Positions 1-32,739 of a DNA stretch of 32,739 nt are shown here, in pieces. Position numbers and translations under genes: made by a program. This stretch comes from an uncultured Bacteroidota bacterium. Its GTDB lineage: Bacteria; Bacteroidota; Bacteroidia; Flavobacteriales; Schleiferiaceae. Under the pieces are notes generated by a model. That model did no database searches, was not told the DNA's origin, and saw nothing but the letters and a program-made list of their open reading frames with translations. Position 1 is the stretch's first letter. Each line of letters begins with the position of its first letter. The stretch is taken from contig CAJXNI010000028.1 of the NCBI GenBank assembly GCA_913057235.1, forward strand, positions 1-32,739, in the 5' to 3' direction.

Positions 1-93
1 TTTGGCCGGCCGTTGGGGTTGTTGGTGGTTCCTTTTGGTAAACCCATTTTTTTGAAAATTCTTGTTCTTTTCAAATTTACGGGTTCTAGCGCT

Positions 94-101
94 TACTTTT
101 G
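94..101 (+). promoter_or_regulatory. Candidate -7 promoter element of the first lipoprotein gene
   Basis: TACTTTTG matches the Bacteroidetes -7 consensus TAnnTTTG and lies 20 nt before the ATG at 122. No well-spaced TTG is seen for the -33 box (the nearest is 29 nt upstream). The element would place the transcript start near 108, which favours the ATG at 122 over upstream in-frame codons. Confidence 0.4.
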
Positions 102-121
102 ATCTAACTAAACGTAAACAA

Positions 122-592
122 ATGAAGGCAAAACACTTACTGCTACTAGGGTTCTTATCTCTTTTCACATCATGCGCTCCATCCATAAATAAGATTAATG
201 GCAACACTAAGTATTATTTAATAGACTTTAGGGAGTACACTAAAAAGGGTTTTTATTTATCGCCTGTAAACACAACAAAACCTTTTACACCCATTGGCCT
301 TGTGCAAGTCAATCTTACTCAGAGTGCTAAACTTAAAACTATTAGAAACGGCAATGACTTGAATGGCGAGCCTAAATTCTATAAGTCTTGGGTGAAAGAT
401 ACCGTAAACATCCAAACCGCTATTGACAGTTTAGTGAACTTGGCAAAGTCTATTAATGCAAATGGCATTATAAATTTTGAGTCTTCCATTAGATATGACT
501 ATCCACTGGACAAAATGAATAATACCAATAAAGGCCCCTCTATTTTAATTGTTGAGGTTTCAGGCTTTGCTGTGAAAATAGAAGATGAATAA
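122..592 (+). CDS. Small lipoprotein of unknown function
   Basis: A 156-residue protein that I do not recognise. The N-terminus is a typical lipoprotein signal peptide: Lys-rich start, a Leu-rich core, then a lipobox ending in Cys18, so it should be anchored to a membrane from the periplasmic side. The remainder is a soluble domain with mixed predicted alpha/beta character and no obvious catalytic motif. The frame stays open upstream to 62, but I chose the ATG at 122 because the signal peptide begins exactly there and a TAnnTTTG promoter element sits just upstream. It stands alone, with no operon partner in view. The real open frame is well supported; the function is unknown. Confidence 0.75.
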   Translation: MKAKHLLLLGFLSLFTSCAPSINKINGNTKYYLIDFREYTKKGFYLSPVNTTKPFTPIGLVQVNLTQSAKLKTIRNGNDLNGEPKFYKSWVKDTVNIQTAIDSLVNLAKSINANGIINFESSIRYDYPLDKMNNTNKGPSILIVEVSGFAVKIEDE

Positions 593-1052
593 GTAAACGC
601 GCGAACAGATACCTAAATATTTTTCCTTAGCGCGCGAGCAGATACTTAAATAATTAGCCAACCCCGCGTTGGATTGTGAAAAACTCCGGTGTACCAATCT
701 TAATGGTTACAGCACTCAATTAGAAAATGTGAAGTCCTTCACTCCCCCATACCCCCTAATTATTATTAGTTCTTATTTTGTCCTTAGCGCCTAAATCGTT
801 TAAAATGAAGTGGGCAAGTAAAGTGGTTTGGCTCTCTCAAATAAACCTTTCCATTTATTATTACAGGAAATGGTTAACCCGCTTGGTATGGACTTTTATG
901 CTGTTTAAAGCATCAAGAGCTAAAACACGTAAATTATCCTAAGTGGTTGATTAAAGAGTTGTAGGCCTGTTTTAATGAGTAGAAATCATTTTAATCATGG
1001 GCACTATTAAAAAGTCTTATTCTTTAAAATCACAGTGATAATAGTTAGGTAT
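593..1052. other. Intergenic region without a convincing gene
   Basis: About 460 nt, AT-rich. It contains the direct repeat at 598-652 and one 45-codon plus-strand frame (805-942), which lacks recognisable similarity or a good promoter. I see no tRNA or structured RNA signature. The next recognisable element is the minus-strand terminator starting at 1053. Confidence 0.5.
598..652 (+). repeat. 22-bp imperfect direct repeat
   Basis: Two copies of a 22-bp unit (598-619 and 631-652) of the form CGCGCGA/G-CAGATAC-C/T-TAAATA, differing at two positions and starting 33 nt apart. They lie immediately after the stop codon of the lipoprotein gene. The function is not evident. Confidence 0.6.
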
Positions 1053-1086
1053 AAAAAAAACCCCGCAGGTCTCCCCACGAGGCTTT
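1053..1086 (-). terminator. Intrinsic terminator of the three-repeat T9SS protein gene
   Basis: Read on the minus strand, positions 1082-1061 form a 9-bp stem (with some G-U pairs) closed by a GAGA tetraloop. A run of eight T follows (plus-strand A run 1053-1060). It starts about 25 nt after the stop codon of the minus-strand gene ending at 1109. Confidence 0.75.
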
Positions 1087-1108
1087 TCCTCTCTAACTCT
1101 AAAAGTGA

Positions 1109-2932
1109 TTATTTTGAAATGAGCAGCCTTTGTACTTGCGTACCGGCACTTGTGCTAACTTTTACAAAATAAACGCCATCAGCTAAATCTAAATTCAACG
1201 TTTTTGCAAGCTTATTAGTGCTTACATTTTCTTGATGTACTACCTGACCTTGGCTGTTTATTACGGCTAGGTCAATATTACCTACCATTTGTAGGTTTCC
1301 GTAAATCGTAAAGGTTCCAGCACTGGGGTTTGGAGCAATCGAGAAATTAGCCAACTTGTTTTCGGCCAAACCAATTTGTGAACCAAAGGCAATATCATCT
1401 ATATAATACACTTCTCCGCTTTTGGCGTTGTTACCAAAGTCGCAGAAAACTGAAAGCTTGTCATAGGTATTGTTCAAGTCAATAGCGGGAGTTGAATTGG
1501 CCATATCCCACTCAATGTAAGACCAGCCATTGTTTATCGTTGTTTCACCCGTCACCTCAACAAAAATGTTAGGATCTGCAGCGTCTTCCACCTTAAGCAG
1601 AACAGGAATACCAGAATCAACTGCCCAAATTCGGCCACTAATTACCGTTTCAGTAGCACTGAAAGGAACGGCAGTAGCCAAGCCTCCGTTACCTATGGTG
1701 GTGCCAGCCCAGGTTTGTGCTCCGGCTGTTTGGGTTTGACGCAATACCGTGTTGCTGGCATCAGTAGGATCTACTTGGATAGAATCGGTAGCACCACCAA
1801 AGCTAGCCAAATCGTAATCGGTCATGGCGTCCTCAAAGGTGATAGGCAAATCTACCTGCGTCATGGGCGGTGCGGGCATACCAAACAGAACATCGTCTAT
1901 GTAATATATTTCACCGCTTTTGGCTCCGTTACCAAAATCACAGAAAATACTCACCTTATCATAGGTTGCATTGTAATCAATGGCTGGGGTATTAGGGGCA
2001 TTATTGGTAAAGTCAAATACCAAAGTTTCCCAAGCACCACTAACTGTTGTGGTGTCAAAAGTTTCTACTGAAATAGTTGGGTCGGTGGCATCTTCTACCT
2101 TAAGCAAGATGGGAATGCCACTGGATTGCGACCACACGCGAACGGTCATGATTTCATCACCCATAGTAAATGGAATAGCATTAGCGAGACCCGAACCCCC
2201 TACGGTTGTACCAGCCCAAGTTTGGGCTCCCGTTGGTTGAGTTTGGCGAAACACCATATTATTAGGATCGGTAGGGTCTACTAAAATACTGTCTAAGGCA
2301 CCACCGAAACTTATTAAATCATAATTGGTCATAGGGTCATCAAAAGTGATGGGTAAGTCTACCTGAGTCATAGCCGGACCACCGCCTGCCATCATTACAT
2401 CGTCAATGTAATAAGTTTCACCACTTTTGGCCGCGTTACCAAAATCACAGAAAATACTGATTTTGTTGTAAGTAGCAGAGGCATTAAAGGGTAAAGTATT
2501 GGGTCCAGGATTTCCAAAGTCAAAAGTTAAAGTTTGCCAACCTCCGGCAACGGTGGTGTTAGTTTGGGTCTCAATAAAAATGGCAGGGTCATCCTTGTCC
2601 TCAACCTTTAGGAGTATTGGAGTACCCGCATTAGGAGACCAAATACGAGCCGTCATCGTTAAATTGCTTGCGGTTAGAGGAATTGGATTAGCCAAGCCGG
2701 TATCTCCCATGGTGGTGCCAGCCCACGTTTGCGCACCGCTCGGTTGAATTTGACGAAGTACAGTGTTGGTTGGATCGGTGGGATCCGTTAAAATGCTATC
2801 CGTAGCACCCCCAAAACTTACAATGTCATAGCCTACATTAGGGTCATCAAAAGTGATGGGTAAATCTACTTGCATTTGGGCCGTGGCCAACAAGCTGCAA
2901 AAAGTAAAAATAGTTAGTATTAGTTTTTTCAT
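1109..2932 (-). CDS. Secreted three-repeat T9SS protein, candidate beta-glucan-binding protein
   Basis: A 607-residue exported protein. It has a signal peptide (residues 1-19, ending TAQ), then three copies of an exactly 169-residue unit starting at residues 22, 191 and 360. The final 75 or so residues form a T9SS sorting domain (starting around NFSIAPNPSAG). Each unit begins VDLPITF-D/E-D, has GAQTWAGTT in the middle and ends SGE-x-YYIDD, with Asp-rich loops. This looks like a jelly-roll carbohydrate-binding module of the galactose-binding-like superfamily, but I cannot name the family. It is divergent from the laminarin operon and shares its control region, so binding of beta-glucan at the cell surface is a reasonable inference. 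It has its own promoter and terminator. No catalytic domain is visible. Confidence 0.8.
   Translation of the reverse strand: MKKLILTIFTFCSLLATAQMQVDLPITFDDPNVGYDIVSFGGATDSILTDPTDPTNTVLRQIQPSGAQTWAGTTMGDTGLANPIPLTASNLTMTARIWSPNAGTPILLKVEDKDDPAIFIETQTNTTVAGGWQTLTFDFGNPGPNTLPFNASATYNKISIFCDFGNAAKSGETYYIDDVMMAGGGPAMTQVDLPITFDDPMTNYDLISFGGALDSILVDPTDPNNMVFRQTQPTGAQTWAGTTVGGSGLANAIPFTMGDEIMTVRVWSQSSGIPILLKVEDATDPTISVETFDTTTVSGAWETLVFDFTNNAPNTPAIDYNATYDKVSIFCDFGNGAKSGEIYYIDDVLFGMPAPPMTQVDLPITFEDAMTDYDLASFGGATDSIQVDPTDASNTVLRQTQTAGAQTWAGTTIGNGGLATAVPFSATETVISGRIWAVDSGIPVLLKVEDAADPNIFVEVTGETTINNGWSYIEWDMANSTPAIDLNNTYDKLSVFCDFGNNAKSGEVYYIDDIAFGSQIGLAENKLANFSIAPNPSAGTFTIYGNLQMVGNIDLAVINSQGQVVHQENVSTNKLAKTLNLDLADGVYFVKVSTSAGTQVQRLLISK
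1350..2869 (-). repeat. Three in-frame 507-nt gene-internal repeats
   Basis: The gene body consists of three tandem units with a 169-codon period and strong protein-level similarity. Examples are GAQTWAGTT and DFGN-x-AKSGE-x-YYIDD, found at the same offset in each unit. The constant unit length points to duplication of one domain with little later length change. Confidence 0.75.
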
Positions 2933-2951
2933 AATTGATTTGTATTTGATA

Positions 2952-2982
2952 CAAACCTAAACCTTTTAGTATATAAAACCAA
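2952..2982 (-). promoter_or_regulatory. Bacteroidetes-type promoter of the three-repeat gene
   Basis: On the minus strand a TTTG at about 2983-2980 is followed after 20 nt by TAGGTTTG (2959-2952). This is a full match to the -33/-7 consensus. The predicted start of transcription is about 14 nt before the ATG at 2932. An inverted repeat CCTTTT/AAAAGG (2962-2967, 2981-2986) brackets the spacer. Confidence 0.7.
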
Positions 2983-3042
2983 AAGGCTTTGTGTTAATTT
3001 AATCTCTTGTACCTTAATACCTTTATTTTTAACAACTTAGAT

Positions 3043-3080
3043 ATAGTATTTTGGAAACTATCTTTTAGTAAATTTTACTA
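3043..3080. promoter_or_regulatory. Candidate operator for the Nudix-type regulator
   Basis: TAGTAAATTTTACTA at 3066-3080 is a perfect 15-bp palindrome around a central T. Just upstream, ATAGT (3043-3047) and ACTAT (3057-3061) form a second, wider inverted repeat with similar half-sites. The palindrome covers the expected -33 region of the regulator/operon promoter (-7 element at 3096-3103). That position suits repression by the regulator encoded next to it. Assignment to this regulator is inference. Confidence 0.5.
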
Positions 3081-3095
3081 TATGGTGCAAATACA

Positions 3096-3103
3096 TATAT
3101 TTG
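3096..3103 (+). promoter_or_regulatory. Candidate -7 promoter element of the laminarin operon
   Basis: TATATTTG fits TAnnTTTG and lies 19 nt before the ATG at 3123. The -33 position has no TTG and is instead occupied by the palindromic operator candidate, so the promoter may be weak or depend on a regulator. Confidence 0.5.
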
Positions 3104-3122
3104 ACGCTGTAAAAAGTACACC

Positions 3123-3881
3123 ATGAGTGGTTCCCGCAAAACAGAAGAAAATTTTTACAATGCCCATTTTAATAATGATGGGGCGTATTATAAAATTCCA
3201 TTTAGCCGGTTTTTTCAATTTGGCGTGTCTGTTGATTGTGTGGTGTTTGGTTATGAAGATTCCAAACTGAAACTACTGCTAATTAAAAGAGGTGCAGAAC
3301 CTTACAAAGGGGACTGGGCACTACCCGGTGATTTGGTTTACCCTAATGAAGATATTGAGGTGGCAGCCCTTCGCATTTTAAAAGACCTTACGGGTATTGA
3401 GAATTTGTTTATGGAACAAACCATGGTATATGGTAAGGTAGACCGTCATCCCGCAGGGCGGGTAATTACCAACGGTTACTATTCCCTTATAGATATTGCC
3501 CAGTACAATCCAACCGCAGCTGGCTGGGCGCAAGAATTGTTTTGGGTAGATTTAAAATCACTACAGCATCTAGCTTTTGATCATACCCAAATTGTAGCAG
3601 ATGCCCTTAAAATTTTACAAGAAAAGGTACGCAGGCAACCCATTGGATTTGAATTGTTGCCCCAGAAATTTGCCCTTAGCGATTTGCAATCGCTTTACGA
3701 GGCCTTTTTGAGTGAGACTTTTGATAAGGCTAACTTCCGTAAGAAAATACTGAGTATGAAAATTTTAAATGAGCTGGATGAAGTACAAAATAACGTCTCG
3801 CACCGGCCCGGGCGCTTGTACTCCTTTAATGCCAGCCGGTACCAGCAATTGTCATCTAAAGGTTTTTCTTTTGAACTATAG
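3123..3881 (+). CDS. Nudix-domain winged-helix transcriptional regulator (NrtR/AraR-like)
   Basis: A 252-residue regulator. Residues of about 30-165 form a Nudix-fold domain (VDCVVFGYEDSKLKLLLIKR, then GDWALPGDLVYPNED). The C-terminal 85 residues form a winged helix (LSDLQSLYEAFLSETFDKANFRKK, ending RPGRLYSFN), as in NrtR and the Bacteroides arabinose regulator AraR. The Nudix box is degenerate: the usual REUxEExGU is replaced by RILKDLTGI. The catalytic Glu residues are therefore absent and the domain probably senses a ligand rather than hydrolysing a nucleotide. Known family members sense ADP-ribose compounds or sugars. As the first gene before two sugar carriers and beta-glucanases, it most likely senses glucose or a beta-glucan product and controls this locus. 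Confidence 0.85.
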   Translation: MSGSRKTEENFYNAHFNNDGAYYKIPFSRFFQFGVSVDCVVFGYEDSKLKLLLIKRGAEPYKGDWALPGDLVYPNEDIEVAALRILKDLTGIENLFMEQTMVYGKVDRHPAGRVITNGYYSLIDIAQYNPTAAGWAQELFWVDLKSLQHLAFDHTQIVADALKILQEKVRRQPIGFELLPQKFALSDLQSLYEAFLSETFDKANFRKKILSMKILNELDEVQNNVSHRPGRLYSFNASRYQQLSSKGFSFEL

Positions 3882-3961
3882 AACCAACACCATAGCAAAC
3901 CTGTGGAGCCAGGCTAGCGGGGCATTTTCTAAATTTTGGGTAGCCTTAAAAGGCTGAAATT

Positions 3962-5602
3962 ATGGAGGAGCAAAGTCTACATACCCTTGATTTTGCCGTG
4001 GTTGCAGGTTACTTCCTGCTGGTGTTTGGTTTGGCGGCCTACCTCATCCGTAAAGAGAATAAAAAAAGTAATACTGCCGCCACCAGCCGGTATTTTTTAG
4101 GTGGTAAAAACTTAGGTTGGTTTGTGATTGGCGCTTCCCTGTTTTCATCCAACATTGGTTCTGAGCACTTAGTAGGTCTGGCCGGAGCCGGAGCCTCCGG
4201 AGATTTCCCGGCCGCTCAGTTTGAAATTCTGGCCGCTTTCATGCTTTTACTTTTAGGCTGGATTTTTGTGCCCTTTTACCTTAGAAGTGGAGTCTTTACC
4301 ATGCCCCAGTTTTTAGACTTACGCTACGGCAGTTGGGCTAAAAACTACCTTACCTGGGTAAGCGTAATTGCGTACGTGCTCACCAAAATTAGCGTAACCA
4401 TTGCGGCTGGGGGCATTATTTTCACCGCTTTTTTACAGGTAGACTTTTGGACAGGCAGTATCCTAATCGTCTTGGCCACAGGTCTATACACCGTGCTTGG
4501 TGGTTTAAGAGCGGTGGCTTACACCGATGCTATTCAGATGTTCATACTTATTGGCGGAGCCTTGGCTCTTAGCTATTACGGTTTAAACGCTCTGGGCGGA
4601 TGGGAAGGATTACAACAGCGCACAGAACCCGCATACCTGAGCCTTTGGCGCGGTATGCAAGATGAAGCTTTCCCCTGGACTGGTGTATTGCTAGGCGCCC
4701 CCATTTTAGGCATTTGGTACTGGTGTACCGATCAGTTCATTGTGCAAAGAGTCTTGGCCGCTAAGAATATTGACCAGGCTCGAAAAGGCACCCTCTTTGC
4801 CGGCTACCTGAAACTACTACCGTTATTCATTTTTGTGTTGCCAGGGGTAATGGCCTATGCCCTCTCACAAGGCCCTAACCCACTACTGGAATTCCCCACA
4901 CTAAACGGTGAAAAGGTGTATGATGCCGCTTTGCCCCTGCTGAGTATGCAACTATTGCCATCTGGTCTTAAGGGCTTGGTAATTGCGGGCTTAATTGCCG
5001 CCCTCATGAGCTCTCTTTCTTCTGTCTTTAACTCCTGCTCTACCCTCTTTACCTTAGATATTTACCAAAAATACCATCCGCAGGCATCAGAGAAAAAACT
5101 GGTGCAGGTAGGGCAACTGGCCACGGTGGTTTTGGTGATTTTAGGCCTAGCCTGGATACCCATGCTCAATGCCTTAGACGGTGGCCTTTTTCAAAAAATA
5201 CAAAGCATTCAATCGTATATTTCGCCTCCCATTGCCGCTGTTTTTTTGCTTGGCTTATTTGTGCCTAAACTAAATGCTTTAGGGGCAAAGTATGCGCTGC
5301 TTAGTGGCGCACTGCTTGGTTGTTTACGACTTACACTAGAACTTAATAAATCACAACTGCAGGGCGTCTGGCTTTACTTTGCTGAAATCAACTTTTTACA
5401 CTTTGCGCTTTTCTTGTTCCTGTTTTGTGTACTCATATTGGTGGTGGTAAGCTTCCTTACGCAGCAGCAAAGCTCTAAGCACATAAATCAGATTGAACCT
5501 ATTAGGTTGAGAGCCCTCTTAAAAACAGATTCTAAGCTCACACCAACTTTAAGCGCGGTGCTACTTTTATTAATTGCAATTATCTGGTATGTATTTCAAT
5601 AA
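3962..5602 (+). CDS. Sodium/solute symporter, SGLT-like (SSS family)
   Basis: A 546-residue inner-membrane carrier with about 13-14 hydrophobic segments. The conserved SSS signature near residues 45-80 (GGKNLGWFVIGASLFSSNIG, then SEHLVGLAGAGA) and the later WYWCTDQFIVQRVLAAKN segment are typical of sodium/glucose-type members such as vSGLT. The start at 3962 is the first ATG, 80 nt after the regulator, and the N-terminus runs directly into the first membrane helix. The expected role is Na+-driven uptake of glucose or a short gluco-oligosaccharide across the inner membrane, which suits a marine organism. The exact substrate cannot be read from the sequence. Confidence 0.88.
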   Translation: MEEQSLHTLDFAVVAGYFLLVFGLAAYLIRKENKKSNTAATSRYFLGGKNLGWFVIGASLFSSNIGSEHLVGLAGAGASGDFPAAQFEILAAFMLLLLGWIFVPFYLRSGVFTMPQFLDLRYGSWAKNYLTWVSVIAYVLTKISVTIAAGGIIFTAFLQVDFWTGSILIVLATGLYTVLGGLRAVAYTDAIQMFILIGGALALSYYGLNALGGWEGLQQRTEPAYLSLWRGMQDEAFPWTGVLLGAPILGIWYWCTDQFIVQRVLAAKNIDQARKGTLFAGYLKLLPLFIFVLPGVMAYALSQGPNPLLEFPTLNGEKVYDAALPLLSMQLLPSGLKGLVIAGLIAALMSSLSSVFNSCSTLFTLDIYQKYHPQASEKKLVQVGQLATVVLVILGLAWIPMLNALDGGLFQKIQSIQSYISPPIAAVFLLGLFVPKLNALGAKYALLSGALLGCLRLTLELNKSQLQGVWLYFAEINFLHFALFLFLFCVLILVVVSFLTQQQSSKHINQIEPIRLRALLKTDSKLTPTLSAVLLLLIAIIWYVFQ

Positions 5603-5713
5603 GGCTAAAATTTTAAATAGGTCTATCGCATTTAAGAGTATTGCAAAAAGACCAGCAGTAGCCTACCAACTTGAAAGCATATAAAACAATATCCTGTAAA
5701 CCAATCCAATACT

Positions 5714-7279
5714 ATGAAAAACGATACGCGCTTTATAATTATGATTATAGCCCTTATTGTAGCCTTGGGTGGGCTGCTCATGGGCTTTGATGCCTCGGTA
5801 ATATCTGGTGCGGTAAAGTTTATTGAAACAGACTTTAGTCTTACTAAACTAGAGTTGGGCTGGTCTGTGGCTTCACTAACCCTCTCCTCTACTCTGGCCA
5901 TGATGGTGGCCGGGCCGGTGAGTGATGCATTAGGGCGCAGAACAGTCTTACGTATAGCCGCGGTGCTTTACGCTATATCGGCCATTGGGTCAGCTTTGGC
6001 GCCTACCTTTTTGCTATTAGTCATTGCGCGTATGGTGGGCGGTTTAGGTGTTGGTGCTTCGCTCATTTTGGCCCCCATGTACATAGCCGAAATTGCGCCT
6101 CCCAAAATGCGCGGAAGGCTGGTGTCTTTTAATCAGCTAAATATTGTAATTGGTATCTCACTAGCTTTTTTCACCAATTACCTGATTTTGCAATGGGGAA
6201 AAAGCGGGGCAGATTGGGCCCTCAACTGGGGCTTAGATCAGCACCAATGGCGTTACATGTTAGGGATTGAAACCATTCCGGCTGTCATCTATTTCTTCGG
6301 GTTGTTTTTTGTACCGCGCTCTCCTCGTTGGTTACTCATGAAAGGGCAATATGAAGAGGCCGTTAAAATCATGAAACGCTACACTTCTGAAGAAACGGCC
6401 CAGGCCGAAATTGAGCGTATCAAAACAGCCATGCAGAACAAAACCAAAAAGAAAGAAGGGCAGTTTTCAGATCTATTTAAACCAGGCTTAAAACTAGTGT
6501 TGCTTATTGGAGTAGTAGTGGCCGTGTTGCAACAAATAACCGGTATTAACTCGGTATTCTTTTATGCCCCTATGATTTTTGAGCAAAGCGGCATTGGCAC
6601 TGATGCTTCTTTTGTGCAAGCCATTTTGGTAGGCTTGGTAAACATTGTATTTACAGTAGCCGCCTTACTGCTAATTGATAAGCTTGGCCGTAAGCCCCTG
6701 TTAGTAGTAGGCATGGCCGGCATTACTTTGTGCATGGGCCTATTGGCCTACGGTTTCAGCTCTGCTACCTATACCCTGGATGCTCCCTCTATTGGTGGCC
6801 TTCCGGCTGAAATTGACCAAAGTCTTCTACAACCTCTGCAGGGCCAGACCTTTACCAGTGATGTTGATTTTAAACAGGCGGTTGAGCAGCAACTGGGTTA
6901 TGAAACTTTTAACACTTATAAATCACAGCTCATTACCGCTTCCATTAGCATGAACCCCACCTTAATTCTCATTGGCATACTAGGGTTTGTGGCTGCCTTT
7001 GCTATCTCAATTGGGCCGGTAATGTGGGTACTTTTCTCTGAACTATTCCCCAACAAAATTCGGGGTATCGCTATTTCAGTAGTAGGCTTTATTAATTCTT
7101 TAGTGAGCTTTCTAGTACAGTGGATTTTCCCTTGGGAACTGGATACTTTAGGCAGTGCCACCACATTTTTACTGTACGGGGTTTTTGCCGCCCTGGGTCT
7201 TATTTTCATCATTAGAGTGATTCCTGAAACCAAAGGCAAATCTTTAGAAGAATTGGAAAAACAACTAACCACAAGCTAA
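5714..7279 (+). CDS. MFS sugar porter (sugar/H+ symporter)
   Basis: A 521-residue, 12-helix transporter of the sugar porter family. It shows GFDASVISG in helix 1, the DALGRR loop 2-3 motif, PRSPRWLL before the central loop, QQITGIN in helix 7 (Q273, Q274 and N279 match sugar-binding positions of XylE/GLUT proteins) and the final PETKGKSLEELE. The region of about residues 350-408 between helices 9 and 10 is a roughly 55-residue hydrophilic insertion, longer than in E. coli XylE-type porters. It sits 111 nt after the SSS symporter and 5 nt before the GH16 gene. It probably imports glucose or another released sugar; two different carriers in one operon suggest two products or two ion gradients. 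Confidence 0.88.
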   Translation: MKNDTRFIIMIIALIVALGGLLMGFDASVISGAVKFIETDFSLTKLELGWSVASLTLSSTLAMMVAGPVSDALGRRTVLRIAAVLYAISAIGSALAPTFLLLVIARMVGGLGVGASLILAPMYIAEIAPPKMRGRLVSFNQLNIVIGISLAFFTNYLILQWGKSGADWALNWGLDQHQWRYMLGIETIPAVIYFFGLFFVPRSPRWLLMKGQYEEAVKIMKRYTSEETAQAEIERIKTAMQNKTKKKEGQFSDLFKPGLKLVLLIGVVVAVLQQITGINSVFFYAPMIFEQSGIGTDASFVQAILVGLVNIVFTVAALLLIDKLGRKPLLVVGMAGITLCMGLLAYGFSSATYTLDAPSIGGLPAEIDQSLLQPLQGQTFTSDVDFKQAVEQQLGYETFNTYKSQLITASISMNPTLILIGILGFVAAFAISIGPVMWVLFSELFPNKIRGIAISVVGFINSLVSFLVQWIFPWELDTLGSATTFLLYGVFAALGLIFIIRVIPETKGKSLEELEKQLTTS

Positions 7280-7284
7280 AAATT

Positions 7285-8532
7285 ATGCATACCAAGAGTT
7301 TTCTTTTTTTAATACTGGCTGGTTTCATTGGGAGCTGCTCCACTCCGCAAGGCGCATCGGCCGAAGAGCCTAAAACCAATAGCCCCCAATTTGAACTGAC
7401 TTTAAGTAGCCCTACTGCCTCTCAAAAGGCTCAAAAACTCGAAAATGGGAATTGGGAATTGCAGCCGGGAGGGTTTCTTGCTTTAAATGTAGCAGTGACT
7501 AAGGCGGGACGTTATAAAATAGAGGCTTGGGGCCAAAGCGATAGCGGCCAAATTTGGTTGGAAGATTACTACAATAATCAGGATGGCCGGGCTTACAATA
7601 TTACGGGGAATTTGGCTTTTACCGATGGTAAAGCCACCGTGTGGGGCAGCCCCTTGGACACAGGAACACATCCCCTAAAAATTCACGCCCTACACGCCAA
7701 GGTTCAACTGGAAAGAGTGCAGCTTACTTTGGTGCAACCACACCGTACCACACCGCAAGTTCACAAACAAAAAATGCTTGATACTGCTTCCGGCTGGGAG
7801 CTGGTGTGGAGCGATGAATTTGAAGATTCGGGTGCCGTAGACACCAGCAAATGGAGCTTTAATGTGGGCAACTGGGGCTGGGGCAATAATGAGCCTCAGT
7901 TTTATACGCAGAATCGTCTAAAAAATGCGCGGCAACAAGATGGCAATCTTATCATTGAGGCGCATAAAAATGATTCGGGATTTGCCTGGACTTCGGCTCG
8001 TTTAACTACCCAGGGGAAACATGCTTTTTTGTATGGAAAAATTGACTTTAGAGCCAGGGTTCCAGAAGGACGCGGTACTTGGGCTGCAGGCTGGCTACTT
8101 GGTGATGCCTACCGCGATGAAATTTCATGGCCTTACTGCGGAGAAATTGATGTATTGGAAACCGTAGGCTATGAAATAAACGACACTACCGGAGCTGGTA
8201 AAAATCACGCCAGTTGCCACACCCCGGCCTACTATTTTAAAAAGAACAATCACATTACCGGCACCATTGCCTTAGACAGTATGAATACAAAGTTTCATAC
8301 CTACAGCGTAGAATGGTACCCCGATAGTGTGATTGCCTTGCTAGATGGCGTGCACTATTACACCTATGATAAAACCGCCAATGATTTGGAATGGCCCTTT
8401 GACCAGCCACAGAACATTATCTTAAACCTGGCCGTAGGGGGCGGTTGGGGCGGTGCCAAAGGCATAGACCCCACCTACCAAAAACACCGCTATGTAATTG
8501 ATTACGTGCGCGTGTATCAAAAGAAGAGCTAA
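7285..8532 (+). CDS. GH16 endo-beta-1,3-glucanase (laminarinase) lipoprotein
   Basis: A 415-residue lipoprotein. The signal peptide ends at Cys18; residues of about 36-151 form a beta-rich module that resembles a carbohydrate-binding jelly roll; GH16 spans about 171-415. The catalytic signature GEIDVLE is intact, with nucleophile E287, helper D289 and acid/base E292, in the beta-bulge form typical of laminarinases. WSDEF at the domain start and the terminal DYVRVYQ are also characteristic. The expected activity is endo-cleavage of beta-1,3-glucan (laminarin) at the cell surface or in the periplasm. The spacing of 5 nt before and 6 nt after it indicates co-transcription with the MFS porter and the GH30 enzyme. 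Lichenase-type specificity cannot be excluded. Confidence 0.92.
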   Translation: MHTKSFLFLILAGFIGSCSTPQGASAEEPKTNSPQFELTLSSPTASQKAQKLENGNWELQPGGFLALNVAVTKAGRYKIEAWGQSDSGQIWLEDYYNNQDGRAYNITGNLAFTDGKATVWGSPLDTGTHPLKIHALHAKVQLERVQLTLVQPHRTTPQVHKQKMLDTASGWELVWSDEFEDSGAVDTSKWSFNVGNWGWGNNEPQFYTQNRLKNARQQDGNLIIEAHKNDSGFAWTSARLTTQGKHAFLYGKIDFRARVPEGRGTWAAGWLLGDAYRDEISWPYCGEIDVLETVGYEINDTTGAGKNHASCHTPAYYFKKNNHITGTIALDSMNTKFHTYSVEWYPDSVIALLDGVHYYTYDKTANDLEWPFDQPQNIILNLAVGGGWGGAKGIDPTYQKHRYVIDYVRVYQKKS

Positions 8533-8538
8533 TTTTTT

Positions 8539-10032
8539 ATGAAAAATTCATTTAAGTTGCTATTGCCGTTGGGCAGCATTTTGCTACTTCTTACGGCATG
8601 CCAAAGTCCATTGCCAAGCATGCAAATAAGTGCTTTTCAAACTTCCGCTCAAGGCGAAAAACTAGCATCGGTAGCGCACCAGCCCACCCAGGATTCTGCC
8701 AATCTGGTTTTGTACCCCGAGCAAAAATTCCAAACCATTACAGGCTTTGGTGGGGCTTTTACGGAGTCTACGGCCTACCTTCTCAATCAGATGAGTGCCG
8801 GAGTGCGCGATTCCATTTTACGTGCCTATTTTAGTGAAGCAGGCGCCCGATATTCGCTCACTCGCACCCACATGAATAGTTGTGATTTTTCGTTAAAAAA
8901 TTACAGCTATGCGCCAGTTGCAGGTGATACCCAACTGACTCATTTCTCGGTGCAGCAAGATGAAGAAGACCTCATTCCCATTATTCAACAAGCTCAAAAA
9001 ATCAGTGAAAACGGGTTTAAAATAATTGCCTCCCCATGGACCGCCCCACCCTGGATGAAAACCAACCAAGATTGGAACGGAGGAAAGCTTTTACCTGAAT
9101 ACTACGAAACCTGGGCACTTTTTTTTAGCAAGTATCACCAGGCTTACGCTCAAAAGGGTATTGACATTTGGGCCTTTACCGTTGAGAATGAACCCTTAGG
9201 CAATGACGCCAATTGGGAAAGTATGCACTATACGCCCGAAGAGATGGCCACCTTTGTAAAAAACCATTTAGCTCCCCAATTGAATCAAGACGGCATTCAG
9301 TCTAAAATTCTGGTGTATGATCAAAACCGAGGCGAAGAATTAGAAGAGTGGGTAAACGTACTGCTGCAAGATCAGGAATTACTACCGCACATTTACGGCA
9401 CCGCGGTACATTGGTATACCGGCACACAAAGTTGGTTTCCGCAGTCATTGCAGCACACCCATAATCTGGCACCTGAGAAAAGCATCATTCACACAGAAGG
9501 CTGTGTAGATGCCGAAATACCCCATTGGCAAGATGATGCCTGGTATTGGAAAAAAGAAGCTACTGACTGGGGCTATGACTGGGCTAAAGCCGAAAACAAA
9601 CATCTGCATCCTAAGTATGTACCCACTTACCGCTACGCCCGTGATATTATTGGTTGCTTAAACAATTGGGTAGAAGGCTGGGTGGATTGGAATATGGTGC
9701 TGGATCATAAAGGAGGACCCAATTTAGCGCAGAACTGGTGCGTAGCTCCAGTATTAGTAAAGCCCCAGGAAAATGAGGTGTACTTTACCCCGCTCTACTA
9801 CGTACTAAAGCACTTTAGCCGTTTTATACAACCCGGTGCTCAAAGAATTGGCTTTTCATTAAACAATCCTGAGCTTATGGCTACGGCCGTGCAAAACCCT
9901 AGCGGGCAATTGGTGGTAGTTGTGCTCAACACCACCAAATCCAAACAAAACCTAGTCCTTTCTGTAGGCCGCCAAAAAGCCAGCCTGGTGGTTGGTGCGC
10001 AGTCTTTACAAACTATACAAATAGAACCCTGA
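8539..10032 (+). CDS. GH30 beta-glucosidase/beta-1,6-glucanase lipoprotein
   Basis: A 497-residue lipoprotein with lipobox Cys at residue 21. The GH30 (beta/alpha)8 domain starts at QTITGFGGAFTESTAYLL. The acid/base is in VENEP (E218), and the nucleophile is E320 in IIHTEG. The C-terminal side beta domain is complete (to about residue 495). The layout matches GH30 subfamily 1, which in marine laminarin loci removes the beta-1,6-linked glucose branches. That role is inferred from context, since the family also includes glucosylceramidase-type and other beta-glucosidases. It is probably periplasmic or surface-located, working with the GH16 enzyme. Confidence 0.88.
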   Translation: MKNSFKLLLPLGSILLLLTACQSPLPSMQISAFQTSAQGEKLASVAHQPTQDSANLVLYPEQKFQTITGFGGAFTESTAYLLNQMSAGVRDSILRAYFSEAGARYSLTRTHMNSCDFSLKNYSYAPVAGDTQLTHFSVQQDEEDLIPIIQQAQKISENGFKIIASPWTAPPWMKTNQDWNGGKLLPEYYETWALFFSKYHQAYAQKGIDIWAFTVENEPLGNDANWESMHYTPEEMATFVKNHLAPQLNQDGIQSKILVYDQNRGEELEEWVNVLLQDQELLPHIYGTAVHWYTGTQSWFPQSLQHTHNLAPEKSIIHTEGCVDAEIPHWQDDAWYWKKEATDWGYDWAKAENKHLHPKYVPTYRYARDIIGCLNNWVEGWVDWNMVLDHKGGPNLAQNWCVAPVLVKPQENEVYFTPLYYVLKHFSRFIQPGAQRIGFSLNNPELMATAVQNPSGQLVVVVLNTTKSKQNLVLSVGRQKASLVVGAQSLQTIQIEP

Positions 10033-10048
10033 AAGCTTAAAGGCATTT

Positions 10049-13000
10049 ATGAGTAAATCCCATTTATACGTAGGTCAAACGCCTGTTAAAGATATCAATC
10101 CAGCTGGCGGAACTGGTGAATTCACCCATCTTGATGGCGAGGTATTTTATAAAATTAAGGGCTTTGAAAACATGGCACCGTTTTTAATGACAGTGGTAAG
10201 CCCTAACAATCATTGGATGTTTCTGGCTAGTAACGGAGCCTTAACAGCCGGAAGAAAAAACCCCGAATGGTCTCTATTCCCTTATTACACAGATGATAAA
10301 ATTTTAGACAGTGCCGAAATTACCGGTAGTAAAACAATTCTAAGAGTACAACAAGCCTCTCAAATTCTGCTTTGGGAACCATTCTCTGGTTTTTACCCCG
10401 GTGCCTACTCCATAACCCGCAATCTCTATAAAAACCGGGTGGGCAATAAAGTAATCTTTGAAGAAGTTAATCATGATTTAAGCCTGCGCTTTCAATACCA
10501 GTGGACTTTCTCTGATGCGTATGGATTTGTAAAAAAAGCAACCTTGGAAAACCTGGGGGCAACAACCTGCAATTTGGAGCTTTTAGACGGCCTGCAAAAT
10601 ATACTTCCCGCGGGTGTAAATAGCCAATTACAAGAAACACGTAGTACCCTGGTAGACGCTTACAAAAAGAACGAGCTGGACCCTGAAAATGGTTTAGGCA
10701 TCTTCTCGCTGAGCTCTATGATTGTTGACAAAGCAGAACCCAGTGAAGCCCTCAGCGCCACCACGGTTTTTACTACGGGTCTCAGCCCGAAGTTGCATCT
10801 GCTTTCCAGCCGTCAGTTACAGGGCTTTCGTTTAGGAAGAGATTTAGAACCAGAGACTTTTACCAAAGCCGTCAAAGGCGCCTACTTCACCTGCAGCCAA
10901 GAAGAATTAGCCCCTGGCCAAACTAAAAATTGGTACACCATTGCAGAGGTCAATCAGTCCACAGCGCAGGTTTTAAACCTTAAAGCCGCCTTAACTAAGC
11001 CTCAAGAGCTTATAGGGCATTTAGAGGCCAGTATTGGTGAAGACACGCAAGCCTTAAAAACCCTGGTAGGCTTAGCCGATGGCTTACAGCGCGGGGGTGA
11101 AAAGCTCAGCACGGGTAGGCATTTTTCCAACGTGCTTTTTAACATCATGCGGGGCGGTGTATTTGATGGTCAATACCAAGTTTTAAGCTCAGAACTAGGC
11201 CAATACCTGCTAAGCTGCAACAAGGAACTCTACCAACAAGTATCAGATTGGCTAGAGAATTTACCCCAACGCATTCTCTACCAAGACTTATTAGCAGAAG
11301 CACAAAGCCTTAAAAACCCGCATCTGTACCGCTTGTGCCGTGAGTTTTTGCCGCTGTCATTTAGCCGTAGGCATGGTGACCCTAGCCGCCCCTGGAATAG
11401 TTTCAACATTGATGTGCAAGATGAGAAAGGGCAAAAGAAACATGCCTTTGAAGGAAACTGGCGCGATATCTTTCAAAACTGGGAGGCCCTGGCTTTTTCA
11501 TTTCCAGCCTTTATAGAAGGTATGATCGCGAAGTTTGTAAATGCCTCTACGCTAGATGGCTACAACCCCTACCGAATTACCCATGAAGGTATTGACTGGG
11601 AAATTATTGAACCTGATGACCCTTGGTCATACATTGGCTACTGGGGAGACCACCAGGTGATTTACCTGCAAAAATTATTAGAACACGCGCGCCAGCACTA
11701 TCCTAAACTGGTGCAAAGCATGCTCACTGAATCTAATTTTGTGTATGCCTGTGTGCCCTATCGTATCAGAGATTACCAATCGATTAAAGAAAACCCCAAT
11801 GATACCATTGACTTTGACCACGCGCTGAATGGTATATTGGAAGAGCAATACCGCAGTTTAGGCAGTGATGGTAAATTGGTAAGTCATTCTGGGCAATTAC
11901 TACGGGCTAACCTCACGGAAAAATTACTGGTAATGGCGCTTACCAAATTGTACAACTTTGTGCCCGATGGCGGAATTTGGCTCAACACCCAGAGACCTGA
12001 GTGGAATGATGCCAACAATGCCCTGGTGGGGAATGGGCTTAGTCTGGTAACCCTGCACTATTTGCGTAGATTTTTAGTTTTCGCGCAAGAGCTTTGGCAA
12101 GAAAGCCCCTCAAAAACAGTAGAATTACAAAGCCCGGTGGCGGTTCTATTGAGAGAACTTAAACAAATACTTAGTGAGGCGCCAAATCAATTTAACCCCA
12201 AAAGCCGTGAAGCTTTTGTAGATGCCATGGGCAAAGCGGGTGAAAAATACCGCAAGGCGGTGTACACGGCTCAGGACCAAGACAGCACAACAGTAGCTTT
12301 TGCAGAAATTGCCGAAACGCTGGCTCAGGCTCAATCATTAATTGAAAAAACGCTGGCCAATAGCAAGCGTGAAGACGGCTTATACCATGCCTACAACTTG
12401 TTAAAGTTTGATGAAGAGGGTGCGCACGTCTCCTACTTGTACGAAATGTTAGAAGGCCAGGTAGCTGCTCTGAGCTCCCAAACCCTGGGTGCCCACCAGG
12501 CCCTGGAACTTTTAGACGCTTTAAAAAGCAGTAGCATGTTTAGGGAAGACCAGTACAGCTACATGCTCTACCCTAACCGAACTTTGGCTCCGTTTATTCA
12601 AAAAAATAACCTGCCAGAACATACCCTCAAACAATCAGCTTTAATTCAAAAGCTTTTAAAAAGCGGTAAAAACAAGTTGGTGGAGGCCGACAGCCGCGGA
12701 GGGGTTCACTTCAGCAAAAACCTACACAACGCCAAAGATGTAAAAGCAGTGCTTCAAGAAATGCAGTCTGGGCCGCTGGCTCTTGAGGCTAAGGCCGATG
12801 AATCGCTGATTTTAGAAGCTTTTGAAGCGGTTTTTAACCACCATGCCTTTACCGGCCGTTCCGGCACCTTTTACGGCTATGAAGGCCTAGGCAGCATTTA
12901 CTGGCACATGGTAAGCAAGCTGCTTTTGGCCATTCAGGAGACTATACACCAAGCGGTAAAGCAAAATGCTGAACCGGCCGTGTTAGGCCAACTTTTAGCC

Positions 13001-13492
13001 CATTTTTATGAAACTAGAGCTGGCATTGGCATTAATAAAGATCCTAAGCTCTACGGTGCTTTCCCCACTGATGCCTATTCGCACACACCAGCAGATGCAG
13101 GCGCTCAACAGCCCGGCCTTACTGGTCAGGTGAAAGAAGATATCATTACCCGTTGGGCCGTGCTGGGTATTCAAATACACAAGGGGCAAATCCATTTTAA
13201 TCCGGTTATTTTTAGTCGTAGCGAATTGTTGTCAGAAACCGAAACTTTTGAATTTGTAAACACCGATGGGGTGCTCACCGAGACCCTAGTGAAGGCGGGG
13301 CAAATGGCTTTTACCTACTGCGGTACTTTATTCGTGTATAATTGGTCTCAGGAACCTCAAATTGAGGTTACCGAAAAGGGTCAGGAAGCCCAAGCCACAT
13401 CGGGCTTGACCCTAAGCCCAGAGCACAGTGCTGCTATATTTAATCGCAACGGTGTGGTGCAAAAAGTAGAATTGTTTTACCCCTTTAGATAA
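10049..13492 (+). CDS. Beta-1,3-oligoglucan phosphorylase, GH149-like
   Basis: A very large cytoplasmic enzyme (1147 residues, no signal peptide or membrane segment). The size and architecture fit GH149: an N-terminal beta-sandwich (about 1-310), a helical linker and an (alpha/alpha)6 barrel (from about 420). Typical stretches are FLMTVVSPNNHWMFL, GDPSRPWNSFNIDV, FEGNWRDIFQNWEAL and DPWSYIGYWGDHQVIYL. In the related GH94 family a catalytic Asp lies in a comparable position, so D473 in NWRD is a candidate general acid (inference). GH149 enzymes phosphorolyse beta-1,3-gluco-oligosaccharides to glucose-1-phosphate, saving ATP. It lies between GH30 and the two GH17 genes with gaps of 16 and 11 nt. 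GH94 or GH161 are the main alternatives. Confidence 0.8.
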   Translation: MSKSHLYVGQTPVKDINPAGGTGEFTHLDGEVFYKIKGFENMAPFLMTVVSPNNHWMFLASNGALTAGRKNPEWSLFPYYTDDKILDSAEITGSKTILRVQQASQILLWEPFSGFYPGAYSITRNLYKNRVGNKVIFEEVNHDLSLRFQYQWTFSDAYGFVKKATLENLGATTCNLELLDGLQNILPAGVNSQLQETRSTLVDAYKKNELDPENGLGIFSLSSMIVDKAEPSEALSATTVFTTGLSPKLHLLSSRQLQGFRLGRDLEPETFTKAVKGAYFTCSQEELAPGQTKNWYTIAEVNQSTAQVLNLKAALTKPQELIGHLEASIGEDTQALKTLVGLADGLQRGGEKLSTGRHFSNVLFNIMRGGVFDGQYQVLSSELGQYLLSCNKELYQQVSDWLENLPQRILYQDLLAEAQSLKNPHLYRLCREFLPLSFSRRHGDPSRPWNSFNIDVQDEKGQKKHAFEGNWRDIFQNWEALAFSFPAFIEGMIAKFVNASTLDGYNPYRITHEGIDWEIIEPDDPWSYIGYWGDHQVIYLQKLLEHARQHYPKLVQSMLTESNFVYACVPYRIRDYQSIKENPNDTIDFDHALNGILEEQYRSLGSDGKLVSHSGQLLRANLTEKLLVMALTKLYNFVPDGGIWLNTQRPEWNDANNALVGNGLSLVTLHYLRRFLVFAQELWQESPSKTVELQSPVAVLLRELKQILSEAPNQFNPKSREAFVDAMGKAGEKYRKAVYTAQDQDSTTVAFAEIAETLAQAQSLIEKTLANSKREDGLYHAYNLLKFDEEGAHVSYLYEMLEGQVAALSSQTLGAHQALELLDALKSSSMFREDQYSYMLYPNRTLAPFIQKNNLPEHTLKQSALIQKLLKSGKNKLVEADSRGGVHFSKNLHNAKDVKAVLQEMQSGPLALEAKADESLILEAFEAVFNHHAFTGRSGTFYGYEGLGSIYWHMVSKLLLAIQETIHQAVKQNAEPAVLGQLLAHFYETRAGIGINKDPKLYGAFPTDAYSHTPADAGAQQPGLTGQVKEDIITRWAVLGIQIHKGQIHFNPVIFSRSELLSETETFEFVNTDGVLTETLVKAGQMAFTYCGTLFVYNWSQEPQIEVTEKGQEAQATSGLTLSPEHSAAIFNRNGVVQKVELFYPFR

Positions 13493-13503
13493 ACGCTAAA
13501 AGC

Positions 13504-14388
13504 ATGTCTTATTCCAAACAAAAAATACGCTCTCTTACCGGTGTAAATGTTGCGGGCTTTACAGCCGATGAACTACACCACTATTTTTTAAGCACCCTCA
13601 AGCAAGGAATGCACGGCTTGTGCTTTAGTGCCTATGAAGAAGGGCAAAAACCTGGGGATACCCTCACCTATTCTCAAGTGGAAAAGCGCCTGAAAGTCTT
13701 GAAACCCTACGTGCAGTGGATCCGCACTTTCAGTTGTACGGAAGGTAATGAGCTTGTTGCCAAAGCCAGTAAAGGCATGGGGCTAAAAACCTTAACCGGA
13801 GCCTGGCTGAGTGACGATCTGGAAAAAAATGAGATGGAAATTGAAGCTTTGATTGACTTAGCGCAACAAGGTTATGTAGACATTGCAGCTGTTGGCAATG
13901 AAGTGCTGTACAGAGAAGAGCTGGATGAAAAACAGTTGCTAGAATATATTGGCCGGGTAAAAAAGGCGCTCCCTCACCTCCCGGTGGGCTACGTAGATGC
14001 TTACTATGAGTTTGAAAACCGCCCCCAATTAGCCGCAGCCTGTGACGTGATTTTGGCCAACTGCTATCCGTTTTGGGAAGGCTGTCCGCTGGAATATTCA
14101 CTGCTATACATGAAAGACATGTACCATAGAGCGCAAAAAGCGGCTCCTGAAAAAAAAGTGATCATTACTGAAACGGGCTGGCCTAGCAAGGGCGAGGACT
14201 TCAACGGTGCACACCCATCGCATGAAAATGCTATCCGTTATTTTTTAAATACCCAGCAATGGGCTCAGGAAGATAATCTAGAGGTTTTCTATTTTTCTTC
14301 TTTTGATGAAGACTGGAAAACAGGTGATGAAGGAGATGTGGGCGCCTACTGGGGCTTATGGGATAAAAACGGGAACTTAAAATACTGA
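13504..14388 (+). CDS. GH17 beta-1,3-glucanase/transglycosylase, cytoplasmic, copy 1
   Basis: A 294-residue enzyme consisting of a single GH17 (beta/alpha)8 domain. The acid/base is E133 in AVGNEV and the nucleophile is E223 in IITETGWPSKG; both motifs are textbook. No signal peptide is present: the protein starts MSYSKQKIRSLTGVNVAG, close to the first barrel strand. It therefore appears to act in the cytoplasm, alongside the phosphorylase 11 nt upstream. Likely substrates are imported unbranched laminari-oligosaccharides, either hydrolysed or transglycosylated. It is followed after 1 nt by a second GH17 gene. Confidence 0.88.
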   Translation: MSYSKQKIRSLTGVNVAGFTADELHHYFLSTLKQGMHGLCFSAYEEGQKPGDTLTYSQVEKRLKVLKPYVQWIRTFSCTEGNELVAKASKGMGLKTLTGAWLSDDLEKNEMEIEALIDLAQQGYVDIAAVGNEVLYREELDEKQLLEYIGRVKKALPHLPVGYVDAYYEFENRPQLAAACDVILANCYPFWEGCPLEYSLLYMKDMYHRAQKAAPEKKVIITETGWPSKGEDFNGAHPSHENAIRYFLNTQQWAQEDNLEVFYFSSFDEDWKTGDEGDVGAYWGLWDKNGNLKY

Positions 14389-14389
14389 G

Positions 14390-15301
14390 ATGAACCAAAA
14401 GAGATTGCCTTTTGCCAAAGCCATTTGCTACTCGGGCTTCCGGGAAGGGCAAAGCCCTGAGACAGACACTTTCCCAAGCTATGCTGAAGTTAAGGAAGAC
14501 CTGGAAATATTGCATGAAAACTGGTCTTTCTTGCGACTGTATGCTTGTGACCAGCATGCTAAAACCGTCTTGGAAGTTATTGAAAAAGAGGGCTTCAATT
14601 TTAAGGTAATGCTTGGGGCCTACATCACTGCCGAGGTAAACAACCCCAATTGCCCCTGGGGCGGTGAATACTCAGAACAGCAGCTGCGCGAGAACAAGGC
14701 TCATAACAAAGCAGAGGTAAAGAGGCTGATTGAATGGGCTTACCGCTATCCCGAGATTATTAATGCGGTTTCTGCCGGCAATGAGGCTACGGTTGACTGG
14801 ACCGACCATTTGGTACCGGTGGATAGCTTGTTGCGCTATGTAAAGAAAATTAAAGAATGTGTGAGCCAGCCGGTTACTTTCTGTGAAAACTATGTGCCCT
14901 GGTTAGACAAGCTAAAGCCCGTAGCTGAAGTTTTGGACTTTATTTCCATTCACACCTACCCGGTTTGGGAATATAAAAGCATAGAAGAAGGTTTGGCGGT
15001 GAGTAAAGCTAACTATGAAGCGGTGGCCAAAGCTTACCCCAACCATCAAATTGTGATTACCGAGGCCGGTTGGGCCACTCAGTCTAATGGAAGAGGCATT
15101 GAACCCCATCAGGTAAATGAAGAATTTCAAAAACGCTATTATCAGGAATTAATGGCTTGGGCCGATGAGGCGCAAATTCTCATTTACTATTTTGAAGCTT
15201 TTGATGAGTCTTGGAAAGGCTCTGACCACCCGCAAGAACCGGAAAAGCACTGGGGCCTCTACCGCCTTAATCGCAGCCCAAAACTGGCTATGACTCCATA
15301 G
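14390..15301 (+). CDS. GH17 beta-1,3-glucanase/transglycosylase, cytoplasmic, copy 2
   Basis: A 303-residue GH17 enzyme with acid/base E132 (SAGNEA) and nucleophile E225 (VITEAGW). It also lacks a signal peptide. It starts 1 nt after the stop of copy 1 and is the last gene of the operon. It is clearly diverged from copy 1, for example in the segment of about residues 85-105 with NNPNCPWGGEYS, so the two may differ in chain-length or branch preference. The 3' end overlaps, in antisense, the tail of the frameshifted gene on the minus strand. Confidence 0.88.
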   Translation: MNQKRLPFAKAICYSGFREGQSPETDTFPSYAEVKEDLEILHENWSFLRLYACDQHAKTVLEVIEKEGFNFKVMLGAYITAEVNNPNCPWGGEYSEQQLRENKAHNKAEVKRLIEWAYRYPEIINAVSAGNEATVDWTDHLVPVDSLLRYVKKIKECVSQPVTFCENYVPWLDKLKPVAEVLDFISIHTYPVWEYKSIEEGLAVSKANYEAVAKAYPNHQIVITEAGWATQSNGRGIEPHQVNEEFQKRYYQELMAWADEAQILIYYFEAFDESWKGSDHPQEPEKHWGLYRLNRSPKLAMTP

Positions 15302-16065
15302 GAAGTTCTTGCAAAGAAATAAACGTTCGGCCTCGGCCTCTAATGCAGCCTCTGTTTTTTCTATGGCTTCCAGCATCCCTTTGGTGATGCGGTAATAATT
15401 TAGAAAAGCCAGATAATGCACGTTCAGCTCTTTTCGTAGACTCTCATTGGTGAAAAGTTCTTTAAAAGACAAGGGGGCACCTCAGGCCGCTCTATTTCAA
15501 AAAAAGGCGAAAGGGAATCACTTCGCACATGCTTTTCATAAGCTTCTGGGAGCATGTAGGCCAAAATTACCCGCTGCATATCTATTTCTTGAATGATGGT
15601 CATTATTTGGCCCCAAAGTTTTTGGTAGCCCAGGTCTTTAGAAACCTTTTTAAAATCATTCAGTTCGGTAGCCAATTCTACTAAAGTGGTGCGTAAACTC
15701 TTATTCTCAATAAGTGGCAACTGCCCCCAATTAATAATGGAGGTGAGTATTCCAGAACTATGGCTGGAGGTGTTAAAAACAATGGCACTAAAAAAATTAT
15801 TTAAGATTCGGTCTTCAGTCGGAAGGCTATCAAGGTAGCAGTAGCTAAGTAATTGAGCCGCAGCTAAGGTGCTTCGCTTGGCGTGGCTTTCATCAATAAG
15901 CAAGGCTTGTTTGGTGCTGTCTAACTCGCGGTAAATCTGTACGATGTATTCTTTTTCGCGATTCAGGTCTTTAAAATCCTGCCAAAGATTATTGATCACA
16001 AAGGCCACTATAACGCCCGATACCACTACAAAAAACTCGGCTAAAAACCATTTTACCTTTCTCAT
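15149..16065 (-). pseudogene. Frameshifted DUF6090-type membrane-anchored protein
   Basis: From the ATG at 16065 a 213-codon frame shows an N-terminal membrane helix (FLAEFFVVVSGVIVAFVIN) and a REKEYIVQIYREL segment typical of DUF6090 proteins of Flavobacteriia. It ends shortly after IERPEVPP. The natural continuation (LSFKELFTNESLRKELNVHY) is in the neighbouring frame from about 15472. One extra C in the C5 run (plus-strand G5, 15473-15477) would join the two. The shifted frame has no stop until 15149, inside the GH17 gene, so the native end is also probably lost. This is either a decaying gene or a sequencing error in the homopolymer. The function of the family is unknown. Confidence 0.7.
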
Positions 16066-16140
16066 GATCTTTTATTTTTACTGCTTATTCCTGATGCTAA
16101 AAGTGTTTGGTCTAAGTTCTTAAAAGATTTTTTTGCAATT

Positions 16141-16290
16141 TCGGGCAGGCCCGCCTGAATGAAATAGTCGGGCAGGCCCGCCTGAATGACGAGGCCGGAA
16201 AGACCGGACTGAATCACCTAGTCGGGCAGGCCCGCCTCGATGATCAATTAGGGCAGTCCCACCTGAATAACCTAGTTGGGCGGGATAATG
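16141..16290. repeat. 27-bp palindromic tandem repeat array
   Basis: Five units with an exact 27-nt period (16141, 16168, 16195, 16222, 16249) plus a partial sixth from 16276. The core is CGGGCAGGCCCG, a perfect inverted repeat (CGGGC-AG-GCCCG), followed by CCTGAAT. Unit 3 deviates in sequence but keeps an inverted repeat (CCGG...CCGG), and unit 5 keeps GGG...CCC. The array is much more GC-rich than its surroundings and sits in the intergenic space before the DUF1801 gene. It resembles REP-like intergenic elements. A minus-strand frame across it (16120-16380) gives only a repetitive SGGPAR-type translation and is not a gene. Confidence 0.8.
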
Positions 16291-16298
16291 CAAAAAAT

Positions 16299-16643
16299 AT
16301 GAACCCAGTAGAAAAATACATTTGGGTACAATCATCTCCCGGTAAGGAGCTGATGGATTATTGCTATCACCTGTGCACACAGCAAGGGCTTAGCCCAAAA
16401 CTGAGTTATGGCATTCCCTTTTATTACGGCCAGCGCTGGGTTTGTTACACCAATAACAAGCCCAAAGCTGGCATGGAGCTTTGCTTTACCCGAGGCTTCG
16501 AATTTGAAGACCCTACCGGGCTTTTACAGGCTCATGGCCGAAAAATGATAAAAGGAGTTACATTTAAAACTTTAGAGGAGATAGACGAGCCGGCACTTTT
16601 GGCTATATTAGAAACTGCCATCAGGCTTGACCAAAACCGTTAA
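16299..16643 (+). CDS. DUF1801 domain protein
   Basis: A 114-residue protein of the YdhG-like DUF1801 family. The family pattern YGIPFYY near residue 37, then NNKPKAGMELCF and GRKMIKGVTFKTLEEID, is present over nearly the full length. Some family members have been linked to iron handling, but the biochemical role is not settled. It begins directly after the 27-bp repeat array and precedes the BASS transporter by 27 nt, so the two may be co-transcribed. It has no signal peptide and is presumably cytoplasmic. Confidence 0.75.
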   Translation: MNPVEKYIWVQSSPGKELMDYCYHLCTQQGLSPKLSYGIPFYYGQRWVCYTNNKPKAGMELCFTRGFEFEDPTGLLQAHGRKMIKGVTFKTLEEIDEPALLAILETAIRLDQNR

Positions 16644-16670
16644 CCAGAACTTTTAATACCGTAAGCAACT

Positions 16671-17543
16671 ATGAATCAAACAGCCTCCCTTGTTTTAATT
16701 GCCGCCTTATTCATCATCATGTTTGGTATGGGGCTTACCCTTACCCTCCAGGACTTTAAACGGGTCTTAAAGTATCCCAAAGCTGTTTTGGGCGGATTGG
16801 TCAATCAAATCATACTGCTACCCTTGGTAGGTTTTGCTATTGCCTTTACCTTTAATTTAGAGCCTGCTTTGGCCGTGGGGCTTATCATTTTAGCTGCGTG
16901 CCCGGGAGGGGCCACCTCTAATTTAATTGCTCATTTGGCTAAGGGCGACACTGCCCTGAGCGTGAGTCTCACCGCAGTGAGCAGTTTAATCACTATTGTA
17001 AGCATACCCCTTTTAACGGCCCTGGCGCTAAATACCTTCATGGGCGTTAATGAAGAGGTAAATATTAACGTGCCACGCATTTTTGGGCAGTTATTGGTAA
17101 TAATTGTGATACCCGTTTCCTTAGGCATGTGGGTGCGTAAGAAAAAGCCGGCTTTTGCCGATAGCATGGAGCGCGTTGTAAAAATTGCCTCGGCCTTAGT
17201 ATTGGCTTTGGTAATTGCGGGTATTGCCATCAAGGAAAAAGAAAATATTACCAGCTATTTTGAACAGGCTGGCAGTGCCAGTTTAGCCCTGAATCTCATA
17301 ACCATGGCTTTAGGCTTCTTAACGGCCAAGCTCCTAAAATTAACCCGGCCTCAAACCATTACTCTGGCCATAGAGTCTGGTATTCAAAATGGCACCATGG
17401 CTATTGGCGTGGCCACCATAGCCCTCAACAATTCCACCATGGCCATTCCCGGGGCTATTTACAGCCTCATTATGTTTGCTACTGGTTTTGCCCTAATTTT
17501 AATTGGCACTTCAAAATCAAGCACCCTGGTAAAAGAGGCTTAA
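16671..17543 (+). CDS. Bile acid:sodium symporter (BASS) family transporter
   Basis: A 290-residue integral membrane protein with about 9-10 hydrophobic segments. Conserved motifs of the SBF/BASS family are visible: GMGLTLTLQDF near the N-terminus, AACPGGATSNLIAHLAKGD at about residues 78-96 and ESGIQNGTMAIG at about 237-248. Bacterial relatives move organic anions (for example pantoate, pyruvate-type acids or bile acids in test systems) with Na+. The substrate here is unknown. Its stop overlaps by 4 nt the end of the convergent broken gene on the minus strand. Confidence 0.85.
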   Translation: MNQTASLVLIAALFIIMFGMGLTLTLQDFKRVLKYPKAVLGGLVNQIILLPLVGFAIAFTFNLEPALAVGLIILAACPGGATSNLIAHLAKGDTALSVSLTAVSSLITIVSIPLLTALALNTFMGVNEEVNINVPRIFGQLLVIIVIPVSLGMWVRKKKPAFADSMERVVKIASALVLALVIAGIAIKEKENITSYFEQAGSASLALNLITMALGFLTAKLLKLTRPQTITLAIESGIQNGTMAIGVATIALNNSTMAIPGAIYSLIMFATGFALILIGTSKSSTLVKEA

Positions 17544-18265
17544 GGTTTGAAAATTTTAAAGGTCACCTGCGCTTTATTGGAACTTAAGCGGAGTAGATAG
17601 ATTCCAGCTGGTAAACCGGCCAAATCCATTTTAGCAGCGCCACCGCTGGCAAGCACTTCTTTGCATAGTATTTGTCCGCCCAAGGTTAGCAGATTTGCCT
17701 GCAAGCCCTTTTGGTTAGGTAAGTACTCTAGAAAAAGAGCATTGGCTCTAACGTAATACGCAATTGCTTTTAAGGTCTCTTTTAGCCACTGAAACGTTGG
17801 GCAAGGCCGCATTTAGGGCCGCCTGATGGCGGTATTCTCATTTCCAAACGGGCCTTGACGGCTGCTATCAGCCGGGCTGTACACCCAATAAATGGGCGTG
17901 CCAGATTGAAAGTAAAATTCATTCTGATCTATAAATGTGAAAATGTCTGACCAATTGTAGTTAGATACCCAATTATTAACCTGAGCGCAATTTGGCGCAT
18001 TACTACTGTAGGTAAAGGTCATAGCAGCCCAAACCTCTACCTGACTGGAATTGCTGGCGGCCCAATTTTGCAAACCGGGCGCTTTACTCTGGCAAATAGA
18101 GCAGTCTAAACCTTCAGACGCTATTAGTAGAGCTTTGCCGGTGCTAAGCACATTATATATACTGCGGCTTTGATCATTGCAATCGGTTTCTGTGCGATTA
18201 GCAACTTGGGCTTGCAAGGTTACCGTAAACCATGCTAAAGTCAACAGAGTGTATAATACCTTCAT
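17540..18265 (-). pseudogene. Broken secreted thioredoxin-like protein with T9SS tail
   Basis: From the ATG at 18265 the frame gives a signal peptide (about 1-20), then a domain with C55-S-I-C58, a CXXC motif in a thioredoxin-like setting, to residue 150. There a TAA (17815-17813) stops it. The same frame then resumes and ends in a clear T9SS sorting domain (GLPAGIYLLRLSS). Just after the stop, another frame reads AALNAALPNVSVAKRDLK, which looks more native than the in-frame MRPCPTFQWLKE. This suggests one base lost near 17820 and one gained in the A run near 17777, with no net shift. It could be a true pseudogene or paired sequencing errors. No function beyond a possible exported redox or binding role can be given. 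Confidence 0.7.
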
Positions 18266-18335
18266 TTTAAGGGATTTAAAAGTAAAGTTAACCTAAAAAA
18301 ATGAGGCGGTTTGTTCTACCCGTAGAAGTTCAGGT

Positions 18336-19382
18336 CTAGGCTCCTTGCACCTCTTTAACTCCGGCAAACTCATCGGCCCAATGAGCCAACAACTGCGCCC
18401 AGTCTTCACGATCATTCAAACAGGGAATGAGGGTAAACTCTTCACCACCATTTTCTAAAAAGAATTCTTTAGCCTCTTCGCCAATCTCTTCTAAGGTTTC
18501 CAAACAATCCGAAACAAAGGCCGGACATACTACGGCCAGTTTTTTGATCCCCTGCTGGGCATATTTTATGATGGTTTTATCGGTAAACGGAGTCAGCCAA
18601 GGATCAGGCCCTAGGCGGCTTTGAAAGCTGGTGCTAAATTTAGCCTGAGGCAGCTTCAAACGCTCAGCCACCAAGTCAGTGGTATGGGTGGTTTGATGGC
18701 GGTAACAGAAATGATGGGCCGGTGAATCTTTTTGGCAGCAGTTCTCATAGTTGAGACAATGGCTCTTAGTGATATCACCTTTACGAATGTGGCGCTCAGG
18801 AATGCCATGGTAGCTGAATAATAAATGGTCGTAATCTTCCGGTAATTCCTCGGCAATAGACCGGCTTAAAACCTCCAGGTAATGTGGATCTTGGTAAAAA
18901 GCTTCTTTAACAGTTAGCCTAAGGTTGGGAAATTTTTCTTCCACTACAGCCCGCGTTTTGGTCACTACCGTTTCATAACTGCTCATGGCATAATGCGGAT
19001 AAAGTGGTACAAGGAGCACATCCTGTAGTGCCGGGTTTTGCTCTTGCAAATCACGTAAAGCCTGCTCTATAGAGGGTTGGCCATAGCGCATGCCCAAACC
19101 AATGGGCACGCTTGTGTGCGCTTGCACCGCAGCCTGCAGGCGTTTACTAAGCACAATTAAAGGAGAACCCTCATCCCACCAAATGGAACTGTAAGCTTCA
19201 GCTGATTTTTTAGGGCGTGTGTTTAAAATAATGCCACGCACCAAAAAAGTGCGGAGCCACTTAGGCGCGTCAATCACCCGCTCGTCCATTAAAAATTCAT
19301 CTAAGTAAGGTCTCACCGCTTCTTTAGTGGGTGCTTCGGGTGAACCTAAGTTTACCATTAGCACCGCTTTCGTCTGTTTCAT
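18336..19382 (-). CDS. hemH: Ferrochelatase
   Basis: A 348-residue ferrochelatase, which inserts Fe2+ into protoporphyrin IX (or coproporphyrin) in the last part of haem synthesis. It opens with VLMVNLGSPEAPT, and carries the catalytic His192 in FSYHGIPERH and the conserved acidic segment SDCLETLEEIGEE near the C-terminus. A Cys-rich stretch (CLNYENCCQ, then CYRHQ) is present between them; in some bacteria such Cys residues relate to an iron-sulfur cluster, but I cannot confirm this here. It lies 22 nt downstream of the AraC-type regulator and is probably co-transcribed with it, divergent from the main hem operon. Confidence 0.93.
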   Translation of the reverse strand: MKQTKAVLMVNLGSPEAPTKEAVRPYLDEFLMDERVIDAPKWLRTFLVRGIILNTRPKKSAEAYSSIWWDEGSPLIVLSKRLQAAVQAHTSVPIGLGMRYGQPSIEQALRDLQEQNPALQDVLLVPLYPHYAMSSYETVVTKTRAVVEEKFPNLRLTVKEAFYQDPHYLEVLSRSIAEELPEDYDHLLFSYHGIPERHIRKGDITKSHCLNYENCCQKDSPAHHFCYRHQTTHTTDLVAERLKLPQAKFSTSFQSRLGPDPWLTPFTDKTIIKYAQQGIKKLAVVCPAFVSDCLETLEEIGEEAKEFFLENGGEEFTLIPCLNDREDWAQLLAHWADEFAGVKEVQGA

Positions 19383-19404
19383 TTGCTTCTGCGTCCGTTT
19401 TGAG

Positions 19405-20316
19405 TCAATTCACTTTTCCGGTTAAATATTTTTTAGGGGTCACCCCAAATTTCTTTTTAAAGGCAGCTATAAAATGACTGGGATTGGTGTAGCCTATTCG
19501 ATAGGCTGCATCGTTTACCTTAATATTGCCTTTGTCTAAAAATTGCCGGGCCGTATCCAAGCGGTAATCATTTAAAAACTGAAAAACGGTTTTACCGTAA
19601 ATATTCTTAAAGCCCTCTTTTAAACGATATTCATTAAGGCCTACCAGGCGAGAGAGTTCACGCAAAGTAGGGGGCGTAGACAAATTTTCCAGCAAAATTT
19701 TCTTGGCGTGCCGTATGCGCTCAACGTTTTCCTCGTCATTTAAGAACGGACATTGCTCAGTATCCGTTCCTTCTTCGCGGGTAAAATACAATGCCAACAC
19801 TTCCAAGGCTTTGGCCCTATTGAATAAATCAGCAGCCGGACCTTGTACCTGGGTGCTAAATAATTGGTTTAAAGCCACCATTAAAGCGGGGGTCAAAGCC
19901 CGATCTGTATAATACTTTTTATCAATATTATCTTTGTTTAAAAAAGCAATCTCCTCACTTTCTGCCACCAACAGTTGGTGCAGCTCTTCTACGGTGGCAT
20001 ACAGAAACATAATTTTAGACTGCGGCCTGATTTGAATATTGAGTGGCAGAGCCATCACTGGATTGTAGAATAACAAACTGTGCGACTCTTCCAGCTTTAA
20101 TTGATAATTGCCTTGGTTAAATAGAAATTCAGCTCCTCCCTCTACCCCAAAGTAAAATTGAATGAGGCTCTGATCAATTTTACGCTCTAGCTGCACCGGA
20201 TGATCGGCTTGGTTTTCTACCTGAACCATAAAAACACCCTCCCCAATTCGGGTATTTTGGATACTACTTTTTGAGGTATTTTTGTCCGATTCTGAAAAGC
20301 TAAAATCTATTTCCAT
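19405..20316 (-). CDS. AraC-family transcriptional regulator
   Basis: A 303-residue regulator. The C-terminal 100 residues are a double helix-turn-helix of the AraC/XylS type (LRELSRLVGLNEYRLKEGFK, then RIGYTNPSHFIAAFKKKFG). The N-terminal 190 residues are probably a cupin-like sensor. The arrangement resembles PchR-type regulators that respond to iron chelates, and its position between hemH and the divergent hem operon suggests it tunes haem or iron genes; this is inference. It overlaps no neighbour and is first in the hemH transcript. Palindromes in the shared upstream region are candidate binding sites. Confidence 0.85.
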   Translation of the reverse strand: MEIDFSFSESDKNTSKSSIQNTRIGEGVFMVQVENQADHPVQLERKIDQSLIQFYFGVEGGAEFLFNQGNYQLKLEESHSLLFYNPVMALPLNIQIRPQSKIMFLYATVEELHQLLVAESEEIAFLNKDNIDKKYYTDRALTPALMVALNQLFSTQVQGPAADLFNRAKALEVLALYFTREEGTDTEQCPFLNDEENVERIRHAKKILLENLSTPPTLRELSRLVGLNEYRLKEGFKNIYGKTVFQFLNDYRLDTARQFLDKGNIKVNDAAYRIGYTNPSHFIAAFKKKFGVTPKKYLTGKVN

Positions 20317-20342
20317 AATGGCTTTTTAGTAAAACATGATAT

Positions 20343-20366
20343 TTATCATTAATGATAATCCTTTGC
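20343..20366. promoter_or_regulatory. Fur-box-like palindrome between AraC regulator and hemA
   Basis: TTATCATTAATGATAA (20343-20358) is a perfect 16-bp palindrome. The overlapping 19-mer at 20348-20366 matches the classical Fur box at 14 of 19 positions by my hand alignment. It lies downstream of the predicted minus-strand transcript start, in the leader of the AraC-type gene. Fur or the AraC-type protein itself could bind. Confidence 0.45.
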
Positions 20367-20373
20367 TGTTCTT

Positions 20374-20389
20374 ACTTTGCGCAAAGTTA
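20374..20389 (-). promoter_or_regulatory. Candidate -7 element of AraC regulator/hemH transcript within a palindrome
   Basis: TAACTTTG on the minus strand (20389-20382) fits TAnnTTTG. It overlaps ACTTTGCGCAAAGT (20374-20387), a perfect 14-bp palindrome, so a near-copy of the same promoter element (TTACTTTG) points the other way on the plus strand. Confidence 0.4.
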
Positions 20390-20464
20390 ATTAGAAGCTT
20401 AAGTAGAACGACTCTAAATAGATTACTTCTTTCTTTTCGGATATAATTATTTCGTTTTGGGGCA

Positions 20465-20493
20465 TTGAGGGAGTTTGAACTGGGATATTTTTG
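20465..20493 (+). promoter_or_regulatory. hemA: Candidate promoter of the hem operon
   Basis: TTG (20465-20467), an 18-nt spacer and TATTTTTG (20486-20493), matching the Bacteroidetes consensus. It ends only 9 nt before the ATG at 20503, so the transcript would be almost leaderless if this promoter is used. Confidence 0.4.
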
Positions 20494-20502
20494 CGGCACA
20501 TT

Positions 20503-21750
20503 ATGAGAGATTTTAAAGAAAGTACATACACTAACTTCTTTTTAATTGGGATTGATCACGATTCAGCCCCGGTAGAAGTTAGGGAATGCTTTACCATGAA
20601 TGAAGAGCAAGTAAGTCATCTCACCCATGAGTACCTGCAAGAAGGTGGAGATGCTTTAATGGTTTTGGCTACTTGTAATCGCACGGAAGTGTACGCCTTT
20701 GGTGAGTGCCCGCGCAGCATTGTAAGTCTTTTCTGCAAACACACTGGCAACTCTAAAGAATTATTTGATCAGTATAAAAATATTAAGCAAAACACAGAAG
20801 CCATTGAGCATCTCTTTGCGGTAGGCGCAGGCTTAAAATCCAAAATTCTGGGTGATTTTGAAATAATTGGCCAAATCAAGAAGAGCTTTCGTTTTGCCAA
20901 AGACCTGGGTGCCACCAATGGTTTTCTGGAGCGTTTGGTAAACAGCACGGTTGAATGCTCTAAGCGTGTGAAAAATAAAACAGAGCTAAGCACAGGCGCT
21001 GCCTCCGTAGCCTTTGCGGCTGTTTTACAAGTGAAAGAGTATCTCAGACAAAATAGCCAACCTAAAGTGTTGTTGATAGGTATGGGCAAAATAGGGCAAA
21101 CTACCAGTGAAAACCTCATTAATCAAACAGGTATTCACGACATTACCCTAATCAACCGCACCGAAGAAAAAGCCGAAAGGTTGGCCAACCGCTTTCATGT
21201 AAAACACAAATCCATTGATCAATTAGAAGCAGAGTTGAACCAGGCAGATGTGGTGATTGTGGCCACTGGAGCCGATACTCCTACGGTGAGAGCTGAGCAT
21301 TTCACCTCTTCTAAAAACAGGTTGCTTTTAGACTTGAGTATGCCTAGAAACATTGAGCCCAAATTATACCAAGAACCAGGTTTTAAGGTAATTGATGTAG
21401 ATCAGCTTTCAGTGGTAGCCGAAGAAAGCATTCAAAAAAGGAGAGCCCAAATACCGGTAGCTCAAATTATAATTCAGGAAAAAATAGACGAGTTTTTGCT
21501 TTGGCTCGAAAGCCGAAAAGTAGCCCCTACTTTGCAAATGATGCGTCAAAAAATGGATGAGTGGAAAAGCCGCGAGCTGGAAAACGTAACTAAAAAATTT
21601 CCAGAGCTAAACCCTGATCAGGCCGAAGCCTTTGCCAGCCAGATTCTCAACCGCATTACCGGTCAGTTTGCCCGTAAACTTAAAAACGGTTCTGCTGATA
21701 TTCACGGAGACCTTCGTACCATTCACCATATCTTTGAGCTCAATAATTAA
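20503..21750 (+). CDS. hemA: Glutamyl-tRNA reductase
   Basis: A 415-residue enzyme of the C5 pathway: it reduces glutamyl-tRNA(Glu) with NADPH to glutamate-1-semialdehyde. Visible are FFLIGIDHDSAPVEVRE at the N-terminus, the catalytic Cys58 in LATCNRTEVYAF, LKSKILGDFEIIGQIK, the nucleotide-binding VLLIGMGKIGQ and a C-terminal helical dimerisation region. A TTG at 20491 would add four residues, but the ATG at 20503 matches the usual N-terminal length. It is the first gene of the hem operon, 6 nt before hemC; hemL, the next enzyme in the pathway, is the last gene of the same operon. Confidence 0.93.
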   Translation: MRDFKESTYTNFFLIGIDHDSAPVEVRECFTMNEEQVSHLTHEYLQEGGDALMVLATCNRTEVYAFGECPRSIVSLFCKHTGNSKELFDQYKNIKQNTEAIEHLFAVGAGLKSKILGDFEIIGQIKKSFRFAKDLGATNGFLERLVNSTVECSKRVKNKTELSTGAASVAFAAVLQVKEYLRQNSQPKVLLIGMGKIGQTTSENLINQTGIHDITLINRTEEKAERLANRFHVKHKSIDQLEAELNQADVVIVATGADTPTVRAEHFTSSKNRLLLDLSMPRNIEPKLYQEPGFKVIDVDQLSVVAEESIQKRRAQIPVAQIIIQEKIDEFLLWLESRKVAPTLQMMRQKMDEWKSRELENVTKKFPELNPDQAEAFASQILNRITGQFARKLKNGSADIHGDLRTIHHIFELNN

Positions 21751-21756
21751 GTAGCA

Positions 21757-22677
21757 TTGAGCACCCCACTTTTAAGAATTGGAACGCGAGACAGCAAGTT
21801 GGCGCTATGGCAAGCTTTGCAGGTTCAAAAGAAACTGGAAAATCTTGGTTTGGCCACACAGTTGGTTCCGGTAAAATCACCCGGTGATTTAGACCTGAGT
21901 ACGCCTCTGCATCAATTTGGCACTACCGGCATTTTCACCAAGATGTTAGACGTTGCTTTGGAGGAACACCAAGTGGACTTAGCTGTGCATTCATTAAAAG
22001 ATTACCCCACTAACATCCCGCAGGGTTTGCATCTGGCCGCAGTATTACCCCGTGGCGCTTATCGCGATGTTTTAATTCCCAAGTCAGACGCGGCCTTTCT
22101 AGAAGAAGACGGGGCCGAAGCCATGATCGCCACCGGATCCATCCGCAGAATAGCGCAATGGAAAAACCGCTACCCCAACCACCAAACTACCAACTTGCGT
22201 GGCAACGTACAAACGCGCTTACGCAAATTAGATGAGAGTAATTGGCAGGGCGCCATTTTTGCCAAAGCCGGTTTAGAGCGTATAGGCTTGCTGCCCGAAA
22301 ACTATGTAGAACTAGATTGGATGATTCCTGCCCCAGCGCAAGGTATTGTTGGCATCACCTGCCGTGCGACTGATCAGGAGATGGTGCACAACTTAGCCCA
22401 AATCAATGATGCCACTGCTTTTTTACAAGCCAAAATAGAACGCGACTTTCTCAATGAAGTAGAGGGTGGCTGTTCTGCTCCGGTGGGTGCTTTAACACAA
22501 CTTTCTAAAAACAACATTTTGCTTAAAGCAGGTGTTTTTGCTTTAGATGGAAGTAGTGCTATAATTAGTGAAAAAGAGGCTCCAATAAAGGAGGCCCAAA
22601 ATTTGGGCCGAATTACAGCGCAGGACGTACTTAAAAACGGAGGCGCAAAAATTATGGAAAGCATTGCCAATGACTGA
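21757..22677 (+). CDS. hemC: Porphobilinogen deaminase (hydroxymethylbilane synthase)
   Basis: A 306-residue enzyme that polymerises four porphobilinogens into hydroxymethylbilane. RIGTRDSKLALWQA is at the N-terminus, DLAVHSLKDYPT carries the catalytic Asp, ATGSIRR follows, and the dipyrromethane cofactor Cys is C239 in EGGCSAPVGA. The start is a TTG at 21757, just 6 nt after the hemA stop. No ATG is available, since the frame is closed by the hemA stop codon itself. This supports translational coupling. The 3' end overlaps hemD by 8 nt. Confidence 0.93.
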   Translation: MSTPLLRIGTRDSKLALWQALQVQKKLENLGLATQLVPVKSPGDLDLSTPLHQFGTTGIFTKMLDVALEEHQVDLAVHSLKDYPTNIPQGLHLAAVLPRGAYRDVLIPKSDAAFLEEDGAEAMIATGSIRRIAQWKNRYPNHQTTNLRGNVQTRLRKLDESNWQGAIFAKAGLERIGLLPENYVELDWMIPAPAQGIVGITCRATDQEMVHNLAQINDATAFLQAKIERDFLNEVEGGCSAPVGALTQLSKNNILLKAGVFALDGSSAIISEKEAPIKEAQNLGRITAQDVLKNGGAKIMESIAND

Positions 22678-23383
22678 AGAACAGAAACCCCTGATTTTTT
22701 CTACACGCAGTCTGGAAAAAGAGCTCAAGGCCAAACTGTTAGAAGCCGGATTTGGCTATGAAGAAAAAGACTTCATAAAAGTATCGCATGACTATGAGAT
22801 AGATACCTTTAAACTAGGTATAAACAACCCAAACAGTCAAGCGCGAATTTTCACCAGTAAAAATTCAGTAATTAGTCTTCGCAGTTATTTGGCAGATTAC
22901 CCCACAACACTCAGCCCTAAAAAAGTTTTTACCGTTGGCATTAAAGCCACGGAAATGCTCAAAAACCTAGGCCTTGAAACTTCGGCAAGAGCCACTAACG
23001 CCATTAGTTTGGCGCAGATTATTGCCCGCAACGCAGATGTAGAAGAAGTAGATTTCTTTTGTGGCGACCAGTCACTGGATGACTTGCCCGAGTACCTGGA
23101 AAGCAAAAAAATAAAGGTGAACCGCTACGTGGTGTACCACACTCAGCTAGTGCAGGAGCAGGTGCCCACTGAAGCAATAAACGGACTGATTTTTTTGTCG
23201 CCTACCGCGGTTTTTTCCTTTTTTAAAAAAAACAAAATTGATGTGAATGTGCCCGCCTTTTGCATTGGTGCTACCACGGCAGAAGCGGTTCGTTTACGTT
23301 GCGACAATCCGCGGATTTTAGCCAGTGAGCCTTCTAAAGAATCGGTGGTTGAAAAAGTGATAGAATATTTTAAAAACAAGTAA
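22670..23383 (+). CDS. hemD: Uroporphyrinogen-III synthase
   Basis: A 237-residue protein that closes and inverts ring D of hydroxymethylbilane to give uroporphyrinogen III. Sequence conservation in this family is low, but FTSKNSV in the first half and GLIFLSPTAVFSFFKKN in the second are typical, and position between hemC and hemE settles the call. I chose the ATG at 22670; a TTG at 22664 would add two residues. It overlaps the end of hemC by 8 nt. There are 42 nt to the chosen hemE start. Confidence 0.88.
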   Translation: MTEEQKPLIFSTRSLEKELKAKLLEAGFGYEEKDFIKVSHDYEIDTFKLGINNPNSQARIFTSKNSVISLRSYLADYPTTLSPKKVFTVGIKATEMLKNLGLETSARATNAISLAQIIARNADVEEVDFFCGDQSLDDLPEYLESKKIKVNRYVVYHTQLVQEQVPTEAINGLIFLSPTAVFSFFKKNKIDVNVPAFCIGATTAEAVRLRCDNPRILASEPSKESVVEKVIEYFKNK

Positions 23384-23425
23384 ATCAGCAGGGGCTCAAG
23401 GCCGATGCATCAAGTACCCAATACC

Positions 23426-24454
23426 ATGAGTGAACCAAAGAACGATTTATTCCTGCGCGCACTGCGTGGAGAAAAAGTAGAACGTCCACCCGTTTGGATG
23501 ATGCGTCAGGCCGGGCGATACCTTCCAGACTTCATGAAGTTGAAGGAAAAGTACAGCTTTTTTGAGCGGGCCGAAACGCCTGAGCTAGCCACTGAAATTA
23601 CCGTAATGCCCGTACACCAGGTGGGGGTAGATGCCGCCATTCTTTTCTCCGATATTTTAGTGATACCCAATGCTTTAGAGGTTCCAGTGCAAATGGTACC
23701 CGGAACTGGGCCAGTCATTGAAAACCCCATACGCACTATGGGCCAAGTGCAACAGCTGCCAGACATAGATGTAAAAGATCGCTTGCACTATGTTTTTGAG
23801 GCCATTGAACAAACCAATCAGGCGCTAGAGCAAGTAGTACCGCTTATTGGTTTTGCCGGTTCACCCTGGACCGTATTTTGTTACATGGTAGAAGGGCGCG
23901 GCAGCAAAACCTTTGACAAGGCTAAAGAATTTTGCTACACCCAGCCCGAAGCCGCCCATTTATTGTTGCAAAAAATCACCAATACCACCATCGCCTATTT
24001 GCAGGAAAAAGCGGCCCGCGGTTGTCACGCTTTACAAATTTTTGACAGCTGGGGTGGCCTACTCGCCCCCATGGACTACGAGCATTTTTCACTAAAATAT
24101 ATTCGGGAAATTGTAGACGCATTGCATAAAACCACCCCGGTAATTGTGTTTGCCAAAGGTTGTTGGTTTGCCTTGGAGCAAATGGCGCAGATGCCTGTTT
24201 CAGCCTTAGGCGTAGATTGGACTATCACTCCCCAAATGGCGCGAGAGTTTACCAAGTTCAATGCCACCCTACAAGGTAATTTTGATCCGGCACGCTTACT
24301 GAGTCCAATCTCAGAAATAGAAAAACTTACGCGCCAAATGATTGATGATTTTGGCACCTATAAATACATTGCCAATTTGGGCCATGGCATTTTACCCAAC
24401 ATTCCGGTAGACCATGCCAAGGCCTTTGTAAACACGGTAAAGTCCTACAGCTAA
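23426..24454 (+). CDS. hemE: Uroporphyrinogen decarboxylase
   Basis: A 342-residue enzyme that removes four carboxyl groups from uroporphyrinogen III to give coproporphyrinogen III. Motifs seen are [17 protein letters not shown] near the N-terminus, [11 protein letters not shown] with the catalytic Asp, [16 protein letters not shown], and [12 protein letters not shown] at the C-terminus. An upstream in-frame ATG at 23405 would add seven residues; the ATG at 23426 ([16 protein letters not shown]) fits the usual family N-terminus better. It is followed by hemF after a single nucleotide. Confidence 0.93.
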
Positions 24455-24455
24455 A

Positions 24456-25370
24456 ATGAGTCAAACCAAAGAAGCATTCACACAATTTATACGTGATTTA
24501 CAAGATCAGATTTGTAGGGCTTTAGAAGACCTAGACGGGCGGGCGCGCTTTAAAGAAGATTTTTGGGAACGCCCAGGAGGCGGAGGCGGCCGTTCCAGAG
24601 TAATGGAAAAAGGCCAAATATTTGAAAAGGGTGGTGTAAGCACCTCAACCGTTCATGGTAAAATGCCTGAAGCCCTTAAAAAAAACATGAATACCAAAGG
24701 TGAAGATTTTTTTGCCTGCGGTATCTCTTTAGTCATACACCCTAATAATCCTTTTGTACCCACGGTGCACGCCAATTACCGCTACTTTGAAATGTACAAT
24801 GCCCAGGGCCAAAAAATAGACGGCTGGTTTGGCGGTGGCACAGACCTTACCCCCTACTACCTTTTTGAAGAAGATGCCCGCCACTTTCACCAAACCCAAA
24901 AACAGGCGGCTGATGCTCATGGCCCGGAACTCTACCCAAGATTTAAAAAGAAGTGTGACGAATATTTTTGGAACCACCACCGTGCAGAAGCGCGCGGCAT
25001 AGGCGGTACCTTCTTTGACTACCTCAAGCCTGATGAGCAACACAGCCTGCAAGACTGGCAAAACTTCACCCAAGATATGGGGCGCTCTTTTTTACCCGGC
25101 TATGTGCCGATAGTGGAAAGAAGAAAAGATTTACCCTACAGTGATCAGCACCGCTATTGGCAGGAATTGCGCAGAGGCCGCTATGTTGAATTTAACCTGG
25201 TGCATGACCGCGGCACCCTCTTCGGGCTTAAGACCCAAGGCCGCACCGAAAGTATTTTAATGAGCCTGCCACCCAGGGTGCGCTGGGACTACAACCCCCA
25301 AACCGAAGCCGGAACGGAAGAAGCACGTCTTCTGGAAGTGCTTAAAAATCCCAAAAGCTGGATTGATTAA
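24456..25370 (+). CDS. hemF: Oxygen-dependent coproporphyrinogen III oxidase
   Basis: A 304-residue aerobic enzyme that oxidatively decarboxylates coproporphyrinogen III to protoporphyrinogen IX. The family signatures are complete: NPFVPTVHANYRYFEM, DGWFGGGTDLTPYY, HRAEARGIGGTFFDYL, and RGRYVEFNLVHDRGTLFGL near the C-terminus. The choice of the O2-dependent form over HemN indicates haem synthesis in an aerobic setting, as expected for a surface-ocean organism. It starts 1 nt after the hemE stop and ends 14 nt before hemB. Confidence 0.95.
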   Translation: MSQTKEAFTQFIRDLQDQICRALEDLDGRARFKEDFWERPGGGGGRSRVMEKGQIFEKGGVSTSTVHGKMPEALKKNMNTKGEDFFACGISLVIHPNNPFVPTVHANYRYFEMYNAQGQKIDGWFGGGTDLTPYYLFEEDARHFHQTQKQAADAHGPELYPRFKKKCDEYFWNHHRAEARGIGGTFFDYLKPDEQHSLQDWQNFTQDMGRSFLPGYVPIVERRKDLPYSDQHRYWQELRRGRYVEFNLVHDRGTLFGLKTQGRTESILMSLPPRVRWDYNPQTEAGTEEARLLEVLKNPKSWID

Positions 25371-25384
25371 AAAAGTGTACAATT

Positions 25385-26374
25385 ATGCTACAACGCCCTA
25401 GAAGACTACGGCAAAGTGCCGCTTTGCGCCTAATGAGCGCAGAAACCCATTTGCAAGCCAGTGACTTTATGGCTCCGCTTTTTTGCATAGAAGGTGAGAA
25501 TATCAAAAGTGAAATTAGCTCCATGCCTGGCTATTTCCGCTACAGCCTGGATTTACTTTTAAAGGAAATTGAAGAGCTAACCGCTTTAGGCTGCCAGGCC
25601 TTTCTGCTTTTTGTTAAGGTAGAAGAATCGCTGAAAGACAATACCGGCAAAGAGGCGCTAAATCCGCATGGCCTCATGCAACAAGCCACCCGAGCTATTA
25701 AAGAAGCCTTTCCAAATATTTGCCTCATGACCGATGTGGCCATGGACCCCTACTCCAGCTTTGGTCATGACGGTGTGGTGTATCAAGGTAAAATTGATAA
25801 TGACGCCACCCTCGAAATTCTTACCGAAATGGCTATTAGTCATGCCCAGGCGGGGGCCGATTTTGTAGCCCCCAGCGATATGATGGATGGCCGCGTAGAA
25901 GCCATTCGCATTGCCCTGGATACAGCCGGTTTTCAAGATGTAGGCATCATGAGTTACAGCGCCAAGTATGCTTCTTGCTTTTACGGTCCCTTTCGGGATG
26001 CTTTAGACTCAGCTCCTGCCGATAGTGATCAAGCGCCCCGCGATAAGAAAACCTACCAAATGAATCCGGCCAACGCTAAAGAAGCCCTGCGTGAAGCGCA
26101 ATTAGACTTGAATGAAGGAGCCGACATTCTAATGGTAAAACCGGCCATGGCCTATTTAGACATTATTAAGAGTATTAAAGAAATTTCCACTGTTCCTGTA
26201 AGCGCCTACCACGTAAGCGGTGAATACGCCATGATAAAAGCAGCCGCGGCCAATGGCTGGCTCAATGAGCAAGAAGCCATGCTGGAAAGCCTTACCGCAC
26301 TCAAGCGCGCAGGTGCCGACCTCATTGCCACCTATTTTGTGAAACAGATTTTGCAACACTTAAAACAGACTTGA
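25385..26374 (+). CDS. hemB: Porphobilinogen synthase (delta-aminolevulinic acid dehydratase)
   Basis: A 329-residue enzyme that condenses two aminolevulinate molecules into porphobilinogen. The active-site lysines are K194 (SYSAKYAS) and K252 (MVKPAMAYLD, Schiff base). The metal switch region reads DVAMDPYSSFGHDG, with Asp where Zn-dependent enzymes have Cys; this marks the Mg-type, Zn-independent form. It sits in the hem operon, 14 nt after hemF and 46 nt before hemL. Confidence 0.94.
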   Translation: MLQRPRRLRQSAALRLMSAETHLQASDFMAPLFCIEGENIKSEISSMPGYFRYSLDLLLKEIEELTALGCQAFLLFVKVEESLKDNTGKEALNPHGLMQQATRAIKEAFPNICLMTDVAMDPYSSFGHDGVVYQGKIDNDATLEILTEMAISHAQAGADFVAPSDMMDGRVEAIRIALDTAGFQDVGIMSYSAKYASCFYGPFRDALDSAPADSDQAPRDKKTYQMNPANAKEALREAQLDLNEGADILMVKPAMAYLDIIKSIKEISTVPVSAYHVSGEYAMIKAAAANGWLNEQEAMLESLTALKRAGADLIATYFVKQILQHLKQT

Positions 26375-26420
26375 TTAATCGGCTCAAAAAAATTGTAGAA
26401 ATGGTAAAAACGTAGATCGT

Positions 26421-27710
26421 ATGAATACGCGAACCAGTAGTCAACTATTTAAAACTGCCTCGCAATACATCCCAGGCGGAGTAAATTCTCCGGTAAGGGC
26501 CTTTAAAAGCGTGGGAGGCGACCCCATCTTCATCAAGCATGCAGAAGGCGCTTATATGTATGACGCGGATGATAATAGATACATCGATTACATTGCCTCT
26601 TGGGGGCCCATGATTTTGGGGCATGCCTTTAGACCCGTTATTGAGGCCATACAAGAAGCGGTAACCCGCTCTACTTCTTTTGGAGCTCCTACTGAAACGG
26701 AAATAAAACTGGCGCAGTTAATCTGTGAAAACATTCCCAACGTAGACCGGGTGCGTATGGTGAACTCCGGCACGGAAGCCACCATGAGTGCTATTCGCTT
26801 GGCGCGAGGATTCACCGGCAAAGACAAGGTGATCAAATTTGCAGGTTGCTACCACGGGCATGGCGATTCATTTCTAATTCAGGCGGGCAGTGGTGCAGTT
26901 ACGCTAGGCAACCCTAGCAGCCCGGGTGTTACCAAAGGTACTGCCCAAGACACGCTTTTAGCCGAATACAATAATTTGGAATCTGTTGATAAACTCTTGG
27001 AGGCCCACCGCGGTGAAATTGCAGCCTTAATAATTGAGCCTATTCCGGGTAACATGGGCTGCATTTTACCCCAAGACGGCTTTTTGAAAAAACTACGTGA
27101 GCGCTGCAGCCAAGAGGGTATCCTTTTAATTTTTGATGAGGTGATGACGGGTTTCCGCTTAGGTTTTGGCGGTGCCCAGGCCGTAACCGGTGTTGAAGCC
27201 GATTTAATCACCTACGGCAAAGTAATAGGTGCGGGCATGCCAGTAGGCGCCTATGCCGGTAAAGAAGAAATAATGGAATATGTAGCGCCTAACGGCCCTG
27301 TTTATCAGGCGGGAACCCTAAGCGGTAACCCCATTGCTATGACGGCCGGTTACACCCTATTAAAGCACTTGCTGGAACAACCGGAAATTTACGACTCTTT
27401 AGATCAAAAATGTACGCGTTTACACGATGGTCTCAAAGAACGCTTAGCCGAAACAAACTTACCCCACACCTTAAATAAAATGGGGTCTATGGTAAGCCTA
27501 CATTTTACCAATGAAGCGGTTACCGATTTCACTTCGGCTAAAGCCGGAGACAATGAATTCTTTAAGCGATTCTTCCATCTGATGTTAGACCAGGGGATCT
27601 ACTTTCCCCCATCGGCCTATGAGAGCCTGTTTTTAAACGATGCCTTAAGTGAAGAAGATATTGATTATACCTTGGCTTCAGCCGAAAAGGCTTTTGCACA
27701 ATTAATTTAA
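26421..27710 (+). CDS. hemL: Glutamate-1-semialdehyde 2,1-aminomutase
   Basis: A 429-residue PLP enzyme that converts glutamate-1-semialdehyde into 5-aminolevulinate, directly after HemA. The PLP-binding lysine is K267 in [34 protein letters not shown] at the N-terminus, [16 protein letters not shown] and [16 protein letters not shown] are all diagnostic and separate it from other class III aminotransferases. It is the last gene of the operon. The hairpin just beyond its stop has its T run on the minus strand and so serves the opposing rhodopsin gene rather than this one. Confidence 0.95.
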
Positions 27711-27748
27711 AACAAAAAACCCTGGCTTCGCAAAAGGGAAAGCCAGGG
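27711..27748 (-). terminator. Intrinsic terminator of the proteorhodopsin gene
   Basis: A perfect 9-bp stem CCCTGGCTT/AAGCCAGGG (27720-27728 and 27740-27748) with an 11-nt loop. On the minus strand it is followed by GTTTTTTGTTTT. It lies 60 nt past the rhodopsin stop and abuts the hemL stop. The plus strand shows no T run after the stem. Confidence 0.78.
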
Positions 27749-27773
27749 CCTCTCATCAACCAACCAACATATA

Positions 27774-27790
27774 GGTAGCAGAACGCTACC
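27774..27790. other. Small hairpin between hemL and the rhodopsin gene
   Basis: GGTAGC and GCTACC (27774-27779 and 27785-27790) form a perfect 6-bp stem with a 5-nt loop. It could stabilise the 3' end of the rhodopsin mRNA or weakly terminate the hem transcript. There is no adjacent T run. Confidence 0.35.
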
Positions 27791-27807
27791 TTCTCTCAGC
27801 CAATTTT

Positions 27808-28533
27808 TTAGTCTTTAGTGCTGCTTACTGCTAAGCTGTAAACCACTAAACCGAAACCAATTTTGTTAATGGCATCAGCAATGTTGTAGAATAAATCTAC
27901 GCTGGAAGGATCGCCAAATCCACTCAACCATCCACCAGGCATAAACATGTAACCAATGGGGTAAATAGCCCAACCTACTAACACAAACCAGGCAAGAGTT
28001 CTAATACTCTTAGCAACCATTGGGTTATCGGATTTATCACCTAATTGTTTTACCTCGCCAAACCAGGCAGTGTAAAGGATATATACATAACCTATGGTAG
28101 ATAGAACGCCCCAGGTTACGGAGTGAGTAGTGTCGCCACCTTCTGGGTTAAAGGCTTCACCAATGTAGCCAGCCACTAACATCCATGCTGATGCTAGTAT
28201 TAACTTCCAAAGTAGCCCTTTAGTGGCTCCTGCTGGTTTAGTTAAAAGGTAAAACTCCACACACATTAAAGGAACCGTAAGAGTCCAGTCAATATACCTA
28301 AGCGCGGTAGGGTTTTCACCGGTTTGAGCATAATAATCGCGCATGTAATAATAGTGCACGGCTGCAATACCTGTGATTAAGCCTGAAACCAGTAAGCTGG
28401 TTTTCCACTTGTCTTGCACTCTTGAGCGCTCCATAAAAAAGAACACTGAAGCAGCGAACATGGCCATGTAACCAGTAAAGAAAGTAAAGGCTACTGGATC
28501 ATCCTTTGGAATTGTTAATACGTCTAAAAGCAT
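27808..28533 (-). CDS. Proteorhodopsin, green-type light-driven proton pump
   Basis: A 241-residue seven-helix rhodopsin. The retinal Schiff-base lysine is K224 (ADAINKIGFG). Helix C reads RYIDWTLTVPLMCVEFYL, giving the DTE motif (D82 acceptor, T86, E93 donor) of outward H+ pumps. M90 is at the spectral tuning position (residue 105 of SAR86 proteorhodopsin), as in green-absorbing flavobacterial forms. H60 (AAVHYYY) matches the His that pairs with the acceptor. In helix E, W141-G142 aligns with W137-W138 of bacteriorhodopsin, so a Gly replaces the bulky Trp, as in xanthorhodopsin. No blh or carotenoid genes are in the window, so retinal must come from elsewhere. It is transcribed alone from its own promoter. 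Confidence 0.95.
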   Translation of the reverse strand: MLLDVLTIPKDDPVAFTFFTGYMAMFAASVFFFMERSRVQDKWKTSLLVSGLITGIAAVHYYYMRDYYAQTGENPTALRYIDWTLTVPLMCVEFYLLTKPAGATKGLLWKLILASAWMLVAGYIGEAFNPEGGDTTHSVTWGVLSTIGYVYILYTAWFGEVKQLGDKSDNPMVAKSIRTLAWFVLVGWAIYPIGYMFMPGGWLSGFGDPSSVDLFYNIADAINKIGFGLVVYSLAVSSTKD

Positions 28534-28572
28534 AATCGTTAATTGTTTTGTTTAACTTAATTGAACGAGTCC

Positions 28573-28603
28573 TAAACATAGGCTTTTTTAAAAAGGTTTA
28601 CAA
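28573..28603 (-). promoter_or_regulatory. Promoter of the proteorhodopsin gene
   Basis: On the minus strand TTG (28603-28601), a 20-nt spacer and TATGTTTA (28580-28573) match the Bacteroidetes promoter at 7 of 8 positions of the -7 box. The predicted leader is about 33 nt before the ATG at 28533. Confidence 0.6.
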
Positions 28604-28764
28604 GTTTTAAAAATATTTTTACTTCCCTCTTATTTCCAGCCTGTTAAAAGAATAGAGCATCGCCAGCGCCCCTTCTCTGGCACTCTTACTTGTTTAAATT
28701 TTAGCCCCCTTTTTCTAGACACACACTCGTTAGGGAATGGCGCTAGCAATTGGAATGCTATGCT

Positions 28765-28772
28765 TAATTTTG
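28765..28772 (+). promoter_or_regulatory. Candidate -7 element before the choice-of-anchor I gene
   Basis: TAATTTTG fits TAnnTTTG and lies 22 nt before the ATG at 28795. The nearest upstream TTG (28750-28752) is only 12 nt away, too close for a standard -33 box. Confidence 0.4.
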
Positions 28773-28794
28773 AAACTTAGATGTGATTACTTTT

Positions 28795-30576
28795 ATGAAG
28801 AATTTGATCTTTATCGGCTGCAGCCTGGTAATTTTTCTTAATGCCCGAGCACAAGGTTTGCCCCTACTCAAAACCTATAATTATAAAACTGAGGTATTTG
28901 GGAATGACGGTGTTTATGCGCACGCTTATGAGCCGCAGAGCCATCGGATTTTTATAATTCAGCGCAACACCAATCAACTACTCATTTTAGATATTTCAGA
29001 TCTTACCAAGGTGCGGGTGGTTAAACAGGTTTCGCTGGCTCAAGGCGGAGCCCAACCCAATGATGTAGCCGTAGCGGGAAATATGGTTGCAGTAGTTACT
29101 GAGAATAATTTGCCTCAAGCCAAAGGCAAAGTTATGCTATTAGACACCAACGGAAATTTTCAAAAGCAGTTGGATGTTGGCGCCATGCCTCGCAGCGTAG
29201 CTTTTGGTAATGGCGGAACGCATCTTTTGGTGGCCAATGAAGGAGGTCCAAGTGACGATTATTTCTCAGACCCTAAAGGAGGAGTCTCAGTGGTAGCGAT
29301 TTTTGGTACACCACCTGCCCAACTCACCCAAACTAACGTTGTAACCATTGATTTTAGCCGCTGGGATACCACTCAACACCACCCTGACTTACGCCTGTTT
29401 AACAATGCAGGCCAAATGCCTTCAGCAGATTTAGAACCTCGAAAAATTGCCGCGCTGAGCGGTTCTTCTAAAGCAGTGGTAACATTAGGTACCAATAATG
29501 GCTTAGCTTTTATTGACTTCTTTAGCGGCACGGTAGATACGGCCTATGGCTTAGGCCTAAAGGATATGGGAGTGACTAATCAGGGCTTTGATGGCGGTAG
29601 CACCGGGGCCATTAACATTAGGCCGCGTAGCCAAATATACGCCTTGTACAACCCCACTGGGGTGGCCCATTTTAAGGCCAATGGTGAAGATTATTTCCTT
29701 ACCACCAATGAGGGTTTACCCCGAGATTATTCGGCTTTTTCAGAAATACAGCGCTTCAAAAACGCACCCACCTCAGCCGCGGCATTTCCCAATAAAAACA
29801 CCTGGGTAGAAGACAGCGCCATTGGCATGCTGGAAGTAAGCACAGAATTAGGTAAAGCACGCAATGGCTTCATTCATGATAGTTTAGTAGCCTTTGGCGC
29901 AAGATCATTTTCAGTTTGGAATGACAGCGCCCAGCTAATTTGGGATTCAGGCGAAGAAATTGAGCAAACGCTGGCCACTTTGCAAGCGCCCCATTTTAAC
30001 TCCAGCGCCAACTCCAATTCCAGCCGGAAAGCTGAGAGCCCCAAAAGAGGGCCGCAGCCCAACTCTGTTACCGTAGGAAGCGTTGATGGAGTGCGCTACG
30101 CTTTTGTAACACTCAAACAAATGGGCGGCTTTTTGGTGTACAACCTTAATAACCCTAACGCTCCCGTTTTTGAGCAGTACGTTTTAGATCGTAATTTTTC
30201 AGTACCCGCTAATGACACCGCTGCCGGAGATTTGGGCCCTGAAAAAATAACTTTTGTACCGGCTAGCCAAAGTCCGAACGGCATAGCGCTCTTAATGGTA
30301 AGCCATGCTGTAAGCGGCAGTTTTAGTATCTACCAATTAGGACAGGGAATTGGCCTGCAAGAAAGAGCTCTTAATCCATACCTTTCTATTTGGCCCAACC
30401 CTTCAAGCGGCCTTTTTCACACGAATGCCCACCAAAAACTTCAAATTTTCAACGCCCAGGGTCAATTAGTTCAAGAGGTGTACCAAGGGGAGCCTATTAA
30501 TTTAACCAATGCGCCAGACGGTTTTTATTTGGTTCAAACGCAATCGGGCGAAAGCCTGCGCATATTAAAAAAATAA
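28795..30576 (+). CDS. Secreted choice-of-anchor I beta-propeller protein with T9SS tail
   Basis: A 593-residue exported protein. The signal peptide ends near residue 20 (LNARAQG). It is followed by a beta-propeller-like region of the choice-of-anchor I family, with repeats such as QLLILDISDLTKV, QPNDVAVAGN and RSVAFGNGGTHLLVANEG, plus SADLEPRKIAAL. The last 70 or so residues form a T9SS sorting domain (SIWPNPSSG to RILKK). I chose the ATG at 28795 because the signal peptide begins there; a GTG at 28783 would add four residues. Members often resemble alkaline-phosphatase-like or surface proteins, but their activity is poorly defined. Its stop overlaps the next ATG by one base. Confidence 0.85.
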   Translation: MKNLIFIGCSLVIFLNARAQGLPLLKTYNYKTEVFGNDGVYAHAYEPQSHRIFIIQRNTNQLLILDISDLTKVRVVKQVSLAQGGAQPNDVAVAGNMVAVVTENNLPQAKGKVMLLDTNGNFQKQLDVGAMPRSVAFGNGGTHLLVANEGGPSDDYFSDPKGGVSVVAIFGTPPAQLTQTNVVTIDFSRWDTTQHHPDLRLFNNAGQMPSADLEPRKIAALSGSSKAVVTLGTNNGLAFIDFFSGTVDTAYGLGLKDMGVTNQGFDGGSTGAINIRPRSQIYALYNPTGVAHFKANGEDYFLTTNEGLPRDYSAFSEIQRFKNAPTSAAAFPNKNTWVEDSAIGMLEVSTELGKARNGFIHDSLVAFGARSFSVWNDSAQLIWDSGEEIEQTLATLQAPHFNSSANSNSSRKAESPKRGPQPNSVTVGSVDGVRYAFVTLKQMGGFLVYNLNNPNAPVFEQYVLDRNFSVPANDTAAGDLGPEKITFVPASQSPNGIALLMVSHAVSGSFSIYQLGQGIGLQERALNPYLSIWPNPSSGLFHTNAHQKLQIFNAQGQLVQEVYQGEPINLTNAPDGFYLVQTQSGESLRILKK

Positions 30577-30947
30577 TGGCAAAAAATGTTTTTGGAGAAC
30601 CTTTAATCACCTGTAGCACAGAGCCCTTAACAGGTTTTTACCGAGATGGCTGTTGTGAAACGGGCCCGCAAGACTTGGGCAGCCACACGGTTTGTGCGCA
30701 GGTAACGGCAGAATTTTTAGACTTTAGTAAAAGTCGGGGAAATGATTTAGTGACCGCGCGCCCTGAATACAATTTTCCGGGCCTAAAGCCGGGCGACTTC
30801 TGGTGCCTGTGTGCCAGCCGCTGGTATGAGGCCTACCAAGCAGGTAAAGCACCCCAGGTAAAGTTAGAAGCTTGCCATGAAAACGCTTTAAACGTGGTGC
30901 CTTTAAAAACGCTGGTACAGTATGCCATTGGCACTAAAGATCTTTAA
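30576..30947 (+). CDS. DUF2237 family protein
   Basis: A 123-residue cytoplasmic protein of the DUF2237 (COG3651) family. The conserved stretches NVFGEPLITCSTEPLTGFYRDGCCETG, split here as NVFGEPL and GFYRDGCCETG, and DLGSHTVCAQVT, GDFWCLCASRW and LEACHENAL are all present. The conserved Cys, His and Asp residues suggest metal binding, but no function is established. The ATG overlaps the stop of the upstream gene (TAATG), so it is translated from the same message, although a functional link with the secreted protein is not obvious. Confidence 0.85.
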   Translation: MAKNVFGEPLITCSTEPLTGFYRDGCCETGPQDLGSHTVCAQVTAEFLDFSKSRGNDLVTARPEYNFPGLKPGDFWCLCASRWYEAYQAGKAPQVKLEACHENALNVVPLKTLVQYAIGTKDL

Positions 30948-30976
30948 AATACCGCTAAAAATATTTGAGAGCAATT

Positions 30977-31672
30977 ATGAAAGGTGGTGAGGCCCAAAAA
31001 TTCATTGACTTCTACCAACAGTTGGCGTTAAACCCGGCCGTTCTACCCCAGCGGGTGAGGGTAATGAATCCCTATCAAGATCCCAACTCAGAGGCGATGC
31101 GCCTGGTGAAGGCTTTTCACCTTCAGTTTTTCAATGATAATCATCCACGAAAGCTTTTAGTAGGTATTAATCCCGGCCGGCACGGAGCTGGTGTAACGGG
31201 TATTCCTTTTACCGACACGCCAGCACTGCAAGAACATTGCGGAATTACAACCCCTTTGGAAACGCGTGAAACCTCGGCCACTTTTGTGTACGAGTTTATT
31301 AAGGCCTATGGGGGGGCTGAGGTCTTTTACCAAGACTGGTTCATTGGTGGGGTTTGTCCTTTAGGCTTTTTGGTTAGAAACAAAAAAGACAACTGGGTTA
31401 ACTGGAATTATTATGACGATCGCCAGCTTCAGGAAAATGTTACGCCCTTTATCCTGGCAAAGTTGCAAGAGCAAATAGCATTGTGTGGCCACCCCACCCA
31501 ATGTGTTGTACTTGGTACTGGCAAAAATTTTAAGTTTCTCAACCAGCTAAACAAACAGCACGCACTTTTTGAAAAAATTACGCCCTTAGAGCATCCGCGC
31601 TATGTAATGCAATATAAACTCAAGCAAAAAGAACACTACATAGCTAAATTCCTGGAAGTGCTCACTGCTTAA
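30977..31672 (+). CDS. SMUG2-like uracil-DNA glycosylase (DUF4918)
   Basis: A 231-residue protein of the uracil-DNA glycosylase superfamily. The segment LLVGINPGRHGAGVTGIPFTD carries the GINPG motif of SMUG-type enzymes (split here: LLVGINPGRHGAG, then VTGIPFTD); VVLGTGKNFKFL and EHPRYVMQY follow the superfamily layout in the C-terminal half. It most resembles the SMUG2 branch known from Bacteroidetes. The likely role is excision of uracil or damaged pyrimidines from DNA. A TTG at 30965 would add four residues; the ATG at 30977 is preferred. Its end overlaps by 4 nt the end of the convergent lipoprotein gene. Confidence 0.8.
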   Translation: MKGGEAQKFIDFYQQLALNPAVLPQRVRVMNPYQDPNSEAMRLVKAFHLQFFNDNHPRKLLVGINPGRHGAGVTGIPFTDTPALQEHCGITTPLETRETSATFVYEFIKAYGGAEVFYQDWFIGGVCPLGFLVRNKKDNWVNWNYYDDRQLQENVTPFILAKLQEQIALCGHPTQCVVLGTGKNFKFLNQLNKQHALFEKITPLEHPRYVMQYKLKQKEHYIAKFLEVLTA

Positions 31673-32088
31673 TCGCTTGGAGGTGCGGAGGGGTAGTTTA
31701 TAGTTTGCTGCAAGGGAATTTGAGTGGCACTGAGGGTCAATACCTCTTCACCGTACTGTAATTTTACTTTTAGCAGCTGCGGCTCACCCAAACTATCTTT
31801 AGTTGAAAACTGCTCGTATCCTACTAGGGTATTTTCCTGAGCCGATTTTTCCAGACTCAGACTGCGCTCATCTACCTGCATGCTTAAAGGCTGTGCTGAG
31901 GTGGGTAAGGTATCTAAAACCACAAAATAGCTTCGGCTTAAGCCGGCTGATGGTGTTCCGCCAACCTGCAAATGATAGTAAGCATCTAAAATCTTAATGG
32001 GCCCTTGTGAATTTTTGCTTTGCGCCCCGCACTGCCAAAAAACCAGGCCCAACAGGGCAATCCGTACTATACTTTTAAATTGCTTCAT
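31669..32088 (-). CDS. Small lipoprotein of unknown function
   Basis: A 139-residue protein with a lipoprotein-type N-terminus: hydrophobic core IALLGLVFW, then QCG with the Cys at residue 20. The mature part is a compact, strand-rich domain (LDAYYHLQVGG, SRSYFVVLDTL, LLKVKLQYGEEVLTLSATQI) and I do not recognise a named family. It starts 1 nt after the GEVED/T9SS gene and is almost certainly in the same transcript. It probably sits in a membrane, facing the periplasm or the outside. Confidence 0.75.
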   Translation of the reverse strand: MKQFKSIVRIALLGLVFWQCGAQSKNSQGPIKILDAYYHLQVGGTPSAGLSRSYFVVLDTLPTSAQPLSMQVDERSLSLEKSAQENTLVGYEQFSTKDSLGEPQLLKVKLQYGEEVLTLSATQIPLQQTINYPSAPPSD

Positions 32089-32089
32089 C

Positions 32090-32739
32090 TTATTCTATTA
32101 TAATTTTACGGGTGCCACTTTGTGCATTCACCTGCCAACTAAGCCAATACAGACCTGGCGCCCAATTTTGCGTATTGAGCCTTACTGAACCTCCTTTAGG
32201 ACGGTAATTTTCAAAGACCAATTGACCCTGACTGTTTATTAATTTGAATTGCGCCTTTTCGTTTTCAGGAAAAACAACGTTGAGTAAACCCTTAGCCGGA
32301 TTGGGAAAAACCTCTACAGCGTACTCTTGATTAGGTTCAACCACTGAGAAGGTACCGCCATTTAAAACTATGGCGTAATCCTCTACCTCACCTGGCGCGT
32401 TACCACAGGGCTCAAGTGCGTTGGGGTAGGTATTAGACCGATAACCTAAACGAACGCGCATAGTAAGGGTATCAGCACCAACAAACAGGGGAGTGGTAAA
32501 ATTAGCCTGCACCTGAGGTTGGGTAACTGGAATGGAAACAATCACTTCACTGGTATCAAACTCAGAATTATCGTCAAAATCTATCCAGGCGGTTAGCAGC
32601 TCATCAGTGTGCTGGTTCTGGGTAAAAGCCTCAAGGGTATAGCTGGTATTGTGCTGTAGGCTCACCAATGATCCATTTGTGTAATCGGCATACCCATCAT
32701 TACCAGATGTGTTGTCTAAACCTGCCAATTTTATCCTAT
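32090..32739 (-). CDS. GEVED-domain protein with T9SS tail (5' partial)
   Basis: The frame is open to the window edge, so the N-terminus lies beyond 32739; about 216 residues are visible. They begin in a GEVED domain (LAGLDNTSGNDGYADYTNGS, WIDFDDNSEF, ending GEVEDYAIVL) and end in a T9SS sorting domain (VEVFPNPAKGLLNV to RKIIIE). Such tails are typical of large secreted enzymes or adhesins of Bacteroidetes, with the catalytic part upstream and not visible here. A TTG at 32728 should not be read as the start. It is followed after 1 nt by the small lipoprotein gene. Confidence 0.88.
   Translation of the reverse strand, partial: RIKLAGLDNTSGNDGYADYTNGSLVSLQHNTSYTLEAFTQNQHTDELLTAWIDFDDNSEFDTSEVIVSIPVTQPQVQANFTTPLFVGADTLTMRVRLGYRSNTYPNALEPCGNAPGEVEDYAIVLNGGTFSVVEPNQEYAVEVFPNPAKGLLNVVFPENEKAQFKLINSQGQLVFENYRPKGGSVRLNTQNWAPGLYWLSWQVNAQSGTRKIIIE

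Follow-up and report, generated by a model that had tools for sequence, protein, structure and literature searches.

Introduction

In the sea, laminarin is one of the major carbon pools. How laminarin genes are switched on in Bacteroidota is little described in the literature that we searched, in which no Nudix-type laminarin regulator was found; the available text of PMC5613140 contains neither 'nrtr' nor 'nudix'. The closest described regulator belongs to the NrtR family. In Bacteroides thetaiotaomicron, the one regulator BtAraR serves both cytoplasmic catabolism and the operon BT0365-60, which contains Abn1 and two SusCD pairs (PMC4666351, PMC3878776, as far as excerpted). On the side of the enzymes, GH149 clusters without susCD are already known in print (PMC5827456, in the part available). 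We analyzed a laminarin locus within a stretch of 32,739 nucleotides, here called the window. From the evidence below we consider it likely that a single laminarin regulon, controlled by an AraR-like repressor, has its periplasm-to-cytoplasm half in this locus and its outer-membrane half elsewhere in the genome.

Gene content of the window locus

All eight plus-strand genes that the original prediction had placed at 3123–15301 were found (Table 1), with intergenic gaps of 80, 111, 5, 6, 16, 11, and 1 bp along the run, and the gene families support well its reading as a laminarin locus that includes phosphorolysis in the cytoplasm. The phosphorylase had been called GH149-like; the family was right, but the protein is a true GH149, with 1574.9 bits in the NF058639 equivalog model (cut-off 1150), and has no Pfam match. 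By this curated model it is a predicted β-1,3-glucan phosphorylase. The second GH17 lies barely above the Pfam cut-off of 28.2 bits. We place the GH16 lipoprotein in the periplasm because no acidic export signal follows its lipobox cysteine, and β-1,6-debranching by the GH30 lipoprotein is predicted by analogy with FbGH30 (PMC6246565, excerpt). The nearest carriers of known structure to both the SSS and the MFS protein are glucose or xylose carriers, a likeness that is not enough to explain how oligosaccharides would reach the cytoplasmic GH17 and GH149 enzymes.

Table 1. Features of the laminarin locus and its divergent promoter region (window coordinates)
Feature	Position	Strand	Basis
T9SS-sorted protein, three tandem domains (by eye) as in laminarin-PUL PKD proteins	1109..2932	-	Por_Secre_tail (Pfam)
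-7 box TAGGTTTG of divergent gene	2952..2959	-	15 bp from operator centre
Predicted operator O1, CTTTTAGTATATAAAACCAAAAG	2963..2985		0 mismatches, 25.0 bits
Predicted operator O2, CTTTTAGTAAATTTTACTATATG	3062..3084		1 mismatch, 22.8 bits
-7 box TATATTTG of regulator/operon promoter	3096..3103	+	23 bp from O2 centre
AraR-like (NrtR-family) regulator, degenerate Nudix box + winged helix; proposed laminarin repressor	3123..3881	+	Pfam
SSS carrier, SGLT-like	3962..5602	+	Pfam, 283 bits
MFS sugar porter, XylE/GlcP-like, insert after about residue 345 (by eye)	5714..7279	+	Pfam, 363 bits
GH16 lipoprotein, predicted periplasmic	7285..8532	+	Pfam; lipobox IGSC by eye
GH30 lipoprotein, predicted β-1,6-debranching, periplasmic	8539..10032	+	Pfam; lipobox LTAC by eye
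GH149, predicted β-1,3-glucan phosphorylase, without signal peptide	10049..13492	+	NCBIfam NF058639
GH17, without signal peptide (by eye); nearest solved relative β-1,3-glucanosyltransferase 4wtp	13504..14388	+	Pfam, 49 bits
GH17, without signal peptide (by eye); nearest solved relative 6fcg (GH17)	14390..15301	+	Pfam, 28.3 bits

The boundaries drawn earlier were too narrow, as the divergent T9SS-tailed gene and the two operators between it and the regulator gene appear to belong to the regulon as well. The product of the divergent gene matched PDB entry 8qx6, a 'PKD domain-containing protein' (E = 5.9e-5), and aligned at 35.8% over 165 residues with the C-terminal part of a PKD protein encoded on C14, another contig of the same genome. 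None of its segments scored above the Pfam cut-off for a carbohydrate-binding family. Its homologues in relatives are likewise divergent from the regulator gene, and we regard it as a probable extracellular glucan-binding protein.

A degenerate Nudix regulator and its similar copy on C14

The regulator combines a Nudix-like domain with an NrtR winged helix, as NrtR/AraR-like proteins do (Pfam NUDIX PF00293, 40 bits; NrtR_WHD PF21906, 87 bits; AraR_C PF19368, 52 bits). The Nudix box has the consensus REUxEExGU, which RILKDLTGI replaces in the window regulator, i.e., the catalytic glutamates are degenerate. Its best match of known structure was BtAraR (5bs6, E 5.6e-54). In BtAraR numbering the sugar pocket keeps Arg34, Arg86, His131, Val92, and Phe129, and carries the exchanges Phe36 to Ala, Gly48 to Asp, and Phe49 to Leu. 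An L-arabinose regulator proper was rejected on account of this changed pocket, the alanine at position 180 and a predicted operator that is not of the GTGT type.

A second regulator on C14 is 69.7% identical to the window regulator. The two have the same residue at all 10 pocket positions and share 9 of the 12 DNA-contact residues (179, 180, 181, 184, 204, and 205 among them), and they group in a 13-row clade with regulators from g15, a genus of the same family. The window regulator and the window GH149 were both placed in their trees without an exact position.

A predicted palindromic operator learned from relatives

Operator candidates were derived by unsupervised motif finding in regulator promoters of relatives; the own genome was not part of the learning set. 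From 35 regulator regions fetched, two (L158, L161) yielded no frame for the regulator after ORF filtering, and seven near-identical promoters were left out by eye from the remaining 33, leaving 26. Learned solely from these, the predicted operator is a 23-bp palindrome, CTTWTRGT-N7-ACYAWAAG, with a motif log-likelihood of 159 compared with 43–48 in three letter-shuffled sets, which were run with fewer restarts. Sites of at least 13 bits occurred in 19 of the 26 promoters (in-sample); in the other seven the regulator gene overlaps, or starts at most 110 bp behind, a gene on the same strand.

At up to one mismatch the own genome contains five sites, and all five lie at these β-1,3-glucan genes. 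In addition to O1 and O2, predicted operators were found on C14 before SusC and before a GH17 gene (24.3 and 23.2 bits, respectively), and on contig C16 at a T9SS-tailed GH16 gene (20.5 bits). No site of 20 bits or more occurred in 3 Mb of first-order Markov sequence. Because the promoter of the window regulator is a homologue of the promoters used for training, its two sites are not independent evidence; the SusC, GH17, and GH16 sites are. On C16 the site overlaps the start of the GH16 frame as called; for it to act as an operator, translation would have to begin at a start codon further down. The promoter of the C14 regulator itself had no strong site. In the own-genome DNA examined, two further sites of 15–17 bits sit within unrelated genes or frames, and contig C1 has a 15.3-bit site between genes.

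With up to two mismatches the pattern occurred 22 times in the own genome, fewer than its reversed control (31); 17 of these sites had two mismatches, and three regions that were scored gave 10.2, 15.3, and 12.3 bits. Across 14 genomes, at up to one mismatch, there were 47 matches to the true pattern and 37 to the reversed one, the latter a mean of 2.6 per genome. Raw site counts are thus weak, and the case for the operator rests on where the sites lie. In g15, a perfect operator precedes SusC in all seven genomes, and a site precedes the T9SS GH16 orthologue in six of the seven. Among 14 further g15 sites examined, two were deep within genes (L214, L223).

The sequence TAnnTTTG is the consensus −7 box of Bacteroidota promoters. 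At each of the 8 SusC promoters, C14 included, the distance from this box to the operator centre is 15 bp. The strict box was also present at 4/6 g15 regulator promoters, 1/6 g15 divergent-gene promoters and 0/7 T9SS GH16 promoters, and was not found at the C14 GH17 gene. Scans for sigma-70 promoters and terminators gave no excess over shuffles.

The AraR-like palindrome GTGTA-N5-TACAC was rejected as shared operator, with 68 genome-wide occurrences against 63 for the reversed control at up to one mismatch. One copy with one mismatch is found near the window regulator's start codon (3107–3121) and three mismatch-free copies on contig C21, where the motif would fit a regulator paralogue that keeps Arg180.

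A laminarin-type SusCD pair on another contig

Within the window, no SusC or SusD was found among the 29 ORFs scanned with Pfam, as predicted originally; the locus hence lacks the SusC/SusD pair adjoining CAZymes that defines a canonical PUL and is a CAZyme cluster without susCD nearby. That the laminarin system of the organism as a whole lacks such a pair was not borne out. The search of the remaining genome that the prediction had proposed yielded a laminarin-type PUL on C14, in which SusC, SusD, a PKD/CBM lipoprotein, GH16, and GH17 are encoded together with the second regulator, so that here a SusC/SusD pair does adjoin CAZymes. A co-regulated pair just outside the locus had been named as contrary evidence: co-regulation is what the operator predicts, but the pair is on another contig and not just outside. 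When compared with SusD proteins beside GH149 in other Flavobacteriales, the SusD of C14 reaches 49–52% identity with the best four, and the SusD of C21 about 25%. Every component of laminarin PUL variant B (SusCD, GH16, GH30, and two or more GH17) is present in the genome, divided between the window and C14. The genome's only GH3 match is fused to a β-lactamase domain and is read as NagZ-like rather than laminarin type. GH81 is present in g15; the own-genome search gave no GH81 match, its control being likewise silent.

A proposed split regulon and alternative explanations

The same predicted operator stands at the promoters of the window locus and the C14 locus, and in five of seven g15 genomes both gene sets are contiguous. 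From the shared operator, the second PUL and this contiguity we propose that the window holds the inner half of a split regulon, with SusCD supplied in trans. A laminarin route complete without SusCD, with other outer-membrane pores passing oligosaccharides or glucose on to the inner-membrane carriers, agrees with the window, where no pair was found, and with the Bacteroidetes GH149 clusters lacking susCD described by Kuhaudomlarp et al. (PMC5827456, available part). SusC or SusD, called with seed-built models, was also near only 17 of 80 GH149 loci within flanks of at most 10 kb, many of which end at contig ends, and near 12 of the 42 with nearly full flanks; PKD labels were not used for counts, as the PKD profile had drifted. 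We nevertheless regard such a route as very improbable, since the same genome's laminarin-type SusCD PUL shares regulator type and operator with the window and the same two gene sets adjoin in g15.

That contiguity, and the fact that the two regulators lie on different contigs 3.1 kb and 6.4 kb from the contig starts, might also mean that the halves are chromosomal neighbours separated by contig breaks. This is unlikely, because each half has its own regulator and other flanking genes (a heme cluster; FtsW and PBP), which have no homologues in 17 regions around the relatives' clusters, and because even if the contigs were joined end to end, no less than 9.5 kb and further genes would separate the regulators. 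The reading as one regulon would hold either way. Motifs are highly variable among NrtR-family members (PMC4666351, excerpt), so the palindrome might belong to another transcription factor, or the regulator might activate instead of repress. We hold this to be similarly doubtful. The motif lies upstream of the regulator genes themselves in several genera, and a perfect site occurs in 8 of 11 genomes with a close regulator homologue, whereas three same-family genomes without one had no perfect site and no more sites than their controls (2, 3, and 1 sites, controls 5, 3, and 4). Against activation, the operator abuts the −7 box of the SusC promoters, where a repressor would be expected to sit, and sugar lowers the DNA affinity of BtAraR (PMC4666351, excerpt).

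In the split regulon as we propose it, the AraR-like repressor, its catalytic glutamates lost and its fold serving as sugar sensor, would bind the palindrome immediately before the −7 box. As long as no inducer is present, it would keep both the window operon and the divergent T9SS gene silent; the C14 SusC operon, the C14 GH17 gene and the C16 T9SS GH16 gene would be silenced either by this regulator or by its 70% identical copy. When laminarin is present, surface and secreted GH16 and GH17 enzymes would cleave it and SusCD would import the fragments, to be trimmed and debranched by periplasmic GH16 and GH30. The SSS and MFS carriers would take in glucose, perhaps also short oligosaccharides, and cytoplasmic GH17s and GH149 would complete degradation to glucose and glucose 1-phosphate. 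The regulator would then bind a sugar, probably glucose or a short β-1,3-gluco-oligosaccharide, and be released. Repression, enzyme activities and protein locations in this scheme are deduced from sequence. As the genome encodes two regulators, the 'one repressor' may in fact be a pair whose targets overlap.

More broadly, we lean towards an undescribed AraR/NrtR branch that acts as dedicated β-1,3-glucan repressor of a Flavobacteriales lineage. It would sense glucose or laminari-oligosaccharide in the cytoplasm via the Nudix-fold sugar pocket and link phosphorolysis and the inner carriers to a remote SusCD gate, a T9SS laminarinase and a T9SS glucan-binding protein; PEP carboxykinase would join the set in a related genus. 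In the present genome the repressor would have been duplicated when the locus split, giving two near-equivalent repressors for one operator. Such an operator predicts dispersed pathway genes without recourse to gene neighbourhood, and it cautions that 'no SusCD nearby' is not equal to 'no SusCD uptake'.

Comparison with known systems

The following comparisons refer to the available parts of the cited sources. The window regulator shares the NrtR family with BtAraR (PMC4666351, PMC3878776), but stands before laminarin instead of arabinose genes, differs in the pocket (F36A, G48D, F49L) and in the intercalating Arg180, which is Ala here, and is assigned the CTTWTRGT-N7-ACYAWAAG operator in place of a GTGT motif. 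The GH149 PULs and susCD-less clusters of Kuhaudomlarp et al. (2018, PMC5827456) likewise combine GH149 with GH16, GH17, GH30 or GH3 and sugar transporters; their regulators are given as histidine kinase/response regulator, LacI and AraC types, with no NrtR type as found here, and their Type II clusters, mainly from Alteromonadales, carry an MFS of family pfam13347, compared with PF00083 in the window. Formosa laminarin PULs (PMC6246565) and variant B (PMC6298971) likewise contain GH16, GH30, GH17s, and SusCD, and Formosa also has GH149 and a PKD protein. In contrast to these, the genes described here occupy three or more separate loci, the MFS stands as a protein of its own instead of being joined to GH17, and the carriers are SGLT-like and XylE/GlcP-like. 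Laminarin genes are similarly dispersed in Maribacter (PMC11345257), for which the table lists no GH17 or GH30 in five strains and the available text mentions neither GH149 nor 'regulator'. In Muricauda lutaonensis and relatives (PMC13188888), GH17 and GH149 clusters are likewise thought to be co-regulated; there the first gene of many clusters is annotated as LuxR, whereas the window operon starts with a Nudix-type regulator.

The window locus and a SusCD locus elsewhere in the genome

The eight genes from which a laminarin locus had originally been predicted are all present in the window, on one strand and closely spaced. Pfam and NCBIfam confirmed the regulator, the SSS and MFS carriers, GH16, GH30 and both GH17 enzymes; the large protein described as GH149-like is predicted by NCBIfam, well over the cut-off, to be a GH149 1,3-β-D-glucan phosphorylase. 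By eye, the N-termini of GH16 and GH30 are lipoprotein signals, and neither the two GH17 enzymes nor GH149 carry a signal peptide. A scan of 29 window ORFs revealed neither SusC nor SusD. The remaining window genes include a heme cluster and a rhodopsin and show no sign of membership in the laminarin system; the bacterial rhodopsin gene adjoins the large heme synthesis cluster.

The inference of a SusCD-less laminarin system did not hold. Two SusD matches occur in the genome, which comprises 2.83 Mb in 49 contigs at 99.97% completeness; each is alongside a SusC and a paralogue of the window regulator. One lies on contig C14, together with GH16, a GH17 of 595 amino acids, a PKD/CBM4_9 protein and a regulator that shares 69.7% identity with the window regulator (the other two paralogues reach 41% and 36%), and this locus carries the predicted operator of the window. 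Compared with SusD proteins encoded beside GH149 in other Flavobacteriales, C14 SusD has 49–52% identity with the four closest, one of them from Polaribacter sp. Hel1_85; of 14 matches in total, the lowest of the seven listed is at 42%. From gene content and SusD kinship, we conclude that C14 is a laminarin PUL. The second SusD, on contig C21, reached only about 25% in the same comparison. There, no glycoside hydrolase was recognised beside the regulator paralogue, which stands with a SusCD pair and is divergent from genes for phosphofructokinase, GAPDH, a BadF-type ATPase and a HAD hydrolase. In several relatives, a regulator of C21-like similarity and a SusD are separated by no more than about 8 kb.

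The residues after the lipidated Cys in the C14 GH16 (NEEEGE) and PKD protein (DEEEKP) resemble surface-export signals, whereas window GH16 and GH30 have no such acidic run. Because of this difference, C14 looks like the surface half and the window like the inner half, protein locations being predicted. The best reading of the window locus is as one half of a laminarin system that is split and predicted to be co-regulated.

A common predicted operator

The window regulator has matches at E ≤ 1e-40 in 67 of 88 same-family genomes. A close group occupies 37 places in 36 genomes at an identity of at least 52%, the next match being at 48%; a sample of 296 genomes of the order contains 27 with a match at E ≤ 1e-70, and 24 of these 27 belong to the own family. 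The 35 close-group regions outside the own genome gave 33 regulator promoters, of which 7 near-duplicates were left out. In the remaining 26, a palindromic motif search yielded a 23-bp site (log-likelihood 159, vs 43–48 in three letter-shuffled sets), present at ≥13 bits in 19 of these 26 training promoters, an in-sample count. The model was learned from relatives only, with the own genome outside training. It located the four window and C14 operators tabulated below, and 3 Mb of first-order Markov sequence contained no site at 20 bits. The pattern CTTWTRGT-N7-ACYAWAAG, its letters picked after both relatives' and own promoters had been viewed, occurs with at most one mismatch at five sites in the whole genome, namely the four located by the model and the C16 site, all five at β-1,3-glucan genes.

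Predicted regulatory sites and other features with coordinates
Feature	Location	Remark
Operator	window 2963-2985	25.0 bits
Operator	window 3062-3084	22.8 bits
Operator	106 bp before C14 SusC	24.3 bits
Operator	46 bp before C14 GH17	23.2 bits
Operator	5' end of T9SS-tailed GH16, contig C16	20.5 bits
AraR-like GTGTA-N5-TACAC	L007 (C21) 4015-4029, 4858-4872; L009 9885-9899	C21 and C11 paralogue promoters, before C21 SusC
AraR-like GTGTA-N5-TACAC	window 3107-3121	1 mismatch; just 5' of regulator start codon
MFS insert	window 6750-6950	residues about 345-410
GH17 genes (two)	window 13504-15301	
Heme synthesis cluster	window 18336-27710	
Rhodopsin gene	window 27808-28533 (-)	
C21 regulator paralogue and SusCD region	L007 437-10894	

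Operator pairs are frequent: the distance between centres is 99 bp in the window and 85–87 bp in regulator and SusC promoters of g15, a genus of the same family (L142-L145, L147; L203-L209), where many second sites have two mismatches. This spacing would be suggestive of DNA looping. The second palindrome, GTGTA-N5-TACAC, near the window regulator start is a possible second layer of control.

In g15, sampled with seven genomes, the same laminarin genes form one cluster. A T9SS gene on one strand is divergent from regulator-(SSS)-MFS-GH16-GH30-GH149-GH81-GH17, and a GH16-PKD-SusD-SusC run faces the regulator run. SSS occurs in two of the seven (G014, G063), and the cluster is unbroken in five, with its two parts on separate contigs in G062 and G066. 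A perfect operator precedes SusC in all seven, and the operator is found at the T9SS GH16 orthologue in six of the seven, the gene having been looked for in the six genomes other than G014. In all eight SusC promoters, i.e., seven from g15 and that of C14, the operator centre is followed at a distance of 15 bp by the start of a −7 box TAnnTTTG, the chance of such a box being about 0.019 per 40 bp. The strict box is also present at the own regulator and divergent gene, at 4/6 g15 regulators and at 1/6 g15 divergent genes, and is absent from all seven T9SS GH16 promoters and from C14 GH17. In three g15 genomes, the operator stands 144 bp before PEP carboxykinase (called by Pfam in L211, and in L216 and L228 by 91–92% identity to L211), which hints at an additional role of the regulator in gluconeogenesis in these genomes.

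Perfect sites, one or more per genome, occur in 8 of the 11 genomes searched that encode a close homologue of the regulator, vs 0 of 3 without. In the 1.56 Mb covered by 80 GH149 loci of named genomes, a score of 18 bits was reached at two sites only; they precede the MFS-GH16-GH30-GH149 runs of loci L010 and L011. From this distribution we conclude that the operator is characteristic of the own lineage and its close relatives rather than of laminarin loci as a whole.

The regulator protein

The best solved match of the window regulator is BtAraR (E 5.6e-54), which is released by arabinose (PMC4666351). Compared with BtAraR, it retains the sugar-hydroxyl contacts Arg34, Arg86 and His131, but Phe36 is replaced by Ala, Gly48 by Asp and Phe49 by Leu, which would give a pocket that differs and is probably roomier. 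We infer glucose or a short glucan as its sugar. Window and C14 regulators agree at 10/10 pocket and 9/12 DNA-contact positions (alike at, among others, 178-181, 184, 204 and 205; unlike at 163, 200 and 207). Position 180 is Ala in both, vs Arg in BtAraR and the C21 paralogue. Together this fits a shared ligand and a shared operator for the window and C14 regulators, with the C21 paralogue acting on a target of its own.

Carriers and degradation

The closest solved relatives of SSS are Na+/glucose cotransporters and those of MFS are XylE/GlcP, and therefore both carriers look built for monosaccharides. The MFS contains an insert of roughly 60 residues at a break in its matches to solved sugar porters. 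Glucose from GH30 debranching, a release shown for FbGH30 of Formosa (PMC6246565), would be an obvious cargo. The original prediction had larger oligosaccharides or glucose entering through these carriers; their structural matches do not account for oligosaccharide arrival at cytoplasmic GH17 and GH149. As the only GH3 match in the own genome is a β-lactamase fusion, we see no sign there of a periplasmic GH3 glucosidase of the type usual in laminarin degradation, and the cytoplasmic branch may thus carry most flux.

The two cytoplasmic GH17 genes are without close match in the g15 clusters. Their top match among the 80 GH149 loci is a gammaproteobacterial SAR92 locus (L063; 66% and 64%), with Flavobacteriaceae loci nearly as close; exchange between phyla is possible.

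Comparison with known systems

Bacteroidetes GH149 clusters with and without susCD (PMC5827456), Formosa laminarin PULs (PMC6246565), four laminarin PUL variants (PMC6298971), dispersed laminarin genes in Maribacter (PMC11345257) and laminarin clusters headed by LuxR (PMC13188888) have already been published. The regulators named in the pertinent text of PMC5613140 belong to other families. In the open-licence literature searched, no paper joined laminarin with NrtR, and the sole match for laminarin and Nudix was, by title, on plant defence; likewise, laminarin was linked neither with Nudix/AraR transcriptional regulators in Bacteroidetes nor with operator or binding-motif terms. The regulator-operator pairing was thus not found described for laminarin in this literature. 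In its control logic, the closest published parallel is the AraR regulon of B. thetaiotaomicron, which extends to a SusCD operon (PMC3878776).
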